A DNA stretch of 64,000 nt from the NCBI GenBank assembly GCA_012861695.1, contig JAAOOA010000143.1:62501-126500 (forward strand), in the 5' to 3' direction. This stretch comes from Trematomus loennbergii. Taxonomy: Eukaryota > Chordata > Actinopteri > Perciformes > Nototheniidae. Shown here one piece after another: positions 1-64,000 of the stretch. Made by a program: the position numbers and the translations under genes. The notes beneath the pieces were generated by a model. That model ran no database searches. It saw nothing but the letters and a program-made list of their open reading frames with translations, and was not told the origin of the DNA. Every line of letters begins with the position of its first letter. Positions within the stretch are counted from its first letter, which is position 1.

Positions 1-35
1 AAAAGTCGGGCCCCCCCAACACAAATAGTCAGGCT

Positions 36-245
36 CAGTGGCGGCGCCAGAGATTTATTTTGGGGTGCTGTGGAGTAGCTTGACATTTCATAGAGGGTGC
101 TCAAACATTTAGGGTTTCCCATTAATGTACCGGTCTACAGAGGAACTTTCTACTGCAACACTCCCCACGCACACACACAGTGTACCTGCAACGGTTACAA
201 TGAAGGCTCGATAATCAGCTCACGGCATATACGTGTAAGCAGGGG
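36..245. repeat. Terminal part of a DNA transposon (CAGTGGCGGCGCC end)
   Basis: The segment begins with a hAT-like end (CAGTGGCGGCGCCAG) and runs through 'AGTGTTGCAGTAGAA' (seen in reverse complement) near 150-170. The same sequence, on the opposite strand, precedes and seeds the 34-bp array at 8455-9016. No second terminus or target duplication was found nearby, so the copy looks truncated by the window edge or by the array that follows. It lies in an intron of the creatine kinase gene. The class assignment is an inference from the terminal bases only. Confidence 0.45.
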
Positions 246-469
246 GAAAGTGCTGTTCTTATAAAAGTATAGAGTCAGTAGCTAAAAACAGGTCATGAAA
301 CACTTTTTAAAGAGCAGATTCAGTGCTGTGGAGGGGTTTAAACCCAGACTGGAATTTAAGAAAGACTGCAACTGCTTCAGTACCACTTTTTCTAAAATTT
401 TTGACATAAAAGGAAGTTTAGAGATAGGTCGAAAATTGTCAAAAACAGATGTGTCCAGGTTTTTTTTGT

Positions 470-2812
470 TTTGTTGTGATGGTGTTGTGACGGTGTTGTG
501 TTTTGATGGTGTTGTGATGGTGTTGTGTTTTGATGGTGTTGTGTTGTGACGGTGTTGTGATGGTGTTGTGATGGTGTTGTGATGGTGTTGTGTTGTGATG
601 GTGTTGTGACGGTGTTGTGACGGTGTTGTGACGGTGTTGTGTTTTGATGGTGTTGTGATGGTGTTGTGTTTTGATGGTGTGGTGTTGTGACGGTGTTGTG
701 ATGGTGTTGTGTTGTGACGGTGTTGTGACGGTGATGTGACGGTGTTGTGACGGTGTTGTGACGGTGTTGTGACGGTGTTGTGACGGTGTTGTGACGGTGT
801 TGTGATGGTGTTGTGTTTTGATGGTGTGGTGTTGTGACGGTGTTGTGACGGTGTTGTGACGGTGTTGTGACGGTGTTGTGACGGTGTTGTGACGGTGTTG
901 TGACGGTGTTGTGACGGTGATGTGACGGTGTTGTGACGGTGTTGTGACGGTGTTGTGACGGTGTTGTGACGGTGTTGTGACGGTGATGTGACGGTGTTGT
1001 GACGGTGTTGTGACGGTGTTGTGACGGTGTTGTGACGGTGTTGTGATGGTGTTGTGACGGTGTTGTGACGGTGTTGTGATGGTGTTGTGTTGTGACGGTG
1101 TTGTGACGGTGATGTGACGGTGTTGTGACGGTGTTGTGACGGTGTTGTGACGGTGTTGTGATGGTGTTGTGATGATGTTGTGACGGTGTTGTGATGGTGT
1201 TGTGTTGTGATGGTGTTGTGATGGTGTTGTGATGGTGTTGTGTTTTGATGGTGTGGTGTTGTGACGGTGTTGTGATGGTGTTGTGTTGTGACGGTGTTGT
1301 GACGGTGATGTGACGGTGTTGTGACGGTGTTGTGACGGTGTTGTGACGGTGTTGTGATGGTGTTGTGATGGTGTTGTGACGGTGTTGTGATGGTGTTGTG
1401 ATGGTGTTGTGATGGTGTTGTGATGGTGTTGTGTTGTGATGGTGTTGTGATGGTGTTGTGATGGTGTTGTGTTTTGATGGTGTGGTGTTGTGACGGTGTT
1501 GTGATGGTGTTGTGTTGTGACGGTGTTGTGACGGTGATGTGACGGTGTTGTGACGGTGTTGTGACGGTGTTGTGACGGTGTTGTGATGGTGTTGTGATGG
1601 TGTTGTGACGGTGTTGTGATGGTGTTGTGATGGTGTTTGATGGTGTTGTGACGGTGTTGTGACGGTGTTGTGACGGTGTTGTGACGGTGTTGTGATGGTG
1701 TTGTGACGGTGTTGTGACGGTGTGACGGTGTTGTGACGGTGTTGTGACGGTGTTGTGACGGTGTTGTGACGGTGTTGTGACGGTGTTGTGACGGTGATGT
1801 GACGGTGTTGTGACGGTGTTGTGACGGTGTTGTGACGGTGTTGTGATGGTGTTGTGTTGTGACGGTGTTGTGACGGTGATGTGACGGTGTTGTGACGGTG
1901 TTATGACGGTGTTGTGACGGTGTTGTGATGGTGTTGTGACGGTTTGTGATGGTGTTGTGACGGTGTTGTGACGGTGTTGTGATGGTGTTGTGTTGTGATG
2001 GTGTTGTGACGGTGTTGTGACGGTGTTGTGATGGTGTTGTGACGGTGTTGTGATGGTGTTGTGTTGTGATGGTGTTGTGATGGTGTTGTGTTGTGACGGT
2101 GTTGTGATGGTGTTGTGATGGTGTTGTGACGGTGCTGTGTTGTGACGGTGTTGTGACGGTGTTGTGACGGTGTTGTGACGGTGTTGTGATGGTGTTGTGA
2201 CGGTGCTGTGTTGTGACGGTGTTGTGACGGTGTTGTGACGGTGTTGTGATGGTGTTGTGACGGTGTTGTGACGGTGCTGTGTTGTGACAGTGTTGTGACG
2301 GTGTTGTGACGGTGTTGTGACGGTGTTGTGACGGTGTTGTGACGGTGACGGTGTTGTGACGGTGTTGTGACGGTGTTGTGACGGTGTTGTGACGGTGTTG
2401 TGATGGTGTTGTGACGGTGTTGTGACGGTGTTGTGATGGTGTTGTGACGGTGCTGTGTTGTGACAGTGTTGTGACGGTGTTGTGACGGTGACGGTGTTGT
2501 GACGGTGTTGTGACGGTGTTGTGACGGTGTTGTGACGGTGTTGTGATGGTGTTGTGACGGTGTTGTGACGGTGTTGTGATGGTGTTGTGATGGTGTTGTG
2601 ACGGTGCTGTGTTGTGATGGTGTTGTGACGGTGTTGTGTTGTGACGGTGTTGTGACGGTGTTGTGATGGTGTTGTGATGGTGTTGTGACGGTGTTGTGAC
2701 GGTGTTGTGACGGTGTTGTGACGGTGTTGTGTTGTGACGGTGTTGTGACAGTGTTGTGTTGTGATGGTGTTTGTGGTGGTGTTGTGACGGTGTTGTGACG
2801 GTGTTGTGTTGT
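470..2812 (+). repeat. 11-bp minisatellite in creatine kinase intron
   Basis: About 210 copies of GTGTTGTGACG fill the intron directly upstream of the first visible creatine kinase exon. The main variation is C or T at one position (GACG versus GATG). A less common unit, GTGTTGTGTTG, and occasional GTGATG units break the register. The array runs to within a few bases of the splice acceptor (TTGTGTTCAG), so it forms the acceptor context itself. No coding function is expected; open frames inside it are products of the periodicity. Confidence 0.97.
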
Positions 2813-2818
2813 GTTCAG

Positions 2819-2973
2819 GTCACCCCTTCATCATGACGGTGGGCTGCGTCGCCGGAGACGAGGAAACCTACGAGGTGTTCAAAGAGCTGCTGGACCCCGT
2901 GATCGAAGACCGCCATGGGGGATACCAACCATCAGACAAGCACAAGACGGACCTGAACGCTGACAACCTGCAG
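2819..2973 (+). CDS. ckm: Creatine kinase, cytosolic type, internal exon (155 nt)
   Basis: This exon encodes the N-lobe of a guanidino kinase, which moves phosphate between ATP and creatine in the cytosol. It reads [20 protein letters not shown] and then [16 protein letters not shown], ending DLNADNLQ. It is bounded by a TTCAG acceptor and a CAG/GTAAAC donor, and its 155-nt length is the usual size of this exon in vertebrate creatine kinase genes. Earlier exons with the initiating Met lie outside the window. Wording is closest to fish muscle-type and brain-type cytosolic enzymes. The M-type symbol is chosen partly because the convergent neighbour is an exoc3l2-like gene, as near human CKM. 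The donor and last exon bases are the seed of the 26-bp array that follows. Confidence 0.93.
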
Positions 2974-3457
2974 GTAAACAAACACAAACTGACCTGCAGG
3001 TAAACAAACACAAACTGACCTGCAGGTAAACAAACACAAACTGACCTGCAGGTAAACAACCACAAACTGACCTGCAGGTAAACAACCACAAACTGACCTG
3101 CAGGTAAACAAGCACAAACGGACTTGCAGGTAAACAAGCACAAACTGACTTGCAGGTAAACAAACCAAACTGACCTGCAGGTAAACAACCACAAACTGAC
3201 CTGCAGGTAAACAACCACAAACTGACCTGCAGGTAAACAACCACAAACGGACTTGCAGGTAAACAAGCACAAACTGACTTGCAGGTAAACAAGCACAAAC
3301 TGACTTGCAGGTAAACAAACACAAACTGACCTGCAGGTAAACAACCACAAACTGACCTGCAGGTAAACAACCACAAACTGACCTGCAGGTAAACAACCAC
3401 AAACGGACTTGCAGGTAAACAAGCACAAACTGACTTGCAGGTAAACAAACACAAACT
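2964..3457 (+). repeat. 26-bp array duplicating the exon's 5' splice site
   Basis: About 19 tandem copies of a 26-bp unit (CTGCAGGTAAACAAACACAA followed by ACTGAC) begin at the end of the exon and continue into the intron. Each unit carries the full donor CTGCAG/GTAAAC. Donor-like GT positions start at 2974 and recur every 26 bases (3000, 3026, 3052 and onward), with one shorter unit near 3160-3180. Variants change CAAACA to CAACCA or CAAGCA, or GACCTG to GACTTG. Confidence 0.97.
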
Positions 3458-3514
3458 GCGGGACCCTTATCAAAAAAATGAAATGTCATATAACCAATCA
3501 GTGCTTTCCGTTAG

Positions 3515-3647
3515 GGCGGAGACGACCTTGATCCAGATTACGTCCTGAGCTCTCGGGTCCGAACAGGAAGGAGCGTCCGTGGATTCTGCCTGCCACCGCA
3601 CTGCAGCCGAGGAGAGAGGCGCGCCATCGAGGACCTCTCCATCGAGA
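3515..3647 (+). CDS. ckm: Creatine kinase exon (133 nt)
   Basis: The exon encodes [20 protein letters not shown] and then [20 protein letters not shown], which includes the conserved SSRVRTGRS nucleotide-binding segment of phosphagen kinases. The acceptor is TTCCGTTAG at 3514 and the donor GT is at 3648. The 133-nt length and phase match the conserved vertebrate exon, and it joins in frame to the previous exon (NLQ/GGDD) and the next ([11 protein letters not shown]). No frame damage is seen here. Confidence 0.95.
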
Positions 3648-3661
3648 GTATGACATCACTC

Positions 3662-4055
3662 AGTCTAACTGATCCAGAGTCTAACTGATCCAGAGTCTAA
3701 CTGATCCAGAGTCTAACTGATCCAGAGTCTAACTGATCCAGAGTCTAACTGATCCAGAGTCTAACTGATCCAGAGTCTAACTGATCCAGAGCCTAACTGA
3801 TCCAGAGTCTAACTGATCCAGAGTCTAACTGATCCAGAGTCTAACTGATCCAGAGTCTAACTGATCCAGAGTCTAACTGATCCGAGTCTAACTGATCCAG
3901 AGCCTAACTGATCCAGAGTCTAACTGATCCAGAGTCTAACTGATCCAGAGCCTAACTGATCCAGAGTCTAACTGATCCAGAGTCTAACTGATCCAGAGTC
4001 TAACTGATCCAGAGTCTAACTGATCCAGAGTCTAACTGATCCAGAGCCTAACTGA
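3662..4055 (+). repeat. 16-bp tandem array in creatine kinase intron
   Basis: About 24 copies of CTAACTGATCCAGAGT follow the exon within 15 bases of its donor. Minor variants read GAGC for GAGT, and one copy lacks a base near 3885. The array stops at 4055, where a different interspersed repeat begins. Confidence 0.96.
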
Positions 4056-4079
4056 GAACCAAGAACCCCACAGAAGAGT

Positions 4080-4586
4080 AGAAGTACTCAGATATTGTAC
4101 TTGAGTAAAAGTAGAAGTACTCAGATCTTGTACTTGAGTAAAAGTAGAAATACTCAGATCAGAAGTACTGCTTCTACTGTTTACTTTGTTACAGTAAAGG
4201 TCCTGCATTCAAAATGTTCCTCAAGTGAAAGTATAAAGTATTCTCATCAAAATATAGTGAAAGACAGTAAAAGTAGTCGTTGTGCAGATTGGTCCATTTC
4301 AGAATAATATATATGATATGTTTTATAATGATTGATCATGAAAGTGTTCTCAAAGCTGGTAAAGGTGCAGCTAGTTTGAATGACTTTGTATACTGCAGGG
4401 TAGCTTGTGGATTTACTCCAGGTGGAACTAAGTCTGATTTAACACTTGGTTATATTTCACATCATTCATCCACATCTGAGAAGTAGCTACAGGTATTACA
4501 TACATGTAGTGGAGGAAAAGTACACCATGTACCTCTGAACTGTACTTAAGTACTTGATTACATTTACTTAGTTACTTTAGGCTCTG
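4080..4586. repeat. Interspersed fish repeat with AGTACT-rich ends
   Basis: The left end has duplicated 'GTACTTGAGTAAAAGTAGAA' phrases. The right end has GTGGAGGAAAAGTAC and CTGTACTTAAGTACTTGATT, giving a loose inverted relationship between the ends. This layout is common for small non-autonomous fish elements. It lies in the intron and ends about 30 bases before the next acceptor. Its family cannot be named from the sequence alone. Two short open frames inside have no recognisable content. Confidence 0.55.
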
Positions 4587-4613
4587 AACCCTGGACTCAC
4601 CTGTGCCCCTCAG

Positions 4614-4785
4614 GTCTGGACCTGCTGGAGGGAGACCTGAAGGGGACGTACTACGCTCTGAAGAACATGACGGAGGAGGAGCAGCAGCAGCTCATCGATG
4701 ACCACTTCCTGTTCGACAAACCCGTCTCCCCCCTGTTGCTCGCATCCGGCATGGCCCGAGACTGGCCCGACGGCAGGGGCATCTG
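4614..4785 (+). CDS. ckm: Creatine kinase exon (172 nt)
   Basis: The exon encodes [20 protein letters not shown] and then [20 protein letters not shown], ending [14 protein letters not shown]. The segment [18 protein letters not shown] is a hallmark of cytosolic creatine kinase and carries residues of the active-site region. The acceptor is CCCCTCAG (4613) and the donor TG/GTAAGA. The 172-nt length equals the family exon. The reading frame is intact. It splits the Trp codon with the next exon (TG/G), as in other vertebrate creatine kinases. Confidence 0.96.
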
Positions 4786-4786
4786 G

Positions 4787-6333
4787 TAAGAGTCATTATG
4801 AAGAGTCATTATGAAGAGTAATTATGATGAGTCATTATGATGAGTCATTATGATGAGTCATTAGAAAGAGTTATTATGAAGAGTCATTATGAAGAGTCAT
4901 TATGATGAGTCATTATGATGAGTTATTATGAAGAGTCATTAGAAAGAGTCATTATGAAGAGTCATTATGAAGAGTCATTATGATGAGTCATTATGATGAG
5001 TCATTATGAAGAGTTATTATGAAGAGTCATTAGAAAGAGTCATTATGAAGAGTCATTATGAAGAGTCATTAGAAAGAGTCATTATGAAGAGTCATTATGA
5101 AGAGTCATTATGAAGAGTCATTATGATGAGTCATTATGATGAGTCATTATGATGAGTCATTATGAAGAGTTATTATGAAGAGTCATTAGAAAGAGTCATT
5201 ATGAAGAGTCATTATGAAGAGTCATTATGATGAGTCATTATGATGAGTCATTATGAAGAGTTATTATGAAGAGTCATTAGAAAGAGTCATTATGAAGAGT
5301 CATTATGAAGAGTCATTATGATGAGTCATTATGATGAGTCATTATGAAGAGTTATTATGAAGAGTCATTAGAAAGAGTTATTATGAAGAGTCATTATGAA
5401 GAGTCATTATGATGAGTCATTAGAAAGAGTTATTATGAAGAGTCATTATGAAGAGTCATTATGATGAGTCATTAGAATAGTTATTATGAAGAGTCATTAT
5501 GAAGAGTCATTATGAAGAGTTATTATGAAGTCATTATGAAGAGTCATTATGATGAGTCATTATGAAGAGTCATTATGAAGAGTTATTATGAAGAGTCATT
5601 AGAAAGAGTTATTATGAAGAGTCATTATGAAGAGTCATTATGATGAGTCATTAGAAAGAGTTATTATGAAGATCATTATGAAGAGTCATTATGATGAGTC
5701 ATTAGAAATAGTTATTATGAAGAGTCATTATGAAGAGTCATTATGAAGAGTTATTATGAAGAGTCATTATGAAGAGTCATTATGATGAGTCATTATGAAG
5801 AGTCATTATGAAGAGTTATTATGAAGAGTCATTAGAAAGAGTCATTATGAAGAGTCATTATGAAGAGTCATTATGATGAGTCATTATGATGAGTCATTAT
5901 GAGAGTTATTATGAAGAGTCATTATGAAGAGTCATTAGAAATAGTTATTATGAAGAGTTTTATGAAGAGTCATTAGAAAGAGTCATTATGAAGAGTCATT
6001 AAAGATCATTATGATGAGTCATTAGAAAGAGTCATTAGAAAGAGTCATTATGAAGAGTCATTAGAAAGAGTCATTATGATGAGTCATTAGAAAGAGTCAT
6101 TATGAAGAGTCATCATAACGGGTCATTAGAAAGAGTCATTATGATGAGTCATTAGAAAGAGTCATTATGATGAGTCATTAGAAAGAGTCATTATGAAGAG
6201 TCATCATAACGGGTCATTAGAAAGAGTCATTATGAAGAGTCATTAGAAAGAGTCATTATGAAGAGTCATTATGATGAGTCATTAGAAAGAGTCATTATGA
6301 CGAGTCATTATGAAGAGTCATTATGAAGAGTCA
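4787..6333 (+). repeat. 12-bp tandem array (GAGTCATTATGA) filling an intron
   Basis: About 1.5 kb of GAGTCATTATGA/GAGTCATTAGAA units occupy almost the entire intron between the 172-nt and 123-nt exons. The array begins at the donor (GTAAGAGTCATTATG), so the donor sequence is itself part of the first unit. Unit variants occur in runs (TGATGAGTC, AGAAAGAGT, ATCATAACGG), pointing to block duplications of a few hundred bases. A GAGTCAT AP-1-like core recurs throughout. Confidence 0.97.
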
Positions 6334-6355
6334 TGTATTTGTGGTTCTTCTGCAG

Positions 6356-6478
6356 GCACAACGACAACAAGACGTTCCTGGTGTGGGTGACGAGGAGGAT
6401 CACCTGAGAGTCATCAGCATGCAGAGAGGAGGCAACCTGAGGGAGGTGTTCCAGCGCTTCTGCTGCGGTCTCACACAG
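6356..6478 (+). CDS. ckm: Creatine kinase exon (123 nt, one base short)
   Basis: The exon starts [11 protein letters not shown], the conserved stretch after the split Trp codon, and ends [14 protein letters not shown] in another frame. The two halves are joined by loss of one base near 6390: GTGGGTGACGAGGAGGAT where the family has an Asn-Glu-Glu-Asp run. Length is 123 nt; the conserved exon is 124 nt, so the frame break is exactly one missing base. Splice sites are normal (TTCTGCAG acceptor, CACAG/GTCCTG donor). The rest of the exon is well conserved, including [19 protein letters not shown] sequencing error is more likely than a true null allele. Confidence 0.92.
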
Positions 6479-7140
6479 GTCCTGTCTGTCTCTCACTGTC
6501 TCACCTGTCTGTCTCTCACTGTCTCACCTGTCTGTCTCTCGCTGTCTGTCTCTCACCTGTCTGTCTCTCACTGTCTGTCTTTCACTGTCTGTCTCTCACT
6601 GCTCCCCTGTCTGTCTCTCACTGTCTCACCTGTCTGTCTCTCACTGTCTGTCTCTCACCTGTCTGTCTCTCACCTGTCTGTCTCACCTGTCTGTCTCTCA
6701 CTGTCTCTCACTGTCTGTCTCTCACCTGTCTGTCTCACCTGTCTGTCTCTCACTGTCTCTCACCTGTCTGTCTCTCACTGTCTGTTCTCACTGTCTCCCC
6801 TGTCTGTCTCTCACTGTCTCCCCTGTCTGTCTCTCACTGTCTCACCTGTCTGTCTCTCACTCTCTCCCCTGTCTGTCTCTCACTGTCTCTCACCTGTCTG
6901 TCTCCCACTGTCTGTCTTTCACTGTCTGTCTCTCACTGTCTGTCTCTCACTCTCTTACCTGTCTGTCTGTCTTTCACTGTCTGTCTCTCACTGTCTGTCT
7001 CTCACTGTCTGTCTCTCACTCTCTTACCTGTCTGTCTGTCTTTCACTGTCTGTCTCTCACTGTCTGTCTCTCACTCTCTTACCTGTCTGTCTCTCACCTG
7101 TCTCCCCTCTCTCACCTGTCTCCCCTCTCTGCCTCTCTCC
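6479..7140 (+). repeat. CTGTCTGTCTCTCACCTG-type pyrimidine array in intron
   Basis: The whole intron is composed of CTGTCTGTCTCTCACTGTCT, CTCACCTGTCTG and CTCCCCTGTC phrases with irregular 10-20 bp periods. It runs directly into the acceptor CTCTCCCCTCAG at 7146, so the array supplies an extremely long polypyrimidine tract. A long open frame across it is an artefact of its lack of adenine-rich stops. Confidence 0.95.
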
Positions 7141-7146
7141 CCTCAG

Positions 7147-7335
7147 ATCGAGGACCTCTTTAAGGAGCGAGGTCATGAGTTCATGTGGAACGAGCACCTG
7201 GGCTACGTGCTTACCTGTCCGTCAAATCTGGGCACGGGGCTGCGGGCGGGCGTGCACGTGAAGCTGGCGCACGTGAGCCGGCACGAGAAGTTCGGAGAGA
7301 TTCTGAAGAGGCTGCGTCTGCAGAAAGAGGAACAG
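7147..7335 (+). CDS. ckm: Creatine kinase catalytic exon (189 nt, one base short)
   Basis: The exon encodes [20 protein letters not shown] and then [20 protein letters not shown], followed by [33 protein letters not shown] contains the reactive active-site cysteine of creatine kinases. The following HVKLAH region belongs to the catalytic C-lobe. The conserved exon is 190 nt and ends in phase 1. Here GAACAG/GTACAC gives 189 nt, so one G appears lost at the exon-donor junction. Its C-terminal EEQ replaces the usual RGT, so the protein is somewhat diverged. Confidence 0.95.
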
Positions 7336-7336
7336 G

Positions 7337-7392
7337 TACACACACACACGCACACCAACACCACACACACACACACAAACCACACACACACA

Positions 7393-7433
<41 letters not shown>

Positions 7434-7457
7434 CACACACACACACACACACACACA

Positions 7458-7519
<62 letters not shown>

Positions 7520-7520
7520 A
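7337..7520 (+). repeat. (CA)n microsatellite
   Basis: An impure CA dinucleotide run starts at the donor of the catalytic exon and ends where a TIR element begins at 7525. Interruptions by CG, CCAACA and AGACA divide it into blocks. The many Thr-His or Cys-Val frames here are not genes. Confidence 0.97.
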
Positions 7521-7524
7521 CACA

Positions 7525-8145
7525 CGTCTCACGGCATTTCGTGTTATAGTCACGAAATTAATCTATTGATTCGTGTTCACCAACACGATTTTCCCATTTT
7601 TTTCGTGTCACACAGAACGATTTTAGAAGCAATGTAAATAATAACAAATTAGAAGGAAAAAACAGATTTAAAAAATACAGATTTCAGTATTCTGACACAG
7701 AACGATTTTAGAAGCAATGTATTTATATTGGTAGTATGTTTCGTGCCTGCACCAAATAATAACAAATTAGAAGGAAAAAAAGATGGCATAAAATACAGAT
7801 GTCAGTATTCTGAGGCTCTGAGACATTTATTTTCCTCACTGACGGCAAAAAAACTCAGACATTATACAATTTAAAATAACAGGGATAGGGTTAGGCTTAG
7901 GGTAAGATATTGAGTAAGAACATGTTTTTATGAACCACACAGCTTCTGGTCTTCCAAGACCCGACCGGACAAAAAGACGTGTTGCAGGCACGAAACATAC
8001 TACCAATAGAAATACATTGCTTTTGAAATCGTTCTGTGTGACACGAAAAAAATGTGAAAATCGTGTTGGTGGTTAGGGTTAGGGTTAGGGTTAGGGTTAG
8101 GGTTAGGGTTAGGGTCGTGACTAATAACACGAAATGCCGCGAGAC
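7525..8145. mobile_element. Non-autonomous TIR element carrying telomere-like repeats
   Basis: The ends are inverted copies: CGTCTCACGGCATTTCGTGT at 7525 and the complement of it (ACACGAAATGCCGCGAGAC) at 8127-8145. A second inner inverted block pairs 7579-7645 (CACCAACACGATTTTCCCAT onward) with 7995-8072. The interior has a direct duplication of ACAGAACGATTTTAGAAGCA near 7613 and 7699. No transposase frame is present. A clear target duplication cannot be read because CA repeats flank it. The right arm contains seven TTAGGG units that the left arm lacks. Confidence 0.75.
8072..8115 (+). repeat. Interstitial telomeric repeat (TTAGGG)n
   Basis: Seven contiguous GGTTAG units sit inside the right arm of the TIR element. 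A degenerate set (GGATAGGGTTAGGCTTAGGG) lies at 7882-7903. The exact TTAGGG motif is the vertebrate telomere repeat. Confidence 0.93.
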
Positions 8146-8154
8146 TGGGTTGCA

Positions 8155-9619
<1,465 letters not shown>

Positions 9620-9944
9620 CCTGCGACCCCCCCTGACCCCCCCTCAACTCACTATAACAAGATTCAACCAATCAGAGCCCTCCTCACCTCACTGTAACCA
9701 ATCAAGATTCAAGGCTTTATTGTCGTGTGTACATCAGCTACAGTTTAGTTAGTGCAGATAGACCCCCCCTGACCCCTGACCCCCCAATCAGAGCTGTCCT
9801 CACCTCACTGTAACCAATCAGAGCCTTCCTCACACTCACTGTAACCAATCAGAGCTGTCCTTACACTGCTGGACGTGTAGAGCTAGACTCCAACACGACT
9901 AGAGTTTCTGTTTCCTGTCGGATCGTCTAACACCTGAAATATAT
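9620..9944 (+). other. Creatine kinase 3' UTR
   Basis: The sequence between the stop codon and the poly(A) signal contains several copies of CTCACTGTAACCAATCAGAG separated by C-rich runs. A tandem duplication inside the UTR probably made these. Confidence 0.75.
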
Positions 9945-9950
9945 AATAAA
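9945..9950 (+). terminator. Poly(A) signal of creatine kinase
   Basis: AATAAA lies 326 bases past the stop, followed 15-35 bases later by a GT-rich and T-rich stretch (GTCTGTGTGG, CTGCTGCTTTATT). Confidence 0.8.
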
Positions 9951-9981
9951 GTCTGTGTGGCCCGTCTAATCCCTGCTGCTT

Positions 9982-9985
<4 letters not shown>

Positions 9986-10070
<85 letters not shown>

Positions 10071-10102
10071 CACACGCACACACACACACACACACACACT
10101 CA
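9986..10102 (+). repeat. (CA)n microsatellite between convergent genes
   Basis: About 115 bases of CA repeat with a few CG and CT interruptions separate the poly(A) signals of the two convergent genes. Confidence 0.97.
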
Positions 10103-10148
10103 CGCACACACTTAATAAATACTCCTGGACATCAGGACACAGGTGAAG

Positions 10149-10154
10149 TTTATT
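10149..10154 (-). terminator. Poly(A) signal of the Sec6/EXOC3-like gene
   Basis: TTTATT on the + strand (AATAAA on -) lies about 155 bases beyond the stop codon of the minus-strand gene. The 3' ends of this gene and creatine kinase are thus about 200 bases apart. Confidence 0.65.
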
Positions 10155-10306
10155 CAGGGTTACATTGTGAATCTGCAGGAGAACGTCTCACAGCTGATTT
10201 CATCTTTCCTCTCATCCCTGCTGGGAAAGATATGAAAGCATTTTCAAAATAAAACACACACTAAATAAAGACTTTTAGTTTGAAGGGTTAATATCCTCCT
10301 GGATTT

Positions 10307-10457
10307 CTACTTCCTGTGTTTGTGGATCCATTTCACTTTGACCCCGGAGAAGAACGCAGAGCTCTGATTGGTGGAGACTGCGAGGAGGCGGGTCTCATCC
10401 ACGCTGGCATCTGATTGGCCGGAGCAAAGGCAGAGCAGCGCCGACAGGTGAGCGTCA
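10307..10457 (-). CDS. exoc3l2: EXOC3/Sec6-family protein, last exon (exoc3l2-like)
   Basis: Reading the minus strand from the acceptor (CTCTCTGCAG at 10458), the exon encodes DAHLSALLCLCSGQSDASVD, then ETRLLAVSTNQSSAF, ending WIHKHRK and TAG at 10307. The Sec6 family ends with a helix reading 'D..HLSALL' after a 'DP..VQ.EV..L' segment; both halves are found here in adjoining exons with matching phase (AG/T, Ser). EXOC3-family proteins are exocyst-related and act in vesicle tethering or membrane tubulation. EXOC3L2 is chosen because human EXOC3L2 lies close to CKM and this gene is convergent with creatine kinase. The family call is firm, the paralogue less so. Confidence 0.7.
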
Positions 10458-10497
10458 CTGCAGAGAGGAAACACCTGAGCACCTGAGCACCTGAGCG

Positions 10498-10569
10498 TGG
10501 GGGGGGGGGGGCATAGTGCGTAAAGAGGGGGGGGGATAGGGGGGGGCATAGTGCGTAAAGAGAGGGGGG
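10498..10569 (+). repeat. Short copy of the G-run / CATAGTGCG array
   Basis: Two to three copies of GGGGGGGCATAGTGCGTAAAGA abut the left end of the long-TIR element. The large array of the near-identical unit (GTGCGGAAAGA) lies just outside the element's right end at 13430-14020. Confidence 0.9.
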
Positions 10570-13394
10570 TATGGCAAGCCATTCGAGTATTTATTCCATA
10601 TCCTTGATATCAGACGGCAGCTGCCTGCACTAGTTGGCTCTTTGATTTCACTTGTTAGATATATGGTCAAACTAGTGTGGCACTCTGCTTTACTAGTTAA
10701 ATAGTGATGTGTCAAAAAATGCACGAGTCAACATGTATGACTTTGAAACAATTCACTAGTTAACTAGTTGCACGTACATGTCAACTACAGTGGCGAGCCG
10801 TCAGGGCCCTCTAGGCCCCCTTTTTTTTTTTAAACATTAAAAAAAAAAAAAAAGATTTAAATATATATTTTTTTAATATTATTTTTGTTATATTTTTCAT
10901 TAGTTTTACCGAAAAAAAACTTGATTTAATAAAATAACATTTCCAAAGAAATAAATCCTTGGAATCTGCCTGTTCAGTCTCTGTTGAATGTGAAGGGTTA
11001 CATGAAAGAAGCTCGCCTGGCCCTCTCTGCGATTCACAGAGGGTTGCTATAGTAACTGAACGAGAGAGTAATGTCAAATGACAGTACAATTGACCAATCA
11101 TATCTTCCCTCTAAATGGGTGGGTTTTATTATCGCGGACTTTATGACGAGTTCCGCCCGCTGTGAAACTTTTCTTGTTTCCATAGCAACAACAACTTCCT
11201 GTCAACAGCGTGAACTCGCCTTCAAAATAAAAGCATGCCAAATTACACTTAAGACATACAACTGCAACGAAAGTAACAAACACAATGCAATATCATTTTC
11301 AATGTCAAAGAACACAAATTGGGTTCACAGGTGTTGTTTTGTGTGGTAGAGGGTCGCTGTCATTGATGCGTTTTGCACCCTGGCCGTTGTTTGATATTCC
11401 GCTGAAGTATACGCTGTGACGTAATAACTCTTTTTTTTTCTTTTTTTCGAGGGAAGGGGTGGGGGTCAGAGGGCCTAGGTATAAAGCTCACGGCTCGCCA
11501 CTGGTCAACTAGTTAGTCATTGTGTTGAACTAGAGAGAAGAAAACCACAACTAGTGGGCTGAAAAAGCCATACATGTTGAATCAACATCTAACTAGTTGC
11601 ATACAGTTGCTCACTAGTGCACAAAAAGCCAAACTAGTTGAAGGAAAGGCCTTACATGTAAGAAAAATGTGTAACATGTAAGGTCAAAGTCTAACATGTT
11701 CATAACAGAACCTGACTAGTGAGAAAAAATGCCCTCCACTAGTTAACTAGTAAGAAAAACATCTGTGTCACTAGTTTACTAGTGACTCCTCTAAGGCTCC
11801 ACTAGTTAACTAGTGAGATAAAGTGTGTGTAACTAGTTAACTAGTAAGGTACAAACAATTGTACTAGTGTATCTAGTGGACAATTTGGACCTCACTAGTT
11901 AACTAGTGCACATTTTGAGCCTCATAGTCAGCTTGTAAGACCAAAAGAGGCTTCAACTAGTTAACTAGTGCACATTTTGCCTTCACTAGTTAACGTGTAA
12001 GCTGCAATATGTATCCACTAGTTAACTAGTTGTCGTTCATATGGCCGACACGTTAACTAGTCAGCCATATGCAAATGAAGCAGGCGGGACCCAGATTCTG
12101 ATTGGTCAGTTCAGCTCTGTGAGGGAGAGCCTTAGGGGGCGTTCTCCTGCAACGTTTTTAGCAACGTCTCGAAGACGTGAGGTATCAGTCGGGTATTTAG
12201 TGCCTCCTGTTAACATATTGTCCGTGGGAAGTCAGTCAGTGTGTTTGGCCTAGAAAAATACATGTTTCTGTTTCTGCTTTGTTCCGCTTTGTGTGTGTTT
12301 TGTTGGTGCGAGTGTGCGTATGCTTGTGTGAGAACACCGGCACTCGACACACAAAAGTAGAGGAAGTGATCGTGGGACATTTTATCAGCGGTGCTCATGA
12401 AATGAATAAAGCAGAAACACTGGACAGATCTTAAAATCAGGATAACCATAGATCCGTATGATAAACAACCTCTCCATATTTTGCCTTAAAGACTCATATT
12501 TACAGAAGTCACGGCGATCTCTCAAAGCTGTGATCAGAAGAGGGTTATTCCTCTTTCTATCCATCACTAATGTCACTCTGTTATCACAAGCTATTCTAAT
12601 CCAAGCACCTTTCAAATTGCAGCTTAACAAAATGTTTTAAAGAGGATCTATATTCCTGTCTGCAGTCCTAAGGCAACTTTCTCATTTTAACAAAGTCTTC
12701 AATGTTCTTACCTAATTTGATAAACAGTCATATGATCATAATTACACAAATACTTTTGTTTTATATTTTTGTAATATGGTCACATGACTGTATTTTAAAA
12801 CACAGTGTATTTAAGCTCTTAAAGAAACTATTTGGGCTGGGTGGCGCTCTATAGCTTAGGGCCAATAGGAGACCTCGATGCCTTCTTTCCCCTCCTCCTC
12901 ATTAGCATTCTGTGCAACTAGTGCGACTAGTGCACATTTGGGATCCACTAGTACTACTAGTGAACATTTTGAGCCTCACTAGTTCACTAGTGGAATTTAA
13001 ATGTATCTCACTAGTTAACTAGTAAAGGGCAAAGGGTTCACTAGTTAACGTGTAGACATTTTGAGCCCCACTAGTTAACTAGTAAGGTCAAAAGAGGCGT
13101 CAACTAGTTAACTAGTCAACCTTTTGCCTTTACTAGTTAACTAGTGAGTGATCCTGGGTGCCACTAGTGCTGCTCCTGGCGTCACTAGTAAGGCTTATGT
13201 GCTAACTAGTCGGACAAAAGTGCCACTAGTTGCTGAAAAAGAGTGACTAGTGTAATGTTTTATTGAACTAGTAAAGCAGAGTGCCACACTAGTTAGACAA
13301 TATATCTAACAAGTGAAATCAAAGAGCCAACTAGTGCAGGCAGCTGCCGTCTGATATCAAGGATATGGAATAAATACTCAAATGGCTTGCCATA
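10570..13394. mobile_element. 2.8-kb long-TIR element filled with ACTAGT palindromes
   Basis: The ends are about 150-bp inverted repeats starting TATGGCAAGCCATTCGAGTA (10570) and ending with the complement at 13394. They share ATCAGACGGCAGCTGCCTGC and the following CACTAGTTGGCTCTTTGATT. A TA dinucleotide at each end could be a target duplication. The interior, excluding a nested hAT at 10788-11503 and a plainer block at 12060-12900, holds several dozen ACTAGT sites, many as the 14-base palindrome ACTAGTTAACTAGT spaced 25-45 bases apart. No transposase is encoded. The element sits in an intron of the exoc3l2-like gene. The family is not recognised. Confidence 0.8.
10788..11503 (+). mobile_element. 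hAT-type non-autonomous element, copy 1
   Basis: It is bounded by CAGTGGCGAGCCGTCAGGGC and, at the other end, CACGGCTCGCCACTG, with an exact 8-bp target duplication GTCAACTA at 10780-10787 and 11504-11511. Terminal CAG...CTG and 8-bp duplications are the hAT signature. The 716-bp body is AT-rich near one end and carries a 90-codon open frame shared with copy 2 (27792-28542, opposite orientation). It shows no recognisable domain, so I treat it as non-coding. It is inserted inside the ACTAGT element. Confidence 0.93.
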
Positions 13395-13429
13395 GTATGG
13401 CACATAAGCCTTACTTCATTCTCATAGTG

Positions 13430-14020
13430 CGGAAAGAGGGGGAGGGGCATAATGCGGAAAGAGGGGGGGCATAGTGCGGAAAGACGGGGGGGCATAGTGC
13501 GGAAAGAGGGGGGGCATAGTGCGGAAAGAGGGGGGGGCATAGTGCGGAAAGAGGGGGGGCATAGTGCGGAAAGAGGGGGGGCATAGTGCGGAAAGGGGGG
13601 GCATAGTGCGGAAAGAGGGGGGGCATAGTGCGGAAAGACGGGGGGGCATAGTGCGGAAAGAGGGGGGGCATAGTGCGGAAAGAGGGGGGGCATAGTGCGG
13701 AAAGAGGGGGGGCATAGTGCAGAAAGAGGGGGGCATAGTGCGGAAAGAGGGGGGGGCATAGTGCGGAAAGAGGGGGGGCATAGTGCGGAAAGAGGGGGGG
13801 CATAGTGCGGAAAGAGGGGGGGGGGCATAGTGCGGAAAGAGGGGGGGCATAGTGCGGAAAGATGGGGGGCATAGTGCGGAAGAGGGGGGGCATAGTGCGG
13901 AAAGATGGGGGGGCATAGTGCGGAAAGAGGGGGGGCATAGTGCGGAAAGAGGGGGGGCATAGTGCGGAAAGAGGGGGGGGCATAGTGCGGAAAGAGGGAG
14001 GGGCATAGTGCGGAAAGAGG
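13430..14020 (+). repeat. G-run minisatellite (GGGGGGGCATAGTGCGGAAAGA)
   Basis: About 27 copies of a 21-23 bp unit made of 6-9 G followed by CATAGTGCGGAAAGA. Length variation is almost entirely in the G run. The minus strand reads as a Pro-rich periodic frame, which is an artefact. Confidence 0.97.
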
Positions 14021-14064
14021 CCAAAGCCCTGCTGATTCAATAACTGCAGAGTTCCAGCTCTGGC

Positions 14065-14065
<1 letters not shown>

Positions 14066-14102
<37 letters not shown>
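14066..14102. repeat. (AT)n microsatellite
   Basis: An uninterrupted AT run next to the small exon of the minus-strand gene; a second broken ATATATAG run is at 14228-14255. Confidence 0.95.
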
Positions 14103-14104
<2 letters not shown>

Positions 14105-14111
14105 TGTGTAC

Positions 14112-14182
14112 CTGAGGGCGGGGGCGCTCCGGGTCAAACGCAGGACTTCCTGCTGGACCCGGTCTGGATCCCGAGAGACGCC
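14112..14182 (-). CDS. exoc3l2: EXOC3/Sec6-family protein, penultimate exon
   Basis: The minus strand reads GVSRDPDRVQQEVLRLTRSA then PAL and a split Ser codon, between acceptor TTGTCCTCAG and donor CTCAG/GTACAC. 'DP..VQ.EV..L' corresponds to the segment just before the C-terminal HLSALL helix in Sec6-family proteins. The 71-nt exon ends in phase 2 and joins exactly to the last exon. The intron to that last exon is 3.65 kb and contains the ACTAGT element and two G-run arrays. Confidence 0.6.
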
Positions 14183-14357
14183 CTGAGGACAAGAGACAGC
14201 TGCTGGAGCTCTCTCCTTTATTTACTGTGTATATATATAGATATATTTATATATGAAGTACTTCAACACGTGCACGCTCAGCAACCCTGAGAGCGTGCAC
14301 GTGTGCTCACGTGCGCGTGTGTGAGAGTGCACGTGTGTGAGGGTGCGCGTGCCTCAC

Positions 14358-14509
14358 CCACTCCCTGAAGAAGGCGCAGATCTTCAGGGCGTCTGTCCTC
14401 GTCCTCTCAGCTCCGTCCTGCTGTCCCTCGTCTTCTTCATCTTCATCATCTTCATCATCCTCCTCACATACTGCACACACACATCCTGCTGCAGCTCCGT
14501 CAGCACCCA
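14358..14509 (-). CDS. exoc3l2: EXOC3/Sec6-family protein exon with one-base break
   Basis: After the acceptor TTTCTCTCAG (14510) the minus strand reads WVLTELQQDVCVQYVRRMMK, a segment that resembles the 'VL.ELQ..YV..Y++.+MK' helix of EXOC3L/TNFAIP2-type proteins. The end of the exon reads TDALKICAFFREW in a second frame. A single-base change between about 14395 and 14420 would join them: 152 nt is one short of 51 codons. The donor is GAGTGG/GTGAGG. A run of acidic or Met-Lys codons (GATGATGAAGAT) sits at the join and is a likely slippage site. Confidence 0.55.
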
Positions 14510-14517
14510 CTGAGAGA

Positions 14518-15128
14518 AAGACAGGTGAGAGACAGGTGAGACAGGTGAGAGACCAGTGAGAGACAGTTGAGACAGACAGGTGAGGGACAGGTGAGAGACA
14601 GGTGAGAGACAGGTGAGAGACAGGTGAGAGACCAGTGAGAGACAGGTGAAGACAGGTGAGACAGGTGAGAGACCAGTGAGAGACAGGTGAGACAGGTGAG
14701 AGACCAGTGAGAGACAGGTGAGACAGACAGGTGAGGGACAGGTGAGAGACAGGTGAGAGACAGGTGAGAGACAGGTGAGAGACCAGTGAGAGACAGTTGA
14801 GACAGGTGAGACAGGTGAGAGACCAGTGAGAGACAGGTGAGACAGGTGAGAGACCAGTGAGAGACAGTTGAGACAGGTGAGACAGACAGGTGAGAGACAG
14901 GTGAGAGACAGGTGAGAGACAGGTGAGAGACAGGTGAGACAGACAGGTGAGACAGACAGGTGAGAGACAGGTGAGAAAGACAGGTGAGAGACAGGTGAGA
15001 GACAGGTGAGACATACAGGTGAGGCAGACAGGCGAGAGACAGGTGAGAGACATACAGGTGAGAGACAGGTGAGAGACAGACAGGCAGACAGGTGAGACAG
15101 GTGAGACAGGTGAGACAGGTGAGACAGT
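14518..15128 (+). repeat. CAGGTGAGA(GA) array in the exoc3l2-like intron
   Basis: The intron consists of CAGGTGAGAGACAGGTGAGA phrases with 10, 12 and 16 bp spacings. In the gene's sense direction (minus) it reads CTGTCTCTCACCTGTCTCAC, nearly the same phrase as the creatine kinase intron at 6479-7140. It touches the exon donor and acceptor on both sides. Confidence 0.95.
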
Positions 15129-15133
15129 CTCAC

Positions 15134-15249
15134 CTGTCTGCAGGTGGGCTTCAGGTCTGTCAGCTCTTGAACGATGAAGCTGAGCAGAGAGTCGACGACA
15201 GGAAGTGACCCGTCGTCCAGCCGGGCGTCAGCAGGTGAGAGAAGCACAC
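15134..15249 (-). CDS. exoc3l2: EXOC3/Sec6-family protein, most 5' exon seen
   Basis: The minus strand reads LLSPADARLDDGSLPVVDSL then LSFIVQELTDLKPTCRQ, directly in phase with WVLTELQQ of the next exon. Acceptor TGTGTGTGCAG (15250) and donor AGACAG/GTGAGA bound it. The segment is predicted helical, as expected for a Sec6-family rod. No further upstream exons of this gene were found before the window end. They may lie beyond 64 kb or in sequence too diverged to spot by eye. Confidence 0.55.
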
Positions 15250-15660
15250 CTGCACACACACACACACCTGGTTACGGTTGCTGTGGAAACAGGACATGAT
15301 GCTGAACACTGAGGACACTCTATCAGATCCTTTATCTTACCTCTTTCTAATCTACACACACACAAGTATTTACCTGAAGTTACACAACAGTGTTGTTGAT
15401 ACAGAGTTGGAGTTTATTCACACGTCACAAAGTGGGTCATGTTTTCAAGAAACATTGAACAGTGCTGCACATGTGACACAGGAGAAAAGAAAACTCTGAA
15501 CCCTTTCTTTGCCATTATATAAAAATAGTGTTGCTACAAAAGTATAAATTAGGCTTTCTAATAAGACAACTCAGATCTGAAGCTACACAGGAAGCTGCTG
15601 CATTTTAGTAGAGTATAAAAAGGCATGCCTTTAAAATAGGATGCAAGCAACACTAGTTTC
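15250..15660. other. Intron sequence, no feature recognised
   Basis: AT-rich sequence with a short CACACA run at 15252-15268. No exon or repeat unit seen. Confidence 0.5.
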
Positions 15661-16046
15661 TTAAAGGTGGGGTAGGTAAGTTTGAGAAACCGGCTGGAGA
15701 TACACTTGTTGTTATATTCCATGGAATGCTCTTAACATCCTGATAGCAATGAATATCTGAAGTGCTTTGACAACAATCCATAAATAAATATCATCTGTGG
15801 AAGCTGTAGTACTGTAAAAAGCACGACCAATCATCTGACCGGCCCGGCTAAAATAACTGGATGGCCTACCTGCCTGTCAGCCTTCCATCTGTGCACAAAC
15901 TTATCTCGTGCCCTCATTGGTCATGTGCGCGTTCTTGTGTGTTGGAGGAGGGGCTCTGTGAGGAAGTGGCAGATTTTCTCCGGTTGTGTATTTTCAAATT
16001 CTAGCGATCTCGAGCTGGTTTCTCAAACTTACTACCCCACCTTTAA
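15661..16046. mobile_element. 386-bp MITE with TTAA ends
   Basis: The ends are inverted copies: TTAAAGGTGGGGTAGGTAAG at 15661 and ACTTACTACCCCACCTTTAA at 16046, each extending inward to GTTTGAGAAACC / GGTTTCTCAAAC. TTAA at both borders fits a piggyBac-type duplication, although the TTAA could instead be part of the repeat. A partial relative (ending CTTACCTACCCTACCTTTAA) is at 57770-57812. Confidence 0.8.
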
Positions 16047-16214
16047 CCTGAATTGATAATAGACTATAATCAATTTAAGTTTGCATTCTTATACCATTTT
16101 GTACAATAATTATAATGAATAAGTTCAAACAAACTAAAACTTACAGCTGATTAATAACGGTATCTAACTTGAGTTTTTATTATATCAAAACCTGTTGAAA
16201 TGCTACTGTTATTT

Positions 16215-17052
16215 TTACTGTCCCCAAAAAGCGCGTCGGCAGCCTCCAGGAATGCTTCTTTCACAACTTCGCCGTCTTTGAAAGACTTCATGTGTTTCGC
16301 AGAACGTGCCTGACACGATCACATGCTATGGTAGCAGCCTTGCTCTTGTTGTTGGGCCTGACACGATAAGATGCTATGGTAGCAGCCTGCTCTTGTTGTT
16401 GGGCCTGACACGATAAGATGCTATGGTAGCAGCCTTGCTCTTGTTGTTGGACCTGACACGATAAGATGCTATGGTAGCAGCCTTGCTCTTGTTGTTGGGC
16501 CTGACACGATAAGATGCTATGGTAGCAGCCTTGCTCTTGTTGTTGGGCCTGACACGATAAGATGCTATGGTAGCAGCCTTGCTCTTGTTGTTGGGCCTGA
16601 CACGATAAGATGCTATGGTAGCAGCCTTGCTCTTGTTGTTGGGCCTGACACGATAAGATGCTATGGTAGCAGCCTTGCTCTTGTTTGGGCCTGACACGAT
16701 AAGATGCTATGGTAGCAGCCTTGCTCTTGTTGTTGGGCCTGACACGATGAGATGCTATGGTAGCAGCCTTGCTCTTGTTGTTGGGCCTGGTGAAGATGGA
16801 CTGCTGTGCATTTAGCTGTCCTTTCAGGTCCCTCACCTTTTGGGAGCGTAGGGCAGAGTTAGGAGGGAGTCCCGTCTCGTAGCGTTTGTGCACTGTTTTG
16901 AAATGCCGCTCCTAAATGACCCTTCTTCGATAAAGCCACGCTCGCATTGCAGATGAGAGACAGATGGACTTTGAATTGGAATAGATACAAAAATAATCAT
17001 CCTCCCACTCGGAGTGAAAATTATATATTTTGGGCTTTTTTGCTTCTGCCAT
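16215..17052 (-). pseudogene. hAT-derived gene 5' part (GTF2IRD2/ZBED-like) with expanded repeat
   Basis: The minus strand starts MAEAKKPKIYNFHSEWEDDY at 17052 and, across two frame slips, shows a BED/C2H2-like finger (CNASVALSKKGHL...HFKTVHK). Next comes HKRYETGLPPNSALRSQKVR. The end reads KSFKDGEVVKEAFLEAADAL near 16230. This order is known from fish proteins annotated as GTF2I-repeat-domain-2-like, which derive from hAT (Charlie-type) transposases. Between finger and end, a 16-residue unit (RPNNKSKAATIASHRV) that normally occurs once is present about nine times. No downstream transposase core follows before 16.2 kb, so only the N-terminal part remains. Confidence 0.75.
16330..16790 (-). 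repeat. 48-bp in-frame coding repeat
   Basis: Nine to ten copies of a 48-bp unit beginning CCTGACACGATAAGATGCTA on the + strand. On the minus strand the unit is 16 codons long, so copy number can change without shifting frame. Two units are one or three bases short (near 16388 and 16685). Confidence 0.95.
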
Positions 17053-17763
17053 AATTGCGGTCTGTGTGTGTGCGGACTGTCACTCCTGATGATGTTTGTC
17101 AATTTAAAAGATCATTTTGCAAGTCAAAAAAAAAAAAAAGTGTGGTAAAACTGTGAAGTAACACATTTGTTTGTGTGAAACGCTCAATGAACTACATCTC
17201 TGGTCAACAACACACGTCACCAAGATGGCCGTCACTACTGTCTTGTCAACAAAACGATTGGCTACCCTCACTATCACCACAATGAAACACGTCCTGAAGA
17301 AAGTCATGCAAAGCTGCCTGCCTGCCTTCCTTTGATTCTCTCTGAACTGCCTGGTCGTTTTAATGTTTAATGTCAACCATTTGTGCAGATAGCATGAAGT
17401 AGAGAAGATCGCCGATGCTAGCGTTAGCGTTAGCATTTCTCCCCGGGCTTAAATGGTGTATTATAGAATGATCACACCGGTGACAGTACTCTTCAAAGGG
17501 TTCACGAAATGACTACTACTCTTACTGTTTAACATTTTGGGTTACTTCATGTTACTTCATGTTAAGGCTAATACAAATGACAAGGCTGTAATGCTAACTA
17601 ACGTGCTAGCTACTAGCTAGCTTGATCCAGACACTCCTGGTCCTTTCATCAGACGGGAAGCGAAAGAACGAGCAAGACCCATTGCTGGTATGATAACAAC
17701 CTGGTACTAAGCACACAGGCATCTTGTTAAAGTTATCTTATCCCTCTTAGGTGCCTTACAACA
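17053..17763. other. No gene recognised
   Basis: The stretch contains an A13 run at 17127-17140, GCTAGCGTTAGCGTTAGC at 17418-17435 and a CTAGCTACTAGCTAG patch near 17606. Minus-strand frames here have no recognisable domain. Confidence 0.5.
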
Positions 17764-17934
17764 ATGGACGTCCGCTCTCGGGAGCGTCGGAGTGGTGCGG
17801 TCACCCTAAGTGACAGACCTAAAGTATCCGGGATTCAGGCATCTTCCCTGGCTTGTACATTTTTGGTGATGCGCCCTGGAGATATCAGCCTATTTTTAAC
17901 AACTTTTCCCCGCTTTTCAAACATTTATTCCGGG

Positions 17935-18059
17935 GTTTTAGCCAGTCATTTTGCAAGAAATCATTTAACATTAACGGTCTCCTGAAAAAGCACATATTCT
18001 GTGCATTTTCAGGAGAGCGTCTATGTTAAATAATTTCGTGCAAAATGACTGTCTAAAAC
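17935..18059. repeat. 125-nt imperfect palindrome
   Basis: GTTTTAGCCAGTCATTTTGC at 17935 pairs with GCAAAATGACTGTCTAAAAC at 18059. Pairing continues through CATTTAACATT, TCTCCTGAAAA and GCACA to a loop around TATTC. About 62-nt arms carry roughly six mismatches. Confidence 0.9.
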
Positions 18060-19479
18060 TCTCTTCCAGACATTTAAAAATACTTTCCCCGACCATTTAA
18101 ACATTATTTCTGGGTGGTAAAGTGCAGTTAAGCGGCCTGGAGGTATTATACTATTTCAAACAACTTTTCCCCGCCTTTCAAAGACTTATTCCTGGGTACA
18201 AGTGTTATCTTTCCCCCCTGGGTGTGTGTGAGACAAGTGAAGTGAGTCAGCCTGCCAACAAGCAGCAGTGTGCTGTCATTTGAAACATGTTCCCCCACAG
18301 TTTAACACACTTTTACCTGTGTTTTGAGGCTCTTTCCTGGGTCAATGTGTCCTCTTTCTCCCCCCTGGGTGTGTGTGAGACAAGTGAAGTGAGTCAGCCT
18401 GCCAACAAGCAGCAGTGTGCTGTCATTTGAAACATGTTACCCCACAGTGTGACTATGCTGTAGCCACGTTTCGAGCACTCTTTCCTGGGTCGAAAAGACA
18501 TGTGCTGTAACCTGGTTCTCTCCCAGTACTGGGTACTAGTTAATGCCACTATCACCACCACATTTAAACCAGATGAAGTGGTAGTTATCCGGGGTGCTGC
18601 AGAGTCATTTTCAGGCTCCTCTCCACAATTGTCCCCCTAAAATGATTTTAAATCATTATTTTTGCATTTAATGCATTTATTCTATCATTTATATGGTTCC
18701 CCAACACAATGCACATAGTCTGGAGCTCACTGGGGTCCTGCATATAATTTAATCAGGCGTTTTAACACTTTTTCCCATGAAAATGATTTTTAATCACTAT
18801 CATGGGGCTATGAAAATAAAATTCCGGGTAATGCAGAGCACAAGTGCACCTTTTACTATTTAAATGTATTTGTATTATATATATTTGGGCTAGGTAGGGG
18901 ACCTCTCTGGGTGATTTAGTCAGTTTATGGATTTTTTCCCACAAATCCTGGATGATCCAGGCCGAATTTGGGTGCTCATAGGCGGCCTGCCAGGCGCCCC
19001 CACCCGTGGAAAGCAAAAAAAAGTGAAGAAAACGCTTAATTATATCTTAAAATAATCAAAAATGAAGTTTTGAAAAATTGTCAAATTTTTTCTAAGTGCC
19101 AACGGGAGTAGTGGCCAGGTGTTTGGCGCTTCGGGCCGATTTTTCCCCTTCTCCGATGGTTGGTACAACGGAGAAGGGGAAAAAGTCCCTGGGCTTCATT
19201 TCCACTTCTCTGTCAAAAAGATTCATCCATGTTTTCAGACTACCTTCCGCACGAAATCAGAAACCCAGTTTTTGGGTGGACTCAGAAAAAAACGGCTGTT
19301 GGAAATCATGGAAGAATGTATCCGCTCACCAAGCACTCTGAGTGGGCCTCATTTTGTGCCTCAAGACCCCCCAGCCTGGTTCTCCCAATACTTTAAGTTC
19401 GACATGGAGGAATGCGAGGGCACTTTTGCAGGTGACTCTACCCGATTATGAGGCACTATTTTGGGTTTTTTTACATTTT
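18060..19479. repeat. Degenerate duplicated leader of the recombinase element
   Basis: Phrases recur at irregular spacing: 'CCCCTGGGTGTGTGTGAGAC' at 18218 and 18362 with about 100 bases of shared sequence after each (AAGTGAAGTGAGTCAGCCTG), and TTTTCCCCGC / TTCCTGGGT motifs. The overall style (C-run followed by GGTTCT or GGGT, then TTTTCA) resembles the clean arrays downstream, suggesting older arrays. Open frames around 19096-19451 have no recognisable domain. Confidence 0.6.
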
Positions 19480-20290
19480 CCCGGTTCTCCAAATAGTTTA
19501 AGTGCGACATTTTGAGCCCTGGAGGAATGCGAGGGCACTTTCCCGGTGACTCTACCCGATTTGAGGCACTATTTTGGGGTATAATTTTTACATTTTGACC
19601 CCTTTCCCGGTTTTCACCAAAGTTGAGTTGGATGATTTCCCCATGGAGGAATGTCAGGGGAGTCCGCGGGGGACTCTTGCGGGGTCATGAGGCACTATTT
19701 TGGGGTACAATTTTTCCATTTTGACCCCTTTCCCCGGTTCTCACCAAAGTTGAGTTGGATGATTTCCACCATGGAGGAATGTCAGGGGAGTCCGCGGGGG
19801 ACTCTTGCGGGGTCATGAGGCACTATTTTGGGGTACAATTTTTCCATTTTGACCCCTTTCCCCGGTTCTCACCAAAGTTGAGTTGGATGATTTCCCCATG
19901 GAGGAATGTCAGGGGAGTCCGCGGGGGACTCTTGCGGGGTCATGAGGCACTATTTTGGGGTACAATTTTTCCATTTTGACCCCTTTCCCCGGTTCTCACC
20001 AAAGTTGAGTTGGATGATTTCACCATGGAGGAATGTCAGGGGAGTCCGCGGGGGACTCTGCGGGGTCATGAGGCACTGTTTTGGGGTATAATTTTTCATT
20101 TTGACCCCTTTCCCCGGTTCTCACCAAAGTTGAGTTGGATGATTTCGACCATGGAGGAATGTCAGGGGAGTCCGCGGGGGACTCCTGCGGGGTCATGAGG
20201 CACTGTTTTGGGGTATAATTTTTACATTTTGACCCCTTTCCCCGGTTCTCACCAAAGTTGAGTGTGATGATTGCTGAGTCATGATGCACT
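19480..20290 (+). repeat. 127-bp tandem array
   Basis: Six copies at 125-128 bp spacing (TCACCAAAGTTGAGTTGGAT at 19614, 19741, 19869, 19996, 20121, 20249). Each contains ATGGAGGAATGTCAGGGGAG, GTCATGAGGCACT and ATTTTGACCCCTTTCC. The first two half-units (19380-19560) are more diverged. Confidence 0.96.
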
Positions 20291-20299
20291 TTTTTGGGG

Positions 20300-20745
20300 G
20301 TACCTCATTATCAACACGGACTAGAGATGTCTCGGAGATGGCTCGGACCCCACACCCTGGTTCTATGTAACCCTGGAGGAATGTCACATGAGTCGACAGG
20401 GGACTGCTGCTGGCTAATGAAGGACTATTTTGGGGTACATTTCCCCCATTATCAACACGGACTAGAGATGTCTCGGAGATGGCTCGGACCCCACACCCTG
20501 GTTCTATGTAACCCTGGAGGAATGTCACATGAGTCGACAGGGGACTGCTGCTGGCTAATGAAGGACTATTTTGGGGTACATTTCCCCCATTATCAACATG
20601 GACTAGAGATGTCTCGGAGATGGCTCGGACCCCACACCCTGGTTCTATGTAACCCTGGAGGAATGTCACATGAGTCGACAGGGGACTGCTGCTGGCTAAT
20701 GAAGCACTATTTCCGGGTACTTTTTTTTCATTTTCACCCAAATTT
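20300..20745 (+). repeat. 141-bp tandem array (47-codon period)
   Basis: Three nearly identical 141-bp copies begin at TCAACACGGACTAGAGATGT (20311, 20452, 20593). Because 141 is divisible by three, both strands keep long periodic frames, but no start, domain or codon bias supports a protein. Phrases TGGAGGAATGTCACATGAGT and AGGACTATTTTGGGGTACAT echo the preceding 127-bp unit, so the two arrays share ancestry. Confidence 0.95.
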
Positions 20746-21172
20746 CCCTGGATGAAATATTTTTTAGTTTTTTTTGTTTTTAGCCCAGTTTTGGCCACAG
20801 CGTTGCCTGGAGGATAGGACCGAGATATGACAGACTCTCTGGCCGCCTCACAAGTCACTATTGTCGGACACTTTCTTTGCTTTACCCCGGTTCTATCACT
20901 CTTTCCTCCTTTGACCATACAACCCGTTTCCTGCTGGGGTGGTGCCTGGTTCCGGGGTACCCCAAACCCTCTCATGGTCGGGGCACCATGTATGGATGCA
21001 TCGGACCCAATGTTGCCATCACCAGCCCCGCGTTGGTGCGGAAGTGGGACCATCTGACCCGGTGGTAACCCAATACTTCCCTTCGTCCATGCACCATGAA
21101 TTGATGCATCGGACCCAGTGTCGCAACCACCGCTCACGCTAACGCATATAAACGGAGAACTATAACATCATT
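20746..21172 (+). promoter_or_regulatory. Presumed upstream region of the recombinase gene
   Basis: About 430 bases between the last array and the start codon region. ACGCATATAAACGGAG near 21142-21157 contains a TATAAA-like box 15-35 bases before the gene's first Met codons. Two copies of a CACCATGNATTGATGCATCGGACCCA-like phrase (20986 and 21091) flank it. Promoter function is inferred only. Confidence 0.35.
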
Positions 21173-23666
21173 TTGATCAAATTCATTATGTGTGTTTCAG
21201 TAAGGATGTCATCTGAATGCCCGGTGTGCAGACTCTTCTATCTGGCATTGAACAAACACCTTAAGCACAAGCATGCAGTGCGGAACTTGGAGGAGAGGGG
21301 AATCCTCCTGAAAATAGCCAGTGGAAGGATAAATGTTCGGACCAAACCCTGTCCCATCGCTGGGTGTTCGTACGCTGGGAAGAGACTGGACCGTCATGTA
21401 AAACATGACCACCCTGAGTTGTCCCGACATGAGGCACAGCAGGTCATGGCAAGGCTGAAGCATAGTGTGGCACTGCAGTTGCTCCATGACCTCCGTGAGA
21501 CTAACCCCATCATTGGAATGGCTACATCATTGGATATAGACAATGAGGGGGAATACCCCGGGCACCCTCCACCCTTCTCCCCACATACCGAGTGTGACAA
21601 CGAGGACTGCAGGCAGGTGATGCTGGAAAATGTGGCATTGAGGGCTCAGAAGGATGCCCTCAATGATGAGGTGAAGACCCTGCGCTCCAGGCTGAAAAAG
21701 GAGCTAAAACCCAGGAAGCAGAGTGCTGCTGTTCTTGAGGAAGAGGACGAATGTATACGATTTAAGGGCCTGGCAATCCCAAGTACCTCCGGCATAAACA
21801 CAGTAGCCTCAGGCAGCAATACCCCTGTGAAGACCCCGGTGAAGACTGTCATGCAGTCCCCAGTAACCTCCGGTAGCGGGACCCCTGTGAAGACCCCGGT
21901 GAAGACTGTCATGCATTCCCCAGTAACCTCCGGTAGCGGGACCCCTGTGAAGACCCCGGTGAAGACTGTCATGCATTCCCCAGTAACCTCCGGTAGCGGG
22001 ACCCCTGTGAAGACCCGGTGAAGACTGTCATGCATTCAGTAACCTCCGGTAGCGGACCCTGTGAGGAGCCCGTGAAGACTGTCATGCTTGCAGTAGCCTC
22101 CGGTGGAAGAGACCGGTAAGAACCCTGTGAAGAGCCAGTGAAGACTGTAATTACAGTAGCCTCCGGTAGCGAGACCCTGTGAAGCCCAGTGAAACTGTCA
22201 TATTACAGTTTCCTCCGGTAGCGAGACCCTGTGAAGACCCGGTGGAAACTGTCATGTTTGCAGTAGCCTCCGGTAGCGAGACCCCTGTGAAGACCCCGGT
22301 GGAAACTGTCATGTTTGCAGTAGCCTCCGGTAGCGAGACCCCTGTGAAGACCCCGGTGGAAACTGTCATGTTTGCAGTAGCCTCCGGTAGCGAGACCCCT
22401 GTATGCCGGAAGACCCGTGCCTCTAAGCTGGCTAATGACTTGCCCTCTCCCTCAAATTACTGGTCCACTGGGTGTGGACGGGGGAATACCATGCGTGAAA
22501 TCACGTTGCCTAGAAGCATGGAGGCGTACCTTCAGACATACTTGGATCATTGTTTGGGTGTCGCTCCGACAGTAAAACAGAAAGACAATGTTGTGTCGAA
22601 GATCAGCCGGATAAAGAACTTCATAGTATACATGGCCCATGGTGTTAACCGCCTGTCAGACTGGCTGTTCCTAAGAAACATGAAGATGATCCGTGGCTGG
22701 AGCGAGTATATTGTAAAGCCGGGCCGGGCAGTCACAACATCAGAGTTCTTCCTGAAGAATGTGCACCAGTTCATGGGGTACATGTCTGAGTCAAAGCCCC
22801 GGGGGTGCAAGCTCACCCAGTCTGATATGACCCACATAATGAGAGAGGTGAAAGCCAACATGAAACACTTGAATAAGGCAGTCACTCTACATCAGTTTAA
22901 GGTGAAGAGGAACAAACTGGATCGTCTGCCGAGCCAGGCGGAGCTTCTCGCCGCCATGGCGGCCGCTGAGAAGCGCATCCCGGAGCTCCTCGACCTGATG
23001 GCCGGCACGCCGACCTCAACCACCCAGAAGCTTCTCTATGGCTATCTCACCCTCCATTGGAGCCTCCTGTATGGCCACCGTACGGGCGTGTACGCAAACA
23101 TGAAAAACAGTGAGGTCTTAGAGGCAGCCATAAGGGGAACTGCTGAGGGCTACATCATCCATGTGCAGGATCACAAGACGGCCAAGACATATGGCGAAGC
23201 ACAGCTGGCGCTTACAGTAGAGGAGTTTAGCTGGGTCATGCGGTGGATGGGGATTAAAAAGGTATTGCTGGGTCCTCAGAATGAATTCTTCCTTTTCACA
23301 AGGGGGAATCGGGCCTCCAAGAACCTGAACGCTCACTTGAAGAGGGCATGGGCTGATGCTGGGCTAGAAACAGCCGTCACCTTCACAATCCTGCGCACTG
23401 CCCTGGCTGACAATATCAAGCATCACCAAGATCCAGAAAGCCGGTCGATTCTCGCCAGGTTTATGTGTCACGACGTAACCACGGCGGACCGGTTCTACGC
23501 GAATGCGCCGGGAATAAAGGAGGCATTGAGAATCCGCTCCATGTTCAGGGCGTCATCAGATGCGGCAGCAGCTGCATCATCATCAGAAGGATGTCTACCG
23601 CTGTCAGATGGGGAGACCTCCGAAGAGGGCTGCTATAACAGTACTGCTCCATCATCTTCATCCTGA
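21173..23666 (+). CDS. Zinc-finger / tyrosine recombinase protein (Crypton-like), frame broken in linker
   Basis: The first half (21173-22021; the likelier start is the Met before SSECPVCRLFY near 21206) has two C2H2-like fingers: CPVCRLFYLALNKHLKHKH and CPIAGCSYAGKRLDRHVKHD. A coiled coil (RQVMLENVALRAQKDALNDE) and a 20-residue repeat (GSGTPVKTPVKTVMHSPVTS) follow. The frame is lost at about 22012, where a CCCC run has CCC, and resumes by 22179. The second half ends in a recombinase domain. In the 22179 frame R301 (GHRTGVY), K333 (DHKTAK), R406 (ILRTAL), H431 (CHDVT) and Y440 (RFYA) are spaced 32, 73, 25 and 9, close to Cre and lambda integrase. Thr403 replaces the usual His/Lys of HxxR. A Ser-rich tail ends at 23666. 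The likely role is cutting and joining the element's DNA in the nucleus. Confidence 0.8.
21820..22400 (+). repeat. 60-bp and 54-57-bp coding repeats in the recombinase linker
   Basis: Perfect 60-bp units start near 21821, 21881 and 21941, encoding a Thr/Pro/Val-rich 20-residue block with possible proline-directed phosphorylation sites (TPVKTPVKT). After 22020 the units become ragged, with base losses in nearly every copy. They then reform as 57-bp units (VMFAVASGSETPVKTPVET) up to 22400. Confidence 0.93.
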
Positions 23667-23880
23667 TGGGTCATTGGAGCGGCAGCAGCAGCGGAAGCGG
23701 AAGCGGGAGGGAAAGAGGCCAATGAAGTCGGGACCGGGGCTGGTTGACACTCCTGATGATGGGGCAGGGGCCGTGGACTCAACCTGTTTGCCCTGGTGCA
23801 CCGTAAGAATTAGACGCCTTTGGTCCCCTGAATCCCGCTAAACATTGTGAATATGTATACCGTGTATATAATTATTATTA
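23667..23880 (+). other. 3' flank of the recombinase gene
   Basis: The region just after the stop is GC-rich (CGGCAGCAGCAGCGGAAGCG) and then turns AT-rich (TATATAATTATTATTATAAT). An overlapping + frame (23560-23841) is rich in Arg and Lys, but I cannot support it as coding. Confidence 0.4.
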
Positions 23881-24500
23881 TAATCCTGTGTATACATTTT
23901 GTAAATAGTACAATATCTCCAGGGCGCATAACTGCACTTTACAAGCCAGGGAAGGTGCCAGAATCCTGGGCATACATTTTGTTAATAGTGCAACACCTCC
24001 AGGGCGCATAACTGCACTTTACAAGCCAGGGAAGGTGCCAGAATCCTGGGCATACATTTTGTTAATAGTGCAACACCTCCAGGGCGCATAACTGCATTTA
24101 CAAGCCAGGGAAGGTGCCAGAATCCTGGGCATACATTTTGTTAATAGTGCAACACCTCCAGGGCGCATAACTGCACTTTACAAGCCAGGGAAGGTGCCAG
24201 AATCCTGGGCATACATTTTGTTAATAGTGCAACACCTCCAGGGCGCATAACTGCACTTTACAAGCCAGGGAAGGTGCCAGAATCCTGGGCATACATTTTG
24301 TTAATAGTGCAACACCTCCAGGGCGCATAACTGCATTTACAAGCCAGGGAAGGTGCCAGAATCCTGGGCATACATTTTGTTAATAGTGCAACACCTCCAG
24401 GGCGCATAACTGCACTTTACAAGCCAGGGAAGGTGCCAGAATCCTGGGCATACATTTTGTTAATAGTGCAACACCTCCAGGGCGCATAACTGCACTTTAA
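23881..24500 (+). repeat. 80-bp array with 80/79/80 higher-order pattern
   Basis: Eight copies of CTGCACTTTACAAGCCAGGG-containing units at spacings 80, 79, 80, 80, 79 and 80. The 79-bp unit (CTGCATTTACAAG, one base shorter) recurs every third copy. A related last unit recurs alone at 26370-26505. Confidence 0.95.
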
Positions 24501-24840
24501 AACGTAGGTTAAGAAATTTAGTAGTACTGTTATAGCAGCAGTAGTACGTGTAAATAGTTGATGTTTTAGTCTGTGTGTACTGTCATTTTTGTTACTGCAA
24601 CGTGTAAATAGTTGATGTTTTAGGGTGTGTGGTTGATGTTTTAGGGTGTGTGTTCAAATAAAATTAAAAATTAAAAAAAAACAATAACCTTGATGGTTAC
24701 CAGGGGCAGATAAAGTGCCACTTTCCATCAGCACCGGGGTGCTGAACCCTGTGATGAGCGCTCAAGTGTTGGCGGAGGAGGTGTAAGCCAGAGGAGGGTG
24801 AACAAAAGTTAAAGTGTTTGAACCTCCAGCCCAGAAGGGG
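24501..24840 (+). other. Spacer between arrays with A-rich run
   Basis: GTGTAAATAGTTGATGTTTTAG is present twice and GGTTGATGTTTTAGGGTGTG follows. AATAAAATTAAAAATTAAAA at 24658 could serve as a poly(A) signal for the recombinase transcript. CACCAGGGGCA-type phrases from 24700 are the first diverged copy of the next array. Confidence 0.5.
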
Positions 24841-25290
24841 GGGGTGTGCCGTGAAGAAGGCCGACTATGGATGCTGATGGGCGGACATAGAAGCACCACA
24901 AAATCCACCCCCTTTAGGGTCACCAGGGGCACGAGAATACCCTCAACAGAAGGGGTGGTGGTGCCGTGAAGAAGGCCGACTATGGATGCTGATGGGCGGA
25001 CATAGAAGCACCACAAAATCCACCCCCTTTAGGGTCACCAGGGGCACGAGAATACCCTCAACAGAAGGGGTGGTGGTGCCGTGAAGAAGGCCGACTATGG
25101 ATGCTGATGGGCGGACATAGAAGCACCACAAAATCCACCCCCTTTAGGGTCACCAGGGGCACGAGAATACCCTCAACAGAAGGGGTGGTGGTGCGTGAAG
25201 AAGGCCGACTATGGATGCTGATGGGCGGACATAGAAGCACCACAAAATCCACCCCCTTTAGGGTCACCAGGGGCACGAGGTTCTGGTGGG
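24841..25290 (+). repeat. 115-bp tandem array
   Basis: Four copies (GTGAAGAAGGCCGACTATGG at 24851, 24966, 25081, 25195) with AGAAGCACCACAAAATCCAC and GGGTCACCAGGGGCACGAG. One copy lacks a C before GTGAAG. Confidence 0.95.
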
Positions 25291-25379
25291 TGTGAATACC
25301 TGTGTTTAGTCCGTGGGGGAGTGCTTAAGTGGGGGCCCGGGGACTCAGGTGTGCAAGGTTATGGAGGTCCCACTGTTAT

Positions 25380-26200
25380 GGGGACATGCTGGAGGTCATG
25401 AGTCCGTCCTTCGGGGCTCTGTGAGCGGGCACAGACAGGTGATTTTCCCCTGGTCTCTCCTGGAGCTGTGAAATGCACAGAGTCCCACTGTTAGGGCCAT
25501 CCTGGAGGTCTCTAGTCCGTCTTTCGGCTCTGTGAGCGGGCAAAGAGGTGATTTTCCCCTGGTCTCTGCTGGAGCTGTGAAATGCACAGAGTCCCACTGT
25601 TAGGGATCCATCCTGGAGGTCATGAGTCCGTCTTTCGGTGCTCTGTGAGCGGGCAAAAAGAGGTGATTTTCCCCTGGTCTCTGCTGGAGCTGTGAAATGC
25701 ACAGAGTCCCCTGTTAGGGAGCCATCCTGGAGGTCTAGTCCGTACTTTCGGTGCTCTGTGAGCGGGCAGAGAGAGGTGATTTCCCCCTGGTCTCTCCTGG
25801 AGCTGTGAAATGCACAGAGTCCCACTGTTAGGGAGCCATCCTGGAGGTCTATGAGTCCGTCTTGTGCTCTGTGAGCGGGCAGAGAGAGGTGATTTTCCCC
25901 TGGTCTCTCCTGGAGCTGTGAAATGCACAGAGTCCCACTGTTAGGGAGCCATCCTGAGGTCTCTAGTCCGTCTTCGGTGCTCTGTGAGCGGGCAGAGAGA
26001 GGTGATTTCCCCCTGGTCTCTCCTGGAGCTGTGAAATGCACAGAGTCCCACTGTTAGGGAGCCATCCTGGAGGTCATGAGTCCGTACTTTGGGGGTCTGT
26101 GAGCGGGCACAGACAGGTGATTTTCCCCTGGTCTCTCCTGGAGCTGTGAAATAACCAGAGTCCCACTGTTAGGGACTTCTGCTGGAGGTCTCCTGCATTT
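25380..26200 (+). repeat. 113-bp tandem array
   Basis: Seven to eight copies with CTGGAGCTGTGAAATGCACA, GTGAGCGGGCAGAGAGAGGT and TTTTCCCCTGGTCTCTCCTG at 109-115 bp spacing. Single-base gains and losses occur in most copies, so the minus-strand periodic frames change between copies and are not genes. Confidence 0.95.
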
Positions 26201-26505
26201 AAACAGATTCACCAGTTTCTAACAAGACTTTAGCCCTGATCAGAGCCCTGTTTTCTGGGTAAGACAGCGAGGTGCTGTACCCTGGGTGTCTGGCTCTCTG
26301 AGACCCTGCTAAAAGCAGTGTCTCTGCTGCCTGCATTTAAACAGATTCCACCAGTTTCTAACAAGACTTTACAACTGCACTTTACAAGCCAGGGAAGGGC
26401 CAGAATCCTGGGTATACATTTTGTAAATAGTGCAATACCTCCAAGGCGCATAACTGCACTTTACAAGCCAGGGAAGATGCCTGAATCCTGGGTAAACATT
26501 GTTTA
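26201..26505 (+). repeat. Duplicated CATTTAAACAGATTCACCAG segment and final 80-bp unit
   Basis: GCATTTAAACAGATTC-ACCAGTTTCTAACAAGAC occurs at 26197 and 26332. The second copy runs straight into CTGCACTTTACAAGCCAGGG units (26375 and 26454), returning to the 80-bp family. Confidence 0.85.
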
Positions 26506-26697
26506 ATTGTTTAAGTGTTTTTAAATGTATGGAAAGTGTTTTGTCTCTTTCAAACTCTCCCGTCATTGGCCAGATACATGGGGACTATTTTATATTCACT
26601 ATGACCGTTACTATTCCAGTGAGACGAAGTACGTCCAGTGACGGGAGTGATCCCATGTTAATTTTGTCCAAAAACCAGAGCATTCCCTCATCTTAGC

Positions 26698-26734
26698 CAG
26701 CGCCATATAGATAGATTCTATCTATATGGCGCTG
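26698..26734. mobile_element. 37-bp palindromic micro-element with 8-bp target duplication
   Basis: The sequence is a perfect inverted repeat with 18-base arms (CAGCGCCATATAGATAGA) and one central T. It is flanked by exact 8-bp direct repeats ATCTTAGC at 26690-26697 and 26735-26742. CAG...CTG ends and an 8-bp duplication fit hAT. The whole element is nothing but two terminal repeats. Confidence 0.85.
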
Positions 26735-26742
26735 ATCTTAGC

Positions 26743-27603
26743 TATCTCTTAGTGGAGGAAAACAATTGTGACATCACTTACGCGACTCTGGGATTTGTAG
26801 TCTTTCTAGTTGCATATTTTTCATAGTCTTATATTTCAACAGTTTTACGACAAACTGTGACTTTTTTGACATGGAAATGATTTTTTAAGATTGACAAACA
26901 TCATATGTGTAATTCATGGCTCAATTCAAACGGGATCCAAAGATACGTTTTCTCTCCCATTGACTTCAATGCATAATTTTTCCGAAATAAGGTCCCATGG
27001 ACCGGAAGTAGATGGGCGTGACTTCGCCACTCTATAGTGCCCACTGCCCACCAGCCACGCCCCGACACATGGGGTCACGCCGGCCAATCACAAAGCTTTG
27101 ATGCGTTCAAGTGCATTATTCTGGCACAGGAAGATTATGTTATAGGACATTAACGATAAAACAGAATATTGTTGTTCTATTTTTAGACACATCTCACGAT
27201 CGACTGGTTGGGCACCCCTGATGTAGTGCATAAGGCAATATCTCATTTTTAAGTGAGGGCAACAGCCCTTCATGTTCTTCTGCGTGAAACCCTCTGTGAG
27301 CATAGTTCGTATTTTCCCTCTAGTTTAGAGAAATATTATTTTGTCATGATATGTTTGTTCAGCAGTGTCAGTCAAGCCTCTAGTCCTAGTGCTATTAAGA
27401 CGCATCAGCAACACCAAGGGTATTGTTTTTCGCAGCCACAATGATACATAATAACATAACAAATAACAAAAGCCATTATTGAACTAACAACATGCAAACT
27501 ATTTTTGTGCAAATGGCAGATTTTTAGTAAATATGCCTTTATAACATCGGAAGACGATACATCACACAACATCTTTGTACGCCTTGTGGGTACACGGACC
27601 ATT
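26743..27603. other. No gene recognised; interspersed-repeat texture
   Basis: CCCATTGACTTCAATGCATAA at 26957 and CGACTCTGGGATTTGTAGTC at 26783 resemble phrases common in fish repeats. 26985-27080 is GC-richer. No coding or RNA feature is supported. Confidence 0.45.
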
Positions 27604-27624
27604 TAATTTATTTAATACGACATT

Positions 27625-28850
27625 ATGGGTTTTCCATGTCCTATTCATAATAGAGTAATCATTGCAATATTTAATAACAAAAGGTATACCAAAGCTTGGG
27701 CCTCCTCCAAGGAGGGAGTGGTCCAGTTTTTAGATATTAGACAAATAGAAGTGGATGAATATGTCAGAGCTCTGAGTAATATTATCCAAGTCAGTGGCGA
27801 GCCGTGAGCTTTATACCTAGGCCCTCTGACCCCCACCCCTTCCCTCGAAAAAAGAAAAAAAAAGAGTTATTACGTCACAGCGTATACTTCAGCGGAATAT
27901 CAAAACAACGGCCAGGGTGCAAAACGCATCAATGACAGCGACCCTCTACCACACAAAACAACACCTGTGAACCCAATTTGTGTTCTTTGACATTGAAAAT
28001 GATATTGCATTGTGTTTGTTACTTTCGTTGCAGTTGTATGTCTTAAGTGTAATTTGGCATGCTTTTATTTTGAAGGCGAGTTCACGCTGTTGACAGGAAG
28101 TTGTTGTTGCTATGGAAACAAGAAAAGTTTCACAGCGGGCGGAACTTGTCATAATGTCCGCGATAATAAAACCCACCATTTAGAGGGAAGATATGATTGG
28201 TCAATTGTACTGTCATTTGACATTACTCTCTCGTTCAGTTACTATAGCAACCCTCTGTGAATTGCAGAGAGGGCCAGACGAGCTTCTTTCATGTAACCCC
28301 TACATTCAAACAGAGAATGAACACAGCAGATTCGAAGGATTTATTTCTTTGGAAATGTTATTTTAAATACAATTAAATCAAGTTTTTTTTCGGTAAAACT
28401 AATGAAAAAATATAACAAAAATATATTAAAAAAATTATATTTAAAAAAAATATTATTTTTTTTTAATGTTTTTAAATATTATTTTTTTGGAATATCTTAG
28501 GCCCTCACAGAGGGCCTAGAGGGCCCTGACGGCTCGCCACTGATCCAAGTTTTGTCTACACAGGCTAGGAAAAACCAACAGACACACCAGAAGAGACTCC
28601 TGTTCGGCCAGGTGATTGGGTGAGGGGTGAAAGTTCACAAAACACAGTGGGCTGATCCCCGGTGGTCGGAACCGTGACAAGTTGTACGAACTTCACACAT
28701 GCTCCGGTTTAAAGTAAAGAAAAAAGGAGCAAATTGGCACCACCTCACACATTGTCAACCTTCACTGGCAACTTCCAGAGAAGTATTGGAAGCTAGGACT
28801 GATTTGGCAGAGCTGGAACAAAACAATAAATAGAAATAAGATTAAGATAG
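27625..28850 (+). pseudogene. Retrovirus-like integrase C-terminal fragment, split by hAT copy 2
   Basis: Before the hAT insertion the frame reads MGFPCPIHNRVIIAIF... to EYVRALSNIIQ. After the insertion, sequence at 28551-28840 includes RPGDWVR, a WADPRW motif, VVRTSHM and NWHHLTHCQPS. The PGDWV / W-DPRW / TSH / HHLTHC order is that of the C-terminal domain of retroviral-type integrases, the end of pol. The fragment has an internal frame slip and a stop, so it cannot be functional. No protease, RT or envelope was recognised nearby. It is an old genomic copy in which the flanking 8-bp duplication shows the hAT landed later. Confidence 0.6.
27792..28542 (-). mobile_element. hAT-type non-autonomous element, copy 2
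   Basis: It has the same family ends as copy 1 (CAGTGGCGAGCCGTGAGC and CTGACGGCTCGCCACTG) in the opposite orientation, with target duplication ATCCAAGT at 27784-27791 and 28543-28550. The 751-bp length versus 716 bp for copy 1 is due mostly to A/T runs near one end. The shared interior makes these two copies recent relatives. Confidence 0.93.
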
Positions 28851-28984
28851 CAACAGCTCAAAGACGAATTGTCTTTAGATGTTTATAGATTGCACACTAA
28901 AGTGAAAACCTATTTTTTTTTGTTTTACACCTGAAAAAGAGTCCAACGTTTTGTTTCTATTTTTGTATATGTTATTTTTGTACT

Positions 28985-31900
28985 CATTATTTAAATTCTG
29001 TAACTGACACAACCATGGATAAAATAGAGATTATGTCAAGAACAAAGCCAAGCAATTGTGGGGTCCCCTACAGCGGTCACCTTGTCGCAGACAATCTGCT
29101 CGACAAAATATGTTTGTCTTTTTTGTTTGCCTGCGATGATGGTACTTCAGGACTGCTTCTTAAGCTCAAATCACACTCTCGCAGACTTTTCCGGTGATTC
29201 TAAAGTAGATGACAATGTGTGTGTGTCGATTAAGAGGAAAAGATGCCTGTTTTTGTTATTTACTGTCAGGAAATGTTCAACCTAACCCTGGTCCGCCCAG
29301 TAGTAGTAGTCAGATCGCTACTCCTGCTGATTTTAAAGCTAGGTCTGGGTTGGGTTTCATCCACTTGAATGTGCGCAGTCTGTTAGGTAAACTAGATTTT
29401 GTCCGCATTTGGGCAAGCTCGACTGACGCTGACGTCATTGTGTTATCAGAAACATGGCTAAATAAAACTATTTTGGCCTCTGACATATCCTTAAATGGTA
29501 TAATGTGTATCGTACCGACCGGCCTAATAAAGGTGGTGGAGTTGCCATTTATGTTAAGAATAAGTTCAGTGTAACCACATTGATCTCCAAATCTGTCAGT
29601 AAGCAATTCGAATTTTTAGCCTTAAATATAGAAGTGGCAAAGGGGCAACAAGTCATGGTGGTGGGTGTTACAGACCCCCCTCAGCTGTCAAGGACTCCTT
29701 GTCTTCACTAGCAAAACTTTTATCACAACTAGACTACAAGGAAATAGTGCTACTTGGAGATTTTAACTGGGACTGGTTAACTGCAGTATCAGAGGATTTT
29801 AAAAACCTTTGTATCTCTCTGAATGTTACTCAGATTGTTGACAGTCCTACTCGCCCTAACGTTAAGTCCCCTAATAAATCATCCCTAATTGATCTCATTC
29901 TAACTAATGTTCCCTATAAATACCCATCTGTGGGAGTATTTGCAAATGATGTGAGTGACCACTGTGTTGTAGCCACAATTAGGGACACTAAGGTCCAAAA
30001 GGTTAAACCCGTATTATTATTAAGAGACACATAAAACATTTTGTGGAGCAGGGTTTTGTTCATGATCTGTTTGGGTTTGATTGGGGAAAAATCGATCTGT
30101 GTGCTGATGTTGAAACTGCATGGTCTTATTTTTATCTTGGTTTTATGGAAATTATAGATAGACATGCACCCCTACGTACTTTTAGAGTAAAGGGACGAGA
30201 CAATCCTTGGTTTTCTGCTGAACTGTCCAGTCTCCTACATGAGAGAAACAAGGCCTGGGCAAAGGCTAGGAAATCAGGCTCAGAGGTAGAATGGCTGCGT
30301 TTTAGGCAACTAAGAAATAGCTTCACTTCACAGGTCAAAAGTGCTAAGTCGAAGTACTATTTGTCAGTTACTACAGAAAACCTAAATAATCCTAGGAAAT
30401 TTTGGAAAGCCATAAAATCGCTATCCACCGGTGAGATCCGAAATGAGCTACCTCCGTGCATTACCACAGCATCTGGCTCTATATCGGACAGGGCTACTAT
30501 GTTAAATTGTTTTAATGAGCATTTTGTGTCCTGCGGTTCTATGTTTGATTCTGTGACTAACTCTGCTTCTGTGAACACCACAGTCGTGACTCTGAACAAT
30601 GTGGTCTGGAAAACCCTTTCAGTTTTACTCCTTTTACTGTTGATGTTGTTCGTGAAGCTTTAACCAAGTTAGATCCTAAGAAACCGGCCGGCCCGGACAA
30701 CGTGGAACCTTTCTTTTTAAAGATAGCTGCAGATTTTATTGCTCCACCTCTCACTACTCTTTTTAACCTCTCCCTCAGCACAAACACAATTCCAAAAGTG
30801 TGAAGTCAGCGTATGTCCTGCCTTTGCTGAAAGGAGGGGAGGCAACTGTTTTAAATAATATAGGCCCATCTCTAAATTGTCAGTTCTGGCTAAGGTTCTT
30901 GAACGCCTAGTGAGTGAACAGGTAAAGGTGTTTTTATGTACAAATGACATCCTGTCTAAACATCAGTCAGGCTTCAGAAAGCAACATAGCACCATCACTG
31001 CCACAATGAAAGTGGTGAATGATGTGGCAGTATTTTAGATAATAAGCAGAGTTGTGCAGCTCTATTTATTGACCTTTCCAAAGCGTTTGATACCGTCGAT
31101 CATCGCATCTTAAAGCAGAGGCTACTCAGTATTGGCTTATCCAGCCATGCAGTGGGGTGGTTTGTGAACTACCTCTCTGAAAGGTCCCAATGTGTTCACT
31201 TTGATGGGCTGTCTTCTGAGTGGTTAAACATTACTAATGGTGTTCCTCAAGGTTCTGTTTTAGGTCCACTTTTATTCTCCATCTACATCAATAGTTTAGG
31301 TGAAAATGTCGATGGAGCAACCTTACATTTTTATGCGGACGATACCGTTATGTACTGTGCAGGTCCCTCCATTAAGGAGGCTGTGTTAATTGCAAGCTGC
31401 TTTTAACATTATTCAGACTCAGCTCTCTGAACTAAATGTTGAGAAAACCAAGGTAATGCTCTTTTCTAAAGCTAAAAAGACTCCAGAGACTGCTTTGGAT
31501 ATTGTGACTATGCAAGGACAAGTACTCCAAGTGGTTAGCTGTTATAAATACCTTGGTATCTGGCTTGATGATTGTCTTACTTTTAAACTTCAGTCACTAA
31601 TCTGCTTAAAAAGCTGAGGGTTAGATAGGTTTCTTTTTCAGAAACAAGTCCTGTTTCTCTTTTGAAGCCAGGAAAAGGCTAGTCACTGTGACCTTTTTAC
31701 CTGTGCTAGACTATGGTGATTTGATCTACATGAATGCACCTGCCCATTGCCTGGAAAGGTTAGATGCCGCCTATCACAGTGCTCTGAGATTTGTTACTAA
31801 CTGTAAAGCACTTACTCATCACTGTACCCTGTATGCCAAGGCAGGTCTGCCTTCACTTACTGTCGGAGGCTCAGTCATTGGTACATATTCATCTACAAAG

Positions 31901-32315
31901 CCATGCTGGGTAAACTACCTTCTTATATCTGCTCTTGATCTCACGGAGAGTGGCAAGTAGCTATTGCCTGAGATCACAGGATGTGTTTTTATTACATGTG
32001 CCAAGTGCTAGGACTGTTTTAGGTGCTAAAGCTTTTATGTGCGCTGCTCCTCTAGCTTGGAACACTATGCAAAAATTGAAACTCAGCATTTTGATTCCCT
32101 TGCATCATTTTAAAGCACGACTGGATGAAATATTATTGGATACCTGTAAATGTAAATAGGTGCTAATGTATACCCCTGTAATTATGTTGTGATGTCCTTT
32201 TTGTTTCTGTTTGTTTTTATATGTGTAACTCAATGTACCGCAGGTCTCCCTTGTAAAAGAGATCGTTGATCTCAATGGGATTTTTTAACCTGGATAAATA
32301 AAGGCTACAAACAAA
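28985..32315 (+). mobile_element. Decayed APE-RT LINE (CR1/L2-group), nearly full length
   Basis: In order: a GNVQPNPGP motif at 29269; an endonuclease with FIHLNVRSLLGKLD, LSETWLN, GGGVAIYVKN, LLGDFNWDW, and SDHC near 29960. Then a linker with PWFSAELSSLLHERNKAW. Then reverse transcriptase with FIDLSKAFDTVDHRIL (31070), NGVPQGSVLGPLLFSIYINS (31230) and FYADDTVMYC (31332). The C-terminus is HVPSARTVLGAKAFMC...APLAWN, with the end at TAAATAAAGGCTACAAACAA. At least eight frame breaks are present. The 3' end phrase AGAGATCGTTGATCTCAATG is shared with the minus-strand fragment at 37395-37733. Confidence 0.88.
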
Positions 32316-34200
32316 CAAACATACTACCAAAAAACAGTGTGAATATTATTACAAAATAATCTCTTGACTTTATCAATCTATTGTTAGTCAGGTGTAATTA
32401 CCTTTTCATTGAAATCTGTTTTAAATTCCTTTTAACACAGTAAACATGCTGACAAAATGATTTGCTGGAAATGGATAATCTTCTCACCCGAAGGTTATCT
32501 TTTTTCTCCTCGACAGTTCATGAATTTGTGCTTTTATTTTTGTCACTATGACCACATTAGGAACCACAAAATCTTGACTGAAATTGATTGAAAACAAATC
32601 TTGTGACACTGCAATGCAATTCAATTTAGTCTTGACTCTGGCTTTGTGTGAATATTTAGTTATTTATTCATAATGTATGTAATTTTTGAGTTAGGAACAC
32701 CTGTTCCTGTTTTATTTGACTAATATATAAGATAAATACAGAAGCCTAATGCATTCACTTGAGGAAAAAAGGTTTTTCACAAGAACTTTTCCTGGAATTC
32801 TGAGATAATAATCTTGTTAATTAAGAAAAACATTATTTATGTAATTGACTTGCCCTAAATTACTTTTTTTTCAATGTGCGTTTAAATAAGTAACACTTAA
32901 GCAACAATGAGAACATGTTTTAAGAACTCATTAATTTGTAAATTAATATCACATTTTCCTGAACTTTCTTATAAATACGTTTTGGAAAACTTCATGAAAA
33001 TGCTTTTGTCAACGCCACGGTCATGCCACGCCCTCAAACGAGAATACCGCGGTGTGAGACTTCCTGTTCCTCTTTACAGCGATTCTTCGGCACTTGGACA
33101 CGTGTTTGCGTTGGATTCTCTTCAAATCATCTAAAACAAGTAAGCATACCACCTAAGTTATTAATTACTGCTTTTTAACTAGCAAGTGTTATTTACTTTT
33201 CTTGTATTCACTGTTTTGAACGGAACATCGACATGCCAGCGCCATTACTGCTGTTAAAGTTAGACTCAGCCCTGTTGTGCTCATGTAGTCTATGTTTTCG
33301 CGCAAATGGTGTTGGGCAAAGTAAATCAAATCAAATCAAAACCAGCTTGCAGCTTAAAGATTTGCTTTAAGGCAATCACTAGTCAAAAGCATTTAAAACT
33401 TAGGATCATAAGAGATCCAGCTAAGGCATAAAATTCACAGTGGTGATTTGATCAATCTGTAATCTGCAAAGTTGCAGTGTCCTCAATTTTAGGATTACTT
33501 TACGTTTACTTCATTACGCTTTAGCCAAGAGTAAGGCACTTAGTCTTAGTAAAATCAATACATTCATTTTAGTCAAGTACATTGTTCAAAATCTGAAAAG
33601 GAAAAGTTAGGCAAATATTCAAAGACTTTTGTAAAAACCTGGAAAGGAAAGATTAAACATTCTTAAAACTTTAATTCATACATTTGTAAATGCTACAACT
33701 GATCTGTACCAAATTAAGTCTATCAATTATTCTTATTAGCCATACTTACCTGAAATCTACTTATGGTACTTGGAAAGGGTTCTTCTGTGTTTATCTAATG
33801 TTGAATATAGAATATCAATTTCTTTAAATTATACTTCTCTAATTTGAGGATCAAATATGCTACATAATTGTTATATGAATTATTATAAATATTTGTTTTG
33901 GGCCAAAACTGAAATTAATCCAGTACTTGAAACATCATTTTAGGTCTGTCTGTGCATGGACAATACATTAAAGAGTAGTGTTGTTAAGCCTGATTGCTGG
34001 ATGATTAAGGATATTAACATTATCTGTTATAATATTAGAAATACCTTATTATTCAATACCTTATAATCTGAAAATATTTATTTATTAATTTTGTTTAGTG
34101 TGAAAGTGTAATCTGATCTGACTAAATATATTTATCACCACTATTTAACACATGTCTGGTCATTGGAAATATAAAACAATCATTAATTGTACATCTTTAA
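32316..34200. other. AT-rich unique-looking sequence; possible first exon near 33.1 kb
   Basis: Mostly unstructured AT-rich DNA. At 33010-33145 it becomes GC-richer (CCACGCCCTCAAACGAG, GGACACGTGTTTGCG) and ends AAAACAAGTAAGCATACC, which looks like a 5' untranslated exon with a donor; TATAAATA lies at 32970. There is no matching coding exon, so this is a suggestion only. Confidence 0.25.
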
Positions 34201-36860
34201 ACATCTGGTCATTCAATTCAAAGTTCATCTTTGTACGAGAGCTGGAAGAACATGTCCGTCAGTCTTCCTGACTCGTTCTCCTCCTCCCTTTATGACACCG
34301 AGTGTCTGGTGTGTAAAGGCATCCTGATACTGTAGATTAGCACTGAGGTGCTGATTGGCTCAAACTCTTCTTCATCAGAGCGCCATATTTCAACCCCCCA
34401 ATTGCTCTGCTTTGTGTGGCTCATTCAGTGAGCACTGTAGCTGACCCCCCAGTGAGACGGAGGCTCATCTGCCGGTATTCCTTCTGCTATCTGCTTGAGT
34501 ACAACTGCGTATTCCTGATGCATCCAGGTGGGAGAGGTTAGGAAGACATCAAACTCCTCCAAGAAACATGGAACATTGTATTATAGAAGCCTCTGAAACC
34601 CTCGCTCGTCCTGCAGGGTTGTCTGCTAGAGCCCACCGAGCAGAAAGATGAAGAGAAGAACCCCCTCTTATCAGAAAGGTGAAGAGAAGCATCCCATCTC
34701 GAACGACCTCGTGCTTCCTTGCACGTGGCTGGGGGTGCTCTCTGCACCGGAGAGTGTGACCCTCTCTCTCTGACCCTTGGCCTTGAGAGCTGTCCTAGTT
34801 ATTGGGTTAACACCTATAGGGATGTTTTTTCTGAGTGAAGACAACTCAAAGTAATGGATTAGCACATTATCATTTAATTACAAAAATAGGATAGGCCCCT
34901 CAGAATTATTTGGGAGCCTTCCTGACACATGCACATTATCATTTTGAAGGTTTGTGTTAGTCATTGAACATGCAAGAATCATATACTCATCAGTCCATAG
35001 CAGAGAAATGTTATTGTAAGTTAAAGGTGAGCTAGTCCCTGTGGATATAACCCCTTCTCAATGATTCTAAATGTATATTAATTCACCATTTACCTTTTGA
35101 TAAAATATTAGTTTATCAGAAATATTTTGTCTCTTCCATAAAACATAGGTTTGAGAAATAAATTACCCAATATAAAATAATTACTCAATATAATTGACTC
35201 TTCCCTCCCTTTTCTTACATATGGTACATATGAAATAATAACTTAGGAGTCTATTTAAACATGGTATAGTTTATAATCTATTAATCGAGAAGACAGCTTA
35301 CAAAAACCATTGTGAGAAACATATATTATGCAGGAAATTGATACATTTGTTGAAAAACAAAGCATATCTGATTTGGGAGGAAAAGTTTCATCCCTTTAAC
35401 ATCTGAGTTATTACTGAAGGCATAGCATGAATGATATTGGGTGTCTGAGGGTGTCATTACTGAGAAATGTCAAACAAAATCAAAACCTTACATTTGAAAA
35501 CAGGTTTGCATTCCTCCACTTAAGGTGACGTTATCATTGGAAACAATAAACTAATTGTTTTGATGTAGAATCTATATTAATCGTTAGAGCAGAACAGAAT
35601 GGTTGTATTGTAGCCTGAGTTTGTGCAGCCTTTAGTTTTACCAGGTGGAAACATTGTCTATATAATGTGAATACATGTAGAACTAGACATTAAGAGCCCC
35701 TGACATTAGGCCTATTTGAAACAATAGTAGGGGCTTTTACCAGCTCGCCAACTTACAGGCATCATAGCAGTATGAATAGCCTTAAAAACAACCCACTCTG
35801 CGGTAACGAGAGTCATGTATCTGAACCAAATGCCCTAAGTGAAGCCGTTAGTCTCATCTGACTGACCCAAGGGTTGGTGCTGGTGTGACAGGGAGGCTTC
35901 CAAGTGTTCATAGCAGATGTCATGCTTTCAGTTCATGGCTCAGTGGGGGGTTGCAGACCCATGTGAGACAGTATCAACGGCTGTAATGTTCAGTTTGAGG
36001 AGTGTCATTCTCTCTTTTTTCTCCGCTACCCTTTCTATCCGAAACTACACAGTTAACTGTAGTCCTACTCGACCAGCCAATACACACGCCATCATGTTCA
36101 TCACAACGATGAAACACAGTTTTGTTCTACACTTGCAAGCCACTGCCCACCCATGATCAATTAGCCTATAATTTTATGTATGCACCCCGGACCGGCACCA
36201 GTTCCTCCAGCAATGTAGGGAACTGTGGCGCATCAGGTAATGCACGCACCTCGCACTTGCCCGCACGTCGTAAACGGCTACAAGCCACGAGAGTGCTTTT
36301 AAACCATCTCGTTTTTAATAGAGACGGCGGTGGTGTGAGTTAAAGCTATAGACAAAAGCTGTGACTTTCTCCCTCTGAGTCCACTTCACCAGCCCATGCA
36401 GATATGGGGAGGTATTTTACACACATCCCCCTGAGCCGCAGCTGGAGCCGTGTTTTTTTTAGAGGCGCTGGGGGTAATATCTCTGGCTGCTTGTGTTAAC
36501 TGCTAGTGTTGGCCGCTGAAACCCCCGGAATCTCGGCGATTTGTTCATTACAAATCTCTATTTTGATTTCACACAGAAGTTCCACTTTACTGCTGCCCTC
36601 ATTAAGGTCTTTTTAAACATCTCCGTGTATGCCTGCACGGCACATACGTCCCGAGCAGCACACACAGAGGGAACCAGCCAGGACAGAGTCCCTGGATGAT
36701 CCCCTGGGGTTACTAGCCCCAAATGTTCATTAACCAAAACGAAACGCAGCCGCTTAGCTTCACAGATAATTTTAGGATACCGTCAATCACAGATTCTGGT
36801 AAGGCAATGTCCAAATGTAGATTTGAAATCGCACTTACCAGTTCTGAAGATCTGTTGGTA
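34201..36860. other. No gene recognised
   Basis: 2.6 kb without a convincing frame, tandem repeat or inverted repeat. It lies downstream of the minus-strand LTR and primer site and may be the untranslated interior of that element, but no gag or pol motif is seen. Confidence 0.4.
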
Positions 36861-36881
36861 TCCTGCCGACAACGCCAATTT
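36861..36881 (-). other. Putative primer-binding site next to an LTR
   Basis: On the minus strand the LTR end (TCCCTCCACA) is followed by AATTGGCGTTGTCGGCAGGA. TGGCG...GGCAGGAT just after a CA terminus is the position and style of an LTR-element primer site. The matching tRNA cannot be named by eye. Confidence 0.4.
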
Positions 36882-37332
36882 GTGGAGGGAACTTCTGTGT
36901 AGCAATGCATGGAGTCACCGACTCAGGAAGGAGACACGGTGAGAGTTGGAGCTTTGATGTCAAACACTGATGGGTTTATTCAGAGTATTCGGCCGGAGGA
37001 TTCACATCACAAATCAAAGAGTCAGAGGTTCCGACTTCACGGTAGAGTTGCCACGTCAATTCTGAAGAGCCTCTCTCTATGTTAGACCTTTTAACTGGTT
37101 CACAGAGAATCAACATCTCTGAAGGAGTAGACTAAACAGCTGGGAACACTGAGCCACCTGCGTCCGACACTCATGGCCTCAAAGATTTCACATCTTAGAG
37201 TCCACAAACACCGATAAAGAAGTGCCTCAGCGTTCTCACAACAATTACCATTCGTGCCAGACAAGTTGACCGGTCACAAACTGGTGACAACAACACATAT
37301 GGCACCAATGCCTTTCCTTAAAGGAGATAACA
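36881..37332 (-). mobile_element. Putative 452-bp LTR
   Basis: On the minus strand it begins TGTTATCTCCTTTAAGG and ends CCCTCCACA, giving TG...CA borders with a short TGT/ACA inverted end. An AATAAA signal (36974-36979 on the + strand as TTTATT) lies about 95 bases from the end. No second LTR was found, so it is either a solo copy or the 5' LTR of an element whose interior has decayed. Confidence 0.5.
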
Positions 37333-37394
37333 GACGTCAGAGTAGATCATAAAATGTCACAGAGCAAAAGGTTAGATATCTAGAAGAATTATTC

Positions 37395-37733
37395 CTTAAC
37401 ACCATTGAGATCATCGATCTCTTTTTCAAGGGAGACCTGCAGCAGTAGGTTACACATGAAGACATAAAAACATAAAACAACAGAAAAACAAAAAGGACAT
37501 CATACAACACAGTTACAATTGACATACCTATCAACATTTACAGGTACCAACAGTATCAGATTGCATAGCATCTATCCGAGCTTTAAAAACAGGCAGTGGA
37601 ACCAAATTGCTCAGTTTCCATTGTTTTTGCAGACTGTTCCAAGCAAGAGGAGCTGCGCACATAAAAGCTTTCGTCCCCAAGTCAGTCCTAGCACTTGGCA
37701 CATGTAACAAAACCACATCATCAGGGACTAAGA
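37395..37733 (-). mobile_element. 5'-truncated LINE fragment (same family as 28.9-32.3 kb)
   Basis: The minus strand reads VLLHVPSARTDLGTKAFMCA then APLAWNSLQKQWKL, closely matching the C-terminal end of the LINE at about 31980-32155. It is followed by the shared 3' tail phrase (GAGATCGATGATCTCAATGG region). The inner end coincides with the border of the zinc-finger inverted duplication at 37725. Confidence 0.85.
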
Positions 37734-39813
37734 AAGATAATATTAAAGTATAAAAATAAAGGCATTAATTAGGGCTGCATAATGTCTCCCATTTTAATGG
37801 TGATTAGATTTTTAAATGCTAACACTTAACAGTTTGTTCTGACTGTGTGTTTCCTGTTTCCTGCAGACGTCCAGCAGCTGGTGAAGGTTAAAGAAGAGGT
37901 TCTCCCTGACCAGCAGGAGTGGAGCACCAGTCTGGACCAGGAGGACCCAGAGCCCCCCCCCATACATTAAGCAGGAACAGGAGGAACTCAGGATCAATCA
38001 GGAGGGAGAGCCGCTTCAGGAGCTGGAGGAGGCTGATATCACCAAGTCCCCTTTCACTCCTGACCCTGTGGAGAGTGAAGATGATAAAGAGAAACTTCAG
38101 TCTTCACAGCCTCATCAAAGACAAACTGAACACATGGAAACAGAAGCTGATGAAGATGACTGTCGAGGACCAGAACCAGCCAGGAACTCAGATCCAGAGA
38201 GCAGTTCACAACCAAAGACTGAGGATGACACTGCTGAACCTGACACTGAAGACTCTTCTGAACCTGACACTGAAGACAGTGCTGATTGGAAGGAGACCAG
38301 AGAACCTGCATCAGGCTCAAACTCACTGAAAAATAGACATGAATCTGTCAGTGATCCACGACGTAGTGCTGAAACGAAACCATTCAGCTGCTCAGTCTGT
38401 GAGAAAGCTTTTTCACTGAGTGGAAGTTTAAAGAGACACATGAGAATCCACACAGGAGAGAAAGCACACAGCTGCTCAGTCTGTGAGAACGTTTTTTCAC
38501 AGAGTGGAAATTTAAAGGAACACATGAGAGTCCACACAGGAGAGAAACCATACAAATGCTCAGTCTGTACGACAGCTTTTTCACAGAGTGGACATTTAAA
38601 GGAACACATGAAAATCCACACAGGAGAGAAATCACACAGCTGCTCAGTCTGTAAGAAAGCTTTTTCACAGAATATAGATTTAAAGATACACATGAGAGTC
38701 CACACAGGAGAGAATCCATACATATGCTCAGTCTGTACGACAGCTTTTTCACAGAGAAACTACACAGCTGCAATGTTTGTGACCAAATATTTAAATGGCG
38801 TAATCTTTTCAATAAACACAAATGTGTTGGTCGTCAGTCCTCACAGCTTAATGAAATTCAAACTGAGGATAACAGAGAGGCAGAGCCTCCAATCAGCAGC
38901 TCAGCTGAACATATGGAAACAGAAGCTGATGGAGAGGACAATGATTAAGTCTTATGACAGTTCACACATGAGAAAAATCTTCCTGACTGGATTAACATTG
39001 TTGCACAACATTCATATAAGACTTAAATGAACTCCATCTTTATCAACATAAGTGGACAATATGTTTAATGTTTTTGCGATACTGATTTTCTGATTTATAA
39101 CTGACTGTTGATGAACCATTTTATTTTGGATTGAGGGCTCCAAGTCTCCATATAGAGGTATAGGAGGATTTGATGTATTGTTCTTTATTTCTAAATGTTT
39201 TTGTATCAATGCTATCCTGCTAATGAGCCCTGTTTTACATAAATGTACCTGTTATCTGATTGTTTTTGCTTCTGTAACTGTAAGGGAACACATTTGCCTT
39301 TTTTGTATCCTGATGACCTAATGCCGTTACATGTAATACGTTACTCCCTAAGCCTGATTTCACCCACTTGCAACCGTTTCACTAATAATCACAAATGTTC
39401 ATTTCTTTGACCGCTTGACTCAACAACTTTCTTGTTTAATAATCGTTACATCTCCTCAGGACCAATATCCCGTGTCCTGTCCTTCACCTGCTGATCACCC
39501 ACTGCTCATTAAAGGTCGACTGACCTTTACAATGGACCAGCTAGTCTTAGTGTCTTAATGCAAACGTTTTCTAAAGTGATGCTAGACCAAAAACGTGCTG
39601 TTGGATTGTGTGCTCTCTGCAGGACGGTGCCATGTCCAATATTTTTATGTTTTGTTTGATTAAATCTACTGAAATGAGCATTCAATGACTAAATTATTCT
39701 TTATTACTGTCATTAAATCATTGGTTTGCATTGCCCAAATCTGCTCCAAATGCATGCAAACATCTCGCTTTATCCATACTCCTGCAGTTGTATTGTTCTG
39801 GATTCATAGTGAG
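37725..39813 (+). repeat. Left arm of inverted duplication (zinc-finger exon 2 and 3' flank)
   Basis: From GGGACTAAGAAAGATAATAT at 37725 to GGATTCATAGTGAGGTG at 39813, the sequence matches the reverse complement of 42180-46424. The L2 LINE at 42617-44568 is extra in the right arm. The pairing covers part of an intron, the zinc-finger exon and about 900 bases of 3' flank. Confidence 0.9.
37867..38948 (+). pseudogene. C2H2 zinc-finger gene, exon 2 copy (left arm)
   Basis: After an acceptor (TTCCTGCAG) the exon reads [20 protein letters not shown], the usual linker of fish C2H2 genes. A run of nine C at 37953 (eight in the right-arm copy) shifts the frame. The acidic part ([20 protein letters not shown]) and fingers resume in the other frame: [85 protein letters not shown] fifth finger is joined out of frame to the terminal [15 protein letters not shown] finger by a 40-nt deletion. 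No first exon (MSKVQM type) was found upstream. Likely a dead partial duplicate, if the C-run is real. Confidence 0.8.
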
Positions 39814-40540
39814 GTGTATTCGATGTTCTGCACTGTTATTGTTATGTAATTAATATACCCATGAAGTGAAATACCCATAAAAAAAGTCAGAAAAGAAAAG
39901 AGACTCACTTAAGGAGAAAGGTTCTGAACCAGTGAGAGTTCTTCATTTGCGATACAATAATTAAAGTTGTGACCAGATGGTGTCGCCCTCTGCACACATT
40001 TAACGCTTTGCATTTTATTTATTTATTTCGCCTTTTATACCACACTGCAAGTCTGACATTTATTAATGAGACGACTGGAAGTTACCCTGCATATTTAAAC
40101 CCTTATAAACACAGCTCAAGTCTTTCACAGCCAGAAATATTCAAGCAGAAATATCAGTGCCTGTTAAATCAAAAGGAAAGTAATCATATAAGACAACATT
40201 TGTGAAGCGGATAAGATCTACTCGGCGTACAAGACACATCACTCCTGTGATTTTTGGTCATAATCCAGGCTCTATGTTCACATAGAGAAGGATATTACAG
40301 TGTTTGAGGGCCTATGTCGGTTAAAAGCCAGCGGAAGGGTGTATTAGTCTGGGAAATAACTCATAAAGTTGTAAATGAACAAGAAAGAAACGTGATACCT
40401 TTAAAAAAAGTGTTTGAAGCTTGTTCTCCCCCAGCTCTCCTACGTGATGTCCGGCTGGCATTACTTCGTCTGCCCGGTGGAGTTCAACAACGACTTCAAC
40501 CCGTTCTAGGTGGACTGCCTCCACATGTTTACACCTCCAG
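39814..40540. other. Spacer inside the inverted duplication
   Basis: AT-rich sequence with no repeat identity. At 40429-40512 the + strand has an acceptor-like CTCCCCCAG followed by SYVMSGWHYFVCPVEFNNDF, discussed as a finding. Confidence 0.4.
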
Positions 40541-41077
40541 ACTTCCATGTATCTACTCTTGTACTTATCGTCATTCAGAAACATGCGACAGCTGAAGCAG
40601 TACATAGCATCATTCTGTGGAGAATATTCCAACCAGGGGTTTTCATCATACCAGTGGCCCTGAAAAAGACCGCCCATCTTGATTTTTTGGGAACTGGACC
40701 AGAGGACGACAGGGTCCAATTGAATTTGAAAATTTGACGAAGGCCTCATTGTACTTGATATTGTTCTTCTGAACATGGGCTGGATCGGTGGGGTTTGGTA
40801 GCTGTAGCAAAAAGACAAAAATGTTGAAGGTCCTTTGGACTCTGATGTTACTGCCTCATTCTCCATCTCTTCCCTCTCAATCTCCATATCCTCCCTTCCC
40901 TGTCTCTTCATTCTCAATTCCTGTCTCTTTCTCCTCACTTCCTATCTCTTCATTCTCAATTCCTGTCTCTTTCTCCTCATTTTCAGATTCTGTCTCTATC
41001 CTTTCTTCATTCTCTGAGTCTGAACTGTTCTGGGCATCATTGTGTTTTGTCTCAGGCTCACCATCTATCAAATACAA
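40541..41077 (-). pseudogene. TTF-type zinc-finger exon of a hAT-derived gene
   Basis: Minus-strand residues include RPSSNFQIQLDPVVLWSSSQ and then GHWYDENPWLEYSPQNDAMY with CFSCRMFLNDDKYKSRYMEV. This is the TTF/ZMYM-like module (W..+.PWLEYS...A.+CF.CR.F) at the start of hAT transposase-derived proteins. The exon ends at a donor-like GTGTAAAC (about 40540). Upstream, an acidic Glu/Asn-rich frame (40877-41077, starts MYLIDGEPETK) is separated by a frame slip. No transposase core follows, so only the N-terminal exons are present. Confidence 0.6.
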
Positions 41078-41420
41078 TTAAGAGAATGTTTTAGAGCTCT
41101 TTATAAGGCATTGTTGTCAAGTGTTCAAATAATGAAAGCATTATTACTGTTGTGATCTCCTTTTCACACTATAAAGGAGTTCAAAGATGGAGCTGTCTCC
41201 AAAAGAAATTTTACATATATATTCTTATTCTTAAACATAATTATTATAATCAGAATTAAGTAACACACTTCATTCTTTACTGCTATAAAAACATATAAGA
41301 CAACTGAACAAGTGCAGTCAGTTACATTTTAATGGATGGTGGCTTCATTCTGTGAATGTGTCAGGGATTGTTGTGAGTCCTCCCAGAAATTAGATTGGAG
41401 AAGGTTATATCATGTGAAAA
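41078..41420. other. No feature recognised
   Basis: AT-rich sequence between the TTF remnant and the LINE 5' end. Confidence 0.4.
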
Positions 41421-41429
41421 TAAATATGT

Positions 41430-41940
41430 TTTGTGCCGAAAAGATGGCGGTGGCAGGCAGGTCAGGTGTAACAGGAGCTCTCCTTGCATTTTTAACATAT
41501 GCCTTCATTTTAAACTTTTAAAAACACGGGTCCATTCTTAAATCCGAATAATGGGCCCTGCATCTTAGCAGCACACAGACAAGCTCTGATGCAAACATTT
41601 GTTCTCACCGCGGGCCAACAACAACAACAACAACATAACCTTAAGCGAAATAGTGAAGTCCGAGACAAACGTCAAAGTAACTGCCGTATCATCATCATAC
41701 TCTACCTGTTGCTATCTGGAGACGTACATCAGTGCCCAGGCCCAACAACTCGAAACATCAACCGTGAAGTCACGAAGAGCAACAACCCTGTCTCTCAGGT
41801 TAGGTACGTGACACTCACAGAGAAAGCAGTGATTGAAATACACCAACCTAATGTGATGCCTTGTGTTTGCTGTCCGAGTGGCGGAGACGAACCGGTTCCG
41901 GTTCCAGAACTGTTCTTGTGCTTTTCTGGTGCTTAACTGG
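41430..41940 (+). mobile_element. 5' end fragment of an L2-type LINE
   Basis: The fragment starts with AAAAGATGGCGGTGG, whose ATG opens a short hydrophobic frame (MAVAGRSGVTGALLAFLTYA). Further on, CAACAACAACAACAACA is followed by LYLLLSGDVHQCPGP, the region found before the endonuclease in fish L2-like elements. The endonuclease and RT are missing: the copy keeps its 5' end and lacks its 3' end, the opposite of usual LINE truncation. It was therefore cut by a rearrangement, perhaps the one that built the inverted duplication. Confidence 0.7.
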
Positions 41941-42616
41941 TTCTTCTCTGTAGCACCACTTGTGTTTCCAGCGCTCTGAGCCCGACTGCTGCAGCATCAT
42001 GACGTTACCATTTAGGTCGCTGATTTTCTCCCGAACGCCGCTCACAACAAAAACAATGGGGGATGGCGTTGGGTCGATGGTCGTGTTGCTTTTAATCATA
42101 CGATTACATTAAATAACTACTTCTCAACCCTTATGCTTTTCTCCAGAGTGCTCATTTCAGTAGATTTAATCAAACAAAACACCTCACTATGAATCCAGAA
42201 CAATACAACTGCAGGAGTATGGATAAAGCGAGATGTTTGCATGCATTTGGAGCAGATTTGGGCAATGCAAACCAATGATTTAATGACAGTAATAAAGAAT
42301 AATTTAGTCATTGAATGCTCATTTCAGTAGATTTAATCAAACAAAACATAAAAATATTGGACATGGCACCGTCCTGCAGAGAGCACACAATCCAACAGCA
42401 CGTTTTTGGTCTAGCATCACTTTAGAAAACGTTTGCATTAAGATACTAAGACTAGCTGGTCCATTGTAAAGGTCAGTCCACCTTAAATGATCAGCAGGTG
42501 AAAGGCAGGACACGGGAACTTTGTCCTGATGAGAAGTAACGATTATTAAACAAGAAAGTTGTTGAGTCAAGGGGTCAAAGAAATGAACATTTGTGATTAT
42601 TAGCGAATCGGTTGCA

Positions 42617-44568
42617 AGGCAAGGCAAGGCAAGTTTATTTATATAGCACCTTTCAACACAAGGCAATTCAAAGTGCTTTACAAAAATGGCATTTAAAATC
42701 ATTAAAAATAAAAGATAAAAAATAACATTAAAAGAAAAAATACATGGATAAAAGTTAAAAGTTACAGTGCAGTTTAAGATGTGAATAGTTCAATTAAAAG
42801 CAGCGGCAAAAAGAAAAGTCTTCAGCCTGGATTTAAAAGTAGTAAGAGTTGCAGCGGACCTGCAGGTTTCTGGGAGTTTGTTCCAGATATTGGAGCATAA
42901 TAACTGAATGCTGCTTTACCCTGTTTAGTTCTGACTCGAGGGAGAGAAAGCTGACCAGTCCCTGAAGACCTGAGAGTTCTGGATGGTTCATAATTTAGCA
43001 GTAGGTCAGACATGTATTTTGGGCCTAAACCATTCAAAGCTTTATAAACCAGCAACAATATTTTTGAAATCTATTCTTTGACACACAGGAAGCCAGTGTA
43101 AGGACTTCAGAACAGGAGTGATGTGATCCACTTTCTTCGTGTTAGTGAGGACTCGAGCAGCGGCGTTCTGAATTAGCTGCAGCTTTCTAATAGATTTTTT
43201 AGTGAGGCTTGTAAAGACACCATTGCAGTAGTCGAGTCTACTGAAGATAAAAGCATGGACAAGTTTTTCCAAATCCTGCTGTGACATTAGTCTTTTAATC
43301 CTAGATATGTTCTTTAGGTGATAGTAGGCTGATTTAGTAACTGTTTTAATGTGACTGTTGAAACGTCCATGACTACACCTAGATTTCTGGCTTTATCTGT
43401 TGTTTTGAACATTGCAGACTGAAGCTCAGCGCTAACTTTTATACGTTCTGCCTTGGCTCCAAAAACCATTACCTCAGTTTTATCTTTGTTTAATTGGAGA
43501 AATTTCTGACACATCCAGTCATTGATTTGTTCAATGCACTTACTCAGTGTTTGAATTGGAGCATAATCTCCTGGTGAAATTGTTACGTAAATTTGTGTCT
43601 CATTATCTGAGCCAGTGGTAGCATGTAGAGGTTAAAGAGAAGAGGCCCAAGATGGAGCCTTGAGGTACCCCACATGTCATATTTGTCAACTCAGATGTGT
43701 ATTTACCTATAGAAACAAAGTTTTTTCTGTCCTTTAAGTAGGACTCAAACCAATTTAGAACTGTTGCCGAAAGTCCCACCCAGTTTTCTAGTCGGTCTAG
43801 TAATATGTTGTGGTCAACAGTGTCAAACGCAGCACTGAGATCTAATAATACTAACACTGAAGTTCTGCCACTGTCTGTGTTTAAGTGGATGTCATTGAAG
43901 ACCTTTACAAGAGCAGTCTCAGTGCTGTGGTTTGGACGAAATCCTGACTGGAACACATCCAAAGAGTTATTTAAATGCAAGAAGTTACTTAACTGTTGAA
44001 ATACAACTTTTTCAATGATTTTACCTAGAAATGGCAGGTTTGATATTGGCCTGTAATTGTTCATTACTGAAGCATCTAGATTATTCTTTTTTAAGAGCGG
44101 TTTAATGACTGCAGTTTTCAGGGCCTCTGGAAAAATACCTGAGTGAAGAGATGTGTTTACTATATGAAGTAGATCTGAGGCCATGCAAGGAAAAACATCT
44201 TTGAAAAATCCTGTTGGAATAATATCAAGGCAGCAGGAGGAGGATTTCAGAAGTTGAATAATGTCCTCTAAGTTTTTACCATTAATCTGATGGAATTGTG
44301 TCATGGTGTTTGAATTGATATTAGGTGGACATAGGGACAACAATTTGCTGTACCTGATGCAGAGGCACTGACTGCTTGTCTAATTTTCTGAATTTTGTCA
44401 GTGAAGAAGGAGGCAAAATCATTGCACGCCCTGGTGGATAGAATTCAGAGGCTACTGACACTGGGGGGTTTGTTAGTCTGTCGACGGTAGCAAACAAGGC
44501 ACGTGCGTTGTTTTTGTTTTTGGTAATGATGTCAGAGAAGAAAGACTGTCGTGCGTTTTTCAATTCCA
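42617..44568 (-). mobile_element. 5'-truncated L2 LINE with RT active-site deletion
   Basis: The element is flanked by GGTTGCA target duplications (42610-42616 and 44569-44575), and its 3' end is an AAGGC-repeat tail. Reading minus: NLELKNARQSFFSDIITKNK, then [20 protein letters not shown] and the RT segments [60 protein letters not shown] and [12 protein letters not shown]. The YADD catalytic box is absent: LPLAQIM is followed within a codon by TQIYVTISPGDY. The C-terminal part (LDYCNGVFTSL, KSLHWLPVCQRIDFK) follows in other frames. It cannot move by itself. Confidence 0.92.
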
Positions 44569-45002
44569 GGTTGCAGGTGGGTGAAATCAGGCTTAGGGAG
44601 TAACGTATTACATGTAACGGCATTAGGTCATCAGGATACAAAATAGGCAAATGTGTTCCCTTACAGTTACAGAAGCAAAAACAATCAGATAACAGGTACA
44701 TTTATGTAAAACAGGGCTCATTAACAGGATAGCATTGATACAAAACATTTAGAAATAAAGAACAATACATCAAATCATCCTATACCTCTATATGGAGACT
44801 TGGAGCCCTCAATCCACAATAAAATGGTTCATCAACAGTCAGTGGTTAACGTATAAATCAGAAAATCAGTATCACAAAAACATTAAACATATTGTCCACT
44901 TATGTTGATAAAGATGGAGTTCATTTAAGTCTTATATGAATGTTGTGCAACAATGTTAATCCAGTCAGGCAGATTTTTCTCATGTGTGAACTGTCATAAG
45001 AC

Positions 45003-46290
45003 TTAATCCTTGTCCTCTCCATCAGCTTCTGTTTCCATATGTTCAGCTGAGCTGCTGATTGGAGGCTCTGCCTCTCTGTTATCCTCAGTTTGAATTTCAT
45101 TAAGCTGTGAGGACTGACGACCAACACATTTGTGTTTATTGAAAAGATTACGCCATTTAAATATTTGGTCACAAACATTGCAGCTGTGTAGTTTCTCTCC
45201 TGTGTGGATTTTCATGTGTTCCTTTAAACTTCGACTCTGTGAAAAAGCTTTCTTACAGACTGAGCAGCTGTGTGCTTTCTCTCCTGTGTGGATTCTCATG
45301 TGTCTCTTTAAATTTCCACTCAGTGAAAAAGCTTTCTTACAGACTGAGCAGCTGTTTGCTTTCTCTCCTGTGTGGATTCTCATGTGTTCCTTTAAATTTC
45401 CACTCAGTGAAAAAGCTTTCTTACAGACTGAGCAGCTGTGTTCTTTCTCTCCTGTGTGGATTCTCATGTGTCTCTTTAAATTTCCACTCAGTGAAAAGCT
45501 TTCTTACAGACTGAGCAGCTGTGTGATTTCTCACCTGTGTGCATTCTCATGTGTCTCTTTAAACTTCCACTCAGTGAAAAAGCTTTCTTACAGACTGAGC
45601 AGCTGTGTGATTTCTCTCCTGTGTGGATTCTCATGTGTTCCTTTAAATTTCCACTCCGTGAAAAAGCTTTCTTACAGACTGAGCAGCTGTGTGGTTTCTC
45701 TCCTGTGTGGATTCTCATGTGTTCCTTTAAATTTCCACTCAGTGAAAAAGCTTTCTCACAGACTGAGCAGCTGAATGGTTTCGTTTCAGCACTACGTCGT
45801 GGATCACTGACAGATTCATGTCTATTTTTCAGTGAGTTTGAGCCTGATGCAGGTTCTCTGGTCTCCTTCCAATCAGCACTGTCTTCAGTGTCAGGTTCAG
45901 AAGAGTCTTCAGTGTCAGGTTCAGCAGTGTCGTCCTCAGTCTTTGGTTGTGAACTGCTCTCTGGATCTGAGTTCCTGGCTGGTTCTGGTCCTCGACAGTC
46001 ATCTTCATCAGCTTCTGTTTCCATGTGTTCAGTTTGTCTTTGATGAGGCTGTGAAGACTGAGGTTTCTCTTTATCATCTTCACTCTCCACAGGGTCAGGA
46101 GTGAAAGGGGACTTGGTGATATCAGCCTCCTCCAGCTCCTGAAGCGGCTCTCCCTCCCGATTGATCCTGAGTTCCTCCTGTTCCTGCTTAATGTATGGGG
46201 GGGGCTCTGGGTCCTCCTGGTCCAGACTGGTGCTCCACTCCTGCTGGTCAGGGAGAACCTCTTCTTTAACCTTCACCAGCTGCTGGACGT
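45003..46290 (-). CDS. C2H2 zinc-finger protein, exon 2 (eight fingers)
   Basis: After the acceptor (TTCCTGCAG, 46291) the minus strand reads [20 protein letters not shown], then [20 protein letters not shown], an acidic block ([20 protein letters not shown]) and eight fingers. The fingers are nearly identical [20 protein letters not shown] units, and the last is [20 protein letters not shown]. The tail ends [13 protein letters not shown] with TAA at 45003. It should bind DNA in the nucleus as a transcription factor. One A is missing from an A5 run near 45494 in finger four, which breaks the frame; otherwise the gene looks intact. The first exon is at 60798-60990, and the junction phase fits exactly. 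Confidence 0.88.
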
Positions 46291-46424
46291 CTGCAGGAAA
46301 CACAGTCAGAACAAACTGTTAAGTATTAGCATTTAAAAATCTAATCACCATTAAAATGGGAGACATTATGCAGCCCTAATTAATGCCTTTATTTTTATAC
46401 TTTAATATTATCTTTCTTAGTCCC

Positions 46425-47690
46425 ACCTATTGTGTATTTTTGTTGGCTCAATTCACCTTATGTAGCCCAGCCCCTTTCCACTTCCAGTTAAAAATGAATA
46501 AGGGTTTTTTTCTTCTGGTTTAGCACTAGCTGCAATGTAAACAATGAATTGTATTTGGGATCGTTCACAGCTACACTACGCCTATAGAATGGTAATACTA
46601 AAAATATATTGTAGGGCCATACCTATACAAAACATGACTGTGACGTTTTTTGCTTAAAGTGGACCTATCATGCTATATTTGAATAATATAGTGTATTTTA
46701 CTTGTGATGGCCACATGTAGCCCATGTATTGATTCCAGCCGATAGCTGCAATAATGCAAAACAACAGGAAAACGTCTGCCTCTTCACAATGGTCGATAAC
46801 AGTGAACGGATGGTCATTAAAGTAAGGTAAAATAAACAGAATCACAACAAGCCTGGTTAGTGTTGCCTGACTTTATATAAGTGTTTTTAATAAGTGTGTG
46901 GTCGCGTTCTAGTCACTTTGCTCAGCGCTACTGCTTGTTACAACTTGTATTTCGCTGTACTCGGCATGAACTGTTATTGCTCAGGTTAATCTCGACCTCC
47001 TCCAATGTAAGCGTGACGTATTTGGTTCTTAGATCTTGCCGGGTTGCCGACTCCAGCAAAGGTCAATTGTGTCTAGATTGCGCCATCTAGTGGGATCCAC
47101 TGAAATGCCGGGTATTGAAGGAAAAAGGCGAAATGAATGCGGTCTTTACTATCATTTGGACAAATTTATGCCAATATTCGGTGGGTCGGATTAAAAAGCC
47201 CAACGGGCCTTAGTTTGCTCATGCTTGCTCTACAGTGACATGTTTCCATGTTGTGACATTACATTCTTGAATCTTTATGTGTTTAAAAAGAAAAAAGTTT
47301 TAGGTTAATGACGGTTTTAGAGTGTATTGGTGAATTTTTTTAATATGTTGGAAGTGTGTCACAAAGAAACTTGTACTTTAAGAGGACATTTAATTTTAAT
47401 TTCAGTATTTAGTGTCTCTACTGGGACATGTCTCCATGCTTTATGCTGTATGAATGCTTGTTGTTTGTATGTTGTCTTCTCTTGAGTGTGTACGTCTCTT
47501 GTTGGCTTTTGTATTTTTGATGGCACCTTAAAAAAAAGGAGTAGCTCTACTCAGCTCATTGTACCTGTATAATGACAATAAAGGATTCTATTCTTCTTTA
47601 ATGTTCAAAAAGCTCTTTATTTGTATCATACTGCTGCTGCAGCACCTCTTTTCACCCTCGGTCGTATTTGTAAAATGAAATGTTATAATA
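46425..47690. other. Repeat-derived sequence, no gene
   Basis: AAAGTGGACCTATCATGC at 46656 is a phrase of a common fish repeat also seen near 57700. ACCTGTATAATGACAATAAAGG at 47564-47585 looks like a LINE 3' end. Nothing else recognised. Confidence 0.4.
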
Positions 47691-47729
47691 CATGTGTATG
47701 TATGTATATCACAACTCATTCAGTCTGGC

Positions 47730-48132
47730 TCCAGCAACCCCAAGCGTCTGTTCCCCACCATCAGCAAACTTCTCAAACCCTTCACAGCCCCTGTCCCACT
47801 TCTCCCCTCTGACCCCCATGCAACTGTCCGACTTCATGACTGGAATTAACTCCACCTGCACACTTGACCCAATGCCCTCCAAATTTGTTAAAGAGAGCCT
47901 CCCTGCCATCTCCAATCTCATCGCCTCCATCATTAACTGCTCCCTCAGATCTGGATCAGTTCCCCCCTCTCTCAAACTGGCTGCTGTCAAACCATTCTCA
48001 AAAGACCTGGACTCAAACCTGACATCATGTCCAACTTCCGGCTCAATCTCAAATCTCCCCTTTCTGTCAAAAATACTTGAACGTGTCATTGCCTCACAAC
48101 TAAAATCCTACCTCAGCTCCAATGACCTCAAT
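47730..48132 (+). mobile_element. LINE reverse-transcriptase fragment, upstream half
   Basis: The + strand encodes MQLSDFMTGINSTCTLDPMP, then SKFVKESLPAISNLIASIIN and CSLRSGSVPPSLKLAAVKP, then SNLPFLSKILERVIASQLKS and YLSSNDL. These are the segments before the RT fingers of L2-like LINEs. The frame stops at a DNA transposon and resumes at 51421 (FEPFQSSFRSKHSTETALLK). Confidence 0.85.
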
Positions 48133-51100
48133 AGCCACGTTCACACCGGAGTACTTTCACCGTACTTTTCGCGTTTTAGTTCTGTGAGTACCCCTTATGT
48201 CGCGTTCACACCAAAAATCGTACTTAATCTCGGGTACTTTTACCCCCATTTTTAGAGCCAGCTGAGAGAGCGTACTTTCCTGTGGGTGAAAAGTGCCCCA
48301 GTGCTGATTGGCTGGGCGAATTGCAAACCACGCCCGTACAACTGTGAAAATGTTGTGTGGAGACGCCATTGTTTTTCCTCGCTACAAAACGGAGCGTTGG
48401 GTTTATTTTTGAAAGCAGTTATGGCAAGCATCAAAGATGAGGAGGTGTCGGCGCTTCTGGAGATCTACGCCTAGGACGCGACCCAGGGAATGCTACTGAA
48501 GCCAGTTCAGTAGCTTTCACTCGACCTGGGAATGTCCACAGCCCCACGGCACACACCGGCTAAAAATAAAGAAACTCAGGCAGGACTACAAACGGCGGAT
48601 TCAGTGGCCAACGATGACTACCACGACGAAGGTAAAATCAGCTACATGCACTGGGGTTTAATCTGCACAATAATGGTCTCAGATGTACTTTTATTTGCTC
48701 AGTAGATCAAGCTAGCCATGCTAGGCTGAATAGGCTAACACCGGCCCAAGCTAGCTACATCTAGCTAGCTAGATATTCTCGGCCGCTATGAAAACGTTTT
48801 GACTTGTGAATAACTGTGCAGTGTTTCTGTAATTTGCTTCGCAAAGGTACACACACTGTAACTTTGTCTTGAAAGAACGTTACGCATCATGTTTATGTTT
48901 ATTTCCTTCTTGGTACAATTATGAAACAGCATGAAAACTAGAGCTAGAGGTCACATGACTTCCGGTAAGAAAAACTTTAACAACATTAGACAAAGTTCAA
49001 GCATACATGAAGCACTCTTCAAAAAGGAACAATCCTCCGTGTTTGAACCTCTTAAATCGCTGCATAGCCGATTTATTTGGACTGGATTATCCCAGAGAGG
49101 CCAAACATTATTATAACACAGTTTCAGATTTGTGAAACCTTAATTCTATTTGTGAAAATACATTCCTAGTATGTTGTAAAACTACATGGCGACTAAACAG
49201 ATCTTGTATCTTGCTTATTTTCCCCTCTTAGGAAAGCGGACACGGGATGCGAATTTCTTTGACACCGCCCAGGCGTTGGAGGACCGGCGTGCCATGGTGA
49301 ATGAGTCGCTGCGTGGAGATCAGATGGTGCTGTTCACCAAGGCCCAGGAAACGGAGGACAAGATGCTCACCTCGATGGAGCGCCAGGCAGAAGTGTTCAA
49401 GCAGCAGATGGAGCGCCAGCAGCACCAGGATGAAGTGTGGCGCTGCGCCATGAGGAAGCGTCGGCGCAGCGCCAGGAGCGGCAGGATGAGCGACAAACTG
49501 CATTTAATAACTGTTTTTGGTATAGTTTTGTAAATACTGACACACGACACAACTTTGCACTACAGTGTGTATGCTGCTGAGAATATTACACTTACACTTA
49601 CACTTAATGTGTCTATTAAGTATTATTCATCATTATTACCGAGGCAAATAAAGCACATGCCTGGAAGCAGAGTTGAAAATGGGGTCAGGTTTAGGTCAGT
49701 CGTGTTTTGTTCTAACATTGCCTCTGGATAAAAATCATCAAGGGTTTGTTAGGAGTACTGGGAGCTGAAATGGCCCATCTCATACACACATTCAGACATC
49801 AAATGTCTAAATGCAGCAAATTCTCAGTAAAATGTGAATAAACACACTTAACAGGCCTAGTGCACAGGGCTGGTTTGTAGTGTTAGCACTTATGAGCATG
49901 CAGACAAAGTGGATGCTTAGAGCACCTCTTTGAAAAGTAACATTTGGGGAAACACTTATTTTTAAATTGTGGAAAAGAAAACAATGTGTTCATGAGATTG
50001 ATGGACCAGTTTTTGAGTGCTCAAAATGTCAGCTGTTAAATCCACTGCATAAATGCAACATTACAAAATATTAACTGCAAGTATCTTTTAAAGATCTTTA
50101 TGTGCCTAGATAGTTGCATTGTGCCTGACACTGGGACACCAGTGGGACAGTTTATTTTATATTGTTATTACTGTTATGACTTTATTTTATATATAATGTT
50201 TACTGACATGTACAACTGACACTTTATTTACATTTAAAATTGTTCTATTTAATGTTATGTCTTGAGAGTGCAATAAAGAAAACGACATGGCGATTAAGCT
50301 TATTTCTCCTGACACTTTATCTTTTGTGACCTGTGTAGCATCCTATACATCACATGTAAGTGATTATTCTGATACCATCATGTTTCATCGGTTATAAACT
50401 GGCAAAGCTTTATTTGTCATTTATTTATCATCAATGTTGCAACCTTGTGGGGGAATGGCAGCGGCACATACACAAATATGATCATTTATATCATTTTAAA
50501 TATTATTTGACCTAAACTTTTAATTCCCCCCCATTTCACACAACACAACATGGAGTCCACTATGGGCCAAAACTAACATGTATGTTTGCATAGTGTTTAT
50601 GGCAGACGGATGCAGTGGGTCTCAGGAAGATATATATATATCATTAAGGTGGGTTTGCTGCTGAGACTCCCTACACCTGGGACAGTTTATTATATTGTTA
50701 TTACTGTTATTATATAGTACAACTGACACTTTATTTTATATTGACAATGTTTACTGACATGTACCACTGACACTTTAGTTACATTTAAAATATTTCTATT
50801 TAATGTTATGTCTTGAGAGTGCAATAAAGAAAACCGACATGGCGATTAAACAGATCCTGTATCAGCCATCCTACGGTGAAACATGGCAATCATGTGTGCT
50901 TTCCGTAGGCCAATCCTTTTCCTACAGCTTTTGAACTGCCTTTGATGCTGAAGAAACTTTGCGATTATAGCATTCGACGTGTGGCGGCTCCGGATTTTTG
51001 TCGGACGCCTAATAGGCTCAGGCTCTGGCCGCATTAACGAAGTTACAAAGCTGTATAACATGAGCACAAACAGCACAACTTCAGTCGACTCCATCTCCAT

Positions 51101-51420
51101 CATGTCTGAGGTCGGAAGGTAAACAACAGGCAGTATACGCGGGAAGTTTTTCTTCTTCTTCTCTTGTTTTGCAGCGGATTGCAAACAACTTTAAGGGCTT
51201 ACCGCAACCTACTGTACTCGCCGTGAAGTGGTTTGTGGCCTGCCAATAAAGCCAACGCAGAAGAAGAAGAAGTGACGTCAGCGGCTCATTTGCGTAATCT
51301 TCCCTCAGGGAAAAGTACTCCGGTGTGAACGCGATCTGTACTAAGTGCCCTGGGGTTAAAAGCGCCAGGGCTCTTAGTGCCGGAACTAAGTACAGGAAAG
51401 TACTTGGTGTGAACGCGGCT
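48133..51420. mobile_element. PIF/Harbinger-like element inside a LINE
   Basis: The ends are AGCCACGTTCACACCGGAGT and its near complement (AAGTACTTGGTGTGAACGCGGCT). A second, inner pair with the same core (CGCGTTCACACC at 48201 and GGTGTGAACGCG at 51333) lies about 70-80 bases inside. The + frame at 49186-49533 includes RDANFFDTAQALEDRRAMVN and ERQAEVFKQQMERQQHQDEV, like the Myb/SANT-type partner protein of fish Harbinger elements. A start-like MASIKDEEVSALLEIYA is at 48421. A minus frame at 50846-51184 might be the beginning of a transposase, but no DDE core is present. A 150-bp segment ending TGCAATAAAGAAAACGACATGGCG is duplicated (50280 and 50830). Confidence 0.65.
48421..49533 (+). pseudogene. 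Harbinger-type partner protein remnant
   Basis: The first exon-like piece (48421-48475) reads MASIKDEEVSALLEIYA then a stop. A second piece (about 49230-49500) reads KRTRDANFFDTAQALEDRRA and ESLRGDQMVLFTKAQETEDK, then a Gln/Arg-rich amphipathic helix ending RRSARSGRMSD. The helix with ERQ repeats is typical of the DNA-binding partner needed for nuclear import of Harbinger transposases. The two pieces are 700 bases apart with stop codons between, so it is either spliced or decayed. Confidence 0.5.
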
Positions 51421-51692
51421 TTTGAGCCATTTCAATCCAGTTTCCGATCAAAACACAGCACCGAAACAGCTCTTCTCAAAATCACAAACGACCTCCTCCT
51501 CTCCTCTGACTCTGGCAACCTGAACATCCTCATCCTCCTCGACCTCACCGCAGCATTCTACACCATCAACCACACCATCCTGCTGTCCCTCCTTGAATCA
51601 TCACTCAACATCACCGACCCTGCACTCTCCTGGCTGAAATCCTACCTCACCGACAGACATCAGTTTATCAACATTCCACACAAAATTGGAAT
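51421..51692 (+). mobile_element. LINE reverse-transcriptase fragment, downstream half
   Basis: The sequence continues the RT interrupted at 48132: FEPFQSSFRSKHSTETALLK, LNILILLDLTAAFYTINHTI (Tyr in place of the usual Asp of AAFDT), and SWLKSYLTDRHQFINIPHK. It ends where the hAT transposase begins, before the YADD box. Confidence 0.85.
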
Positions 51693-51695
51693 AGT

Positions 51696-52319
51696 CTCAC
51701 CGGAGACTATTGGACTTCACTGAGTAACGACAGTTATCTCGGTGTCACAGCGCATTATTTTGACCCACAGTGGGAACTTCAGTCTCATGCCCTGACTGTT
51801 ATGAAGACAGAGGAGCGGCATTTCGCAGACAACTGCGCGGAGCACTTTATGCAGGTAGCCAGACAGTGGGACATTGTACCAAAAGTCAGCACACTCACCA
51901 CGGATAGCGCACGCAACATGATTGCAGCGTCCAGGCAGCTCCCGTTCCAGCATATGCCTTGCGCTGCATATAGTCTACAACGATCCATCACAGTGTCTCT
52001 CCAGGACAGTCCGTTTAACGGCGCATTGGCAAAATGCAGAAAGGTAGTGGGTCACTTTAAGCATAGCCCGCCAAACGCAGCAGAGCTCGAACAAAAGCAA
52101 ATTGAAAGTGGTCAAAAGAAAGAGTCACTCACACAGGACGTGACAACCAGATGGAACAGTACACTGGAGATGATCAGACGTATTCTGAGAAATCAACAAC
52201 CTTTGAGAGATGTGCTGGCCCTACAAACAACCAACGTTACCATGCCAACAACAGCTGAGCTGGCTAAACTGCAGCAGTTGGAGACAGTGCTGGAGCCCTG
52301 CAGGTACTTTATTAATTAG

Positions 52320-52358
<39 letters not shown>

Positions 52359-53166
52359 AGAAAGAGAACAAGAGAATGTGTGTGTGAATGTAACAAGCTC
52401 CTAACTGAAGTGCTTTTCTCTATTATTGCAGTACATATCTGATCTTCTTGGAGGAGAGAAGTTTGTTTCATGCTCAGTGGTGCTGCCTGCTTTGTGTCAT
52501 CTATCGAGAGTGATGGAGTCCTCTGAGGATGACCCAGCCTACATGGTGACATTCAAGCAGACCTTCAGAACAGACATGGAGAAACGCAAGGACAAAACAA
52601 ACATTGCATGGCTGAGAGTTGCGACAGTGCTGGATCCTAGGTTTAAGGACCTGAAGTGTCTATCCAGACCTGACAGGGCTGAGGTGTGGCATTCGATCAC
52701 TGCCTTACTCAGGGGGGAGAGGCCTGCACAGCCGGAACAACCAGAACGACCAGCGACGTCTGAGCCACCTAAAAAGAGATTAGCTCTCATGGTTGCCCCA
52801 GAGTCTTCGTCTGATGAAGAGGAGGACTGTATTGAGACCTGTGTGGAGCACTACAAGGCAGAGCCTCCTATTGCCCTGGAGGACTGTCCTCAACAGTGGT
52901 GGTCCAAACATGAAGGGTCACACAGCAAGATGGCCGGCCTTGCACGCAAGTACTTGGCAACACCTGCCACATCCGTACCCTGTGAGAGATTGTTTTCATT
53001 GTCTGTCGTCCGACAATGTAAACAGGCTTGTCTGTTTGAGCAACTGGCTCAGTGCAAAGAAGTAGACATGGTTGGGAGAGAGTGTAATAGAGAGAGAGAG
53101 AGAGTGACCAGACAGACAGACAGACATGCGCCCGCTGTTCAGGGCTTGTTTAAAGGCCAATCTTAG
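51696..53166 (+). pseudogene. hAT transposase remnant (ZBED1/Ac-like)
   Basis: The frame begins TGDYWTSLSNDSYLGVTAHY, the usual 'D.WTS.....Y+.VT.H++' start of the hAT catalytic core, with no N-terminal BED finger. It continues TLTTDSARNMIAASRQLPFQ and CAAYSLQ, then LTQDVTTRWNSTLEMIRRIL. An intron-like insert with a GT repeat (52300-52431) interrupts it. The second part has VLPALCHLSRVMES, WLRVATVLDPRFKDLKCLS and the dimerisation domain HSKMAGLARKYLATPATSVP then CERLFSL. There the 'GN+V..+RA' part is deleted and SDNVNRLVCLSNWL follows out of frame. The core Asp/Glu residues cannot all be assigned by eye. Confidence 0.8.
52322..52358 (+). repeat. (GT)n microsatellite inside the hAT insert
   Basis: Eighteen GT units, followed by GAGAGAAAGAGAACAAGAGA. 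Confidence 0.95.
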
Positions 53167-53169
53167 CGT

Positions 53170-53317
53170 GGTAACGAGACACATTGTGTACCAGAAGCGT
53201 CCAGTGCATCTTATATCCCCACTGCAATAATGATGGCAGTTACAAATGTGAGCTTAGATGTTAAAAAAGGTGAGCGACTTCATCTCACCACTCACGCGTT
53301 GCAGCCATGTTTTTCTC

Positions 53318-53352
<35 letters not shown>

Positions 53353-53985
53353 CCACGCAGTAACTTGGTATGCATGTATTTCATGTTAGCTTAGCTTCTT
53401 AGCCTAAGCTAGCTCTGTTTACTTCCAGTTCGGAGGCAGCAGGCGGGAGTTAGACTCTGACGTCACTGTCGAGCCGTTAGTGGCCGACTCCGCCTACTAA
53501 GGGATTCTCAGCAACTCTGCAGAATCCTATGGGTGACGTCACGGACACTACGTCCATTTATATATACAGTCTATGGGCCATACCTATATAAAACATGTCT
53601 GTGAAGTTTTTTTTTTCAAAATACCAAACATTTCACCCATTGTAGCCATCCCTCATACTGTTCAAACCCTCTTTTGAAGCCCTGTTAGAGAAACGCAGAT
53701 TTTGGGTCCTTAGCTTGAAAAAGAAAGAAGAGGAGGCAGAGCTAATGCCTGATCAGAATTCTACCGGAGATAAAGTTAAATTCAGTTTGATAAAACGCCA
53801 TCCTGTTTAAACCACGTCAAGGATTATTTCTGAAATAGTATGGAGCTCAAATGCTTTTTCTCTTGCAGGTTTATCACAAGGCGAGTTCTTTTTTTATTTC
53901 CTGCTTTTTAAAACACATGTGCTCTACAGTACAGGTTAGCTCTGAGTGTTAGCGAGGCTTGCTAATGTAAACAAAGACGTCCAAA
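53170..53985. repeat. Mosaic of small fish repeats, no gene
   Basis: An (AT)n run sits at 53325-53349. GACGTCACGGACACTACGTC and TTTATATATACAGTCTATGG near 53540-53575 are phrases of an abundant fish element. The part from 53579 appears to be one flank of the repeat into which the L2 at 53990-57490 inserted, with the other flank at 57490-57740. Confidence 0.5.
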
Positions 53986-53989
53986 ACCA

Positions 53990-56900
53990 CGTCAGGCAAA
54001 TCAAATCAGGTATAGCACATTTAAAAGCGATTTTTGGTCGAGCCAAAGTGCTGTACATGTAATAAAAACACATTACTACAATCACAATAAACGACAATAA
54101 ATTACAACAGATATATATAAAAACAAAATAAAATAAAAACACAAGGAAAAGTCAGGAGTCGTGCTCCGCTCTAACTAGAAAGCCAGAGAGAAGAAGTGTG
54201 TTTTTAGAGTGATTTAAAAACCCCTAGGGTCTGGGCCGACCTCACATGGAGGGGCAGAGTGTTCCAGAGCCTAGGGCCAGCTGCTGCGAAGGCTCGGTGC
54301 CCTCGGGTTTTAGCCTGGTCTTGGGCACTACCAGCAGCAGCTGGTCAGCAGACCTTAAAGCTCTGGCTGGGGTGTAGCGCTGGAGGAGTTCAGCTATATA
54401 GGCCGGAGCCAGCCCATTTAGTGCTTTAAAAACAAATAAAAGGATTTTAAAATCAATTCTGAACCGAACTGGAAGCCAGTGTAGTGAGGCCAGAATAGGG
54501 GTGATGTGGTCACGCTTTTTGTGGCCAGTCAGCAAACGTGCAGCTGTTTTGGACTAGCTGCAGGCGTTTAATTGAGGCCTGGTCCATACCCACATACAGA
54601 GCGTTGCAATAGTCCAGTCTCGAGGTTACAAAGGCGTTAATAACCCTTTCTAAGTCATTAAAAGATAAATACGACTTGGTTTTGGCCAATAGTCTTATTT
54701 AAAAAAGCAGGATTTGACTACGGTGCTGACCTGCTTGTCGAATTTAAAAGTGCTGTGAAGGTCACTCCAAGGTTCATGACCGAGGGGAGGATGTTTTTTT
54801 TGAGAGCCCAGAATATCAACCGGAGAGGCTGGAGGTTGCGGTCCAAAAAAGATGACCTCAGTCTTGCTCTCGTTGAGGTTGAGAAGTTTTTGCTCAGCCA
54901 GGATTTTATCTCTGCTAAGCAGTCCATCAGCTGCTGTAGTGAGTGTTTGACATTTGCTTTGAGCAGATATATCTGTACATCGTCGGCGTAGCAGTGGAAG
55001 GGAATTATGTTTTGTGAGAATTGAACCTAGGGGCAGTATGTACAGTAGAAAAAGGATGGGGCCCAGAATCGAGCCTTGGGGAACCCCACAGGTAAGAGGG
55101 GCTTTGGCAGAGGAGAAGGCACCTAGCTGTACCGAGAAGCTACGGTCTGTCAGGTAGGACCTGAACCATGCAAGGGCAGAGCCTGTGATGCCAGCGGACT
55201 GTTCAAGCCGTGACAGCAGGATGCTATGGTCCACAGTGTCAAAGGCAGCTGTCAGGTCTAACAGCACCAAGACAGCTGGGCTACCTGAGTCGGCGGCTAG
55301 GAGCAGATCATTAAAAACTCTTAAAAGGGCTGTTTCAGTGCTGTGCATGGGTTTGAAGCCAGACTGAAACTTTTCATGGATTCCATGCGTGGTTAAAAAA
55401 GACTGCAGCTGGGCGTAGACTACTCGCTCCAGGGCTTTTGATAAAAAAGGTAGCTGGGAGATGGGCCTAAAATTTGCGAGAATGGAGGGGTCGAGATTTT
55501 TCTTTTTAAGTAGTGGCTTAACCACGGCATGTTTGAAGGCAGCTGGGACACATCCTGAGCTAAGAGAGGTGTTTAAAAGTAATAAAATACTTGCTCCAAC
55601 TGAATCAAAAACATCTCTGAGAAGGCGAGAGGGAATGCTGTCTGAGGTGCAGTTTGTCGGCCGCAGGTGCTTGACTACATCCGAGAGAGAAGAGAGGGAT
55701 ACAGGCTCAAAGTGGTCGAGGACAGCAGGGCACAGAAAAGGAGCAGGATCTGGGGTAGCACTAGTGTGGGCTAGCCTAAGAGCAGATACTTTTCAATAAA
55801 AAATGTAAGAAACTTATCACAGAGAGTAGTCGATGGGACAATAGAAGAAACATCACAGGGATTAATGATAGAGTTGAGGACATTAAAAAGAACCTGAGGT
55901 TTATGGCTGTTTTTGGAGATTAACAGAGAAATGTGCTCTGTTTTGGCTGCTTTGACTGCCGTCTGGTAGTCAGAAAGGCAAGCACGAAGGATTTCTAGGG
56001 AGACATGGAGTTTATCCTTTTTCCATTTTCTCTCTGCACGCCTGCAAGCGCGTCTGAGAGCACGAGTACAGTCATTGAGCCACGGCTCTGATAGAACTTT
56101 GGTGCGTCTAAGCGTAAAAGGAGCAACAGAATCCAGTATTAGTGTGCATGTCGAGTCAAACATGGAGATAAGCTCATCAGCATTAAAAGCACAGTTCACA
56201 TCTAATTTACAGATCGGAGAAGCATTAAAAACATCAGAGAACTGTGAGGCAGTCAAGGGGTTAATCGAACGCAGACGACGCGCCGGGGCACGTGATTCGA
56301 CTCCTGCGGAAGGGATGGAGGTTGTAAACAGAACCGGTAAATGGTCTGAGATACGCGTTGCTGCACATATTTCATCCACAGATACAGACAGTCCAAACGA
56401 TAATACTAAGTCCAAAGTGTGTCCTTTTTCGTGTGTTGGGCCAGCCACGGACTGAACGAGACCAAAAGAATCAAGGAGATTTAAAAAGTCCCTAACCAGA
56501 GGTTTGGACTCGCAACACACATGGACATTGAAGTCTCCGGAGATCAAAACACGATCATATTTCACCATGATCCCGGACAGAAAGTCAGAAAAGTCATTTA
56601 TGAAATCCTTATTGCACTTTGGCGGACGATACACGACTGCGCAGAGTATAGGCGAGGCCGGGTTCAGTTCAAAAAGCTGCAACTCAAAGCTGCATAGCTA
56701 GTTACAGGGTGAAGCAATCGGCATTGGAGGCTAGCTCTAAACACTGATGCTATGCCCCCACCATGGCCGTGGCACGGGGGGAGCTGAAGAATGTACAGTC
56801 AGGAGGAAGAAGTTCAGAGAACGGTGTATACTCGCCAGCGTGGACCCAGGTCTCCGTCAGGAACATAAAATCCAGTTCACGAGAGGTGAAGAAGTCGTTT

Positions 56901-57490
56901 AGCAGGAACGTTTTGTTTGCTATCGACCTAGCATTTAGCAAAGCCATGCAAAGTTTTCGCTCCGGGCTTGCCGAAGGTGTAGTGCGTCTCAGCTGACGAA
57001 GATGTGCGTGTTGAACGCCGCGCGGGCCGGGAGCAGTCAGTCGGGCAGGAGGAGCTGCCAGCGGGCCCAGCAGAGTCCGCAGCTCCGGAAAAACGGGGCG
57101 AATCCACCGATCCCTCACATGGCGTGCAGCGGGAGGGCCATGACATCCGAGGCGTGGATAAGTCCCAGAAGAAGCCGTCAGGTATGCCTTAAGATGGACC
57201 AGTGCACCACCACGCTTTCCCCGTCGTCTAAAGCGCTTTCGGCGAGGCAGGATGCAGGGCAACCGGCGCAGGTAGTGGGGATATTCGACAGTAGAGGGGG
57301 GGGGGACGATTTATGGTTGCCAGATGTAGGTTTGGGCAGCAATATCAACTCCAGTGAGGGTCTGAGGTGGAGGAGAGCTTGGCGATCATAAACGAGCAGA
57401 GCAGAGACATTCTGACAAACATAAAACAAAAACAGGATAGCTAAAGGTAGAGAGCTGAGCGAGCGGCGAGCCGACACAGGCGCCATCTTG
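53990..57490 (-). mobile_element. Near full-length L2-type LINE (about 3.5 kb)
   Basis: Reading the minus strand: a start at 57486 inside CAAGATGGCGCC gives MAPVSARRSLSSLPLAILFL (hydrophobic leader). Then comes a basic segment (RRKRFRRRGKRGGALVHLKA) and the endonuclease LNARSIANKTFLLNDFFTSR, LTETWVH, VVYRPPK, LISGDFNVH, SDHLPVLF. A linker follows, then [82 protein letters not shown] and HCYADDVQIYL (one frame off). The C-terminus reads RDHITPILASLHWLPVRFRI, and the element ends near 53990. Five or more single frame slips break it, but all domains and the YADD box are present. Confidence 0.93.
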
Positions 57491-57812
57491 AATCACGTCA
57501 CGTCACGTCATTGTTTCTGATAGCAACTTGCTGTGGGTCCGCCGCGGCTATTACGTCACAGCGGATGGAATCTGTATCCGCTCGTTGTACACCCGTTTTT
57601 AAAAGATTTGGGTACGGAGGAAAAGAGAGAGGGTTTTATTTTATGACGCTGCGTGAGTTCCCCGACGCACCGGGGACACATATGTATGTATACAAGACAT
57701 CACAAAGTGCATTTTGCATGATAGGTCCCCTTTAAGATATTCATTGCTATTGGGAATATAACAAAAAGTGTATCTCGAGCCGGTTTCTCAAACTTACCTA
57801 CCCTACCTTTAA
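57491..57812. repeat. Flank of interrupted repeat plus partial TTAA MITE
   Basis: TGCATGATAGGTCCCCTTTA at 57716-57735 is the end of a common fish repeat. Directly after it, AGATATTCATTGCTATTGGG through CTTACCTACCCTACCTTTAA is a partial relative of the MITE at 15661-16046. Confidence 0.65.
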
Positions 57813-58160
57813 GTTAGAAGTTAGCAAAATGTAGGTAAATTAGGCTTGATACATTAATATGCTTTAAGAAAAAAACAGCCTACATCACAGCTCTCTATAG
57901 TTTCATGTATCTTGTTGGCAGCTCATCCCTTAAAAACAGAAGTCTCAGAGTGTATAATAACATGAAATATGAAGGTTGTTATGTAAATAAGTTAATAGGC
58001 TTTTTTTGTCAACTAAGATTTGTTGAAAATGTTATCAACATTAATTGACTGAACTAGTGTGTAATATAGTTGTACATATATATTTTAGAAGTACAATATG
58101 AGAAAAGCACAAGTTTCATTTGTGGGCCATATTTCATTATACTTTTTTTATTAGCTGAGG
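57813..58160. other. No gene recognised
   Basis: AT-rich sequence. GTGGGCCATATTTCATTATAC near 58122 is reminiscent of hAT (Charlie-type) element interiors common in fish. Confidence 0.4.
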
Positions 58161-60748
58161 GCCGGTGTTATGCCGTAGATTGAAGCCTTGCCGTAGATTG
58201 AAGCCCTGTTCGCGGGGACGAGCAAAGTGACGTCATCGTCTGTATTGAACGTTCGCCTAGTTTTCCAAGCGGAAAAACGAAAGATACTATTTACTTTCTC
58301 TCTTTTGAATAATATATTTCCCATCAGATTAAACAACAAACGGCTGAATAAATAATGTGCATACAATTGCGTGGAGGCTCATTTTAAGGACACTTTTCAG
58401 ATCTGTCACAATCTTCGTATTGGAACAAACTTCCGTTTTTGAGTCCACTCTGTTATGTTCCTCCTTCCTACAGAACAGACAATGACAGGATAATATGTCA
58501 TTTGTCAGTATAGTCCTATTTTTTAAAACCTTCTCTGTTGTTTAAGTGTCTGATAGCCACGAATAGTAAGCAATGATATAACAGTAATTATATAACATAT
58601 GTCAGACACTGTGTTATTTTCAATCAAGCCTAAAAGATTATAATGTGTTCAAACTGGCTTCACTCGCTTTAATTGCTCCTTTGAATGTAATGTTCCTCTG
58701 TGGTTTCCTACTCAACACATGTTTGTATTGTAATGCCACTCATATTTTATTTTTTATTGTATTTTAAGCTGACATTGAATGCTTTGAAAGGTGCCCTAAA
58801 ATAAAGTGTATTATTGATCTGATATCTGTGCCTATATCACACTATTAATGTTCCTTATTTTAGACTAGGTTAATCCTGGTGTCAATAGGGAAGATCTGCA
58901 CTGTTCTCTACATAACATGTTCAGCAGAGCAGGTATTTCTCCTGCCAGATTTGGAACCCCCCCTATCATTTTGTCCAGGATGGTCATAGACTCACCAAAA
59001 TCACACTGGTGTTTGCTGTTCCCCTCTAGTTTGTGCTCATAAAAGCATTTTACTCTGGGCCCAGCAGGTGAAAAACTAAAGAGGGGCTTCCAAATCCGGC
59101 AGACCAGGTGCTGCCAGATATGGCACCCCCCCTACAACTTTGTCCAGGACAGTCACACTGTCACCAAAATCACACTGGTGTTTGCTGTTCCCCTCTAGTG
59201 TGTGCTCACAAAAGCATTTTACTCTGGGCCCATTAGGTAAAAAACTAAAGAGGGGCTTCCAAATCCGGCAGAGAAGGTGTTGTGGCTGCCGGATTTGGAA
59301 GCCCCCCTATCATTTTGTCCAGGATGGTCATAGACTCACCAAAATCACACTGGTGTTGCCTGTTCCCCTCTAGTTTGTGCTCGCAAAAGCATTTTACTCT
59401 GGACCCAGCAGGTAAAAAACGAAAGAGGGGCTTCCATATCCGGCAGACCAGGTGTTGTAGCTGCCGGATTTGGAAGCCCCCCTATATATTTATCCAGGAT
59501 AGTCACAATTTCACCAAAATCACACTGGTGTTGCCTGTTCCCCTCTAGTTTATGCTCTCCAAAGCATTTTACTCTGGGCCCAGCAGGTACAAAACCAAAG
59601 AGGGGCTTCCATATCCGGCAGAGAAGGTGTTGTGGCTGGCTGCCGGATATGGAAGCCCCCCTATAATTTTTCACCTGCTGGTCCCAGAGTAACATGCTTT
59701 TGTGAGCACAAAGTAGAGGGGAACAGCAAACACCAGTGTGCTTTTGGTGACAGTGTGACTGTCCTGGACAAAGTTGTAGGGGGGGTGCCATATCTGGCAG
59801 CACCTGGTCTGCCGGATTTGGAAGCCCCTCTTTAGTTTTTCACCTGCTGGGCCCAGAGTAAAATGCTTTTATGAGCACAAACTAGAGGGGAACAGCAAAC
59901 ACCAGTGTGGTTTTGGTGAGTCTATGACCATCCTGGACAAAATGATAGGGGGGGTTCCAAATCTGGCAGGAGAAATACCTGCTCTGCTGAACATGTTATG
60001 TAGAGAACAGTGCAGATCTTCCCTATTGACACCAGGATTAACCTAGTCTAAAATAAGGAACATTAATAGTGTGATATAGGCACAGATATAAGATCAATAA
60101 TACACTTTATTTTAGGGCACCTTTCAAAGCATTCAATGTCACCTTAAAATACAATAAAAAATAAAATATGAGTGGCATTACAATACAAACATGTGTTGAG
60201 TAGGAAACCACAGAGGAACATTACATTCAAAGGAGCAATTAAAGCGAGTGAAGCCAGTTTGAACACATTATAATCTTTTAGGCTTGATTGAAAATAACAG
60301 TGTCTGACATATGTTATATAATTACTGTTATATCATTGCTTACTATTCGTGGCTATCAGACACTTAAACAACAGAGAAGGTTTTAAAAAATAGGACTATA
60401 CTGACAAATGACATATTATCCTGTCATGGTCTGTTCTGTAGGAAGGAGGAACATAACAGAGTGGACTCAAAAACGGAAGTTTGTTCCAATACGAAGATTG
60501 TGACAGATCTGAAAAGTGTCCTTAAAACGAGCCTCCACGCAATTGTATGCACATTATTTATTCAGCCGTTTGTTGTTTAATCTGATGGGAAATATATCAT
60601 TCAAAAGAGAGAAAGTAAATAGTATCTTTCGTTTTTCCGCTTAGAAAACTAGGCGAACGCTCAATACAGGCGATGACGTCACTTTGCTCGTCCCCGCGAA
60701 CAGGGCTTCAATCTACGGCAAGGCTTCAATCTACGGCATAACACCGGC
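58161..60748. mobile_element. 2.6-kb palindromic element with tandem-repeat centre
   Basis: The left arm (58161-59245) starts GCCGGTGTTATGCCGTAGAT. The right arm (59664-60748) ends ATCTACGGCATAACACCGGC. The arms match over about 1.08 kb with few differences (for example TTGAACGTTCGCC versus TTGAGCGTTCGCC). The centre has four direct units of about 175 bp containing AAGAGGGGCTTCCAAATCCG and ACACTGGTGTTTGCTGTTCC. No protein frame with a known domain is present. The right border runs into CCCTAGTTTGGACACCCCTG, a hAT-like end. Confidence 0.85.
58950..59660 (+). repeat. 175-bp units at the palindrome centre
   Basis: GAGGGGCTTCC recurs at 59081, 59250, 59425 and 59600 (169, 175 and 175 spacing). 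Each unit also carries the internal inverted pair CCGGATTTGGAAG / CTTCCAAATCCGG. Confidence 0.9.
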
Positions 60749-60797
60749 CCCGGGCCCTAGTTTGGACACCCCTGGTTTAAGAGTAAAGGGAACATAC

Positions 60798-60990
60798 CTA
60801 CTCTGTGTATCCGAAGCTGAGGCTGTAAAACAGCGTCCAGTAGTTTCTGGAGTCTCTTGTTCTCCTCTTTTGAACGAAACAGCTCCTCCTCGTACTCTGC
60901 TATCGTTGTTTCAAACAGAGCCAATATCTCTTCAGCAATAGGAGTGAGTCGCTGCTTCTTCAACGACAGCAGCATTTGGACTTTACTCAT
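60798..60990 (-). CDS. C2H2 zinc-finger protein, exon 1
   Basis: The minus strand begins MSKVQMLLSLKKQRLTPIAE, then LFETTIAEYEEELFRSKEEN and LLDAVLQPQLRIHRV. This is the standard first exon of fish C2H2 genes whose second exon begins DVQQL.VKEE. The donor is GAGTAG/GTATGT. The exon leaves one base (G), which pairs with AC of the exon at 46290 to give Asp, so phase is exact. The upstream Met at 61032 (MCLTEF) is less likely, since homologous proteins start at MSK. The intron is about 14.5 kb and carries most of the transposons of region 7. Confidence 0.85.
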
Positions 60991-60999
60991 GTTTACTAA

Positions 61000-61430
61000 A
61001 TCACCTTTTCCTGCAAACTCCGTTAAACACACTGTTTCTTTCTCTCCATCAAACTCTCAATCTGACTAGTGTTGCCAACGTGTTTCCAGCTAGCATGCTA
61101 AGCTAGCTCCTATAGTCCAAGGTAAACGCTCCAGAAAAAAGAGCACACAGTCCATTCGGAGGTTTATCCAAACACACAGATGATGGATCAGTAGTGCTGG
61201 AGCTCACACACGCTTTTTCAGGAACACAGAGAGAGAGAACCGTAGCGACGAGACGCCACCTGGACCTGTGACTACCCGATCTGAATCCCTGCCCTATCTG
61301 CAGTGCGGATGTGCGAGATGGTCCGCCATATTGGACAACTCCGTACGGCAACCCAACTAGGACATTTGACACAGTGGCGTTTGGCAAAGCACAAAAAGAA
61401 ACCTAAAAAAACCGAGAGAGATTAGTTATT
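61000..61430 (-). promoter_or_regulatory. Presumed promoter/5' UTR region of the zinc-finger gene
   Basis: The 400 bases upstream of the MSK start are GC-richer than the surroundings, with GATGGTCCGCCATATTGGAC near 61317 and GCTAGCATGCTAAGCTAGCT near 61090. No TATA box is evident. Promoter function is inferred from position only. Confidence 0.35.
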
Positions 61431-61719
61431 GTTATTACAACGTGACTTCACTATTATTTAATAACTCTTTTTATTGGGTTCTTTTATTTGGGGTTAAGTA
61501 CATTGTCAGAATAAGTGAGAAATTTATTTAACTTCTGTTAGCCATACATACATTACATACCATACATTTTTGCATACATTCACAGTAAATATGTATTCAG
61601 TATGATAGCTGTCTAACAGAAGTTAAATCAATTTCTCACTTATTCTGACAATGTACTTAACCCAATTAAATGAACCCAATAAAAAGAGTTAATATATAGT
61701 GAATTACACTTTTGTAACA
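61431..61719. mobile_element. 289-bp foldback MITE
   Basis: The left arm (TTTTTATTGGGTTC..., TTAAGTACATTGTCAGAATA, AGTGAGAAATTTATTTAACT) is repeated in reverse complement on the right, with arms of about 115 bases around a loop rich in ATACATAC. No target duplication was identified with confidence. Confidence 0.85.
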
Positions 61720-61855
61720 GCAGGTAAAGCATACAACAGATACTTTCAGCATTATCGGAGCACAAAGTGGAAGCTTGGATGAAACACAGCGGACTTCTAA
61801 ACAATGAACACCCGAAACTTAGAAGAAATAAAGTTGGGTTTTATGCGTTCTAATA

Positions 61856-61967
61856 TTGCAATGCAAACCCATGATGTAATGACAGTAATTAAGAATAATT
61901 TAGTCATTGAATAATCATTTCAGTAGATTTAATCAAACAAAACATAAACATATTGGACATGGCCTCA
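61856..61967 (-). repeat. Third copy of the zinc-finger 3'-flank segment
   Basis: ATGCAAACCCATGATGTAAT through ACATATTGGACATGGC matches 42255-42365 (and the complement at 39640-39740) with a few differences. It is a short isolated piece. Confidence 0.8.
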
Positions 61968-62099
61968 AGACTGTAACCTCTTCACATTCTGTTGAAATAG
62001 TCAATTACTAGCCATATCTTACACATTGCTGTTTTGAATCCTTAATATGTGGATGACAGTTGAACTGGATAATTTAACATTTATGCCACCTGCCTAGGC

Positions 62100-62248
62100 G
62101 ATCCAGTTATTTTAGCCGGGCCCATGCACATGAGGGGGTTCAAGGGAATGAGCATGCTGATAAGTTAGCAAAAGATGCGTTACAGAAGGAAATAGCAATA
62201 CCAGTTTCACTTGGAAAAGGAGAAGGAAAAGCAATAATTAAGAAGAAG
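62100..62248 (+). mobile_element. RNase-H-bearing LINE fragment, upstream half
   Basis: The frame reads AHEGVQGNEHADKLAKDALQ then KEIAIPVSLGKGEGKAIIKK. 'H.GV.GNE.AD.LAK.A' is the C-terminal RNase H motif carried by I/Nimb/Tad-like LINEs. It is interrupted by the hAT at 62249 and continues at 63242. Confidence 0.8.
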
Positions 62249-63241
62249 CAGCGACGTGCAGTCAGTGGAGGCAGGGGAGGCAGAGCCTCACCTGTCATAC
62301 TCCAATGTAACGGAAAAACAACTAAAGAAAAACGAAATAGTAATAATAATAAAATGTCTCCACTGATCTTGTGTAAATGTGATTTATGTATGATTCTAAT
62401 CGCTTTTTATAGTCAAAATCAGCAAATTTGCCGAGCTCCGCTACGGGAGCGATGACAAGTGAGGCAGGGACGTGCTCTGCCTCTCGTAAGCCCACAGTAA
62501 CTTGCTGGAGCACAGGCACTAATTTAGCGCGGGCACTTATTTTGTGAAAGCGCTCAAGCCAGTTACTGTGGGGTAGGTGAGGCACAGATGAGATCTGCCT
62601 CACCTCAGAATGCGTCACCCCACAGAAACTGTCTGGAAAGCGGGCCCTAAGCGCATGCCTGTTACCATCTCACTGTAGGTCACCAATGTAATGTATGTAG
62701 ATCCCTTTATTACATTTATCCTCGCCATCCATAGTCTCTAAATAACTTATTTCACGTATATATGATATTTAGGCTCCCTGGTCTCAACGGCAATGAAAAT
62801 GCACCAGGGCAGGCAGCCATAACCTCTGCCGCACTGAAGGGGGCGCACGTGAGCCCACAGGTTCTTGTTGCTACTGTAATTCTACGCAGAGACGGTAGAC
62901 GTAACAACAAACTAGACTTTTGAAACTACAGGAAGATAAGGAGGACTTTTACAAAAAAGTAAAAGAGATTGTTGTCCAGAAGGATAGCATGGACTTCATC
63001 TTCAAGTCAAGGTAAGACCACATTTGTAATGAAAATGGGATCTTACTAAGAAAGAACAATCCAATATTTAGATTTTGGGTATCCTTTTGTTGAACGGTCT
63101 GTTTAAAATGAATCGAAGCATCAGACTAAAAAAGCTTTTGAAAATAACCGAATATTTCGATTAAGGTCAAAATATAATATTTGTAAATCTGACTCAGTGA
63201 GTCAGTGCCTCACCAGCCATGAACCTCACCGCACGTCACTG
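62249..63241. mobile_element. 993-bp hAT-type element (CAGCGACGTGC / GCACGTCACTG)
   Basis: Exact 8-bp duplications AGAAGAAG lie at 62241-62248 and 63242-63249. The left end reads CAGCGACGTGCAGTCAGTGG and the right end ACCTCACCGCACGTCACTG. No transposase core is seen. A 98-codon minus frame (62322-62618) has no recognised domain. It sits inside the RNase-H LINE. Confidence 0.92.
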
Positions 63242-63795
63242 AGAAGAAGGGTATGTAAATATGGCAGAAAAGGTGGGAGGAAGATCAGAAAGGGAGGAGA
63301 TACCACAAGTTACAGAAATCAGTCATAATAAAGATCTATAAGGAACATACGGGAGGAGATCATCATCACTAGACTCAGACTGGATCATACAGGATTAAAC
63401 GGCACAATGTTTATAATGGGAAAAAGCGAAATTGAAGAATGCAGGGGGTGTGGAGTGAAAGAAAATGTGGAACACATCATATTACACTGCAACATGTACA
63501 AAACAGAGAGAGAAAAACTAAGAGACAGGGTCAGAGAGGCAGGAAGGGAGTGGAGCCTGATGGGGATACTGGGAACAGAAGGTGAGGGGGTAAGAGCTAA
63601 CAGGAAGGCCATTCTTAAGTATTTGAGTGAAACAGGATTGATTGGAAGAATTTAAAACAACGTAAATAAAGTGGTATTTCCAAAAGTGGTGATAGGATGA
63701 TGTGGTGATTCACACTCTTGTACAGTAGGTGGCGGTATGCACCTTAAAATGGTTTGCAATCCCCAAAAACCGAGAGAAGAAGAAGAAGAAGCCGA
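63242..63795 (+). mobile_element. RNase-H LINE 3' part and tail
   Basis: The coding part resumes after the hAT and includes TRLRLDHTGLNGTMFIMGKS, then a Cys/His motif CRGCGVKENVEHIILHC, which is the zinc knuckle at the end of such LINE polyproteins. It ends ...GLIGRI stop at 63655. The 3' UTR phrase CAGTAGGTGGCGGTATGCAC and the GAAGAAGAAGAAG tail (63775-63790) mark the element's end. Confidence 0.8.
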
Positions 63796-64000
63796 CTCCG
63801 AGGGCCTTTCTTAATTTTCTAATTTCCCCTCCTCGACTCCTCGAATCCTCGGTCGTCCGGTAGTGACCCAAAAAAGATGCTTTTATTAATCCCACCCTCA
63901 AGCAGTTTTGAGGGTATAGTTGTAGGACTAGTACCAATAAATGGAGCAAGTTTCATGTATGTGACACGTTTATTGTCAGAGATGACAAGGGGGTGCATAT
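63796..64000. other. No feature recognised to window end
   Basis: CT-rich then AT-rich sequence (CTCCTCGACTCCTCGAATCC). Nothing identifiable. Confidence 0.4.

Follow-up and report, generated by a model that had tools for sequence, protein, structure and literature searches.

A probable Crypton-type DNA transposon present in many near-identical copies in the genome of the fish Trematomus loennbergii

A reading frame with the residues of a tyrosine recombinase (YR) in the genome of Trematomus loennbergii raises the question of whether it is a domesticated host gene, a fragment of a retrotransposon, or the enzyme of a DNA transposon, and how it would move. The window analyzed here comprises 64,000 nucleotides (contig JAAOOA010000143.1, positions 62,501 to 126,500, forward strand), and all coordinates refer to it. 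Our analysis indicated that the gene lies in an 8.95-kb mobile element and that the window copy is frame-broken, two points unseen in the original prediction. The element is very probably one copy, itself probably dead, of a young multi-copy Crypton-type DNA transposon moved by YR site-specific recombination, where "Crypton-type" denotes a mode of action and not an assignment based on a YR tree.

The YR-encoding frame occupies positions 22179-23666 of the plus strand. The YR fold with catalytic spacing first proposed from the letters alone was borne out by AlphaFold modeling, as the model of the YR piece matches the structures of XerA, XerH, and Cre, and the first 27 rows of a Foldseek search against the PDB are all YRs. 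An earlier model made from 13 sequences gave no Foldseek match below an E value of 0.001, its best being Cre (3.8e-3). The 50 rows shown in the VIA structure comparison are YRs, topoisomerases, or SroF, YopR, and MrpR, which we take to be phage regulators of YR-like fold. Foldseek against viral models matched integrases and the nudivirus VLF-1, as expected of a YR. Sequence identity in the structural alignments to known YRs is 8-18%. Searches by sequence gave weak evidence for a YR in Pfam (best E values, 0.0043-0.0058; below the cut-off for the window), XerD in one of the 23 family members in NCBIfam (E value, 0.093), nothing relevant in PHROGs, and no match in the PDB, where the family profile produced only a chance hit to Rsc1 (E value, 0.65). 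The original prediction had looked to profile searches as well as structure prediction; the Pfam YR match stayed sub-threshold for the window, and it was the predicted structure that revealed the fold.

The five candidate catalytic residues named at the outset (R301, K333, R406, H431, and Y440) were confirmed in the frame that starts at 22179 and are mostly conserved in the fish family. Counted in the modeled piece (22410-23663), they are R224, K256, R329, H354, and Y363, located as follows (fractions refer to rows of the family alignment):

23079 to 23081, plus strand: Arg I, model R224; 19 of 23 rows
23175 to 23177, plus strand: Lys, model K256; 21 of 21 covered rows
23394 to 23396, plus strand: Arg II, model R329, in T-x-x-R, not H-x-x-R; 16 of 20 covered rows
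23469 to 23471, plus strand: His (H/W position), model H354; 19 of 19 covered rows
23496 to 23498, plus strand: nucleophile Tyr, model Y363; 15 of 17 covered rows

All five occur together in 14 of the 23 rows, the remainder being partial, cut short, or changed. The threonine remarked on earlier at the HxxR histidine recurs in 16 of 20 covered family members (Asn in 2, Met in 1, Ile in 1); since this position varies in the wider tyrosine recombinase superfamily, threonine does not exclude membership. VIA alignments end with model residue 359 facing Cre 320, lambda 338, Tn1549 375, and XerH 340, and extrapolation by 4 residues presumably places Y363 on the catalytic tyrosines of these four enzymes; the entry title for the Tn1549 structure carries Y379F. 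Model residues 354-361 fall below a pLDDT of 50, forming a low-confidence stretch around Y363. On the strength of the modeled fold and the conserved residues, the frame at 22179-23666 encodes a tyrosine recombinase with predicted catalysis, and the enzyme of the element family may be catalytically active at present.

The gene is divided between two open reading frames (ORFs) in different frames, with a coding minisatellite between them:

21206 to 22021, plus strand: N-terminal part of the recombinase ORF, with fingers, a coiled-coil-like stretch (by eye), and the start of the repeat linker; ends at the first frame break
21218 to 21274, plus strand: C2H2-like finger 1, C-x2-C-x9-H-x4-H; Cys and His invariant in the 9 proteins aligned (C11, C14, H24, and H29 in P0001 numbering)
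21350 to 21412, plus strand: C2H2-like finger 2, C-x4-C-x9-H-x4-H; missing from P0003
21801 to 22402, plus strand: 60-bp coding minisatellite of about 10 units, encoding repeats of about 20 residues; the window copy loses frame here
22179 to 23666, plus strand: ORF with the YR domain, core-binding and catalytic; model residues from about 31 to 399 correspond to about 22500-23606

The two fingers and repeat linker proposed initially hold up in the wider family, in which the Cys and His residues of finger 1 are invariant among the aligned proteins and homologues run through in one frame. Thus, P0009, P0010, and P0011 (844, 854, and 801 aa) join fingers, linker, and YR in a single frame and begin at the window's ORF start (21206) or 18 bases upstream; the window is 98.5% identical to P0010 over 478 residues. 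Fingers, linker, and YR share one frame in only 10 of 20 T. loennbergii copies, and two of the other ten (L011 and L021) contain unread bases. Because of its frame breaks and a variant right end (CTCATC), the window copy is probably dead, judging from its letters, with sequence errors in the repeats being possible.

Protein searches found homologues in Brachyistius, Scophthalmus, Melanotaenia, Fundulus, Gymnodraco, Pseudochaenichthys, Chaenocephalus, Pungitius, Lates, Perca, and Kryptolebias (genus names as given by the sources). Four of these 11 genera were confirmed as Percomorphaceae by look-up, and the remaining seven presumably belong there too. An alpha-tectorin-like protein of Pseudochaenichthys (P0014) was also matched (E value, 5.6e-5; 15% covered). 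These searches rely on shared 5-residue words, and in two of them scoring was limited to the candidates with the most such words, which could have left distant relatives unseen. Two long Fundulus relatives, P0006 and P0008, lack Arg II and the catalytic Tyr and are candidates for decay or domestication. Two scans of IMG/VR confirmed no viral relative.

The relatives and copies that the original prediction suggested looking for thus exist, in other fish and in the host genome itself. A search of the T. loennbergii assembly (1.208 Gb; 3,566 contigs) returned 1,499 first-look candidates, of which 100 were scored; all 100 were about 100% identical over 417-418 residues, with no stops, so the genome holds at least 100 copies. 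Across 20 copies, 3 positions vary within the 1,251 bp of the YR stretch; of the 18 copies aligned over the finger segment (613 bp), counting that of the window, 17 match the window sequence exactly. Since the 20 compared copies were taken from the 100 best YR matches, this near-identity is partly selected and the true diversity of the family must be higher; L026, for instance, carries a second copy at 98.6%. Judged by its letters, the element family is young and multi-copy in this genome.

The limits of the element were set from 20 copies with flanks (20 of the 100 listed, the window's own included), their extensions, and two further copies. Homology among the compared copies stops at the same bases, running from CCTCTTAGG to GCATTCC-CTTATC, which places the gene in an 8,950-bp element with seven minisatellite arrays. 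The six arrays outside the gene and the other landmarks are as follows:

17737 to 17742, plus strand: left-junction core CTTATC; fits YTNNTC and is target-derived by analogy with empty sites
17743 to 26692, plus strand: whole element, CCTCTTAGG to GCATTCC plus CTCATC; ends common to copies with unrelated flanks
18217 to 18515, plus strand: 147-bp minisatellite; a variant unit holds the inner left end in other copies
19148 to 19153, plus strand: interior CTTCTC, followed by CGATGG; uninterrupted in the window copy, a self-insertion junction in L011
19562 to 20272, plus strand: 127-bp minisatellite
20306 to 20724, plus strand: 141-bp minisatellite
23882 to 24499, plus strand: 80-bp minisatellite
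24832 to 25279, plus strand: 115-bp minisatellite
25367 to 26175, plus strand: 113-bp minisatellite
26687 to 26692, plus strand: right-terminal 6-mer of the element; CTCATC in the window copy, CTTATC in most copies

Eight copies read at both ends measure 8,485-10,292 bp, their lengths differing because of the minisatellite arrays and inner left ends. The best left/right matches over 200 bp, sought as terminal inverted or direct repeats, were not above shuffles. Pfam was run on 10 of the 15 ORFs of at least 80 aa inside the element, namely the two gene ORFs and eight more, and the YR gave the only convincing domain. Each of the five remaining ORFs overlaps with the gene or with a minisatellite. 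A match to MLVIN_C on the ORF at 20294-20755 (E value, 4.8e-6) was below the cut-off, with no stretch passing alone, and was rejected as a minisatellite-derived artefact. No gene besides the recombinase was recognised within the element, and, in keeping with the initial remark that none is near, no reverse transcriptase was matched in the 10 ORFs.

Outside its ends, the element is flanked by a 685-bp inverted repeat pair (10832-11503 and 27792-28471; 95.5% identical). Elsewhere in the window, ORF translations revealed C2H2 zinc-finger ORFs with TGEK-type linkers on opposite strands (38068-39030 and 45003-46303), two ORFs resembling a hAT-type transposase by eye (51801-53166), and, also by eye and outside the element, LINE endonuclease/reverse transcriptase-like fragments (30043-30663, 43603-44343, and 54695-57262).

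The junctions suggested how the element chooses its targets. The 18 left ends fall into 13 distinct contexts, one of them a tandem joint, and each of the other 12 ends in YTNNTC (CTTATC in 4, TTACTC in 3, CTTCTC in 3, CTGCTC in 1, and TTCCTC in 1). Because TC belongs to the search probe, significance was tested on YT only: in the window, YT lies four bases upstream of 595 of 3,594 TC dinucleotides (16.6%), from which the chance of 12 in 12 computes to about 4e-10. On the right, GCATTCC-CTTATC is exact in 13 of 18 ends; L012, L014, L019, and L024 lack one or two bases of the C/T run, and the window copy is the only one of the 18 with C for T (CTCATC). L023, which the right-end probe missed, likewise terminates in CTTATC. 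These alignments point to a rule whereby insertion occurs after YTNNTC, the target's word being retained at the left junction and the element's own CTTATC at the right; at the four left junctions reading CTTATC, the word could stem from target or element. No microsatellites were seen by eye in the 12 left contexts and 16 non-tandem right flanks, and Rfam gave no RNA-gene match in the five target loci tested.

Both junctions of one copy are known only for site A, where empty and occupied states can be compared. Of 12 loci retrieved for the flank repeat, 11 carry the empty site, GACTGAATACC-CTTCTC-TAAGCAC, one of them with a base change immediately past it; the remaining locus is the occupied site from which the query was taken. 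In L012, the left half is joined to the left end of the element and the right end to TAAGCAC, with no duplication or loss beyond the shared TC; L014 and L021 have the same right flank. The site A repeat (L042-L052, position 1501 or its reverse) is dispersed, with 756 first-look candidates, and is filled in three fetched element copies. Site B is the element's own interior, CTTCTC^CGATGG, with the left junction in L011 and the right junction in L019 beside a diverged version. When L019 was extended with L036 (position 10652), its right flank proved to be such a diverged version of the element interior, so an older related element seems present in the genome. Site C, TTCCTC^CACACTG in the 147-bp repeat unit, is known from its left junction only, as the inner left end in L009, L010, L012, L020, and L024. 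These five copies, whose outer left flanks differ, share a composite form in which a second, inner left end follows the 147-bp repeats, and this form may itself have moved, because L012 also has the outer flanks of site A.

In two of 18 cases (L010 and L013), the right end runs straight into a left end, a head-to-tail joint as a circle would have. The tandem pair L013/L014 lies on C2 just before 19,777,792 and has the TAAGCAC repeat as its right flank, so its left flank is expected to be GACTGAATACCCTTCTC. Two right flanks recur, TAAGCAC three times and AGGGGCAC twice. L054 (C26) and L056 (C37) have the right flank AGGGGCACAGGCTCC in common, a second target used at least 2 times.

Head-to-tail joints and self-insertions appear to fit a circular YR intermediate, and we propose the following course. 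The recombinase would join the ends of the element into a circle with the joint GCATTCC-CTTATC-CCTCTTAGG, with the zinc fingers and coiled coil at its N-terminus presumably aiding DNA binding and multimerisation and the repeat linker perhaps having a role of its own. It would then recombine the circle joint with a genomic YTNNTC word, leaving the target word at the left, the element's CTTATC at the right, and no target duplication or loss. Because a conservative reaction of this kind cannot alone account for a rise in copy number, an additional process would be needed, possibly re-insertion during replication or the use of replicated or multimeric circles.

A fragment of a DIRS/Ngaro retrotransposon deserves consideration, because such elements make up 2.1% of the zebrafish genome against 0.9% for Cryptons, as given in the accessible part of one survey (PMC9341512). 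The absence of a reverse transcriptase match in 10 of the 15 element ORFs, together with sharp ends without repeats above chance, makes this extremely improbable. Just as improbable for this locus is a single-copy host gene that has domesticated a YR domain, an option the original prediction had left beside a Crypton-like lineage. A fish genome, zinc fingers, one long ORF, and the Fundulus relatives that lost Arg II and Tyr would suit domestication; at least 100 near-identical copies, with differing flanks and empty sites where these were read, refute it here, and the Crypton-like half is the one that stands. The DUF3504 match, lost catalytic residues, and single locus that mark domesticated Crypton genes of the DUF3504 kind are not features of our element. 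Segmental or satellite-like amplification instead of YR transposition could draw on the minisatellite-rich element, the two head-to-tail joints, and the two recurring right flanks, yet the left and right flanks, which differ between copies, each begin at one fixed base, the TAAGCAC site was read empty 11 times and also filled, and self-insertion junctions exist, so we consider it very unlikely. Equally slight is the prospect that 17743-26692 is merely a piece of a larger viral or giant mobile element: the integrase and VLF-1 matches would agree with it, but these are expected of any YR, and sharp ends on both sides, two IMG/VR scans with no relative confirmed, and the lack of another recognised gene speak against it.

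The remaining question is which Cryptons the element resembles. In the available portions of Kojima and Jurka (PMC3212892), direct repeats of 4-6 bp are described for fungal Cryptons, no terminal repeats are reported for Cryptons A and I of animals, most animal hosts have few copies, medaka holds more than 2,700 autonomous and non-autonomous copies 59-98% identical to consensus, and the circular intermediate of known Cryptons is likewise a proposal. A curation guide, as far as available, names a short, copy-constant direct repeat as the distinguishing Crypton feature and describes copy number as generally low (PMC8969392), and the accessible part of PMC8869645 cites CryptonV from cnidarians, with some families target-specific and inserting in microsatellites. 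Our element is like Cryptons (F, S, and A/I) in having a YR as its sole transposition enzyme, no reverse transcriptase, no inverted terminal repeats, a proposed circle, and a short direct repeat (6 bp here) similar across copies, CTTATC at the right and YTNNTC at the left; high copy number is shared with the medaka Cryptons. It is unlike them in its size of about 8.5-10.3 kb with several minisatellites, its C2H2-like fingers and repeat linker, and its threonine at HxxR; the copies read here are near-identical, unlike those of medaka, and a short terminal direct repeat is present, unlike in the animal Cryptons as reported. Sequence-specific target choice is shared with CryptonV, compared by description and not by protein, although the dispersed YTNNTC differs from the microsatellites used by some CryptonV families. 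The Cre, XerA/XerH, lambda, and Tn1549 integrases are alike in fold, catalytic spacing, and recombination across a short core, and unlike in lacking threonine at HxxR and in that our element keeps the target word on one side only. Tn1549/Tn916-like elements likewise leave different short words at their two junctions. DIRS/Ngaro elements also insert through a YR without target duplication; they differ from our element, in which neither reverse transcriptase nor RNase H was found in the 10 of 15 ORFs scanned and long terminal repeats are absent.

It is a real possibility, though we lean against it, that the element belongs to a catalogued Crypton group such as CryptonA of medaka or CryptonV, in which case little but the host would be new; this is not exclusive of the Crypton-type reading preferred here. 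Cryptons are known in fish from medaka and zebrafish, some CryptonV families are target-specific, and one Crypton hallmark is a short direct repeat that stays similar from copy to copy. Against such membership stand the reported lack of terminal repeats in Cryptons A/I and the cnidarian, partly microsatellite-targeted nature of CryptonV, both as far as the sources were accessible, as well as the absence of DUF3504 from the Pfam matches of the 23 family members. The GCR1_C domain C-terminal to the YR in CryptonF likewise gave no Pfam match at an E value of 0.1 or less in these 23 members. A literature search by title and abstract, with subscription papers, preprints, Repbase, and Dfam outside its scope, found no paper on this element family; we describe it as a Crypton-type element of a lineage for which we located no publication, which combines two zinc fingers with a repeat linker and in which no reverse transcriptase was matched. 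A bolder and somewhat less likely version, offered tentatively, is a separate vertebrate lineage of YR DNA transposons outside the named Crypton groups that works with a Thr-for-His recombinase and multiplied explosively and very recently in a single fish genome by way of extrachromosomal circles, perhaps multimeric ones; such circles would account for both the head-to-tail joints and the hundreds of copies from a conservative recombinase.

How YR DNA transposons move in animals has mostly been deduced from their fungal and bacterial counterparts, and locating their ends is difficult, according to the available parts of PMC3212892 and PMC8969392. A fish with many copies is no novelty, because medaka already has thousands of Crypton copies; what sets the present case apart is that the copies are nearly identical, with intact ORFs and junctions that could be resolved. 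The likeness of the copies, their sharply defined ends, and pairs of empty and occupied sites allowed a recombination rule to be read from sequence alone, making this a young and unusually readable case of a little-studied kind of animal transposon. It offers a vertebrate element in which the roles of the fingers, the repeat linker, and the T-x-x-R site become testable and in which one can ask how a cut-and-paste recombinase multiplies. If active, its short target word and self-contained recombinase would make it a candidate tool for vertebrate cells.
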